Shown here: positions 1-39,617 of the stretch, piece by piece
Layout of the letters: every line of letters starts with the position of its first letter
How positions within the stretch are numbered: the first letter of the stretch is position 1
Notes under the pieces: generated by a model
Told to the model about the DNA's origin: nothing
What the model saw: only the letters and a program-made list of their open reading frames with translations
Databases searched by the model: none
Position numbers and translations under genes: made by a program
From: Chitinophagaceae bacterium
GTDB taxonomy: Bacteria > Bacteroidota > Bacteroidia > Chitinophagales > Chitinophagaceae
Reading direction: 5' to 3'
NCBI GenBank assembly: GCA_027486835.1
Contig: JAIXOJ010000101.1
Location: 1-39,617, forward strand
DNA: 39,617 nucleotides

Positions 1-48
1 CCCCCATCCCCTCTTTTAGGGGCATGCCCCTAAAAGAGGGGATGGGGG
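1..48. repeat. 48-bp perfect palindrome at window edge
   Basis: Bases 1-24 are the exact reverse complement of bases 25-48, centred on GGCATGCC, with C-rich and G-rich outer ends. No gene overlaps it. It could be a REP-type palindrome or a bidirectional terminator for a gene outside the window. The sequence cannot distinguish these because the left flank is missing. Confidence 0.9.
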
Positions 49-120
49 GGCGTAAGGACCTGACACAGTTTAATTTACATTCCCTCCAAATCTGAAAAAA
101 AGAACCGTATTAAAAGCGTA

Positions 121-161
121 AAAGGGTCAAGTGTTCAGATATACTGAACACTTGACCCTTT
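121..161. terminator. Perfect 18-bp hairpin downstream of murA
   Basis: An 18-bp perfect inverted repeat (121-138 with 144-161) encloses a 5-nt loop. It lies about 150 bp past the murA stop and is the strongest hairpin on that side. The tract after it on the minus strand is only moderately T-rich, so it may terminate murA or serve a leftward-outside gene. The remaining gap up to 313 shows no convincing gene. Confidence 0.45.
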
Positions 162-313
162 ATAGTTTACCAATTAAGCTATCTCCACTACTTTATGTTT
201 ACCAATAGTTGTTGAGTTGATTTCCTCATTAAAAAATAGAAAGAAAAATGGTGGCAACTTCCATTCATTGGTCAACAACAGTAATTCATAAAAAGCGATA
301 AAAGAAAGTATCG

Positions 314-1621
314 TTATTCGCTGCGCACAATATCTGCACCCAAGCTTCGTAAGCGGGTGTCTATATGCTGGTAACCCCTGTCTATTTGCTCAATATTTTG
401 GATAGTACTTTTTCCTTCTGCGCTAAGGGCAGCAATCAATAAAGCTTGCCCAGCACGAATATCGGGGCTACTCATGGTTATGCCTCTTAGTGGATGACTG
501 CGCCCTAGTCCGATTACTGTGGCACGATGCGGATCGCAAAGAATGATTTGAGCCCCCATGTCAATGAGTTTATCTACAAAAAACAAACGGCTTTCAAACA
601 TTTTTTGGTGAATCAATACGCTACCCTTTGCCTGAGTGGCCACCACCAGCATGATACTGATTAAATCAGGCGTAAAGCCGGGCCATGGATGATCATATAT
701 GGATAGAATTCCCCCATCCAAGAAAGTGGCTACTTCGTATGTTTCTTGTTCTGGAATAAAAATATCATCGCCGTTTATTTGAAATTGAATACCCATTTGG
801 GCGAACTTATCTGGTATCATTCCCAAATGTTCCACCCCCGCGCCTTGAATGGTGATTTCGCTTTGGGTCATCGCGGCAAGGCCAATAAAACTCCCCACCT
901 CAATCATGTCGGGTAACATCTTGTGGTTTGTGCCGTGTAATTTTTCAACACCTTCAATCACCAATAAATTACTTCCCACACCAGTAATCTTTGCCCCCAT
1001 TCTGTTCAACATTCTGCATAATTGCTGTAAATAAGGCTCGCAAGCAGCATTATAAATGGTGGTGATGCCTTCTGCCAATACTGCTGCCATCACAATGTTT
1101 GCTGTTCCGGTTACAGAAGGTTCATCTAGCAGCATGTAAGCCCCATGCAATTGGGGTGCTTCTAGTTTGAAAAAATGCAAATCGTCGTTGTATGAAAAAG
1201 TTGCACCTAGTTTTTCAAAACCAAGAATATGGGTGTCTAAGCGTCTTCTACCAATTTTATCACCACCCGGTTTGGGGATGTATGCCTTCTTAAAACGGGC
1301 TAACAAAGGCCCAGCCAGCATTACGGAGCCACGAAGTTTCCCCCCTTTTTTCCTAAACGCCTCTGTGGTAAAATAATCCGTGTCCACATTGTCGGCAATG
1401 AATTCGCAGGTGTTTCGGTCAATCCTGTTTATTTTAACCCCCATATCACCCAACAGCTCAATGAGCAAATTCACGTCGATAATATCTGGTATGTTTTCTA
1501 TGGTAATGGGGTCAGAGCTCAATAAAACCGCACTAATTATTTGCAATGCTTCGTTTTTTGCTCCCTGCGGTGCAATGATTCCCTTTAAACGGTTGCCACC
1601 GTTCACAATAAATGATGCCAT
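314..1621 (-). CDS. murA: UDP-N-acetylglucosamine 1-carboxyvinyltransferase (MurA), Cys-to-Asp form
   Basis: Catalyses the first committed step of peptidoglycan synthesis: transfer of enolpyruvate from PEP to UDP-GlcNAc in the cytoplasm. The product is 435 aa, normal for the family. Visible hallmarks are GAKNEAL (Lys22, substrate binding), GPLLARF, PGFTPDL (catalytic-loop Asp) and DIRAGQALL (PEP-binding Arg). The mobile-loop motif reads PGGDKIGRR, so residue 121, equivalent to Cys115 of E. coli MurA, is Asp. Asp at this position is known in naturally fosfomycin-insensitive enzymes such as those of Mycobacterium and Chlamydia. The frame opens 24 codons earlier (1693). I chose the ATG at 1621 because the protein then aligns with the family N-terminus, and because a promoter-like TATTTTTA at 1662-1669 falls inside the extension. 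The gene stands alone. Confidence 0.95.
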   Translation of the reverse strand: MASFIVNGGNRLKGIIAPQGAKNEALQIISAVLLSSDPITIENIPDIIDVNLLIELLGDMGVKINRIDRNTCEFIADNVDTDYFTTEAFRKKGGKLRGSVMLAGPLLARFKKAYIPKPGGDKIGRRRLDTHILGFEKLGATFSYNDDLHFFKLEAPQLHGAYMLLDEPSVTGTANIVMAAVLAEGITTIYNAACEPYLQQLCRMLNRMGAKITGVGSNLLVIEGVEKLHGTNHKMLPDMIEVGSFIGLAAMTQSEITIQGAGVEHLGMIPDKFAQMGIQFQINGDDIFIPEQETYEVATFLDGGILSIYDHPWPGFTPDLISIMLVVATQAKGSVLIHQKMFESRLFFVDKLIDMGAQIILCDPHRATVIGLGRSHPLRGITMSSPDIRAGQALLIAALSAEGKSTIQNIEQIDRGYQHIDTRLRSLGADIVRSE

Positions 1622-1759
1622 AAGGTTTTGATGCGTATTAAGTGTTACAAAAATCTTGTGGTAAAAATAGGGGGCAACTAAATTGAGATGCAATAAGTTG
1701 CTTCAATTATTTTTTTTCAAAAGTTGTCAACATATCTGTAGCACATTCCAATGGTCAGC

Positions 1760-1797
1760 AAAAAAAATCCCTTCTAGTTTTCTACTAAAAGGGATTT
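1760..1797 (-). terminator. Intrinsic terminator of the pit operon
   Basis: On the minus strand a hairpin built on AAATCCCTT / AAGGGATTT is followed directly by a run of eight T. It lies about 30 bp past the stop of the phosphate transporter and before murA, so it should end pit transcription. Confidence 0.85.
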
Positions 1798-1825
1798 GTT
1801 GGGTAACCGAATGAATTAAAAAATG

Positions 1826-2866
1826 CTAAATGAACAAGCTAACTATAAAATAAAACAGGGCGGCCATCATTGCAGATACAGGGATGGTAACTACCCAAGC
1901 CCACATTAAGTTTACCGTTACGCCCCATCTTACGGCACTTAATCTTTTTGTGGCACCCACGCCAATGATAGATCCAGTAATGGTATGGGTGGTAGAAACG
2001 GGAATTTTAAAATGTTCAGTCAAAAACAAGGTGATTGCACCTGCAGTTTCGGCGGCAACTCCTTCTAGTGGGGTAACCTTGGTTATTTTAGTTCCCATGG
2101 TCTTCACAATTTTCCACCCGCCAGACAAAGTGCCTAGGGCAATTGCAAGAAAACTACAAAAAGGCACCCAAGGATATTGATCCACAAACTGGTTAAAATT
2201 GAGCTTGTGGCCTTGTTGACCCTCATAGAATATTACTGCAGCACCAATAATGCCCATTACTTTTTGTGCATCATTGCCACCATGCCCAAGACTAAAAGCA
2301 GCACTAGACACCAACTGGAGTCTTTTAAACCAACTTTCTGCTTTAAAAGGATTGCTTCTCTTGCAAATGTGTACGATAAGAATGGTAATAAAGAAGGCTA
2401 TAACCATCCCAATGAGTGGGGCAAGAAAAATAAAAAGCATAGTGGGCACCACTTTCGCGTAATTAATTACACTGATGGCACCATGAGAAAAACCGCCTGC
2501 ATGAGAAAGGGCAGCTCCAATAAATCCGCCCATGAGTGTGTGGGAAGAACTCGAAGGAATACCAAACCACCAAGTAATTAAATTCCAAACAATGGCCGCA
2601 AGAATTCCCGAAAGCAGTACTTGCAGGTTAATAAATTCAGGGTTTACCCATTTAGCAACCGTATTGCCAATGCCAAACTCGTGGAATATATACTTAGAAA
2701 TAAAGAACGCCCCAAAATTGAAAATCGCAGCCCAGAGTACAGCTTGAAAGGGGGTTAGTACTTTGGTGGAAACTATAGTGGCAATGGAGTTGGCGGAATC
2801 GTGAAAACCATTTATGTAATCGAAAATGTAGGCAAGTACGATGATTACAACTAGTAAAACAAACAT
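1826..2866 (-). CDS. Inorganic phosphate transporter, Pit/PHO-4 family
   Basis: Integral membrane low-affinity phosphate permease, 346 aa and nearly all hydrophobic segments. The two family repeats are visible: an N-terminal NGFHDSANSIATIVSTKVL segment (about residues 19-37) and a second GHGGNDAQKVMGII segment near residue 200, matching the duplicated signature of PHO-4 proteins. The C-terminal half carries a further conserved segment, FKIPVSTTHTITGSIIG. The gene follows the DUF47 gene by 81 bp on the same strand, a pairing widespread in bacteria in which the PhoU-like partner is thought to modulate the transporter. A strong terminator follows. Counter-ions and affinity cannot be read from the sequence. 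Confidence 0.92.
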   Translation of the reverse strand: MFVLLVVIIVLAYIFDYINGFHDSANSIATIVSTKVLTPFQAVLWAAIFNFGAFFISKYIFHEFGIGNTVAKWVNPEFINLQVLLSGILAAIVWNLITWWFGIPSSSSHTLMGGFIGAALSHAGGFSHGAISVINYAKVVPTMLFIFLAPLIGMVIAFFITILIVHICKRSNPFKAESWFKRLQLVSSAAFSLGHGGNDAQKVMGIIGAAVIFYEGQQGHKLNFNQFVDQYPWVPFCSFLAIALGTLSGGWKIVKTMGTKITKVTPLEGVAAETAGAITLFLTEHFKIPVSTTHTITGSIIGVGATKRLSAVRWGVTVNLMWAWVVTIPVSAMMAALFYFIVSLFI

Positions 2867-2947
2867 GAATTTAGGGCTTTATGATTCAGCAATTAATAGT
2901 TAAGTATGGTACAAAGAAGTGGGTGAGGAGTCAAGCAACTTCCAGTA

Positions 2948-3595
2948 CTACGCATATTTAATAATGATACTCTCAATTACGTTCGCTGCATCTTCACACT
3001 TGTCGGTGGCAAGTTCCATTGCTTGGTAAATTTCTCTTTTCTTAATCACTTCTTTCACATCGTCTTCTGTTTGAAAGAGATATTCGATGCTCATATCATA
3101 CACATCATCTGCTTGGTTTTCGATGCTGTTCACTTTTACAAGGGCTTCCGTCATTTTTCTAAGGTTGTTCATATCCCTCAAGCCATAAACGGCAGTTCTT
3201 ATTTCATTACAACCTTGTGCAATTAAATCTGCCATTTTTTGAATGCCAGTATCGTTGGGGTTGATGTTATAAAAATTAATTTTTTTGGCAGAACTGTAAA
3301 TGAAATCGCAGATGTCATCTAGTGCGGTAGCTAAATAATGGATGTCCTCTCTGTCAAACGGTGTAATAAAATTCCTGCCAAGCTCTGTAAATAACCGATG
3401 GGTGTGGTCATCATTTTTATGCTCTAAGTCTTCCACTTGTTTTATGAGCGGTGCTCTTTTATCCCTATCAGGTTCAGCTACTACTTTTTTCAGCATTTCC
3501 CCCATATCTACCACGGTATCAGCAACTTGCTCAAATAGCTCGTAGAATATTTTATTCTTAGGCATGAAAATTTTACCAATACTATTAAATCCCAT
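2948..3595 (-). CDS. DUF47 family (PhoU-like) phosphate-transport accessory protein
   Basis: A 215-aa all-helical protein of the DUF47/TIGR00153 family, distantly related to PhoU. Typical segments are FYELFEQVADTVVDMGEML, KQVEDLEHKNDDHTHRLF, TPFDREDIHYLATALDDICD and a C-terminal ATDKCEDAANVIESIIIKYA. The acidic and histidine-rich helices resemble the metal-binding helices of PhoU. It is the first gene of a two-gene unit with the Pit transporter, so it probably regulates or assists phosphate uptake. A TATTTTTG element 24 bp before the start is a likely promoter. Confidence 0.9.
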   Translation of the reverse strand: MGFNSIGKIFMPKNKIFYELFEQVADTVVDMGEMLKKVVAEPDRDKRAPLIKQVEDLEHKNDDHTHRLFTELGRNFITPFDREDIHYLATALDDICDFIYSSAKKINFYNINPNDTGIQKMADLIAQGCNEIRTAVYGLRDMNNLRKMTEALVKVNSIENQADDVYDMSIEYLFQTEDDVKEVIKKREIYQAMELATDKCEDAANVIESIIIKYA

Positions 3596-3618
3596 TATGC
3601 TAACATTATTTTAGGAAA

Positions 3619-3626
3619 CAAAAATA
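3619..3626 (-). promoter_or_regulatory. -7 element for the DUF47-pit unit
   Basis: The minus strand reads TATTTTTG, an exact match to the Bacteroidota -7 consensus TAnnTTTG, 24 bp before the DUF47 start codon. A TTTG lies further upstream (3651-3654), but the spacing of about 24 bp is longer than usual. Confidence 0.5.
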
Positions 3627-3826
3627 GAGGTATCCGCTATCGTTTAAAAACAAACCTCACTCGTTAACAATAAAATAATATTGGTGATTCGCATTTCAGT
3701 GTAGAATCCTGTAAAAATTTGGTAACAATTTGTTCATGTTTCCGTCATTTTCTGGTAACACAGCGCCTGCACTTTTGCATCAGTTCGTTCACAGCATTTA
3801 AGTACAGTACATTTTCTCAAAGTTCG

Positions 3827-3853
3827 GCCCCTGTTTTCACAGGGGTCTTCTTA
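3827..3853 (+). terminator. Orphan rho-independent terminator upstream of pcm
   Basis: A 7-bp GC-rich stem (CCCCTGT / ACAGGGG) with a 4-nt loop is followed by TCTTCTTATTTT. No annotated plus-strand gene ends here, which implies a short upstream transcript or a regulatory leader about 85 bp ahead of pcm. Confidence 0.6.
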
Positions 3854-3935
3854 TTTTAATTAGTGTCCACTTTTTTCTCCACATTTATTGCACCCTATTT
3901 CCATTCTACCCCATTGGTAATTTAAGTTTGTGCCG

Positions 3936-4592
3936 ATGAATATTCAACACGACGACACTTTCTTACACAAAGGGCTGCGCAATCAATTGGTGGCTACGTT
4001 GAGGGAAAAAGGTATTTCAGACGATAAAGTACTCAAGGCTATTGCTAACATTCCAAGACATTTTTTTCTGGATAGTGCTTTTGATAAAATTGCTTATGAG
4101 GATCGTGCTTTTCCTATTGGAGAAGGACAAACCATTTCACAACCATATACCGTTGCTTTTCAAACCCAGTTGTTAAGCATAAAACCCAATGATAAAATAC
4201 TGGAAATTGGTACAGGAAGTATGTATCAGGCAACCGTTTTGGCAGAATTAGGCGCCAAAGTGTTTACCATCGAACGACAAAAATTACTCTTTGAAAAGAC
4301 CAAAAAATATATTTTCAAGAATAAATACTTAAACCTAAAGTTTTTTTATGGGGATGGCTTCATGGGCCTACCTACTTATGCCCCCTTCGATAAAATTCTC
4401 ATCACTGCAGCAGCTCCCTATATTCCACCAAAATTGATTGAGCAATTGAAAACAGGTGGATACATGGTAATACCTGTGGACGAAGGAAGCAATCAGCGGA
4501 TGTTACGTCTTACCAAATGTGCGGATGGTAGTTTGCAAGAAGAAACATTCCATGAATTTTCCTTTGTGCCGATGCTTTCTGGTAGAAATTAA
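3936..4592 (+). CDS. pcm: Protein-L-isoaspartate O-methyltransferase
   Basis: SAM-dependent repair enzyme that methylates isoaspartyl residues in damaged proteins. The 218 aa match the family length. Family segments are visible in order: IPRHFFL, GEGQTISQPYTVAFQTQLL, the SAM motif LEIGTGSMYQATVLAELGA, a mid-region GDGFMGLP, ITAAAPYIPPKL, and a C-terminal FVPMLSG. The SAM-binding loop usually reads GTGSGYQ. Here the second Gly is Met, a notable change in a glycine-rich loop. A GTG at 3930 is in frame, but the ATG at 3936 is preferred. The gene is monocistronic, divergent from DUF47, and ends at a hairpin terminator. Confidence 0.92.
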   Translation: MNIQHDDTFLHKGLRNQLVATLREKGISDDKVLKAIANIPRHFFLDSAFDKIAYEDRAFPIGEGQTISQPYTVAFQTQLLSIKPNDKILEIGTGSMYQATVLAELGAKVFTIERQKLLFEKTKKYIFKNKYLNLKFFYGDGFMGLPTYAPFDKILITAAAPYIPPKLIEQLKTGGYMVIPVDEGSNQRMLRLTKCADGSLQEETFHEFSFVPMLSGRN

Positions 4593-4614
4593 GTGGGCAA
4601 TCAGCAATAGCCAT

Positions 4615-4658
4615 AAAAAAAGGAGCGATTACCGAATGACGGTTTCGCTCCTTTTTTA
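4615..4658. terminator. Bidirectional terminator between pcm and arginine decarboxylase
   Basis: The inverted repeat AAAAAAGGAGCGA / TCGCTCCTTTTTT surrounds a loop of about 16 nt and has A and T runs on its outer sides. It lies between two convergent genes and can terminate both. Confidence 0.9.
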
Positions 4659-4741
4659 TGCAAGCAACTATTTTACCTTTTCGAAATGGGTGCTTATTAT
4701 TGGATAAGCAACATTCCAGTAGTCATTTTTTTATCGATGGG

Positions 4742-6172
4742 TTACTTTATGTAGCCTAAAATCTTCAACATACTCTGTGCAGATTGCTCCTTAGCATATA
4801 CCCAATCTTCTAACACCCCATTTTTGTTCATTTCAATAATCACGTGCTTGGGTGAAGGTATTAAGCAGTGTTTGATACCCCCGTAGCCACTAATCTGATC
4901 CTGATATGCTCCGGTGTGAAAAAAACCAACGTACAATGGTTCTTTATTACTTTCTTCCTCGCCCTTGTAATCGTTGGTAAGTTTTGGAAGAAATACCTCA
5001 TTAATATGCTCTTCGCTATCGTAGTAATCGTGGCTGTCGCAAGTGATGCCGCCCAATACTACCCTGTGGTATTCATTATCCCATTTATTTACGGGAAGCA
5101 TCAAAAACTTTTCACCAATGCCCCAAGTATCGGGTAGGGTGGTGATAAAAGAAGAGTCAATCATGTACCAACACTCTCTATCATTTTGTACTTTTTGCCC
5201 AATAACACTGTAAATATGAGCCATGCTTTCACCAACTGTAAAACTACCAAACTCGGTAAAAATATGCGGCATAGCCACTTTGGCTTTTTTGCAGGCACGC
5301 TTGATGTTGCCCACAATTTCATTAATCATAAACTGGTAATCGTAATCGAAGCCCAATGAATGTTTAATGGGGAAGCCACCACCAATATTAATAGAATCTA
5401 ACTCTGGACAAATTTTCTTAAGCTGGCAATACAGGTTGATTACCTTATTTAATTCACTCCAATAATAAATATCGTCTTTGATGCCTTTGTTTAAGAAGAT
5501 ATGCAACATCTTCAGTTGAAATTTATCTTCAAAACCTTCAATTTCATCTACATAAAATTCAAGGATATCTTTTTGGCGAATGCCTAATCTAGAAGTATAA
5601 AATGGAAATGAAGGCTCTTCTTCGGCAGCAACACGGATGCCCAATTTAAAGGGGGCTTTCACCGTTTTTCTGTATGCTTCCAATTCGTCTTTATTGTCTA
5701 AAATTGGAATAACGTTTTTGAAGCCAGAATTAATTAAACGGGCAATTCGGTTGGTGTAAGCTTTTTGCTTATAGCCATTACAGATGATAAAAGTTTCTTT
5801 ATTTATCTTCTTCTTTAGAAAAAGCTGGTTAATAATTTCAATATCGTAAGCATAAGAAGTTTCCAAGTGAATTTGATGCTTGAGGGTTTCCTCTACAATA
5901 AAGGAAAAATGGGAACTTTTGGTGCAATAGCAATAATTGTACGTACCCTCGTATTTGTGTTTCTTAAAGGCATTGGCAAACATGGTTTTTGCTTTGTTTA
6001 TCTGCATTCCAATTTTTGGCAGATAAGTTAATTTCAATGGCGTGCCGTATTTATCAATTAAAGCCTTTACGTCCACATCATTAAACATCAAGTAGCCATC
6101 GTCATTTAATTTATAACCTTCCTGCGGAAAATGGAAAGTTTGATTCACCAAAGAGGTGTAAGTATTGTTCAT
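4742..6172 (-). CDS. speA: Arginine decarboxylase, PLP-dependent (short Bacteroidota type)
   Basis: Converts arginine to agmatine, the entry step to polyamines. The 476 aa form a fold-III PLP enzyme: an alanine-racemase-like barrel with YCYCTKSSHF (Lys85, the expected PLP lysine), the phosphate-binding glycine stretch INIGGGFPIKHS near residue 260, and a C-terminal beta domain containing the GAYQD segment. It is much shorter than the roughly 650-aa E. coli SpeA but matches the length and N-terminus (LVNQTFHFPQEGY) of the arginine decarboxylases annotated in Flavobacteriia and Chitinophagia. The substrate assignment rests on that family resemblance. A TATTTTTG element at 6233-6240 lies about 60 bp before the ATG. 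The gene stands alone. Confidence 0.85.
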   Translation of the reverse strand: MNNTYTSLVNQTFHFPQEGYKLNDDGYLMFNDVDVKALIDKYGTPLKLTYLPKIGMQINKAKTMFANAFKKHKYEGTYNYCYCTKSSHFSFIVEETLKHQIHLETSYAYDIEIINQLFLKKKINKETFIICNGYKQKAYTNRIARLINSGFKNVIPILDNKDELEAYRKTVKAPFKLGIRVAAEEEPSFPFYTSRLGIRQKDILEFYVDEIEGFEDKFQLKMLHIFLNKGIKDDIYYWSELNKVINLYCQLKKICPELDSINIGGGFPIKHSLGFDYDYQFMINEIVGNIKRACKKAKVAMPHIFTEFGSFTVGESMAHIYSVIGQKVQNDRECWYMIDSSFITTLPDTWGIGEKFLMLPVNKWDNEYHRVVLGGITCDSHDYYDSEEHINEVFLPKLTNDYKGEEESNKEPLYVGFFHTGAYQDQISGYGGIKHCLIPSPKHVIIEMNKNGVLEDWVYAKEQSAQSMLKILGYIK

Positions 6173-6232
6173 CTAAGAACTGGGTTTAATGAGTGATAAA
6201 TTATGGCAATGCCATTAATAAAAGTATGCGGA

Positions 6233-6240
6233 CAAAAATA
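6233..6240 (-). promoter_or_regulatory. -7 element for arginine decarboxylase
   Basis: The minus strand reads TATTTTTG, an exact TAnnTTTG match 61 bp before the start codon. No clear TTTG -33 partner was seen. Confidence 0.4.
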
Positions 6241-6639
6241 GCAGTTTGACATCATTAATGTCCCATATAATAATGACGGGTTTTAAAAAGGCTACTAATA
6301 AATCTAAAAGTTAACTGTTAGGATTGCCTTCATGGCGCATCGAAATCATTTTTTGTTGTCCAAATTTTTCCATTTAAGAATGATTCCTTTTTGGATTATT
6401 TACCAATTAATGTTCAAATTAATGAAAAGGAGGGTGCTTATACATTTTAGTGTTGTAGCAACTTAAAATAAAAAAGTAAGTTTCTTCTTAAGAAGGAATA
6501 TTTGTCAAAAAAAATTAAGAAAAGTTATACCAATTTCCATTACTGTAATCTTCAAATCGGCAACTAAAAAATTAAAATCCTAAGTAGTTTGTAAATAAAA
6601 AGATGACAAATTGGATTTTTGAAGTGAATTCATGGATAA
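6241..6639. other. AT-rich intergenic stretch, nothing recognised
   Basis: About 400 bp between the AIPR stop and the arginine decarboxylase promoter. It is strongly AT-rich with poly-A tracts. No open frame, strong hairpin or copy of the window's repeat families was seen. Confidence 0.6.
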
Positions 6640-8517
6640 TTATCCTTCGATGGATGTATCTTCTTTATCTTCTTCGTTCTTCAATATACCTACCACTTCA
6701 TCCTTTTCTTTCAATTCAATAGTTTCAATAGTTGTAGTATTGATTTCAATTTCTTCCAATTTTCCTTTTACTCTTTCGTATTGACTTGATGATGTTAGTA
6801 AGCTAACGAATTTATCAAAAGATTTTTCTGCTTCATTTCGATTAAATTCCTGGAGAAGAAATTCGTTGATGAACTTAAAGGTCTTTAAGATAATTTCAGT
6901 ATCGTTTGATTCGTATAGTTTTTGAATTTTGAGTGTTATATTGATGCTTTCTCCGAATTTAGATTTGCAGTATTTTGTAAACACCAATTTAAATAGAGAA
7001 AGCACATGATATAAGTTGCTTGAAAAAGTGTCTTCAAGCTCATAAGCGAATCGTTTGATAATGATATCAAACAAATAATAGGAAATAACAAAATCCTCAA
7101 ATTTGGATTCATCGTTAAATATTTTCTCGTAAAGTCCATCTTTATCGTCTTTGTGTGACACAAAAAGTAAATTCTTTTTTGTGTCTTTTATTTGTCTGTG
7201 ATTATTAATAACACCCACAGGATCTTGAAGATGATACGCCAAATAACAATTAGCAAAAACATTATTCGGAACTCTTTTTACACCTTTTGGTAAAGTTCTA
7301 AATTCTCCTCTTCTTTTTGAATACCAAAGATTGGTTGAGTAAAACTCATGTTGCAATCTAACTTGTATGTCATCATTCGCTCTAAAATCTCTTTCATTCA
7401 CAGGGTTCTGGGAATTCGTATATCGGGTAACTTTTAAATCAAAGTCCCTACCGCCAGATTTAAGTAATCTCAAAGTAATTAGTGCTTCACTATCAATTAT
7501 AGATCTTTTAGTGGGTGTTGCTTGGCTGTAAGCTTTATAAATAGAATAAACAGTTTGTGCTCCATTAATAATTTGAAGCCCAGTTAATTCAATAGTAGTT
7601 GCCTCATCTCTTATTTCTGGGATAAGATATGTTATAGCTGTTAGCCCGTTATTGTAATACCAAAAATATGCAGGGTTATCCGTTGCTGTTTGTTCAATAT
7701 CTTTATTAAAATCCGATGTTATCAATGGATTCCTCACATTTCTAAAAAACAATGAAAACCCATATTTCTCAAATAGTTCGAAAATAGTTTTCGGTTTAAT
7801 TAAGAACATATACGCTTCAAATGGCTTTTCCACTCTTATATAATTTCCCGAACCAGCATTTAACCTTTGAACTTCAATTTTGATTTTACTTTCTTCTGGA
7901 TTGTAATAATTCTCTAGTGGATTTATTGGATCTATTTTCTTATATCTTCTTTCGATGTAATCAACCTTAAGCTGCTTAATGTCATAAAAGTCAAATTTTG
8001 TTCTTTTATGATTTTCAATGAAACTCTTAATATTATCGTTTGCTTTTGGATTACCATTTGAAAGTGTCAGATAAATAAATTTTACATCACCATTTGCTTT
8101 TTGATGTGCTTGCAGCTCATCAATTTTAGTCTTTAGTTTTGCGCTAACATTTTCCTTTTTACCCCTTAAAATGGTATCATAGTCGTTAAGCGCTTGTAAA
8201 ATCTCTTTTTTCTCAACAGCTTTATTGCAATTGGTTTCCACATTCCACTTTGATTGAACGATGTAAAAAACTCGTTGCCCTTGGTTGTCTAAGTTATCAA
8301 AAACAATATCGCAAGAACTGTCTTCATCACCGTCAGTTATGTAACTAGAGTAATCCGTTTTTTTGCCATAAAATTCCAAAAACCAAATCAATAAAGCATA
8401 AGCCTTTTGATTGTTCACAGCACTTTTATTCTTTTTTATGTATTCGTCATCCTTATACTTACTAATAAGCTCGGTGAGTTCGGAGTCGATTATTTTATAG
8501 AAATCAGTTGTCAGCAT
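6640..8517 (-). CDS. AIPR family protein, probable abortive-infection/phage-defence nuclease
   Basis: A 625-aa protein of the AIPR family (PF10592, named from abortive infection phage resistance). The family core is plain: FWYYNNGLT at 285-293 and LQIINGAQTVYS at 313-325. The N-terminal 100 residues look like a PD-(D/E)XK nuclease: a lone Asp70 in SSCDIVFD followed 18 residues later by VQSK (Gln88, Lys90), the D...QxK variant found in Mrr-like restriction enzymes. The tail is acidic and lysine-rich. It is a single gene with no methylase or helicase beside it, flanked by mobile-element and tandem-repeat DNA, which fits an acquired defence gene. The defence role is inferred from the family; the nuclease residues are read by eye. 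Confidence 0.82.
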   Translation of the reverse strand: MLTTDFYKIIDSELTELISKYKDDEYIKKNKSAVNNQKAYALLIWFLEFYGKKTDYSSYITDGDEDSSCDIVFDNLDNQGQRVFYIVQSKWNVETNCNKAVEKKEILQALNDYDTILRGKKENVSAKLKTKIDELQAHQKANGDVKFIYLTLSNGNPKANDNIKSFIENHKRTKFDFYDIKQLKVDYIERRYKKIDPINPLENYYNPEESKIKIEVQRLNAGSGNYIRVEKPFEAYMFLIKPKTIFELFEKYGFSLFFRNVRNPLITSDFNKDIEQTATDNPAYFWYYNNGLTAITYLIPEIRDEATTIELTGLQIINGAQTVYSIYKAYSQATPTKRSIIDSEALITLRLLKSGGRDFDLKVTRYTNSQNPVNERDFRANDDIQVRLQHEFYSTNLWYSKRRGEFRTLPKGVKRVPNNVFANCYLAYHLQDPVGVINNHRQIKDTKKNLLFVSHKDDKDGLYEKIFNDESKFEDFVISYYLFDIIIKRFAYELEDTFSSNLYHVLSLFKLVFTKYCKSKFGESINITLKIQKLYESNDTEIILKTFKFINEFLLQEFNRNEAEKSFDKFVSLLTSSSQYERVKGKLEEIEINTTTIETIELKEKDEVVGILKNEEDKEDTSIEG

Positions 8518-8534
8518 ATTTTATAATCAGCATT

Positions 8535-8542
8535 CAAAGTTA
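8535..8542 (-). promoter_or_regulatory. -7 element for the AIPR gene
   Basis: The minus strand reads TAACTTTG, an exact TAnnTTTG match 17 bp before the AIPR start codon. A short leader is implied. No good -33 element was seen. Confidence 0.45.
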
Positions 8543-8580
8543 GTATTAAATGAAGTTTTCGGTCGTTTGATAGGTCTATT

Positions 8581-8671
8581 GGGTGCATAAAAGTTTTTCG
8601 TTTTGCCCACGCCTTTGGAGTGGGGTAGGGGTGAGGTTTAGCTAATAACTGCGAAAAACTTTTATGCACTG
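8581..8671. mobile_element. MITE-like element, copy A (inverted core)
   Basis: About 91 bp with 18-bp perfect terminal inverted repeats (GTGCATAAAAGTTTTTCG at 8583-8600 and its complement at 8652-8669). It is flanked by an exact 8-bp direct repeat GGTCTATT at 8573-8580 and 8672-8679. The core carries the GTGAGGTTTA motif in the orientation opposite to the other copies. It has no coding capacity, so it would depend on a transposase in trans. It lies just upstream of the AIPR promoter. Confidence 0.88.
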
Positions 8672-8977
8672 GGTCTATTTGTTAGTTTTTGCGGTCTCAA
8701 AGCCGTTACCACTTATTCTTGAATAGTTGCAGTTTATTCGTTGGAGGTTAAAAACGAAAATAGGGGATCAAGATTGATTATAACGGCAAACTGCCAAATG
8801 AATTTGGTTTTGTATTTTACTCCTTTTTAAGCTTCCCTAGGTAGATAAGTAATAACAATAAGCACCAAAAACAATAGGTAATTTACCAATTAATGCACGA
8901 TTAATTTTTTGTGAACCAGCTTTTCTATCAAAAACTGATTATTTGACCAAAAGAAAATCTGCTATTATTCTCCGGTG

Positions 8978-9250
8978 TTGTGTCAACTTTATTAAAACGA
9001 AATTTTCTGACACAAGACTGTGTCAGTTTTCTTGTGTCAAAAAAAATTGACACGAAAAAGTTGACACAAAACTGTGTCATTTTTCCTGTGTCAAAAAAAA
9101 TTGACACGAAAAAGTTGACACAAAACTGTGTCATTTTTACTGTGTCAAAAAAAACTGACACAAAAAAGTTGACACAATTCTGTGTCAGTTTTTCTGTGTC
9201 AAAAAAAGTTGACACAAAAAAGTTGACACAATTCTGTGTCAGTTTTTCTT
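8978..9250. repeat. 54-bp tandem array of TGACACA/TGTGTCA palindromes
   Basis: Units start at 9007, 9061, 9115, 9169 and 9223, exactly 54 bp apart, with partial units at both ends. Each unit holds two inverted pairs of the heptamer: TTGACACA-(aac/att)-TGTGTCA, then TGTGTCA-poly(A)-TTGACAC. The array can fold into a series of hairpins or present regularly spaced binding sites. Because 54 is divisible by three, both strands stay open for about 95 codons. I regard those frames as by-products. Confidence 0.9.
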
Positions 9251-9310
9251 TTTTTGAAAAAAATGACTCAGAATCCTAAGTGAATACTTTCACAAATTAA
9301 TTTGGTTAAT

Positions 9311-9362
9311 GACAAAATCAATTCAGCATTCAAAAGTTGTTTCAAAACGCTTTCCTACTTAC
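9311..9362. repeat. Diverged half-copy of the 179-bp palindromic element
   Basis: From GACAAAATCAATTCAGCA to the CGCTTTCCTACTTA segment this stretch aligns, at roughly 75 percent by eye, with the left arm of the element at 19125-19303. It is followed by a few degenerate heptamers (ACTTA / CCTA type) like those of the array at 29134. No gene is here. Confidence 0.55.
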
Positions 9363-9492
9363 TACCTAGAACTTACAACTTACCACTTCTTTATTTGATG
9401 ATTTAGGGAAAAATCAGGTAATTAATATACCCGTGTTCTGTATTAGCCCTACCAACCATGTACCTTGCATCACTTACTAACCACTAGTGAAT

Positions 9493-11631
9493 ATGGAAAA
9501 GATATCTTGGAAAGTAGAAGGGATGACCTGTAGTAACTGTGCATTGAGTGTACAAAAAGTGCTACAAAAGCAAGGTTTGGAGGCAGTAAAAGTGAATGCC
9601 ATTTCTGGCGATGTATCTTTTGACTGCATACCTGAGCAACAAGTTTTGGAACAAGCTAAAAATAATATCAATGGTCTAGGGTATCATGTGGTGGACGAAA
9701 CCTTAGCTGCTCAACCAACTAAGCGGAAAGGATTTTTATCTACTTATTTGCAAAAATTTTGGTTTTGTCTTCCTTTTACGCTCATACTCATGATTGGCCA
9801 TTGGGCCATGACTTTTGGCTATCATTTTTTACACAATGGTTGGTTGCAATTGGCTATTTGTTTGCCCGTTATGGTGGTAGGAATGCTTTTTTTTGGTAAG
9901 AGTGCTTTTAACAGCTTGCGCAAAGGCATACCCAACATGAATGTATTAGTGGCAATGGGTGCGTTGGCTGCGTTCATTTATAGTTTAGTGGGAACCCTTA
10001 CTCAAGATGGTGATAAATTGTTTTATGAAACCGCCGCTTCCATCATTACCATCGTATTGTTTGGGAATTGGCTAGAACATTATTCCGTTGCAAAAACCCA
10101 AAGAGCTATCCAAGAATTGACCAAGAGAGAAAAGGTAATGGCCAATATGATTGCCTATGACGATGCCCACAACGAAAATATTTTCCCAATTGAAAATACC
10201 TACCTGAAAGTAGGAGATTTAATCCTGATTAAAACTGGAGAACAAGTGCCACAAGATTGTAAAATTTTGAGTGGAGATGCCGAAGCGAATGAAGCCATCA
10301 TTAGTGGGGAGAGCGTACCGGTGAATAAAAAGCAAGGGGATATTCTAATAGGAGGTAGTTTGTTGGTGAATGGTGTAGTAAAATGTTATGTAACGGCGGC
10401 TGGTAAAGACACGATACTCAATGGAATTGTGGCCATGATGAAGCAGGCTCAAGGACAAAAACCGCCAGTGCAGCTTTTGGCAGATAAAATCAGCGCGGTA
10501 TTTGTTCCAGTTGTTATTGGTATTTCCTTACTCACATTTGCAGGCAATTATTTATTGTTCCACCAGGTTTTTTCTGAAAGCCTCATGCGCAGTATTGCCG
10601 TTTTGGTTATCAGTTGCCCCTGTGCTATGGGTTTGGCAACTCCTGCCGCAATTGCAGTGGGGTTAGGTCGTGCGGCTAAAAATGGTATTCTATTTACCCA
10701 GCCTGAAAGCATGGAACGATTCGCTGAAGTGAAACAAATCGTTTTTGATAAAACTGGCACACTCACCACTGGCGATTTTTCTATCTCCCAATTTCAAATT
10801 GAGCCAATTTTCCAAGAGACAATAGCTGAAACGGACTTTAAGCAACTGGTCTATTCAATGGAAAAATATTCCAGTCATCCCATTGCCAAAAGCATTGCGA
10901 AAGCATGGAAATCCAATCAGTTGATCAGTTGGAAAAAAATAAAAGAGGTAAAAGGGTTGGGTATGGAGGCCGAAGACAAAGCGGGGAATTTTTATCAATT
11001 GGGTTCCCACAAAATAGATAAAACAATTACCGATGATAGTCATCATCTGTATTTGTTGAAGAACAAGCAATTAATAGGTTGGCTAGATATTACTGACGAA
11101 CTACGCCCCGAAGCCGCCACTGTGGTAAAATTTTGTAAGAATCGAGGCTTGAAAACCATTTTACTTAGTGGTGATAAATGGGTAAAATGCAACGAAGTAG
11201 CCGCACAATTAGGTATCGATGAGGTATTGGCCGAACAAACTCCCGAGCAGAAATTAGCAGCCATGGATCGATTGTGTAAAGCAGCGCCCACAGTTATGGT
11301 AGGTGATGGAATAAATGATGCACCTGCATTGGCAAAAGCCACAATTAGTATTAGTCTTAGTGCTGCTTCCCAATTGGCCATTGAAAGTGCCTCGGTGGTA
11401 TTAATGAACAGCGGGTTACAAAAATTACCGATGGCCATGCAATTGGGTGTTCATACGTACAATACCGTAAAAGGGAATTTATTCTGGGCGTTTATATACA
11501 ATGTGTTGGCTATTCCCTTCGCCGCTATTGGATTATTTACGCCCACAGCCGGGGCATTACTCATGGGCCTCAGCGATGTGGTTTTAGCCGCCAATAGCTT
11601 AAGGCTTAACTGGAAAAAGATTGTGGATTAA
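9493..11631 (+). CDS. copA: Copper-type P1B ATPase (CopA-like)
   Basis: Heavy-metal pump of the inner membrane, 712 aa from the ATG at 9493 (a GTG at 9487 is also in frame). Order of domains: an N-terminal HMA metal-binding domain with GMTCSNC; four membrane segments; an actuator domain with ISGESVPVNK; the metal-site helix ISCPCAMGLATPAA; the phosphorylation motif DKTGTLT; SHPIAKS in the nucleotide domain; the hinge GDGINDAPAL; then two C-terminal helices with YNVLAIP and MGLSDVVLAANSLRL. The CPC motif and the YN in the seventh helix point to Cu(I). The last helix has MGLSD where classical CopA has MxxSS. No copper regulator or chaperone gene is next to it. Confidence 0.92.
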   Translation: MEKISWKVEGMTCSNCALSVQKVLQKQGLEAVKVNAISGDVSFDCIPEQQVLEQAKNNINGLGYHVVDETLAAQPTKRKGFLSTYLQKFWFCLPFTLILMIGHWAMTFGYHFLHNGWLQLAICLPVMVVGMLFFGKSAFNSLRKGIPNMNVLVAMGALAAFIYSLVGTLTQDGDKLFYETAASIITIVLFGNWLEHYSVAKTQRAIQELTKREKVMANMIAYDDAHNENIFPIENTYLKVGDLILIKTGEQVPQDCKILSGDAEANEAIISGESVPVNKKQGDILIGGSLLVNGVVKCYVTAAGKDTILNGIVAMMKQAQGQKPPVQLLADKISAVFVPVVIGISLLTFAGNYLLFHQVFSESLMRSIAVLVISCPCAMGLATPAAIAVGLGRAAKNGILFTQPESMERFAEVKQIVFDKTGTLTTGDFSISQFQIEPIFQETIAETDFKQLVYSMEKYSSHPIAKSIAKAWKSNQLISWKKIKEVKGLGMEAEDKAGNFYQLGSHKIDKTITDDSHHLYLLKNKQLIGWLDITDELRPEAATVVKFCKNRGLKTILLSGDKWVKCNEVAAQLGIDEVLAEQTPEQKLAAMDRLCKAAPTVMVGDGINDAPALAKATISISLSAASQLAIESASVVLMNSGLQKLPMAMQLGVHTYNTVKGNLFWAFIYNVLAIPFAAIGLFTPTAGALLMGLSDVVLAANSLRLNWKKIVD

Positions 11632-11696
11632 TACCGCCTAGTATAATCAGGCACTAGCATTTCAAAAAGTGTATGTAAGTTGAAATTTTTTTTGAA

Positions 11697-11825
11697 ATGC
11701 GCTCGAAGGCAATACCGGATAAGCGTCGTACAATTTTTCGTGCCATAGGAGCGAATGCGACTAGAATCACAATCGGTGTATTGGTAATGTATTAGTCGCC
11801 ATTCGTGCATACGTGGCAATACCCC
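11697..11825. repeat. Dispersed ~130-bp repeat, isolated copy
   Basis: Contains the segments CGTCGTACAA, TTCGTGCCAT, GAGCGAATGCGACT and AGTCGCCATTCGTGCATACG in the same order as the units at 18858-19541. The GCGACT / AGTCGC pair can base-pair. This copy shows the uninterrupted middle, which proves that the copy near 19.1 kb carries an insertion. The rest of the copA-to-terminator gap shows no gene. Confidence 0.75.
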
Positions 11826-11937
11826 AAGATAGCTTATTTCCCAAAAAGAAATATTTAGAAGATTTTCGTAACAAAATAATTATTGCGCCTTCGGCAAATG
11901 AAGCTTGCGACACAACCAATTTGATACTAACCCCCAA

Positions 11938-11972
11938 CAAAAAAGGCTTCGCATTTTGCGAAGCCTTTTTGA
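11938..11972. terminator. Bidirectional terminator downstream of the giant surface protein
   Basis: AAAAAAGGCTTCGC / GCGAAGCCTTTTT with a 4-nt loop lies about 25 bp past the stop of the minus-strand giant gene. A and T runs on both sides allow it to work for either strand. Confidence 0.9.
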
Positions 11973-11994
11973 TAAAATACAATCAATACATCAA

Positions 11995-14900
11995 TTATTC
12001 CACAGCAAGCGTGGTAGTAGCTACCACCTGTTGAGTGGCGGCTGACTGTACGCTGATGTTGTAAATACCTGCTGCTAGTTTGCTCGATGTAGTGATGGTT
12101 TGTGCGGCATTGGCACCGCTATGGCGAATGATTGATTCCTGCACTTTTTGGCCAAGGCTATTGTATAAGCTTACCACATATTTGCCCACAGCAACTTCAT
12201 TTCCTATACTAACTGCTAGCGTTTTACCCACTAACGGGTTAGGATAAATATTCAGTTTAGTAGGTACCAGTATAGCATTGTCGGCCATAGTTGCCGCTTT
12301 AAACACAATCGTAAAGCGGTTAGTATAAGTAGCAGCTTTGGCCGCATCCACTTGGAAAGAGATTTGGTTTTCCCCTGCTTTTAAAGTAGTGGTAGTATTG
12401 GTATAAGCATCCACCAAATTAGCCGTTAAACCATTTGCTTGGAAGGCCGAAGCATCTATTTGTAAAGCATAGGTGTTAGTGGTCATTTTCTCAAGGCTCA
12501 AAGGCAATACATCACCAGCTTTTGCAGGTTGGCGACCTTCGATACTCAACAATTGACCACCATTAAGGAAGGATAGGTTTTCGCCATTGTTGGTCATTTT
12601 TTTAGCATCCTCAGCACGAACCTCATTGCTGAAATGACTATCAAAAACTACCACTGATGCGTCCATCTTTTTCCAATCTGCATCAGTTTGTTTCATCAAA
12701 TCGATGGCCAATTTGCTGTTAGAAACGGTTGCTCCAAAAACAGAAGTTTTGGTAGAAGCAATGGCTTTATCAGCCTCAGTGATGGTAAGGGTAGGAGAGG
12801 TGCTGGCATTGTTTTGAACAAACACCGCTTGTCCAGCTTGTATGTATCGCGCACCAGCAGCCAAATTACTCGCTACGTTGGTCAAGGCATTGTAAGCCAC
12901 ATAAGCACCAGCAGAACCAATGGTAGGGTCTAGGTAGTAGTAAGACGGAAGTAGATTCACCGCACGACCATTGTCGTAAATATTCTTCCAATCGATAGGC
13001 GCCACATAAGGGTTAGCTATTAAGCTGAAACCATCATTAGTAGCACTATTTAATCCGAAAGAAGCATTATTATAAGTAGAACCAACCCCTGAATTGGTAA
13101 CCCCAGTTTTGCTATAAACTACATTTCCAGTTACAAGCTTACCTGTTGCACGCAAGGCAGTAGCGTTAAACATTAATAAAGCACCAGATGTACCAACGGT
13201 GGAGATAGGCGAAGTAAAAAGGTTGAAAGACCGATCACCACGCACCAATAAACGGTATCCTGCAAATGGATTTAAGTCCGTTGATTTTGTATTGTCGATG
13301 GAATTCCATGTACCGCTGGTGTAGGTGTAAGCAGATTTAATTCTATTTAAGGTTTGGTCTAAACCTGTGGTTGCATCAACACCATGGTTGGCATTGGAAG
13401 TGGTGGTACCCGTAATAAAGAGACCATATCCTGCTTTAGCATAGCTACCGCCTTCTTGCCAGTTGTTGAAAATGCTACCAGCATTAAATACTTGTGGCGC
13501 AAAGTCGCGATAAGCACGATAAGCCTTTGGTACAAATCTTTCTACCGTTACATTGCCAGTGATAGCGGCACTAGCACCTACAGGAGCTACCACTGCCGAG
13601 TTGACGATAGAAGTTGATTTTAGCGTTAAACGATTGGCAGTATTCAATGTACCTGCGGATAGGTTTAGCTGAGAAACGATACCAAGACCGCTACCCAAAG
13701 TAACCGTACCTGTTCCAGACAAGGTTAAACTAGCCAATAAACTATCGTTGCCCGAACCAAAATTTAAGGTGTTATTCAATGAACTATTAACGATTAAAGC
13801 AGAAGTAGCCGAACCTCTTAACTTACCTGAACCATTGATTGCACCTGTAATAGTGAGCTTCTTACCGTTTAAAGAAAGATTACCATCTAACTGAATGTTT
13901 GCAACGGTTAAATCGCTTCCCAAAATAGGTTGTCTTACTGGATTTGAAGGGATGGTAATATCATTTGAACTATTGGGTACAGTGTTACCCGCCCAGTTAC
14001 CTGCGGTAGACCAAGCATTATTAACAGCACCTGTCCAAACAATACCCCCAGATTTATTGATGGTAAACGTGTAAGTTTTAGTGGTTGTACCATCTTGTGC
14101 AGTCACTAATACTGTAATGGTATTGCTTCCCACATTCAAACTAATTGGACTACTTGCAGCACCGCTAATCACGGTAGTGCCGTTCACTAGAATGGTAGCA
14201 TTCGCTTCATTTACTGTTGGCGTAACTGTAATTGTATTGTAAGCTACACCAACAGATGTAGTATAAGCAGTGGTGTTTGCAGCAAAAGCTGGACTATAAG
14301 AACCGCTACTCAATGTTAAGCTAGCAAGAGTTGCATCTGTAGAAGGTGCTCTGTTTACAGTTATGGTGTAAGTAGAGGTTGAAGTGCCATCGGGTGCAGT
14401 TACTAAGACTGTTATTGTGTTGTTGCCCACATTTAATGCAATTGCATTGCTAGCACTGCCTCTTGCAACAGTAGTACCATTCACTCTCGTTACAGATGTT
14501 GTTTGATTGGAGGTAGGGGTTACGGTAATGCTACTAATAGCATTGCTTACACTAGCAGTATAGCTTGTAGTAGTATTTACAAAGCTTGGGCTTAATGTAC
14601 CACTGCTGATGGTTAATGCAGAAAGGGTAGCATCAGTGGTAGCTGCTGCTCTGGTAACAACTACAGAATATGTTTTTGTGGTTGTTCCATCTTGTGCAGT
14701 TACAAAAACATTAATTGTATTGTTTCCTACAACGAACCCTCCATTTAAGTTAGTTGACTCAGAACCACTAGCTACTGTTTGGAAAGTACCAGCAGCCAAC
14801 TTCGCTTGAATAGTGGCATTCGCTTGACTAGCAGTTGGGGTAACTCTAATGCTTGAAACAATAAAAGGAACGCTAGCCGTATAGCTGGTAGTGCTACTAG

Positions 14901-17900
14901 AAAATGCTGGGCTTAAAGTACCGCTATTAAGACTTAGGGCAGATAGGTTAGCATCGGATGATGCAACGGTGATATTAAGGGTATATGTGCTAGTTCCAGA
15001 ACCATTCACTGCTGTTACCACATAATTGGTAGCGGGAGATAGCGCTGTTGGTGTACCACTGATTACTCCAGTTAAAGTATCGAAGCTTAAGCCAGTAGGT
15101 AGAGCAGGACTGATGCTATATTTTCCAACAAGACTTATTTTTCTTATAGTATTTGTAGCATCACTAAAATAAACATCACCATTTTGTGCAACTGCTGTTG
15201 ATGATGGAAAATGTAGATTTGAAATGGACAAAGCACCATCTGCACCACCCGCAGTACCATTTCCTCCAATAGTGCTTACTAAGCCACCTGCAGTCACTTT
15301 TCTAATACGATTACTTAAATAATCAGCCACATACATATTGCCATTTGCATCGATAGAGATACCCTGTGGTGAAGCAAACTGAGCTGCTGTACCTTGGCCG
15401 TCTGCAAATGCTGATGCACTTCCTCCTGCAAGAGTTGATGTTACACCTGCTGGGGTTATTTTACGAACACACCATCCAGAATTTTCTGTAGCAAATACAT
15501 TACCACTAGCATCAACAGTAACACCTGTAGGGTAATTGAACGAAGCTCCTGTTCCTGTTCCGTTCACAGTGGCTGCCGTTCCGCTACCTGCTAATACAGA
15601 TACAACACCAGCAGGAGTTACTTTTTTAATACTATGCGCCCATTGGTCAGCAACATATAAATTTCCATTTGCGTCAATTGCAATGCCATAAGCTCTAGAA
15701 AACCCAGTAGCTAATGTCGTTACAACACCAGCAGGGGTAATTTTTCTAATAGCATTAACCGCATCAACAACATACAAATTGCCACTTGCATCTATAGTGA
15801 TACCTGTAGGTCCATTGAAAGTAGCACTAAGTCCTGTACCATTAGTTGACCCAGCAGTACCACTTCCAGCAAAAGTGGAAACAACACCACCTGGTGTTAT
15901 TTTCCGTATTACATTATTACGGTTATCAGACACGAAAATATTTCCAGATGCGTCGGTTACCATTCCATAAGGCCCATAAAAAGTAGCTGAAGATGCAGCA
16001 CCATTGATATATGTGGATTGGTAAGAAACACCAGCAACTGTAGATACTTCAAAACCAATTGGACCACCTGCATTGGTAGGTGTAAGGCTTGTTATTGCTG
16101 TATTTACTTTATAAACTTTATTGCCTGCGGTGTAAGTAATGGATGGAGCAGCAACTGATCTCACTACAAAAACTGTATAGGTTTGAGTTGTATTGTCTTG
16201 AGAGGTTACCAATATTGTAAATGTATTGTTGCTACCTACAGTTAATGATAATGGACTACTAGCTGTACCGCTTGTTACTGACACATTATTCACTTTCACT
16301 GTTGCATTTGCCTGATTTACTGTTGGTGTAACTGTTACTGTTGAATTTGCATTGGGTACATATAGATAGTATTTTAAGTTACTAGCCGTGAAAGTTGTGT
16401 TCAGTGTACCTGCACTGAATGTTAATGCCGAAAGGGTTGCATCTGTTGAACGTCTTGTAACTGCTACAGTATAATTTTTTGTTGTTATTCCATCTTGTGC
16501 TGTAACAGTGGTGGTGATGGTATTAACACCTACATTAAGGTTAATGGTGTTGCTTGGATTTGCACTAGTTACAGGTGCTCCATTGACTGTAACAGTAGCA
16601 TCAGCTTGATTAACAGTTGGTGAAATAGCAATTCCTGTAGTGCCGTTTGATACGCTTACTGTATAGGAAAGAGTTGATGCTGAAAATGTTGGTGATAAGG
16701 TTCCTGTGCTTGGCACTAATGCAGAAAGGGTAGCGTCTGTTGAAGCAGCAGCATTTCTGGTTACCGAAAGTGTATAAGTTTTAGTAGCTCCACTTGCAGC
16801 AGTTACAACCACTGTAATTGTATTTGCACCCAAACTCAATGGGATGGTGCTGCTGGCACTTCCACTTGTTACGGTGGTGCCGTTTACGGTAACAGTAGAA
16901 GTATTGTCTTCACATGTTGGTGTCACAGTAACGCTTGTTGTTGGGTCAAAAACGGTTGCTGTGTAAGAAGTAGTAACGGGATATACAAATGGTCTAATTG
17001 TACCCGAAGAGATAGATAATGAAGAAAGATTAGCATTGCTATTACAAGATCCGCTTATTTGTGTAAATGCATTTCTTTGTGTTGCAGTTCCATCACCAAG
17101 TTGCCCATTATCGTTTAATCCTGCTGCCCACAGGCTGTTGTTAGATTGAATGCCCACTGTAAAGTACATGTTAGCACCAAAAGCAGATTTCCATGTAGCA
17201 CTTCCAATTTGAACGGGTGTTGTTCTAGTGGTAGTCGTGCCATCGCCAAGTTGTCCTTTAGAATTTTCACCCCATGCCCATAATGTGCCATCAGTTTTCA
17301 CCGCTACAGATTGAGTATAGCCTGCTGCGATTGAAGAATAGGTTGCAGTACCAATTTGGGCAGGAGTACTTCTATTGGTCGTGTTTCCATTGCCTAATTG
17401 ATTCAAAAAATTACCTCCCCAACCCCATAAAGTATTATCTGTTTTTGTGGCCAAAACATGGTACCATCCTGAACTGATAGCAGCCCAATTGGCAGCGGTT
17501 CCTATTTGAGTAGGGGTGAATTTATCAACGGTGGTTCCGTCACCTAATTGCGAATTGCCATTATTTCCCCAAGCCCATAAAGTGCCATCAGTTTTTAAAG
17601 CAACTGAGTGTATTATGCCTGCTGAAACTGTTTTCCAGTTTCGTGCAGTACCAATTTGTACAGGATAGTATTGTACGTTGGTTGTGCCGTCGCCAAGCTG
17701 GTAATTTGAGTTTTGACCCCAAGCCCATAAAGTGCCATCTGTTTTTACAGCCAAAGTAAAATTGTTGCCCTCTGATACCTCCGCCCAATTGGAAGAAGTA
17801 CCAATTTGAGTTGGAGACGACATAGAAGCTCCTGAACCTCCAGCACCTAGCCCTAATTGACCATAAAAACTATTGCCCCAACCCCAAAGTGTACCATCAG

Positions 17901-18198
17901 CTTTTATTGCCATGGTAGTGTTGTTGCCCGCTGCAATAGATACCCAATTATTGCCAGTACCTATGCGGGTAGGCGTGTTCACACTGGTTGTATTACCCAG
18001 TCCCAATTGACCACTGTTATTAAGCCCCCAGCTCCATAATGAACCATCCGACTTTAAAGCGATTGTATGTGCTTGACCAACAGCAATTTTAGTAAAACAC
18101 TGTGCCTTTATTATGAAAGGCAGAAACAAAATAAACATGAAGAGGGTGAAATTCTTAATCATCCCTCTTTTTAAAACATTGAGTAAGCTTCTTTGCAT
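11995..18198 (-). CDS. Giant secreted protein: RCC1, cadherin-like and NHL repeats, T9SS tail
   Basis: 2067 aa, secreted and probably surface-bound. An N-terminal signal peptide (hydrophobic core [17 protein letters not shown]) precedes seven RCC1 repeats of about 50 aa (34-385, each with TLWxWG and QLGxGT). Then come three cadherin-like beta-sandwich repeats (PF12733 type, beginning DATLSAL) and a propeller of NHL repeats (GIxxDAxGNxYVAD...IRKITPAG, roughly 690-1010). These are followed by a putative-Ig segment ([18 protein letters not shown]), three more cadherin-like repeats, a beta-rich [15 protein letters not shown] segment, and a C-terminal type A T9SS sorting domain ([11 protein letters not shown] to the end). 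An in-frame ATG at 18162 (MIKNF) would give a more typical signal peptide. It is a single gene. Adhesion or exposed interaction is a plausible role, but no ligand can be named. Confidence 0.9.
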
Positions 18199-18409
18199 AC
18201 AATGTAGATTTAGTGATAAAATATAAAACAGATTTAATTACCTTTTTTATGTGTAACAACGGTATCTATTGAGTAATTACCCTTTTGAAAACTTGGTATT
18301 CTGATTAATTTCTAAAGGGTCGATTTTTTCCTTCAAAAAATTACTTTCATCCACCAGCCATTTGTTACTTGACAAAAATTTAGGTAATTGAAATGGTGGC
18401 GAAATAAAT
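18199..18409. other. Long leader/promoter region of the giant surface gene
   Basis: AT-rich sequence between the start codon and the phased direct-repeat block at 18410. No exact TAnnTTTG was found on the minus strand, so the promoter is not placed. No coding sequence was seen. Confidence 0.4.
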
Positions 18410-18443
18410 GTTACGAATTGGGCTTAAATTGTTACAAATTGGG
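18400..18443 (-). promoter_or_regulatory. Phased direct repeat upstream of giant surface gene (possible LytTR operator)
   Basis: GTTACGAATTGGG at 18410 and GTTACAAATTGGG at 18431 are direct repeats exactly 21 bp apart. The block, including the preceding CGAAATAAAT, matches about 33 of 41 positions of a block upstream of the LytTR regulator gene. LytTR regulators are known to bind pairs of short direct repeats about two helical turns apart. The link to this regulator is inferred. Confidence 0.55.
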
Positions 18444-18697
18444 TTTTTGGTTGTGAAAATCCATTGCTTAGGGCGATAATTGCCTGATAAGCTGGTTTTT
18501 TTGTAGTAATTTTTATGTAATTACTTGTAATGTTTTTAATAATAATTCAGGTGCATTTACTGGCAGGAGGCGAAAATGTAAATACACTTTACAGCCACCA
18601 ATGCACCCAAAAACAAACCCTCTTGATTATGTATTTTTTTGGTGGTTAGGTTGTTACAATTATTACAACATCTATCTGCTCAAAGGGATAAAATTGA

Positions 18698-18740
18698 GTA
18701 TCCACTACCCGAAAGTTTTAAGCTTTCGGATAGTGGATAC
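18698..18740. repeat. 18-bp-stem hairpin in the 18.2-19.5 kb repeat region
   Basis: GTATCCACTACCCGAAAG (18698-18715) pairs with 18723-18740 with one mismatch around a 7-nt loop. There is no gene nearby on either strand and no T-run, so a REP-type palindrome is likelier than a terminator. Confidence 0.7.
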
Positions 18741-18857
18741 TGCTTAGTATATAGAGTGCCTTTCCCGCCTATAGTACTAAAATAGTTTTCGTACACTTCA
18801 TCTTTCTTTTACCTAAGCACTTGCGTTTAAGAAAAGTGTAAGCAAGTTGTCAATTCT

Positions 18858-19541
18858 AAAAATGCGCTCGATGGCAATTCTAAATAATCGTCGTACAACC
18901 TTTCGTGCGATTGGAGCGAACGCGACTAAAACCATAAAGGTCTGCACCGATAATTTATCAGTCGCAATTCGTGCATACGTGGCAAAACCCCAAAAAAGGA
19001 TTATTTACAAAATGGAAACAAGTAGAATGTTGCAGCAAAACAATTCTAAATAATCGTCGTACAACCGTTCGTGCCATTGGAGCGAACGCGACAATAATCA
19101 CAATCGGGATTATTGGTTAGTGTTGTTGCCACAATAAATTCAGCACTTAAAAGTTAGTTACAATGCGCTTTCGTACTAACTAGCTTCTGAATCAAACCTT
19201 ACTGTAGAGACGAGATTAATCGCGTCTCTACAGTAAGGTTTGATTCAGTAAGTGATGACTAAGTGGTCTTTGGGTTTTTAAATGCTGAATTTATTGTGTC
19301 AACCTGACTTAAGTATTAGTCGCCATTCGTGCATACGTGGCAAAACCCCAAAAAGGATTATTTACAAAATGGGAACAAGTAGAATCTTTCAGCAAAACAA
19401 TTCAAAATAATCGTCGTACAACCGTTCGTGCCATTGGAGCGAACGCGACTAAAACATAAAGGTCTGCACCGATAATTTATCAGTCGCCATTCGTGCATAC
19501 GTGGCAATACTCCAAAAAGGATTATTTACAAAATGAAACAG
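18858..19541. repeat. Cluster of three tandem copies of a ~170-bp repeat, one interrupted
   Basis: Units begin at about 18876, 19042 and 19399 with AATTC(T/A)AAATAATCG, followed by CGTACAACC, GAGCGAACGCGAC, AGTCGCCATTCGTGCATACG and GGATTATTTACAAAATG. The middle unit is split by the element at 19125-19303. The last unit runs to the stop codon of the LytTR gene. A related copy lies at 11.7 kb. Short frames inside it differ between copies and look non-coding. Confidence 0.85.
19125..19303. mobile_element. 179-bp palindromic element with 28-bp terminal inverted repeats
   Basis: Bases 19125-19152 pair with 19276-19303 with two mismatches (core ACAATAAATTCAGCA). It interrupts a repeat unit whose unbroken form is seen at 11.7 kb, so it looks inserted. 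Its centre holds a second, perfect 26-bp inverted repeat (19187-19212 with 19223-19248) containing GTAGAGACG and CGTCTCTAC. That motif resembles palindromes I know from many cyanobacterial and Bacteroidota genomes. It is non-coding, and the target duplication is unclear. Confidence 0.75.
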
Positions 19542-20255
19542 CTATTTTTTTGCCTTAATTCTTTCTAAAAAAAGACTCCGGTGCGAACTGCTGATTTTGA
19601 GATTGGTGCCGTTTATTTCTACAAACTCTTGATCAAAAGCGTTAATAAAATAGAGATTGATGATGTAGCTACGCCCAATTTTTATAAATCGTTCGGGGCT
19701 GAGCTGCTGCAAGAAATCATCTACAGTAGAGCGTAAAACAAATTTTTTACCAGTGGTATGTATATCTAGGTAAATATGGTTGCTCTCTATGTACATGATT
19801 TCCATTTCGGACACCTTATAAAATCGTTCTCCATTTTTCAAGAAGAGGAAAGGGATATTGGCATAACTCACCGAAGGAATGTGGTTGGCAAAAACCACTT
19901 CTATAGTGGTAAATAAATCACTCTTGCTAAAAGGTTTAACCAAGAAAGCCGCAGGTTTGGTGGCTTTTGCCAGGTTAACGGTTGCTTTATCCGCATTGGC
20001 TGTTAAGTAAATGAATGGTATGGCATAATTTTCATTAATAAATTCAGCCAGCCTAATTCCCTCATTTTTTTTATCGCCCAATCGAATATCCAAAATCATT
20101 AAATCGGGCTTATAGCGTTCCAGCATTCTTATAGCATCCCCATAAGTAGAAACGGGTTCTAGCACTTCATATTCCAGATTCAGCAACAGTTGTCTGATAG
20201 TTTCGGCCACCAGTTCATCATCTTCTACAATTCCTATCTTCAGTTGAAACATCAT
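19542..20255 (-). CDS. Orphan LytTR-family response regulator
   Basis: 237 aa from the ATG at 20255 (the frame also opens from a TTG at 20276). The N-terminal receiver domain shows the acidic pair in GIVEDDE, the phosphoacceptor Asp in DLMILDIRLGD, the conserved Thr/Ala region IYLTANAD and the Lys in FLVKPFSKSD. The C-terminal half is a LytTR DNA-binding domain: MYIESNHIYLDIHT, FVLRSTVDDFLQQL, FIKIGRSYIINL and ISSSHRSLF. No histidine kinase is nearby, so the sensor is encoded elsewhere. A 21-bp-phased direct repeat 56 bp before the ATG resembles one ahead of the giant T9SS protein, suggesting autoregulation and a shared regulon. Confidence 0.92.
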   Translation of the reverse strand: MMFQLKIGIVEDDELVAETIRQLLLNLEYEVLEPVSTYGDAIRMLERYKPDLMILDIRLGDKKNEGIRLAEFINENYAIPFIYLTANADKATVNLAKATKPAAFLVKPFSKSDLFTTIEVVFANHIPSVSYANIPFLFLKNGERFYKVSEMEIMYIESNHIYLDIHTTGKKFVLRSTVDDFLQQLSPERFIKIGRSYIINLYFINAFDQEFVEINGTNLKISSSHRSLFLERIKAKK

Positions 20256-20300
20256 CACATTTGGTTTGGGGGTCAAATGTTCCTACAATTGAACACGAGC

Positions 20301-20345
20301 CAAAATAAAAGTTACGAAATTGGCTTTTTTTGTTACCAATTATAT
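20301..20345 (-). promoter_or_regulatory. Phased direct repeat upstream of the LytTR regulator (possible own operator)
   Basis: GTTACGAAATTGG at 20311 and GTTACCAATT at 20332 are direct repeats 21 bp apart, in the same orientation relative to the gene as the block at 18400-18443. Placement 56 bp before the ATG fits an operator overlapping or just upstream of the promoter. Confidence 0.55.
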
Positions 20346-20497
20346 ATCAATGCAGATAAGTTAAGCGATTTTGACACAATCCCCGTATATCAAGTACACG
20401 AAAAAGATTACAGGATAATAGGGGTAAATTAGTAACACATATTAATACGAATCTGGATGATGAAGATTTCAAACGCCGTAACAGTTACGGCTGTTAA

Positions 20498-21609
20498 GGA
20501 TATGTAAGAACTCCCATTTTAACCTTCAAAATTGTCACCATTACCTTATCTAAAAAGGACAAGTATTTGCAAGAACTCTTTAAAGGCGAATCAGATACGG
20601 TAACAGTCCGAATAACTGTAATAGAAATGGATGGCGGCAAAAGGGAAATCCATTGTACAAGCCTTCTAGATAAGGAGAAATACACCTTGGAAGATACGAA
20701 ATCACTATAATCTATCAGATGAGGAATATAGGAAACCTACAAGCTATTTAATGTTAGAGCCGATATGGAGTCATTTTCTGGCATGACCGCATTGTAGGTG
20801 AATGAGGATTTCTATGCAGGCAGCTTTTCCATGAATTTATGTGCAATGATGAGCTTTCTAATTGAACAAAAGGTTAGAGAACAAAGCAAGGAAGCTGAAT
20901 TGAATAACACCAAAATGGTGAAAAGAACCAATGCGTTCTCTTTAGTATAGGAATCAATGGTGGGTGTGTTTTTAAAAAAGAAAATAAGGGTGCGTAAAAG
21001 TTTTTCGCTCCCTTATTTAAACCTAACCTCAACCTCACTCCAAAGGAACTAGCGTATATACACATCTTGAAGCTATATGTATTTGACCCCTCTAGGGTCA
21101 TTTTGGCCTTTGCATTTACCGTAATTCCGTAGTTCCGTAGGCTTACACCTTCGGCTATCATATTTCACCCCGTTGGGGCTATTACATTAGGTAGATATCG
21201 TTTGATGGTTTGGACAAATCGACTAATTGGGCTTCTTTTTGAAGAAAAACTATTTTATTAAGTTTTTGGAAAGACCTGCCCATACTTTTAAAGGGTGTGT
21301 ATATACGCTAGCTCCAAATGAGATGGAACTGGAATCTTTTCCTAGTATTGATTGGAATATATTTTTAAACTTTGTTTATTTGGCGCATGTAAATTATTTT
21401 TCGGTAGTTAGCATTTATCAAACCTCAAAAGCATTGCGCTTTTGTACAGTAAAAGCGAAAAACTTTTACGCACCCGAAAAATAAGAACATTCTTGCAAAC
21501 ATTAGATCATATCCTACGTAAAACAACGGAAGCAGTAAGACCCAATAGCACCTTTCCTAGAAACCATAAACAGAAAAAGCTTAAATCAATGAATTATAAA
21601 ACTTTGTAG
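20498..21609 (+). pseudogene. Decayed IS4-type transposase (C-terminal part), split by a mobile repeat
   Basis: Read in plus-strand frames, the remnant gives VTITLSKKDKYLQELF, then VRITVIEMDGGKREIHC, TSLLDKEKYTLEDTKSL, RADMESFSGMTAL, VNEDFYAGSFSMNLCAMM and finally TTEAVRPNSTFPRNHKQKK with a stop at 21607-21609. The DKEKY...LED...SLY, ESFSG and DFYA segments are typical of the C-terminal half of IS4-family DDE transposases. Damage includes a frameshift near 20710, TAG codons at 20795 and 20948, loss of the N-terminal half, and an insertion at 20989-21477. Removing the insertion and one 8-bp target copy joins FLKKK to IRTFLQTLDHIL in frame. No terminal repeats of the IS were found. Confidence 0.72.
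20989..21477. mobile_element. MITE-like element, copy B (enlarged, inside the transposase remnant)
   Basis: Ends GGTGCGTAAAAGTTTTTCG and CGAAAAACTTTTACGCACC match the terminal repeats of the other copies. It is flanked by an exact AAAATAAG duplication (20981-20988 and 21478-21485). It is longer than the others because of extra sequence between 21049 and 21440. Inside lies a segment bounded by 16-bp perfect inverted repeats (CTAGCGTATATACACA, 21049-21064 and 21296-21311), probably a second nested insertion. An 85-codon frame at 21227-21484 runs through its right terminus and is not considered a gene. Confidence 0.8.
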
Positions 21610-21707
21610 CTCATTGGCTTATAAATCTTCATTTGCAATAAATGCCTACAGTCATTCGAAGAAGAGTCCTAGTTCGTCTTGCAGGAAATTCGCACCAAAC
21701 AATTTTA
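21610..21707. other. Short spacer between transposase remnant and GH13 gene
   Basis: No gene or strong hairpin was seen. If the lost IS had a right terminal repeat it should lie here, but none could be matched because the left end is gone. Confidence 0.4.
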
Positions 21708-23750
21708 TTAACTAAAAATATTGCTTCCTATTGCCACTGGGGCATATACTTTGGCTTCCCAAGGGAAAATCTTTTCAGCTTTTATATCATCCACAATTCT
21801 GCTTTGGGTTATTTCCGCCCAATGATGACCTCTGGGCAAACTAGGCATGTTGTTGACCCTGTAACTACTGTTTGGTGCTGATCCCCAACTTGAAAAATTG
21901 GCCACGGTTACCACAATGTCGTTGCCGAGTCCCCGTTTCCATGCCATCACTCTTTTCCCGTCGTTAAAATCACTGTGTATGAATTCAATATAATCTTCCC
22001 AAAGCGCGGGCGATGTGGTGCGCAGGTGTATCAAGCGCCTTACGTGGACCAAAAGGGATTGCCGCCAAGGGTGGTTCGCTAACCGCTGAAAATTGACAGG
22101 GTCATTTTGTTTACCATGATCATCAAACAAATCTTGTTCGTCTGCGAATTCTTCGCCCGACAAAATCATGGGTATGCCCACGGCGGTCATCAAGCAGCAG
22201 AAAGCCAGTTTAATCCTGGGCAGTGTGTCTTTTACGCCGTTGTTGTTCAAGTAATTGAAAATCCTTTCATTTTCCCTCCCCCCGACATCATGCGAGGTAA
22301 TGTAGTTGATGGCTTTTGCACCGTTGGTAAACCCCCGACCCAACAGGCGGCAGTCGATTAATTTTTTCACACTCCATTCAAAACTGGCATCTATCCAACT
22401 GTTTTTTCCCAGTATAACCTGCCGCAAGATTTGCTTGAACACTTCGTTCCATTGCCCATCCACCCGATTTTGCTCCAATAAAGAGGCAGGTACAGAAAGC
22501 TCTTCCGCAACCACAATGTATTTGTTGTCTTGTGCTGATGTTATATCCTTGAAGAACTGTCTGGTTTCTTGGGTTACCTCGCTTAAAAAGTCATAGCAAT
22601 CTATGTTTACCACGCTGTCCAATCTCAATCCGGAAACTCCTTTGTTTTGTATCCATTCATTCAAGTGTGCTTTCATGTACTCCCTAGCGGGCGAAATCCA
22701 TTCGTTTCTGCCGGAGTTTGGGTTGTAGGTGTTTACATAATACCTGTATTTCACTAAATCGCCACCAAATCCATCCCTGTTCCCCTGTTCAGGGTCGTTT
22801 GATTTGTGTTTGATGAAAAAATCAGCGTAATTGATGTGTCTGTAGGAATTTTCCAACGAAAAAGCCATCACGGCATCATAGAAAAAACGAATACCAGTTT
22901 TGTGGCAGGCTTTCACTAGGTCTATCAAATCGGTGGCAGAGTAGGGCAAGTTTTCGCTGGCGCTCACGCTAAAGACATAATCGGGTGCCAAATAATGGGA
23001 AGTGCCATAGCCCCAATCAAATTCCTTGACGCTATTTGCTGGCGGGGTTAGCTCAAGGGCATTGACACCTAGATAAGCGATATACTTTTTGTTTCCAGAT
23101 AGCAGATTGCCCAAGATGGAATCTAGGTAAGTATTATTGTCTGGCGAATCGATCATTTTTTGAACCTGCCGGAAGTTGCCGTTGGCAACCGTAACTTGAT
23201 TATTGGAATCCAAGAAAGACCAACGCGGGGGCAACTCATAAATCACCAATTGATTGTTCGGCTTCAAGGCATCCAAAACCTGAGCGGTAAACAAATTTCC
23301 CCAATCGGGTACGGTTCCGTCGGCATTGGAAGGCAGCAACCTTTGTCCGTCGTATTTGAGCACACTTGACGGGGAATAATGCGATTGCACCGTGTTTGTA
23401 TAAGGCAAATGTCTGGCCTGCACCCTTTCGTCAACTACAGTGGCAAAAGGATCGGTGCAGTACAAGATGTGTGAATTGTTTTCGTATGAATTGCTGTTCT
23501 CGACCTTGAACCAATAATGGTACACTTCATCGCGTTTCAGCCTACATTCACTAGCGGCTATCAGCCAAACATCCTTCAACTCCGTTGATGGTGTCAACGG
23601 AAAAGCACCCACGTAGGTAAGTGATGGCGACACGTTTTCTCCAACGCGCTGGCTAAACGTTACTTGGGCAATAAAAACCTCTGGCGGTGGAGTGGATTTC
23701 CCTGGTCTCCAAAGCACGAAATGACTACTTCTTAGCTCATGAATATTCAT
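21708..23750 (-). CDS. GH13 (alpha-amylase superfamily) enzyme with N-terminal CBM48-like domain
   Basis: 680 aa from the ATG at 23750, no signal peptide, so probably a cytoplasmic alpha-glucan enzyme. Residues about 5-115 form a beta-sandwich like CBM48/branching-enzyme N-domains. The barrel starts near LVIYELPPRWSF. Catalytic motifs: GLRLDSVVNI (nucleophile, Asp378), YIVVAEEL (acid/base, Glu416, in the AEE context of branching enzymes) and NYITSHDVGG (transition-state stabiliser, Asp488). Region I, usually DVVxNH, reads DAVMAFS, so the conserved Asn-His is missing. DWGYGTSHYLAPDYVF recalls branching and debranching enzymes. The exact activity cannot be told. A terminator-like hairpin sits 38 bp before the start. 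No other glycogen genes are adjacent. Confidence 0.82.
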   Translation of the reverse strand: MNIHELRSSHFVLWRPGKSTPPPEVFIAQVTFSQRVGENVSPSLTYVGAFPLTPSTELKDVWLIAASECRLKRDEVYHYWFKVENSNSYENNSHILYCTDPFATVVDERVQARHLPYTNTVQSHYSPSSVLKYDGQRLLPSNADGTVPDWGNLFTAQVLDALKPNNQLVIYELPPRWSFLDSNNQVTVANGNFRQVQKMIDSPDNNTYLDSILGNLLSGNKKYIAYLGVNALELTPPANSVKEFDWGYGTSHYLAPDYVFSVSASENLPYSATDLIDLVKACHKTGIRFFYDAVMAFSLENSYRHINYADFFIKHKSNDPEQGNRDGFGGDLVKYRYYVNTYNPNSGRNEWISPAREYMKAHLNEWIQNKGVSGLRLDSVVNIDCYDFLSEVTQETRQFFKDITSAQDNKYIVVAEELSVPASLLEQNRVDGQWNEVFKQILRQVILGKNSWIDASFEWSVKKLIDCRLLGRGFTNGAKAINYITSHDVGGRENERIFNYLNNNGVKDTLPRIKLAFCCLMTAVGIPMILSGEEFADEQDLFDDHGKQNDPVNFQRLANHPWRQSLLVHVRRLIHLRTTSPALWEDYIEFIHSDFNDGKRVMAWKRGLGNDIVVTVANFSSWGSAPNSSYRVNNMPSLPRGHHWAEITQSRIVDDIKAEKIFPWEAKVYAPVAIGSNIFS

Positions 23751-23787
23751 AATTATCAACAATTATTTTCTAGTGATTACGAAAAAG

Positions 23788-23814
23788 ACCCTCGCTTTTA
23801 TTGTAAAGCGAGGG
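23788..23814 (-). terminator. Terminator-like hairpin in the leader of the GH13 gene
   Basis: ACCCTCGCTTT / AAAGCGAGGGT with a 5-6 nt loop is followed on the minus strand by CTTTTTC, 38 bp before the GH13 ATG. It may end transcripts arriving from the avidin gene, or act as an attenuator if the GH13 promoter lies upstream of it. Confidence 0.7.
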
Positions 23815-23925
23815 TAATAAATTAACCAGATTATATTTTCATTTTTGTTTCCGCTGATCCGCAAGTACGCATTTAGCATTTCTTACTAGCGTTATTTTTA
23901 GCGATTGCTAAAATGGATTGTAAAC

Positions 23926-24016
23926 AGGTGCATAAAAGTTTTTCGCTGTTTTTAGTTTAACCTCACCCCAACCCTCTCCAAGGGCGAGGGGTAAAACGAA
24001 ATACTTTTATGCACCC
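23926..24016. mobile_element. MITE-like element, copy C
   Basis: 91 bp, ends GGTGCATAAAAGTTTTTCG and its near-perfect complement, core TTTAACCTCACCCCAACCCT. It is flanked by an exact 8-bp duplication TTGTAAAC at 23918-23925 and 24017-24024. It lies between the avidin gene and the GH13 gene, and nothing else of note is in this gap apart from the hairpin at 23788. Confidence 0.9.
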
Positions 24017-24069
24017 TTGTAAACCATAATCAGCGGAATTTGCAACGAAAGCCCTATAAAAACCAATAC

Positions 24070-24492
24070 TTATATCTTAGAAGGCAAAGACGACTTAGCC
24101 CCCCTTTTTATACTTTCTTCAATTTGTTCTTGACTTGGTTGTCTTGGGGTAAATGTATCCTGACCTACCAGTGTGGAATGCCAATCGTTTTGCGGATTTG
24201 TTTCTTGGGTTAAAAGCCAGGTTGTTACAATAGTAGGAACACCATTAATTACTTGATATTGTCCGCTCCATGCGGTTACAGAGTCTAAACTAGTATATTG
24301 GTTTTGCCAAACAACTATCCAACCTACTGCTTGACTTGCATCGTTATCGGTGTCTGTTAGCCCAACTAGATTGAACGTTCCATAGGCACTTCCTGTGCCT
24401 GTTCTGTAGGTGCCAGTAATGGTGTTACCATTTGTTTGAATGGTCATTTCTGAACCCAATTCATTGTACCAAGTGCCATTTAAATTTGCCAT
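24070..24492 (-). CDS. Avidin/streptavidin-family biotin-binding protein, copy 1
   Basis: A 140-aa protein that is one avidin domain plus a 24-residue tail. Biotin contacts of streptavidin are found in register: Asn10 (N23), Ser14 (S27), Tyr29 (Y43), Thr31 (S45; avidin itself has Thr), Trp62 (W79), Ser71 (S88), Thr73 (T90), Trp75 (W92), Trp92 (W108), Trp104 (W120) and Asp112 (D128). Retained Trp104 suggests a tetramer of the streptavidin type rather than a rhizavidin-like dimer. Unlike secreted avidins there is no signal peptide: in-frame stops (TAG TAA) directly precede the ATG. The tail (QEQIEESIKRGAKSSLPSKI) is charged and unrelated to known sorting domains. Copy 2 differs at four residues. 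Tight biotin binding is predicted from the residues; the biological role is unknown. Confidence 0.93.
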   Translation of the reverse strand: MANLNGTWYNELGSEMTIQTNGNTITGTYRTGTGSAYGTFNLVGLTDTDNDASQAVGWIVVWQNQYTSLDSVTAWSGQYQVINGVPTIVTTWLLTQETNPQNDWHSTLVGQDTFTPRQPSQEQIEESIKRGAKSSLPSKI

Positions 24493-24655
24493 TTTTTTAC
24501 TATTTTATGAGTGAAAAGTTGTTTTTAGATTTTTTTTTGTGAGTTTGATTTATGGTATAGGTACAATTCATACTAAAACAACGATTAACTGGTGTTGGTC
24601 AAACGCATAGACATAGTTTTGAAAATAACCTAAACAGGAACTTAATTTTTCAATC

Positions 24656-25441
24656 CTATATTTTATTTTTCAATTGCTTATTCAATAAATTCCTATCAAA
24701 TGCAATATTGGCATCTGAATCTGGGGTTCTACCTGTGTATATCCACCCAGGAATGTCAATATTGCCTTTTTGATACATGATTTTACGATATCTGTACCCA
24801 TTGTTAGTATCATAAATACTATCGAAAAGCACTTGAACGCGCTGGCCTGGCACCAGCACGTCATTATTTTTACATATACTTATATTATTTAACAAAAAGG
24901 CCCAAAAACCTGCAGTTGGTTTACAAGATGAAACCCATTCGTTGTACAAGATAGTAGCATTTGGAGAAAATAATTGTGGCATATTACCTTCCCCTAGGTA
25001 ATTGGCATAAATTACTTCAACTTGTTTATTACAATAAGGGGATTTTTGAATATTGTATGAATTGGTAAACTCATTTTGTTTAATTTTATTACTTATAGTT
25101 ATATTTTGACTATCCTTACCAGTATTTGGAGAAAGAGAGAGCAGTGACAAAACTGAACACCCCCTAATAAAAGCATCTACCTTGTTGCTTGGTGTATATA
25201 TCCAGCAAATAATATACCCAAACAATATCACAAATAACATTACGCAAAACCTCAACGCTGCATAACTTGTTTTTGCTATAAACAAAGCATCTCCCAAACG
25301 TTCTGTAGTGTTCTGAATAGTGCCTCCTTTACCTAAAACTAGGCAACTAAATAAAGAAACTACTGCTCCTATAAGACCTGCGAAATAAATAGGTACCATT
25401 GCTATTTGGGTATTCCCAGTTGAATTATTATTGTTTGGCAT
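24656..25441 (-). CDS. Membrane protein with C-terminal SH3-like segment, between the two avidin genes
   Basis: 261 aa, no family recognised for the whole. The N-terminus (MPNNNNSTGNTQ) is polar. Two or three hydrophobic segments follow (IAMVPIYFAGLIGAVVSLFS, ALRFCVMLFVILFGYIICWI, and a weaker one near residue 95). The remaining 150 residues are soluble, contain four Cys, and end in GQRVQVLFDSIYDTN...IDIPGWIYTGRTPD, a pattern like bacterial SH3 domains where GWIY/GWV precedes the last strand. It is co-oriented with both avidin genes, 163 bp before copy 1 and 308 bp after copy 2. Because the avidin duplication flanks it, it may be part of the same functional unit. Confidence 0.7.
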   Translation of the reverse strand: MPNNNNSTGNTQIAMVPIYFAGLIGAVVSLFSCLVLGKGGTIQNTTERLGDALFIAKTSYAALRFCVMLFVILFGYIICWIYTPSNKVDAFIRGCSVLSLLSLSPNTGKDSQNITISNKIKQNEFTNSYNIQKSPYCNKQVEVIYANYLGEGNMPQLFSPNATILYNEWVSSCKPTAGFWAFLLNNISICKNNDVLVPGQRVQVLFDSIYDTNNGYRYRKIMYQKGNIDIPGWIYTGRTPDSDANIAFDRNLLNKQLKNKI

Positions 25442-25749
25442 TCTTTAATATTTAATATTAATTTATTTTTCTCGCCTACTCGCAATTCTTGATTTCAGCT
25501 TTCCGTATTTTAATTACTTTTTAAAAACAATTCTACAAATAATTTATCTTCCATATGAAATGGAGTTTGATGCTATGGTCATGTGTAAAACCACCTTTAA
25601 TTCGGCTAACTATTTCTTTTCTAGTAAAAAATTGTAATTCAGACTAGTATAAAGTTGTTATGTTGGTTGAATTGCAGTGAAAATCCCGACCAGCGGTGAT
25701 TTCACTGCAAACATTTCTTTTAAACGAAAACATAGCAATAACACAATAC
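25442..25749. other. Gap after avidin copy 2 with a hairpin
   Basis: The 308-bp gap contains the inverted repeat TTGCAGTGAAA(A)TC / GATTTCACTGCAA (25672-25685 with 25698-25710) about 40 bp past the avidin stop. There is no T-run, so termination is uncertain. Nothing else was recognised. Confidence 0.5.
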
Positions 25750-26172
25750 TTATATCTTAGACGGCAAAGACGACTTAGCCCCCCTTTTAATACTGTCTTC
25801 AATTTGTTCTTGACTTGGTTGTCTTGGGGTAAATGTATCCTGACCTACTAGCGTGGAATGCCAATCGTTTTGCGGATTTGTTTCTTGGGTTAAAAGCCAG
25901 GTTGTTACAATAGTAGGAACACCATTTATTACTTGAAATTGCCCGCTCCATGCCGTTACAGAGTCTAAACTAGTATATTGGTTTTGCCAAACAACTATCC
26001 AACCTACTGCCTGGCTTGCGTCGTTATCGGTGTCTGTTAGCCCAACTAGATTGAACTTTCCATAGGCGCTTCCTGTGCCTGTTATGTAGGTGCCAGTAAT
26101 GGTGTTACCATTTGTTTGAATGGTCATTTCTGAACCCAATTCATTGTACCAAGTGCCATTTAAATTTGCCAT
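25750..26172 (-). CDS. Avidin/streptavidin-family biotin-binding protein, copy 2
   Basis: 140 aa, identical to copy 1 except I30 for R, K39 for T, F79 for Y and D126 for E. None of these changes a predicted biotin contact. The frame stays open 41 codons further upstream (to 26295), but that stretch is basic, not a signal peptide, and absent from copy 1, so the ATG at 26172 is chosen. About 130 bp upstream of both copies share blocks (GAAAAGTTGTTTT, GTGAGTTTGATTTA, GACATAGTTT), meaning that the duplication included the control region. The gene follows the secreted 281-aa gene on the same strand by 194 bp. Confidence 0.93.
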   Translation of the reverse strand: MANLNGTWYNELGSEMTIQTNGNTITGTYITGTGSAYGKFNLVGLTDTDNDASQAVGWIVVWQNQYTSLDSVTAWSGQFQVINGVPTIVTTWLLTQETNPQNDWHSTLVGQDTFTPRQPSQEQIEDSIKRGAKSSLPSKI

Positions 26173-26256
26173 TTTATTTAATCTATGATTGAAAAGTTGT
26201 TTTGAAAATTTATTTTGTTTGTGAGTTTGATTTACGGAATACTTGCGAAGTGTAAT

Positions 26257-26280
26257 GGAAAACTCCAAACGGGAGTTTCG
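26257..26280 (-). terminator. Weak hairpin between the 281-aa gene and avidin copy 2
   Basis: AAACTCC / GGGAGTTT with a 4-nt loop is followed on the minus strand by a short T-run. It is absent from the region upstream of avidin copy 1. It may partly separate the avidin gene from the upstream genes. Confidence 0.35.
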
Positions 26281-26366
26281 CAAACGCGATGACATAGTTT
26301 AGAAACAACACCCAATTGAGGCGGCGAACATCAGTAAAAGCAGTAATCCGTATAAAAAAATAAAAA

Positions 26367-27212
26367 CTAATATTTGAGAATTATAGCTATATTGTAATCT
26401 CTTTTTTCAGAAAGCTTTTCACCTTCTTGAGTAAACTTTTGTATACCAATTAAAGGAAATTTCGTATTTACATCATCAATAAAATATTTATAATAGTCGT
26501 CTTGGTTTTGTTTTGGAATATCAACGAGTCTGTTTGGATCTCTATTTTCTTTTATATCTTTAGCCAAAATAACTTTGTAGGAATTAATTAAAAGGACAGC
26601 CCTTTTATTTTTATTTCTTAAATTCATAAAGGCATCTTTTATACATTGAAGTTGACTCTCAAATCCATCTGGATACACAAAATGACCATTTTTATTATCT
26701 TCCTTTACATATTCAATGTAAATAAGAATCGAATTTTTATAATACTTTTTATTTTTAAAAATATAGGTTTTCTCTCTTAAATTATCTATGTTAAAAAAAC
26801 AATCTTTATCTCCTTCGGGCACTTTATTCCCATCGACATTTCCAAGGCGAAGCTTATCAATAATTTGTTGCAATGAATCACATCGGTTCTCCAGTACTAA
26901 TATTCTTAGAGAAAGAGAATCAATTCTACGATCAGTAAAGTTTTTATATAAAATAGATGCATTAAATAAAATATCGGACACAATTTTTAAAGAATCTAAA
27001 TTATTTTTAGTATTATAATTCTGAATTGAATCTGTTCTGTGAATCTTTACTAGACTATCTTTCTCTTTTTGAATTTTTAACAATGACTCTCCCAAATTCC
27101 GGATGCTGTCCTTAATATGTAATGCCTTATTAAGTATTACATTATCAGGCTGAGAATATGAATTTTTCGCTAATGTCATTAATGACAAAATAATTAAAGT
27201 AATTAACCTCAT
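26367..27212 (-). CDS. Secreted coiled-coil protein of unknown function
   Basis: 281 aa. The signal peptide (MRLITLIILSLMTLAKNSYS) is followed by about 110 residues of heptad-like helix rich in Asp, Ser and Lys (repeated DSL / DSI motifs). The C-terminal domain has alternating strands and helices (IYIEYVKEDNKNGHFVYPD, KRAVLLINSYKVILAK, YNIAIILKY). No family recognised. Only 4 nt separate its ATG from the stop of the membrane-protein gene upstream, so the two are almost certainly co-transcribed and may act together across the inner membrane: one anchored, one periplasmic. Confidence 0.7.
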   Translation of the reverse strand: MRLITLIILSLMTLAKNSYSQPDNVILNKALHIKDSIRNLGESLLKIQKEKDSLVKIHRTDSIQNYNTKNNLDSLKIVSDILFNASILYKNFTDRRIDSLSLRILVLENRCDSLQQIIDKLRLGNVDGNKVPEGDKDCFFNIDNLREKTYIFKNKKYYKNSILIYIEYVKEDNKNGHFVYPDGFESQLQCIKDAFMNLRNKNKRAVLLINSYKVILAKDIKENRDPNRLVDIPKQNQDDYYKYFIDDVNTKFPLIGIQKFTQEGEKLSEKRDYNIAIILKY

Positions 27213-27216
27213 AGGT

Positions 27217-28158
27217 TTATAATTTTTTTTCCATTGAAATTAAACTGTCTAGGCATTTTCGATTCCAAATATTTTTATCACCAACTTTAAAACTTGGGAT
27301 ATTTAAAAAATATTTAAACATAGATGTATCTAATTCACTTGCCAAATTCTGTTGTCTTTTATTTTCATATTGGTGGGTAACCCAATATCTTATTCTCTGT
27401 TTAATTTTGAGTCTAATAGATTCAGTTAAATTGACATAAAGATTTGTTATACTATCTTCTTTGCTATATTCATTAGATCCAATCGTAGAATTAAAGGATA
27501 ATTTTGGGTTACTAAAATCTGGAACTGTTTTATTTTTATTTTCTTTTGTAATAGTATCATACACTTTTATAGTATCATAAAATATTATAGTGTCACTAAT
27601 ATGTAAATGACTATACACTTTGTAAGCTGGTTTTCCAGTCATAAAATATTTCAATATTGAGGTTGGAAAAAACTTCAAAAAGCAAATTGCAAAAGCTAAT
27701 CCAATTATAAAAGGCCAAGCAATTGAGAGTTTAGGATATTTTAGAACGTACTTTATCCAATAATGACTAAATGCCCATTTATTATTCATTACACCTAATT
27801 CTTCAATACTCTTATCATTTGAATTTTCAGAAGATGAATCTCTAGCTTTAGTATCTTCTTTTGTTTCATCTTTAGTTTGCAGAAGATTTCTAATTTTTAA
27901 ATCAGACTCAATTCGAATCAGTAAATTTTTAATTTTATCTATAATTTTTCCTAAATTACCTTTATAAACATTGCTTGTCTTTAAAGTATTACTATTAATT
28001 AAATCAAAATAGTCAGACTTCATGTTTAAAGCCTCTTCATTAAGATTACTCTGATTGTGATGAGAAGTAAAACGTATTACTTTTTCAAGAACATCACTAA
28101 TCTTTTCTTCGTTTAAGAGATTATTTATTTCGATTTTAAAAGCCTCAAAATTTATCAT
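27217..28158 (-). CDS. Single-pass membrane protein with effector-associated-domain-like N-terminus
   Basis: 313 aa from the ATG at 28158 (a GTG at 28194 is in frame). Residues 1-85 are helical, with a pattern of short leading helix, NEEKISDVLEKVI, a middle SDYFDLI helix and a final KIIDKIKNLLIRIES helix. This resembles the effector-associated domain group (EAD11-like) that wires effectors in Bacteroidota conflict systems; the match is by eye only. A Ser/Asp/Lys linker, one transmembrane helix (LSIAWPFIIGLAFAICFLKF) and a C-terminal region of about 150 residues with DTIIFYDTIKVYDTI repeats follow. It overlaps a likely operon: 50 nt after the 305-aa gene and 4 nt before the secreted 281-aa gene. 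Confidence 0.6.
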   Translation of the reverse strand: MINFEAFKIEINNLLNEEKISDVLEKVIRFTSHHNQSNLNEEALNMKSDYFDLINSNTLKTSNVYKGNLGKIIDKIKNLLIRIESDLKIRNLLQTKDETKEDTKARDSSSENSNDKSIEELGVMNNKWAFSHYWIKYVLKYPKLSIAWPFIIGLAFAICFLKFFPTSILKYFMTGKPAYKVYSHLHISDTIIFYDTIKVYDTITKENKNKTVPDFSNPKLSFNSTIGSNEYSKEDSITNLYVNLTESIRLKIKQRIRYWVTHQYENKRQQNLASELDTSMFKYFLNIPSFKVGDKNIWNRKCLDSLISMEKKL

Positions 28159-28208
28159 AGTGTATATCCAATTAATTAAAAGAAAATAAGCCACAAAGAA
28201 TCCCCCCC

Positions 28209-29126
28209 TTAACTCGCCTTCTCCAATTCCAACTCCACTGTAATCTCTTCCTTTTCGCCATTGCGGAAGGTGATGATTTTGGTTTGGGTGATGTAGCCTT
28301 CTGCTGAGAAGGTAACATGGTAGGTGTTGGCTACAAATTCAGAAATGCTGGCCAAACCAGAGATGGTGCTGGTGGCGGTGAGGTCTAATTCTACTATTCT
28401 TACTAGTGCATCTTCGATCAATTCGTCTGTGCCGGCCTTTATAAAAGTGACTACAAAGCGGGTATGATGCACGTTTTCAGCGTAAATAAGGGCATTTTTT
28501 AGGTCTAAAATCAATTGCGGATTGGCTAGGGGGCCAGTGGTAAAACCTGCTTTCACCAGATTTTCAAAGGTTTCCTTGGCTTTTTTGGCCTTATCGAATG
28601 CTGGGAGATAAAGTGCATTAATCGTTTTTTGGGTGGCCCTTGTGGTACTAGGCGATACCTGTAGCGATTTCAATGAATCTAGCGCAGTGGTTGCTGCCTG
28701 TATTTCAACATCGGTAATATCTGTGTGGTCTGTAAGTTCTTTTTTATTAGTTTCTATTACCCCTAAAGTATATTCTGCTAATGTTGTTACATCAACAATA
28801 TTACCCCTGAAGCTAGTTGCAGTAACAGAAAAATCTTGAATGAGCTGATCGTTTTCTTTTTCCTTGGCCCATTCTAACGCTTCTAGGCACATAGCTATTA
28901 TTAACGCTACTAGTTGATTCTTAGCTTTTGTCTTGGTTTTTGTTTGCACTTTGGTGGCATGTGGCCGTTTTTTTCTAGTAATGTCGTCAATTTCTTTTAC
29001 CGAACCTTTTAGATTGTCAATTGCTTTGGGCAGTTGCTTTCTTTTCTTGAGCGTATCAAAATTGTTTTTGATAAAATTCAAAATCTGCTGAAGGATTAGA
29101 TATCTAACCACTAGTTTCTTGTTCAT
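28209..29126 (-). CDS. Helical protein with C-terminal carboxypeptidase-regulatory-like domain
   Basis: 305 aa, no signal peptide. About 225 residues are predicted helical and rich in Lys, Thr and Ala (NLKGSVKEIDDITRKK; ATTALDSLKSLQVSPS). The last 75 residues form a small beta-sandwich (DALVRIVELDLTATSTISG, NTYHVTFSAEGYITQTKII, a final EITVELELEKAS) like the CarboxypepD_reg/PEGA group, usually a structural or binding module. It is the first gene of the unit leading to the membrane protein and the secreted protein. Its ATG lies 8 bp from a 280-bp array of 7-bp repeats, which must occupy its leader or promoter. Function unknown. Confidence 0.7.
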   Translation of the reverse strand: MNKKLVVRYLILQQILNFIKNNFDTLKKRKQLPKAIDNLKGSVKEIDDITRKKRPHATKVQTKTKTKAKNQLVALIIAMCLEALEWAKEKENDQLIQDFSVTATSFRGNIVDVTTLAEYTLGVIETNKKELTDHTDITDVEIQAATTALDSLKSLQVSPSTTRATQKTINALYLPAFDKAKKAKETFENLVKAGFTTGPLANPQLILDLKNALIYAENVHHTRFVVTFIKAGTDELIEDALVRIVELDLTATSTISGLASISEFVANTYHVTFSAEGYITQTKIITFRNGEKEEITVELELEKAS

Positions 29127-29133
29127 GGGGTGT

Positions 29134-29413
29134 AAGTATTAGGTGTTAAGTAATAAGTATTAGGTGGTAAGTATTAGGTGGTAAGTATTAGGTGTTAAGT
29201 ATTAAGTATTAGGTGGTAAGAATTAAGTGTTTAGTATTAGGTGGTAAGTATTAAGTGGTAAGAATTAAGTGTTTAGTATTAGGTGGTAAGTATTAAGTGG
29301 TAAGAATTAAGTGTTTAGTAGTAGGTGGTAAGAATTAAGTGTTTAGTATTAGGTGGTAAGATTTAAGTGTTTAGTATTAGGTAGTAAGTATTAAGTGTTT
29401 AGTAATAGGTGGT
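29134..29413. repeat. Forty tandem 7-bp repeats next to a start codon
   Basis: Degenerate heptamers of the type AAGTATT, AGGTGGT, AAGTGTT, TAGTATT run without interruption for 280 bp, partly organised as 42-bp higher-order units. The array ends 8 bp from the start codon of the 305-aa gene, so unit gain or loss would change its leader or promoter spacing. A few similar heptamers occur near 9355-9390. Confidence 0.9.
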
Positions 29414-29772
29414 AGGTAATCAATTGTATGTGTTATGTAGATAATTTAGAAGTTCAACTTGGTATCTGCGGAGTTTCTTGTATCAATGTTACCCATCTTG
29501 TTTGCATGGATTGATTGTTTAGACTCCAACTATATTTTAAGCCATCTGGTGTGCCGCAAGCGGTTGCGACAATGTTATCAAGACAAATATGACCTAATAA
29601 ATGCTGCATCGGCTGCACAACAAATTTTTGCTCACTTAAAAAGGAGGTTGTGTATAACCGCCAAGTCATTTTGCATTGCTCCAATACATTGTTTGGCATC
29701 GACAAAAGATACTTGCGCATTGATAATGAACGATTAGAAATCGCCCACTTATTCTTTGAAATCGCTAACATA

Positions 29773-30036
29773 AACTTTGCTGACGCTAAGATGAACTTGG
29801 CTGACGCACGCTTAAACTTTGACGACGGTAACGTAAACTTTGCTGACACATACATAAACTTTACCGACTGAAACGAAAACTTGAGTGACACATACATGAA
29901 CTTTATCAACCTAAAAGAAAACTTAGCCGACACATACATGAACTTTGTCAACTCCAACGTGATCTTTGGCGGCAAAGACGTAAACTTGGCTGACAAACAA
30001 GAAAACTTGGCTGACAAAAACGTAAACTTGACTGGA
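29773..30036. repeat. 21-bp tandem array, 12.5 copies
   Basis: Twelve full units beginning AACTTTGCTGAC-like plus a partial one, each exactly 21 bp. Typical units are AACTTTGCTGACACATACAT and AACTTGGCTGACAAAAACGT. On the plus strand they would read as a 7-residue repeat N(L/F)AD(K/T)xx but contain an in-frame TGA at 29868-29870. On the minus strand they give KFxxxSA for the whole array inside a 221-codon frame (29454-30119). No start signal supports either frame. Confidence 0.88.
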
Positions 30037-31093
30037 TTTGACCAAACTTTGATGATCATATTACAGAACGCTACAATCCTTTGACTGAAATTTCCAGCCA
30101 GAAACAGTATTAAGGGCATAGTAATTAACTTTTTGGGTGAACAAAATATCTGAATGGCTTTGGCCTAAAGCCGATGAACATGCTATTGATTGGAAAACTT
30201 TTTTTCGCTACTACTCCACGTTTTTACTTGGAATCGTTTGGGCGTATGTATCGAAAAGTAGTCATAAACTTCCTAGAATTTTCCCCGTGCCGCTAAAATT
30301 GAAATGGGTACTCGATGCAAGTGTTTATCTCCAAAAGGAATAACGCCATTTACCAACTGATGCCTATATGCTTTCCTTAAATCTATCTCTTTTGCTAACT
30401 CTTGTTTGTACTTGACAGCAAAAAAAGAACAACTGAAAATTAAAGCAGGTCAACAACTACAAATGCAATAATTCCTATGGTGTCAAAAATAGGGGATAAA
30501 AGTATAAGCTTGTAGTTTTTTGTTGAAATTGCCCTAAAATTTTTTATACGCTTTTTTCTGGAATGTTTTTTCGAGTGTTGAATAGCCCTGTTTTTTGATG
30601 GGAGAAGCCACTAATTCACGAATGATTTGCGCTGTTTGTGGTGTTACGTGCAAGATCTCTACAGGAAAAGGCGGCTTGCATGCAACGTATCATGGGCTGA
30701 TTCGTGCTTTTGTGGTAATAATAGCGATGCGAAAAATGGTTTACATTGTGTAGCACATTCCTGCAAGAACTCAACTGCGTGTGATTTTGGGGCGGTCAAG
30801 GTTTCCTAGTTGTATAACTTTTGCGGAATTATGACCCCGCCCTTTAAGTACCCCTGGAGAGGGGGAATTGTAGCCCGAGTATTTAGAAACCGACTTGTTT
30901 ACAAAGAAGTTATATAGTAGGTAACATATCCGCTGAAAAGTATAAAAATGAACACATTCAACATTGCTGACTATGCTTAATCCTGTTGCTTTTTAATTTT
31001 CGGAAGTTTCCATCCAGCTAATTTTTCTTCGGCAATCGCTAATTTTTTGGGGAATCATACTTTGCCCTTGAATTTATTCAGCGATTGGTCAAG
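30037..31093. other. Gene-poor region with decayed sequence
   Basis: No complete gene supported. A 68-codon plus-strand frame at 30137-30343 (GTG start) has no recognisable family. A possible minus-strand pseudogene lies at 30534-30801. The rest is AT-rich and shows no copy of the window's repeats until the element at 31094. Confidence 0.5.
30534..30801 (-). pseudogene. Possible frameshifted gene fragment, family unknown
   Basis: On the minus strand one frame reads SHAVEFLQECATQCKPFFAS and, after a shift near 30665, another reads PVEILHVTPQTAQIIRELV followed by KKQGYSTLEKTFQKKAYKKF and a stop. Both parts have protein-like composition and would join into one fragment. The second part loosely recalls the linker helices of AraC-type regulators, but this is weak. 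It may be non-coding. Confidence 0.25.
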
Positions 31094-31184
31094 GGTGCAT
31101 AAACGTTTTTCGCACTCTTTAGTTAAACCTCACCCCAAGCCCTCTCCGAAAGGCGAGGGGTAACACGAAAAACTTTTATGCATC
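31094..31184. mobile_element. MITE-like element, copy D
   Basis: Same ends (GGTGCATAAACGTTTTTCG and CGAAAAACTTTTATGCATC) and core (TTAAACCTCACCCCAAGCCC) as the other copies. No convincing target duplication remains, so it may be older or rearranged. It lies downstream of the DsbD gene. Confidence 0.82.
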
Positions 31185-31234
31185 AAATAAGGTTAGCTAG
31201 GGGGCTAAACATATTACGTACACTCTTTTTATTT

Positions 31235-33235
31235 CTACTTCCCCTTATCAAAAGCTGCTTTTACGTTATCTAAGTGTTTGATAAATTTATTTACATCGGG
31301 GTCGTAGCCGTATTTGATATCGCTGAGGGGATTTCCTTTTAGGTCTAAAAACATGTATAGGGGCTGTGCATTGAAACCAAACTTAGTGATTTCGTAGTCG
31401 AGATTTTTTTCGCCTACGGTGTTGATTTTTTGCCCTTTGCTGCTAATTTTCTGTTCTTCGTCGGGCAGTTCGGTGCGCTCATCCACATACAGGCTTACCA
31501 AAACGAAATTATCTTTTATCCGCTTTAGCACGGCTTCGTTTTTCCACACTTGTTCTTCCATTTTTCGGCAATTGGCGCAGGAATGGCCCGTAAAATCAAG
31601 CATTAATGGCTTATTGGCTGCTTTGGCGGCGGCCATGGCTTCGTCTATATCAAAATATGCCTTTAAGCCAAAGGGTACATGCAGCTTATCTGTGTACTTT
31701 TTGGGTTCTAAACTTGGGCTAATGCCCACACTGGTAACTCGCGTACTTGCGGCGGAGGATGTATTGCTGTACTTAAGGTTGTCGAGGTTAAAATCTTGGG
31801 TGGTGGCGGGTGGTATTAATCCACTTAACGGTTTTAGCGGAGCGCCCCACAAACCGGGCACCATGTATAGCGCAAAACTAAATGAGAAGATGGCAAAAAA
31901 TAATCGGGGTACAGATACATATTTTAGGGGGGCATCGTGGGAAAATTGGATTTTACCCAACAGATAATTTCCAAGCAAAAAGAAAATGACAATCCAAGCA
32001 ACCAAAAACACATCCCTATCTAGCAGGTGCCAATGATAAATAAGGTCCACACTGGACAAAAACTTAAGGGCTAACGCTAGTTCAATAAACCCGAAAGCCA
32101 CTTTTACCGAATTTAACCAACCACCGCTTTTGGGTAGGTTTCGCAACATGGATGGAAAGAAGGCAAACAAAGAAAAAGGTAGTGCTAACCCCATTCCAAA
32201 GCCGAGCATACCAATTATGGGTGCTATTCGTACACCTTGGCTGCTTGTTTGGCCAAGCAATGTGCCTACAATTGGCCCTGTGCAAGAGAAGGAAACTATA
32301 ACTAAGGTTAAGGCCATAAAAAATATTCCAGAAAGCCCCCCCTTGCTGGCTTTTTCATCGGCCTTGTTAGCCCAGCTATTGGGCAAATTAATTTCAAAAG
32401 CACCAAAAAAAGAAATGGCAAATACTAAGAAAATAACAAAGAAGAGCAGGTTAGAAACGGGTGAGGTAGCGATGGTGTACAATACGGTTTCACCAAAAAT
32501 GAGGGTTAGTATGAGGGTGGGTATTGTATATATCCCGATGATTGAAAAGGAGTACACCAGCGCATTTTTTATTCCAGCTTTGTGTGAGCCGCTGCGCTTT
32601 AGAAAAAAACTAACGGTTACGGGTATTAATGGAAATACGCAAGGGGTTAAGATGGCCAACAACCCTGTAAGAAAAGTAAGGATAAAAATGTGCCAGAGTG
32701 ATTCCATGGCAGCTTCGTTAATCGGTGCTTTAGTAATCACGGGTTTGAAAGGAGCAACGGTAACCGAAAATTTTTCCTCGCCAGAAGGAAACTCTTCGCC
32801 TGCCTTGCCTAGCCAAACAAACGTGCCTTTTAGTTTAAAGCTGCTGGATGTGCGTACATGAAGCGGAAAAACAAATTGAACCGAATCGCTTAACAGCCGG
32901 AGAAGGCTACCATTGGGTTGTTTGATTTGCTGGATAGTACCTTTTTCCACTACTTTGTCTTTTGCGTGGAAATAACTTTCGAAGGCAGAATCAAGCTCAA
33001 TAGTTGACCCATAGAGGTCGGCAGCCCCGCCCTTTTTAATGGCAAATAATTGTAAGCCTTTGGGTACAACAGTGTTTACAGTTAAGGTTTGAAAGGAGTC
33101 ATTTACCGCCTTGGTGGTAAAGGTGAAATGAAGTTTTGGAATAGGTTCTTGCCCCCATAAAGAATAGGTAAACAATAACAATACCATCCAACAACCACTT
33201 TTTTTGATGCTCAATAATTTTAGATTCATACTCAT
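31235..33235 (-). CDS. dsbD: DsbD-like thiol:disulfide interchange protein
   Basis: Carries electrons from cytoplasmic thioredoxin across the inner membrane to periplasmic thiol proteins. 666 aa: signal peptide (CWMVLLLFTYSLWGQ); an N-terminal beta domain (about 30-170); eight membrane helices with the redox cysteines in ILTPCVFPLIP and SFSCTGPIVG; and a C-terminal thioredoxin domain with CANC (Cys553, Cys556). The N-terminal domain lacks the Cys pair expected of DsbD-alpha: the corresponding strand reads VWLGKAGEEFPSGEEKFSV. A separate 155-aa protein encoded just upstream has that pair (VCDDEQC). The two genes are 332 bp apart with a mobile element between them. Confidence 0.9.
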   Translation of the reverse strand: MSMNLKLLSIKKSGCWMVLLLFTYSLWGQEPIPKLHFTFTTKAVNDSFQTLTVNTVVPKGLQLFAIKKGGAADLYGSTIELDSAFESYFHAKDKVVEKGTIQQIKQPNGSLLRLLSDSVQFVFPLHVRTSSSFKLKGTFVWLGKAGEEFPSGEEKFSVTVAPFKPVITKAPINEAAMESLWHIFILTFLTGLLAILTPCVFPLIPVTVSFFLKRSGSHKAGIKNALVYSFSIIGIYTIPTLILTLIFGETVLYTIATSPVSNLLFFVIFLVFAISFFGAFEINLPNSWANKADEKASKGGLSGIFFMALTLVIVSFSCTGPIVGTLLGQTSSQGVRIAPIIGMLGFGMGLALPFSLFAFFPSMLRNLPKSGGWLNSVKVAFGFIELALALKFLSSVDLIYHWHLLDRDVFLVAWIVIFFLLGNYLLGKIQFSHDAPLKYVSVPRLFFAIFSFSFALYMVPGLWGAPLKPLSGLIPPATTQDFNLDNLKYSNTSSAASTRVTSVGISPSLEPKKYTDKLHVPFGLKAYFDIDEAMAAAKAANKPLMLDFTGHSCANCRKMEEQVWKNEAVLKRIKDNFVLVSLYVDERTELPDEEQKISSKGQKINTVGEKNLDYEITKFGFNAQPLYMFLDLKGNPLSDIKYGYDPDVNKFIKHLDNVKAAFDKGK

Positions 33236-33567
33236 TTCTATTCTAATAATCGGTGTTCCTTATTGGTAAGTTTGATAGGTTTAATATTGGATGATAGGCG
33301 TTAGCTGAATAGTGCAAAAACACTGTACAATTTGGTGCTTAAAAGTTTTTCGTAGTAATCAGTTAAACCTCACCCCAACCTCTCTCCAAATGCGAGCGGC
33401 AAAACGAAAAACTTTTATGCACCCATTCAATTTGGGTTTTATCATCCCTGCAAACTGGCATTGTTCGATGATGGGTTTTACTAAAAAGCTTGAAAATGGC
33501 ATTTTAATTTGGGAAGGTGCTTCAAATAAGTAACAACACTGAAACCCAAAAATCCATTATTCAAGGA
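33236..33567. other. Gap between dsbD and the DsbD-alpha-like gene
   Basis: Apart from the element at 33334-33425 nothing was recognised. A 73-codon frame at 33312-33533 crosses the element and is not considered a gene. Confidence 0.5.
33334..33425. mobile_element. MITE-like element, copy E
   Basis: Ends GGTGCTTAAAAGTTTTTCG and CGAAAAACTTTTATGCACC, core TTAAACCTCACCCCAACCTC. It is flanked by TACAATTT (33326-33333) and TTCAATTT (33426-33433), an 8-bp duplication with one change. It separates two functionally related genes. Confidence 0.85.
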
Positions 33568-34035
33568 TTATTGAAGCTTGATATCAAACGATTTTTTGGT
33601 GGGGGGTAAACACTGTTCATCATCACATACCATATACTCCACAGTACCCGTTATATTGGTTTTTACACCAGCAGGCACTTTCACCACTTGGGTAAACACT
33701 ACTTTGTTGGCATAAGAAAGAACATCTGTTTGAAAGTTCTTGTCAAAAGTTTTTTCCAATTTTCCTGTTTCTTTTACCTTACCCACCAAAGTAACCAATG
33801 GGTTTTTGCCAAAAGTGATGTTTGTAGGTATGGGTCCTGCTTTGCCCGTGTTTTGCGAATAAATATGCCAAGGCTTTTTTAATGTTGCGGTAATGACCAC
33901 TTCGAAATTGCTGCCTTTTTTTACGGCAGTATAATTCCAATCGACTGGATTTTTTACCTGAGCCGTAACATCATTGCCTGATAAACTAAACGCTAAAAAA
34001 AATACTAGAATACCCAATAATTGTTTCATAACCAA
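33568..34035 (-). CDS. Secreted stand-alone DsbD-alpha-domain protein
   Basis: 155 aa (an ATG two codons in may be the real start). A signal peptide (QLLGILVFFLAFSLSGNDVTAQ) is followed by one immunoglobulin-like DsbD N-terminal domain: WNYTAVKKGSNFEVVITATL, KPWHIYSQ and TVEYMVCDDEQCLPPTKKSF. Cys137 and Cys142 form the CxxxxC pair that in DsbD-alpha receives electrons from the membrane core. Located upstream of a DsbD whose own N-terminal domain lacks these cysteines, it may supply that step in trans. It follows purQ by 55 bp on the same strand. Confidence 0.85.
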   Translation of the reverse strand: MVMKQLLGILVFFLAFSLSGNDVTAQVKNPVDWNYTAVKKGSNFEVVITATLKKPWHIYSQNTGKAGPIPTNITFGKNPLVTLVGKVKETGKLEKTFDKNFQTDVLSYANKVVFTQVVKVPAGVKTNITGTVEYMVCDDEQCLPPTKKSFDIKLQ

Positions 34036-34090
34036 TCTAAATTTTACTAACCATTATTCAAAATTGAAAATACTAATGGGAAAAGATACC

Positions 34091-34747
34091 CTAATTTAAC
34101 CCTAACAATTGAAACACTTTTAATCCATCGATGTTTCCAAGTTGTGGATTGGTAGCTCTCTCTGGATGAGGCATCATCCCCATTACATTACCTAGCTTGT
34201 TACGAATGCCCGCAATTTCCCTTACAGAACCATTAGGATTACTATCACCAGCAAATGCTCCTTGCTCGTTACAATATTTAAACAATATCTGATTGTTGGC
34301 TGCTAAATCATCCAGCACTTCGTCATTGGCATAATACCTTCCCTCACCATGCGCTATCGGAATTTTGAGCGCATCAGCTTGCTGCTTGATAAACACATTT
34401 TTACAAATGAAGTGTTGATTGGCATTTTTAAGCAATACCCCCGGTAACAATCCACTCTCGCAAAGAATTTGAAAGCCATTACACACCCCCAATACTTTAC
34501 CCCCCTTATTGGCAAAGGCAATAACACTTTGCATCATAGGACTAAAGCGAGCAATAGCCCCACATCTAAGGTAATCGCCGTAACTAAAACCACCAGGCAA
34601 TATGATGCAATCTTCGGTGGAAAAAGCACTGATATCGCTGTCTTTGTGCCAAAGCATAATGGCTTCTTTACCTAAATCTTGTTGAATGGACAATTGCATA
34701 TCTCTGTCGCAATTAGAACCTGGAAAAACCACAATGCCAAATTTCAT
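34091..34747 (-). CDS. purQ: Phosphoribosylformylglycinamidine synthase, glutaminase subunit
   Basis: Class I glutamine amidotransferase that feeds ammonia to PurL in purine biosynthesis. 218 aa. Motifs: FGIVVFPGSNCDRDM at the N-terminus, ILPGGFSYGDYLRCGAIA, nucleophile Cys89 in VLGVCNGFQIL, and the His-Glu pair in MMPHPERATN (His194, Glu196). It is the separate-subunit type, so purL and purS are expected elsewhere. It lies in a same-strand run with a DUF6427-like membrane protein (50 bp upstream) and the DsbD-alpha-like gene (55 bp downstream). Confidence 0.95.
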   Translation of the reverse strand: MKFGIVVFPGSNCDRDMQLSIQQDLGKEAIMLWHKDSDISAFSTEDCIILPGGFSYGDYLRCGAIARFSPMMQSVIAFANKGGKVLGVCNGFQILCESGLLPGVLLKNANQHFICKNVFIKQQADALKIPIAHGEGRYYANDEVLDDLAANNQILFKYCNEQGAFAGDSNPNGSVREIAGIRNKLGNVMGMMPHPERATNPQLGNIDGLKVFQLLGLN

Positions 34748-34797
34748 GTTGATGAATAGTTTATAATTTTTAAATTAATCCCTTGAAGCTGGTTGAA

Positions 34798-35784
34798 CTA
34801 TTGATGGCGGATGAGCCACCAATTGGTGTGTACAATTAGAGCCAAACAAACGAAAAAAAGTAGATTGGGTAGTAATTGTTTCTTTGGATACAAAAAAGCA
34901 TTGCCAATAAATGATGCTAATGGAACTAAACATAGCACTGCAGATTCCATACCGCTTTTGCTAAAAATAAATGGAATGGGTAATGTTATGAATAATAATA
35001 CAATCATTGCAGCCCAGTTTTTTCTAAGCTGAATAATCATTCGTCCATTTTGGATATTCCAAAAATTGAGTCCAATAACCAGCATGATTACTACAAAAAT
35101 CAGTTTTGATGTGAGCCAAATATCAGAATGCCCCACTGGCATGTGTAATTGAATTTTTGGTAACAAATGCACCAGCACAAACAATTTATCATTCAAATAA
35201 ACGATGGACACAAATACATAAATAGGCATGATGATGCCTAATAATAGAATAATCCATTCACTCAGCCGAAAAGGTCGTACAACTGCCAATGCAAAAAATG
35301 CCACGGCTATTAGAATAAATGTGGGGTAGTAACACAAAAAGGAAATGCCTACTGCCAAGCCAGTATTAAACAAGGCTGCTTTTGGCTTTGGGTTGTTGTA
35401 TAATTTGCTCAGAAAGATGTACACCCAAATAACAAATGTGTTGGCAATAATGGCGGTTGAAAAATTAGACCATTGCGGTATAAGTGCAGTGAGCAACACA
35501 TAAGCTAATGCGGTGGTAAATCCTGCATCGTTATACATTTTTAAATCGTTGAGCAACACATTGAGGCGTAACGATTGAAGCAGGATTATAATGATATAGA
35601 GAAAGGATACAAAAACGGTAGGTAAGGGATAAGGATTTCGCTTGACCAATTCCGCTATCAATCCTGTTTCTTCCTGTACATTTATTGTTGTGCCAATAAT
35701 AAACAAATGCGCATGAACCACACAACAAATGAAAATTAAAGAAAGTACACTTACAAAAGATTTATCCTTAAATAAAGAGACCAC
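34798..35784 (-). CDS. Polytopic membrane protein, DUF6427-like
   Basis: 328 aa, almost entirely hydrophobic, about 8-10 transmembrane helices. Segments such as KRNPYPLPTVFVSFL, LNDLKMYNDAGFTTALAYVLL and FLCYYPTFILIAVAFFALAVVRPFRLSEWIILLLG (in pieces) recall the Bacteroidota-only family DUF6427. Function unknown. The frame starts 17 bp after the stop of the secreted 502-aa gene, so the two are probably translated from one mRNA that may continue into purQ. Confidence 0.75.
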   Translation of the reverse strand: MVSLFKDKSFVSVLSLIFICCVVHAHLFIIGTTINVQEETGLIAELVKRNPYPLPTVFVSFLYIIIILLQSLRLNVLLNDLKMYNDAGFTTALAYVLLTALIPQWSNFSTAIIANTFVIWVYIFLSKLYNNPKPKAALFNTGLAVGISFLCYYPTFILIAVAFFALAVVRPFRLSEWIILLLGIIMPIYVFVSIVYLNDKLFVLVHLLPKIQLHMPVGHSDIWLTSKLIFVVIMLVIGLNFWNIQNGRMIIQLRKNWAAMIVLLFITLPIPFIFSKSGMESAVLCLVPLASFIGNAFLYPKKQLLPNLLFFVCLALIVHTNWWLIRHQ

Positions 35785-35801
35785 AGAGAGGGGTTGGTTG
35801 A

Positions 35802-37310
35802 TTAAAAATCAATTTTAGCAAAGCAAATGTAGTTTCTATACATGCAGGGTACAACAATTTGTCTTAAACCTGTTTGTTTTCCATTGCGGGGCATAAATTC
35901 ATAACCCTTATCTAACCCTCTAATCGTAGGGCTTCGGGTAATTTGCCCCTCGGGTGTAATACTTTGATCAGTGAGAATATTTTGCCTTTTTTCTTGGGTG
36001 TTAAACAAGAAATGTATGCGGTCTCCACTATTGAGTGTGCTATAACTGATGTAATTTTCTGTATTGTCGTCTTGTTGTGTTTTGTGAATTACATTACTCC
36101 ATAAGAGTTTCCCTTGATTGTCAATAGAAAGCATCAGTACATTTTCTGCGAAATAACGGGTAACAGAATTGAAGGGTCGAGAAAACGGACTGCCATAATA
36201 ACCACCTCCAAAACCTCCACCCAAACCAAAACCTCCGTCCCAACGATTGAATAAATCATTACCCGAAGTGTTACTGTAATAAGATTCAGCAGCCAATAGT
36301 ATTCCCCCATCTTTTTTTACCACTACATTTCTTAAATAGAATGTATTGAGTGCGGTTTTGGCTGTACCGCTTACACTCGCCTCTGACCGTAAATCTTCCC
36401 CAAGGCCAATGAACGTATTGAGTAATTCATGTTGTTGCAATTTGTCCCACTGAAAACAAAAAAAGCCATCCACATTACCGCGCTTCTTGGTTGAGTACAA
36501 TGCATTGATTAGGTAATGCTTATTATAATTATCGATTTTAAGCCTTACATCATCCAAAAAATTGCCTTTTAAGGGTATTTCATATTGAGAAAGGGAATCG
36601 CTGAGAGCCGCTTTGGTTACAATACTTAGCTTATTGATTACATCGCTTTGATTAGAACCAAACGATTTCAAAAAAGCCATATCGCCTGTATTATCCACTT
36701 GAAATTCAGATAAAAAAGCATGGTTATCAGGCATAACCATGGCCAAAATAGTTTTATGAAGCAGGTTTAATTGTTTATCAAATAGCACCGTTGTTACCTC
36801 ATGTTCCTTGCCTTCCAGTCGGTTTATCTTCACTATCATAATGCGTTGTTTATCCTCGCTGTTTACAACTGTATAGATTTTATCACTTGAGTTACTATTC
36901 AAGATGGTGCTGTCCATTGGTATTACCCCACCTATTTTCTTTGCTTCAGCATCCAATTTAATTGCCATGCAGTAAACAATATTTTTTCGTTGGTATTGAT
37001 AGATTAAATAGTAGAAATCTGAATAAGCTACAAAGTCCACATTTAATATGCGAGTAGGCAGATAATCTAATTTTTCTTTTTGAAGGAGTTGCATGGAAGC
37101 GTCAAAAATGGAGATGCTGTGCACGTCCCTACTGTTTTTGTAAACGTACACTTGCCCGTTTAACTTGCCAATAATTTCAAAAGACAGGTCTTTAGCATCT
37201 TCTTTGTCAGGCTCGGTGTAGTTGATAACTTGGGAATTACCATTTGGTAGAAAGAATACAAAACAAGTAAAAAAAAGTAAAGTATAAAGAAGGGGGCGCG
37301 GAAACAACAT
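35802..37310 (-). CDS. Secreted protein of unknown function
   Basis: 502 aa. The signal peptide (LLYTLLFFTCFVFFLPNGNSQ) precedes a beta-rich body whose repeating pattern of short strands and turns (VYVYKNSRDVHSISIFDASM; DFYYLIYQYQRKNIVY; GGILLAAESYYS) suggests a propeller-like fold. Around residues 360-380 is a Gly- and aromatic-rich stretch (GGFGLGGGFGGGYYGSPF). No sorting domain or lipobox was seen, so it is likely periplasmic or outer-membrane associated. It is the first gene of the run ending with purQ and the DsbD-alpha-like gene, and divergent from kup across 162 bp. Confidence 0.7.
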   Translation of the reverse strand: MLFPRPLLYTLLFFTCFVFFLPNGNSQVINYTEPDKEDAKDLSFEIIGKLNGQVYVYKNSRDVHSISIFDASMQLLQKEKLDYLPTRILNVDFVAYSDFYYLIYQYQRKNIVYCMAIKLDAEAKKIGGVIPMDSTILNSNSSDKIYTVVNSEDKQRIMIVKINRLEGKEHEVTTVLFDKQLNLLHKTILAMVMPDNHAFLSEFQVDNTGDMAFLKSFGSNQSDVINKLSIVTKAALSDSLSQYEIPLKGNFLDDVRLKIDNYNKHYLINALYSTKKRGNVDGFFCFQWDKLQQHELLNTFIGLGEDLRSEASVSGTAKTALNTFYLRNVVVKKDGGILLAAESYYSNTSGNDLFNRWDGGFGLGGGFGGGYYGSPFSRPFNSVTRYFAENVLMLSIDNQGKLLWSNVIHKTQQDDNTENYISYSTLNSGDRIHFLFNTQEKRQNILTDQSITPEGQITRSPTIRGLDKGYEFMPRNGKQTGLRQIVVPCMYRNYICFAKIDF

Positions 37311-37432
37311 AAGTCGGAAAAATTAGTACAACTCCAATAGAGCAAATATTCAAACTGAGGTATTGCAACAAAAATCAACAAAATATTACAGCAGATTTGT
37401 TAACTTTTTATCGCTCACAGTCAAGAAGCCTA

Positions 37433-37440
37433 TACTTTTG
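37433..37440 (+). promoter_or_regulatory. -7 element for kup
   Basis: TACTTTTG matches TAnnTTTG exactly, 32 bp before the GTG start of kup. The nearest TTTG upstream (37396) is too far away to be a standard -33 element. Confidence 0.5.
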
Positions 37441-37472
37441 CGCCTCATTTGTCTTACAAGTAAACTTTTATT

Positions 37473-39455
37473 GTGAATAAACACATTAACAAAGTATCTG
37501 CGGCGGGGATATTAATTGCGTTGGGAATTATTTATGGTGACATTGGAACTTCTCCTCTTTATGTGCTAAATGCTATAGTAAAAGGCAGAACTATCACCGA
37601 AGATTTGATACTCGGTTCGCTGTCCTGTATCTTTTGGACGTTAACACTTCAAACTACTATTAAGTACGTGATTCTTACCCTAAAAGCCGACAACAAAGGG
37701 GAAGGGGGAATTTTTAGCCTTTATGCGCTCGTAAGACGACGTAAGAAATGGCTTGTAATACCTGCAATGATTGGGGGAGCAGCCCTGCTTGCGGACGGAA
37801 TTATTACTCCACCAATTTCTGTTACTTCAGCAATTGAAGGTTTACAACAGCTCAAAGCATTCCACAACATAGAAACGAAAACAATCGTGATTATTGTAAT
37901 TGCGGTTATTTCATCACTGTTTATTCTGCAACAATTTGGCACCGCCTCCATTGGAAAATTATTCGGCCCTATTATGGGTGTATGGTTTACCATGTTGGCA
38001 GCCCTTGGCTTTTCTCATATTTCTGATGAAATAGGCATTCTCAAGTCTCTAAGCCCGCATTATGCATTTGAATTATTGGCAAATTATCCTAAAGGCTTCT
38101 GGATTTTAGGCGCGGTGTTCCTGTGTACCACTGGTGCGGAGGCGCTTTATAGTGATTTAGGGCACTGCGGTAGAGCCAATATCCGCTACTCTTGGGTCTT
38201 CGTAAAACTGTGTTTGATAGTAAATTATCTTGGACAAGGTGCGTGGTTATTAGCCAATTACCATGACCAGATGGTGCCTTTGGAAATGTTTGACAATGGG
38301 TTTAATCCATTCTATGGAATTATGCCCCAATGGTTTAAACTCATAGGGATAATAATAGCTACTGTAGCAGCCATTATTGCAAGTCAGGCATTAATATCGG
38401 GGTCTTTCACGCTTATAGCAGAGGCCATGCGCCTTAACCTCTGGCCCAAAATGAAGATAAATTACCCCAGTGAAGAAAAGGGGCAATTATATATACCTGG
38501 CATTAGTCTTTTGCTGTTTGTTGGTTGTGTAGGCATCGTTTTATACTTCCAAAAATCATCCAACATGGAAGCGGCCTATGGTCTTGCTATTACCATGTGC
38601 ATGATTAGTACTTCTATACTTTTTGCCAATTTTCTAGTTAGTCATCGAGTACTGCCAGTATGGATTTATGTTTATTTAGCAGTGTACATATCCATAGAAA
38701 TGTCTTTTCTGGTTGCCAACTTGGAAAAATTTCCGCATGGGGGTTATGTAACCTTGATTGTTGGTGGGGCACTATTTGTGGTGATGTATGTTTGGTATCG
38801 CAGCCGCAAGATTAAAAACCGTTATGTTGAGTTTGTCCGTCTCCAACATTACATTCCTATGTTGAAAGAACTAAGTGAAGATGTAAGCATACCCACTTAT
38901 GCTACTCACTTGGTGTACATGACAAGTGCCAACAACCCAAAAGAAATTGAACACAAAATCATCTATTCCATTCTGAATATGAAGCCAAAGCGGGCTAATG
39001 TTTATTGGTTCGTTCATGTGGATGTATTAGACGACCCTTATACCTGTGAATACATTGTAGATCATATTGTGCCAGATGAAGTGATTCGCGTTGAATTCAG
39101 GGTTGGATTTAGGGTGGAACAACGCATTACCCTTATGCTTAAGCATGTGGTACAAGACTTAGTGGCTAACAAAGAAGTGAACGTTACAAGTAGGTTTGTG
39201 AGCCTTGAACGTAACCATGTAGTGGGAGACTTCAGAATTATAGTACTAGAAAAATTCCTTAGCCAAGACAATGAATTACCGTTTATTGAACGGATAATTA
39301 TGAAAGTTTACTTTTTCCTTAAAGACATCAGTCTCAGTGAAGAACGCGGTTTTGGTCTTGATCCAAGTACTGTTACAGTGGAAAAATTCCCACTGATTGT
39401 TTCTCCTTACAGTAAACTTAAATTGAAAAGGATACAGCAAAAAGCCACACATTAA
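37473..39455 (+). CDS. kup: Kup-type potassium uptake protein
   Basis: Potassium/proton symporter of the KUP/HAK/KT family, 660 aa with a GTG start. The signature GIIYGDIGTSPLYVLNAI opens the first helix. KADNKGEGGIFSLYALVRR, LLADGIITPPISVTSAIEG and GAEALYSDLGHCG follow, with about twelve membrane helices to residue 450. A cytoplasmic C-terminal domain of about 200 residues (from RLQHYIPMLKELSED to the end) completes it. No in-frame ATG lies near the expected N-terminus, supporting GTG. The gene is divergent from the secreted 502-aa gene. Confidence 0.95.
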   Translation: MNKHINKVSAAGILIALGIIYGDIGTSPLYVLNAIVKGRTITEDLILGSLSCIFWTLTLQTTIKYVILTLKADNKGEGGIFSLYALVRRRKKWLVIPAMIGGAALLADGIITPPISVTSAIEGLQQLKAFHNIETKTIVIIVIAVISSLFILQQFGTASIGKLFGPIMGVWFTMLAALGFSHISDEIGILKSLSPHYAFELLANYPKGFWILGAVFLCTTGAEALYSDLGHCGRANIRYSWVFVKLCLIVNYLGQGAWLLANYHDQMVPLEMFDNGFNPFYGIMPQWFKLIGIIIATVAAIIASQALISGSFTLIAEAMRLNLWPKMKINYPSEEKGQLYIPGISLLLFVGCVGIVLYFQKSSNMEAAYGLAITMCMISTSILFANFLVSHRVLPVWIYVYLAVYISIEMSFLVANLEKFPHGGYVTLIVGGALFVVMYVWYRSRKIKNRYVEFVRLQHYIPMLKELSEDVSIPTYATHLVYMTSANNPKEIEHKIIYSILNMKPKRANVYWFVHVDVLDDPYTCEYIVDHIVPDEVIRVEFRVGFRVEQRITLMLKHVVQDLVANKEVNVTSRFVSLERNHVVGDFRIIVLEKFLSQDNELPFIERIIMKVYFFLKDISLSEERGFGLDPSTVTVEKFPLIVSPYSKLKLKRIQQKATH

Positions 39456-39617
39456 GGATAGGAACTTTATGGGATTAGTATAGGTGCTAATATTTCTCAA
39501 CAGAGTGAGAGATTGGGAGCCAATGTTTCTTAGTTATATAACTTGCGTCACGACTCTCGCAGCTAAGATCATTTGTGTTATTGAGTTTGAACTCATCACA
39601 GAGTTTGATTCTGACCA
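39456..39617. other. Right-edge non-coding tail
   Basis: No terminator hairpin was found after kup. The last bases include AGAGTTTGATTCTG, which matches the conserved 5' start of 16S rRNA, but the next four bases (ACCA) do not fit the GCTC expected. The window stops too early to decide. Confidence 0.35.

What the first reader, a model, noticed from the sequence alone, without database searches (positions are those of the whole stretch)
24070..26172. Two nearly identical cytoplasmic avidins in one locus
Both 140-aa proteins keep nearly every biotin-contact residue of streptavidin in register (Asn10, Ser14, Tyr29, Trp62, Ser71, Thr73, Trp75, Trp92, Trp104, Asp112), with Thr31 at the S45 position as in avidin. 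Known avidins are mostly secreted. Here stop codons directly before copy 1's ATG rule out a signal peptide, so the proteins should stay inside the cell or leave by an unusual route. An intracellular tight biotin binder would compete with the cell's own biotin enzymes, which makes a conditional, defensive or storage role likely. The shared 24-residue charged tail is not a known sorting signal.
Basis: partly seen in the sequence, partly recalled or inferred. Interest (0 to 1): 0.82.

Follow-up and report, generated by a model that had tools for sequence, protein, structure and literature searches.

The report
Paired signal-less streptavidins with plug-like tails
A bacterium carries two near-identical copies of a biotin-grabbing protein related to streptavidin but without an export signal, and its odd tail matches the stretch of streptavidin that folds back into the biotin pocket, which suggests how such a protein might be kept harmless inside a cell.

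Summary
The window encodes two 140-aa avidins (Pfam Avidin, E about 1e-27), 97% identical, with 11 streptavidin contact residues identical and Thr for Ser45. Neither shows a signal peptide by a hydrophobicity heuristic. Both look constrained (dN/dS about 0.10).

About half of bacterial avidins in a 118-species survey lack a predicted signal peptide (PMC8033661). The "unknown tail" aligns with streptavidin's own tail: S135-L136-P137 falls on Gly151-Asn152-Pro153, part of the segment that occupies the biotin site in full-length streptavidin (PMC5398887).

Relatives show something sharper. Signal-less streptavidin-like proteins carry Ser-His-Pro at this position in 16 of 23 tailed cases, across six phylum labels, against 0 of 9 tailed secreted ones. 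His-Pro is what peptide libraries yield against streptavidin, and the core of Strep-tag II. My paper searches listed no report of this natural counterpart. The window pair has Leu instead of His.

Best reading: a cytoplasmic biotin sink with a built-in pocket plug, probably acting after lysis or ingestion, as tamavidins do. Biotin binding, plug and role are inferred. New variant of a known kind.

The parts
24070..24492 (-). Avidin copy 1, 140 aa, no signal peptide (ATG at 24492)
   Evidence: ORF; PF01382 E 1.5e-27; contact residues; open frame of 144 codons
25750..26172 (-). Avidin copy 2, 140 aa from the ATG at 26172; frame open to an ATG at 26295, but that extension is not conserved and not hydrophobic
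   Evidence: ORF; PF01382 E 2.9e-27
24073..24147 (-). C-terminal tail of copy 1 (residues 116-140), homologous to the streptavidin C-terminal tail
   Evidence: HMMER alignment to streptavidin runs to query residue 136; profile alignment reaches streptavidin P153
25753..25827 (-). C-terminal tail of copy 2 (residues 116-140)
24082..24093 (-). Copy 1 residues S134-S135-L136-P137, in the columns of streptavidin N150-G151-N152-P153 (the pocket plug)
   Evidence: MAFFT; HMM; plug residues from PMC5398887 passages
25762..25773 (-). Copy 2 residues S134-S135-L136-P137, same columns
24064..24624 (-). Duplicated unit around copy 1: coding sequence plus about 130 bases of 5' leader
   Evidence: blastn 90% over 565 columns between the two units
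25744..26305 (-). Duplicated unit around copy 2
24656..25441 (-). ORF of 261 aa between the copies, hydrophobic stretches near the N-terminus by eye; no Pfam, NCBIfam or PADLOC match; relation to the avidins unknown

Best explanation
The pair are duplicated, signal-less streptavidin-type avidins that stay in the cytoplasm and fold into biotin-binding beta-barrels. Their C-terminal tail is the signal-less group's version of streptavidin's pocket plug: the tail folds back so that a short Ser-x-Pro segment sits in the biotin pocket. Free biotin displaces the weak tethered plug, but the plug disfavours bulky ligands such as biotinylated carboxylase subunits, so the protein can be kept in the cell without stripping its own biotin enzymes. 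The protein pays off when the cell is eaten or lyses: the released, very stable biotin sink starves grazers or neighbours of biotin, as cytoplasmic tamavidins do in mushrooms. Shown by computation: family, contact residues, lack of a recognisable signal peptide, tail homology, Ser-His-Pro conservation in relatives, purifying selection. Inferred: fold, biotin binding, location, tail in pocket, selectivity, release on lysis, anti-grazer role.
For: Pfam, PDB and contact residues. No signal peptide by heuristic in either copy. Tail aligns to streptavidin's tail with S-L-P on G151-N152-P153; residues 150-153 occupy the biotin site of the same subunit in full-length streptavidin (PMC5398887 and PMC3344845 passages). 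Streptavidin C1's tail enters its own pocket in the apo crystal, is not seen when biotin is bound, and its authors suggest -NP- as the key sequence; the full-length protein still binds biotin at about 3 pM, so free biotin wins over that plug (PMC7924230 passages). In signal-less relatives the column is S-H-P in 16 of 23 tailed proteins against 0 of 9 tailed secreted ones, and in 10 of 13 tails picked to thin close kin, against at most 5 of 13 for any tripeptide in 2000 shuffles. His-Pro peptides from libraries bind the streptavidin pocket (PMC6259150 passages). Bradavidin's tail lowers affinity for large biotinylated ligands, and the authors speculate that this spares the host's carboxylases (PMC3344845 passages). 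Tamavidins are toxic to C. elegans, an Acanthamoeba and Drosophila, and tamavidin 1 cut two fungus-feeding nematodes to under 4% of control (PMC6238071 passages and Results). dN/dS about 0.10 between copies, binomial P 3.5e-5. The genome has bioB and birA matches over cut-off, so a cytoplasmic avidin would meet the cell's own biotin enzymes.
Against: The window copies have Leu in place of the usual His, so their plug may be weaker or lost. Seven of 23 tailed signal-less proteins, the window pair included, lack Ser-His-Pro. The relatives lack the Gln of HPQ, and short HPQ peptides bind only weakly (millimolar for 7-mers, 37 to 72 micromolar for Strep-tags; PMC6259150, PMC3344845 passages). Tamavidin 1 is tolerated by E. 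coli and Ashbya, perhaps because free biotin is scarce in the cytoplasm (PMC6238071), so a plug may not be needed for tolerance. Tamavidin 1 was non-toxic to Aedes aegypti (PMC6238071 Table 1). No expression, binding or localisation data. No shared gene neighbourhood supports any role. The anti-grazer role rests on analogy with fungi, and the carboxylase-sparing idea is speculation by the bradavidin authors; bradavidin's plug is intersubunit and streptavidin's intrasubunit.
Confidence: 0.4

Rival explanations
1. Intracellular biotin buffer or store: the protein soaks up surplus biotin and the tail sets a working affinity that allows release.
For: No signal peptide; plug-type tail that might lower effective affinity; the cell has bioB.
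Against: Avidin-type off-rates are very slow (general knowledge, no call) and main contacts are intact; streptavidin C1 with its tail still binds biotin at about 3 pM (PMC7924230); the family is absent from the 98 other genomes searched, which does not suit a housekeeping store.
Confidence: 0.15
2. Intracellular immunity to biotin-like antimetabolites such as acidomycin made by competitors, by soaking them up in the cytoplasm.
For: Streptavidin binds and neutralises acidomycin and is proposed as a self-resistance factor (PMC13336041 abstract and passages). Patchy distribution would suit a resistance gene.
Against: No biotin-antimetabolite genes recognised among the window proteins scanned; no data on uptake of such compounds here.
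Confidence: 0.15
3. Anti-phage or abortive-infection role: biotin sequestration on infection starves the cell.
For: An AbiU-like AIPR protein lies about 16 kb away in the window; relatives lie beside Cas9 (Flavivirga L006), about 0.6 kb from a TIR effector-like ORF (Janthinobacterium L007) and about 0.9 kb from an AAA ATPase with an IetA match (Nitrospirota L009).
Against: These neighbours are not shared between loci; no PADLOC match for copy 1; tamavidin 1 was not toxic to producers (PMC6238071). Lack of hits in phages and viral contigs is neutral.
Confidence: 0.06
4. Exported without a classical signal (type VI, vesicles or leakage) to act as an extracellular antibiotic protein like streptavidin.
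For: Related to a secreted antibiotic protein.
Against: No sorting domain found by Pfam; the tail is explained by homology to the streptavidin tail; the 22 proteins on that side of the tree are all signal-less by my heuristic labels. Secretion systems of the genome were not searched.
Confidence: 0.08
5. The proteins no longer bind biotin and serve another ligand.
For: Positions V47, N49 and A86 are Thr33, Ser35 and Leu69 here; Leu in the plug suggests drift.
Against: Eleven contact residues identical in both copies; purifying selection.
Confidence: 0.07

Closest known systems
Streptavidin (S. avidinii; secreted; NCBIfam NF047623; PDB 1STP, 2BC3)
   Same: 56 of 139 aligned residues identical, 11 contact residues, tail homologous up to P153
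   Different: Streptavidin has a signal peptide and G-N-P in the tail; the window pair has none and has S-L-P; NF047623 scores 107.9 and 107.6 against a cut-off of 300
Signal-less streptavidin-like proteins of Flavivirga, Nitrospirota, Streptomyces and others (found here; I know no name for the group)
   Same: No signal peptide by heuristic, similar length, same tail frame; Flavivirga homologue 65% identical
   Different: S-H-P at the plug position in 16 of 21 other tailed ones; window has S-L-P. In one search, 10 of 11 genomes with the signal-less type had one copy (one of them partial); G829 had two divergent copies on different contigs, not a near-identical pair
Tamavidin 1 and 2 (Pleurotus cornucopiae)
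   Same: Called cytoplasmic biotin-binding proteins (PMC6238071 passages)
   Different: Fungal; sequence not compared here
Streptavidin C1, bradavidin and hoefavidin
   Different: Other plug sequences; bradavidin's plug goes to a neighbouring subunit and bradavidin has a signal peptide
Strep-tag, Strep-tag II and HPQ peptides
   Same: His-Pro core that binds the streptavidin biotin pocket (PMC3344845 table, PMC6259150 passages); relatives here end in FSHP, WSHP, VSHPM
   Different: Artificial; relatives here lack the Gln of HPQ; the window pair lacks the His

Membership tests
Avidin family (PF01382) | Match above the curated Pfam cut-off over the whole domain | tested here: met
   96.7 and 95.8 bits against 24, profile 1-116 of 116
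Avidin family (PF01382) | Biotin-contact residues of streptavidin conserved | tested here: met
   11 identical plus T31 for S45; V47, N49 and A86 positions differ
Avidin family (PF01382) | Eight-stranded beta-barrel fold | not testable with these tools
   Structure prediction switched off
Avidin family (PF01382) | High-affinity biotin binding | not testable with these tools
   Needs purified protein
Streptavidin (NCBIfam equivalog NF047623) | Score above the equivalog cut-off | tested here: not met
   107.9 and 107.6 bits against 300
Streptavidin (NCBIfam equivalog NF047623) | N-terminal signal peptide | tested here: not met
   heuristic for both copies; SignalP not available
Streptavidin-type C-terminal pocket plug | Tail homologous to streptavidin's tail up to P153 | tested here: met
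Streptavidin-type C-terminal pocket plug | Plug tripeptide S-H-P usual in the signal-less group | tested here: not met
   S-L-P in both copies; S-H-P in 16 of 23 tailed signal-less proteins
Streptavidin-type C-terminal pocket plug | Tail sits in the biotin pocket of the apo protein | not testable with these tools
   Needs a structure
Cytoplasmic anti-predator avidin (tamavidin type) | Cytoplasmic location | tested here: inconclusive
   No signal peptide by heuristic, but location not measured
Cytoplasmic anti-predator avidin (tamavidin type) | Harms grazers by biotin depletion, spares producer | not testable with these tools
   Needs feeding assay

The most novel reading that the evidence does not exclude
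There is a widespread, undescribed group of cytoplasmic streptavidins (eight phylum labels here, one of them an archaeal MAG) whose C-terminus is typically a natural Strep-tag: a Ser-His-Pro self-ligand, seen in six of those labels, that gates the biotin pocket so that the protein can live inside a biotin-using cell. Secreted streptavidin of Actinomycetota arose from (or gave rise to) this group in one switch, in which the signal peptide was gained (or lost) and the plug changed between His-Pro and Asn-Pro or other forms. The window lineage duplicated the gene and has Leu in place of the His, which would change its gate.
Probability: 0.35. Interest if true: 0.7.

Novelty: new variant of a known kind. 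Interest (0 to 1): 0.5.

Why it matters
What bacterial avidins are for is an open question, and about half of them have no predicted export signal. A conserved self-ligand in the signal-less form gives a concrete, testable idea of how a cell tolerates one. It would also mean that the His-Pro motif found in random peptide libraries against streptavidin has a natural counterpart in the same protein family, and it would supply new tag and receptor pairs.

Tried and rejected
Viral or phage origin: no match in 50,697 phage records or in two viral-contig scans, the second with alignment A2. Conserved operon: flanking ORFs of 12 relatives were listed and 29 of them, plus one window protein, were scanned with Pfam at E up to 1e-4; nothing is shared, and most Streptomyces flanking ORFs of my simple caller look like wrong-frame ORFs. 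Defence system: copy 1 and nine other window proteins gave one PADLOC match, the alpha-amylase-type enzyme to GlgB. Bacteroidota-type -33/-7 promoter pattern (recalled consensus): one match in the window, far from the avidins, against 4.95 expected. Secretion through copy 2's upstream start: not hydrophobic and not conserved. Assembly artefact for the duplication: different downstream flanks, 15 substitutions in the coding sequence, about 101 of 142 remaining duplicated-unit columns identical. The first script to read loci missed minus-strand genes and was repeated on both strands. The first tree with distant rows had weak deep forks and needs 3 changes of the signal label (bootstrap 3-4); the second left out L005, L030, L060, L061, L062 and needs 1. 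The Fisher test (P 0.0008) treats related proteins as independent and should not be taken at face value. Plasmid-borne avidins of Rhizobium, Xanthomonas and most Burkholderia records were not put into the tail counts; from the plasmid hits only L004 and L005 were used.
Full report
What is there. Two 140-aa reading frames on the minus strand, 24070-24492 and 25750-26172, match Pfam Avidin over its full length with E about 1e-27. They are the only such hits in the window's own assembly of 6.4 Mb. The 60 PDB sequences shown, of 178 matched, are named streptavidin. This is far beyond chance.

The host. The phylum is inferred: a locus from a Bacteroidetes MAG (L012, genome G823) has the same contig place and score as a hit in G447, which the tool calls same class as the window. 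Nothing was found out about its habitat.

The duplication. The copies differ at 15 of 423 bases: 11 synonymous and 4 non-synonymous codons, with 93 synonymous and 327 non-synonymous sites. dS is 0.129 and dN 0.012, ratio 0.096; the binomial P for so few non-synonymous changes is 3.5e-5. Both copies therefore look maintained. The duplicated unit is about 562 bases and includes about 130 bases of leader; outside the coding part about 101 of 142 columns are identical. The leader diverges faster than synonymous sites, which could reflect gene conversion of the coding part; I did not test that. A 261-aa reading frame without family match lies between the copies.

No signal peptide. Copy 1's open frame is 144 codons, four more than the protein. 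Copy 2's frame is open for 41 more codons, but the stretch is not hydrophobic, and indels break the correspondence with copy 1. The test is a hydrophobicity and start-codon heuristic, not SignalP.

Distribution. The family is rare. Counts include the centre genome each time: 1 of 99 relatives, with 0 of 12 sampled congeners; 2 of 395 in the class; 1 of 395 in the phylum; 2 of 299 in the family of Flavivirga; 2 of 245 in the family of Janthinobacterium; 2 of 148 in the phylum of a Nitrospirota MAG; 8 of 295 in the genus of a Streptomyces. Samples overlap in part. The window genome (6.4 Mb) is larger than its 12 congeners (3.4-5.3 Mb, some incomplete). Horizontal gain is likely but was not tested.

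Relatives. One genome-contig scan found 27 loci among 72 pattern matches. The query alignment held 4 proteins, and the two DNA patterns came from the core, so the tail was not selected for; relatives without those core patterns were missed. Signal-less relatives carry the labels Bacteroidota, Nitrospirota, Acidobacteriota, Pseudomonadota, Planctomycetota, Chloroflexota, Actinomycetota and, for a Methanoperedens MAG, Methanobacteriota. Several are MAGs, so contamination is possible. The closest named relative is Flavivirga jejuensis, 65%.

The tail. The HMMER alignment of the window protein to streptavidin continues through the tail to residue 136. A profile of 21 signal-less proteins places its Ser-His-Pro consensus on the Gly-Asn-Pro of streptavidin, and a MAFFT alignment gives the same columns: N150 G151 N152 P153 against S134 S135 L136 P137. 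Residues 150-153 occupy the biotin site of the same subunit in full-length streptavidin (PMC5398887 and PMC3344845 passages; the primary paper of 2006 was not read). Streptavidin C1 and hoefavidin also have pocket-binding tails (PMC7924230 passages; PMC5398887 passages). For C1 the authors suggest -NP- as the key sequence, yet full-length C1 binds biotin at about 3 pM, like streptavidin.

Ser-His-Pro. Of 41 proteins examined, five were dropped as duplicates (L012, L023, L024, L025, L026), leaving 36. L031, L032 and L057 are partial and were not used; L033-L050 refetch known genes. Of the 36, I labelled 24 signal-less and 12 signal-bearing; L017 (a hydrophobic stretch 67 codons upstream) and L027 (one with no start before it) were counted as signal-less. 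Ser-His-Pro occurs in 16 of 24 signal-less proteins (16 of 23 with a streptavidin-type tail; L061 has none) and in 0 of 12 with a signal (0 of 9 with such a tail; L005, L060 and L062 lack it by my judgement). Signal-less exceptions: both window copies (SLP), L010 (SHH), L017 (SRP), L028 (PSP), L030 (RHP, odd tail), L051 (SGL). The 16 fall in six phylum labels: Bacteroidota, Nitrospirota, Pseudomonadota, Planctomycetota, Actinomycetota and the archaeal MAG; the Acidobacteriota and Chloroflexota members lack it. Five of the nine tailed secreted proteins have Ala/Gly-Asn-Pro. In 13 tails that I picked to thin close kin (three of them actinobacterial), Ser-His-Pro is in 10, while the commonest tripeptide in 2000 shuffles reached at most 5. 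Between the core and the motif the tails vary strongly.

Why His-Pro matters. Peptide libraries against streptavidin converge on His-Pro, mostly His-Pro-Gln, one class on HP(Q/M), and one class has no consensus; the linear peptide FSHPQNT and Strep-tag II (WSHPQFEK) bind the biotin pocket, weakly, with the His of HPQ peptides hydrogen-bonded to Ser88 (PMC6259150 passages; PMC3344845 table). Natural tails here read FSHPASK, FSHPRKL, FSHPIQ, PWSHPAK and VSHPMPS. Ser88's equivalent is Ser71 in the window and Ser in all rows except L003 (Ala). I propose that these tails are natural His-Pro self-ligands.

Tree. With four distant proteins and L030 left out, 31 core sequences fall into three groups, each one side of a branch: 11 non-actinobacterial signal-less (99/97), 11 actinobacterial signal-less (94/92) and 9 secreted (95/91). 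On this unrooted tree the signal label needs one change. With the distant proteins kept in, it needs three and deep forks are weak. Ser-His-Pro occurs in both signal-less groups, so it is probably old; under a midpoint root the secreted streptavidins are derived, but the root is not established.

Function. Tamavidins, called cytoplasmic, are toxic to C. elegans, an Acanthamoeba and Drosophila; tamavidin 1 strongly reduced two fungus-feeding nematodes, was non-toxic to Aedes aegypti, and did not harm E. coli or Ashbya that made it, which the authors put down to lack of free cytoplasmic biotin (PMC6238071 passages and Results). If so, a plug is not strictly needed for tolerance. Bradavidin's tail lowers binding of large biotinylated ligands, and its authors speculate that this spares the host's machinery (PMC3344845 passages). 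The window genome has bioB and birA matches; no BioY was found. I therefore favour a plugged cytoplasmic biotin sink that acts after lysis or ingestion, with a biotin-antimetabolite immunity role and a biotin store as the next candidates; streptavidin neutralises acidomycin (PMC13336041 abstract and passages). Flanking genes give no consistent support to any role. The Leu in the window pair counts against a fully working plug here.

Prior reports. Paper searches listed nothing whose title or abstract start describes a Ser-His-Pro tail in signal-less avidins; the full texts of the listed papers were not read for it. The library is open-access only, and the 2021 survey's supplementary files were not read, so a prior report is possible. 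That survey's tree marks avidins with signal peptide and with C-terminal extension (PMC8033661 figure legend).

Verdict. The pair is a new variant of a known kind. The interest lies mainly in the group it belongs to. On checking, my confidence in the full mechanism was lowered from 0.42 to 0.40 because of the tamavidin tolerance result.

Noticed in passing
window 6640-8517 (-): 625-aa AIPR protein, PADLOC AbiU match E 1.1e-30: a probable abortive-infection gene in a low-GC stretch.
   Followed up: partly
window 11995-18198 (-): 2067-aa protein with RCC1 repeats, NHL repeats and six cadherin-like stretches.
   Followed up: no
window 21708-23762 (-): 684-aa alpha-amylase-type enzyme just downstream of avidin copy 1, below the cut-offs of all 19 NCBIfam models it matched.
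   Followed up: no
window 26367-30119 (-): Run of four ORFs upstream of copy 2, GC down to 28%, no Pfam family over cut-off; one has a weak carboxypeptidase regulatory-like match.
   Followed up: no
L055/L058 and L054/L059: Two Streptomyces genomes each hold two signal-bearing streptavidin genes about 36 and 48 kb apart, probably the two-streptavidin region described in PMC13336041.
   Followed up: partly
L022, L024, L025, L026: The same signal-bearing streptavidin gene lies near four contig ends of one Streptomyces assembly: terminal repeats or an assembly effect.
   Followed up: no
L006:294-4577: Cas9 gene (1428 aa) beside the Flavivirga avidin.
   Followed up: partly
L032:2316-2441: Cyanobacterial MAG locus where only the first part of the avidin matches and a short frame ends in AHPV: an apparently truncated or broken member.
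   Followed up: no
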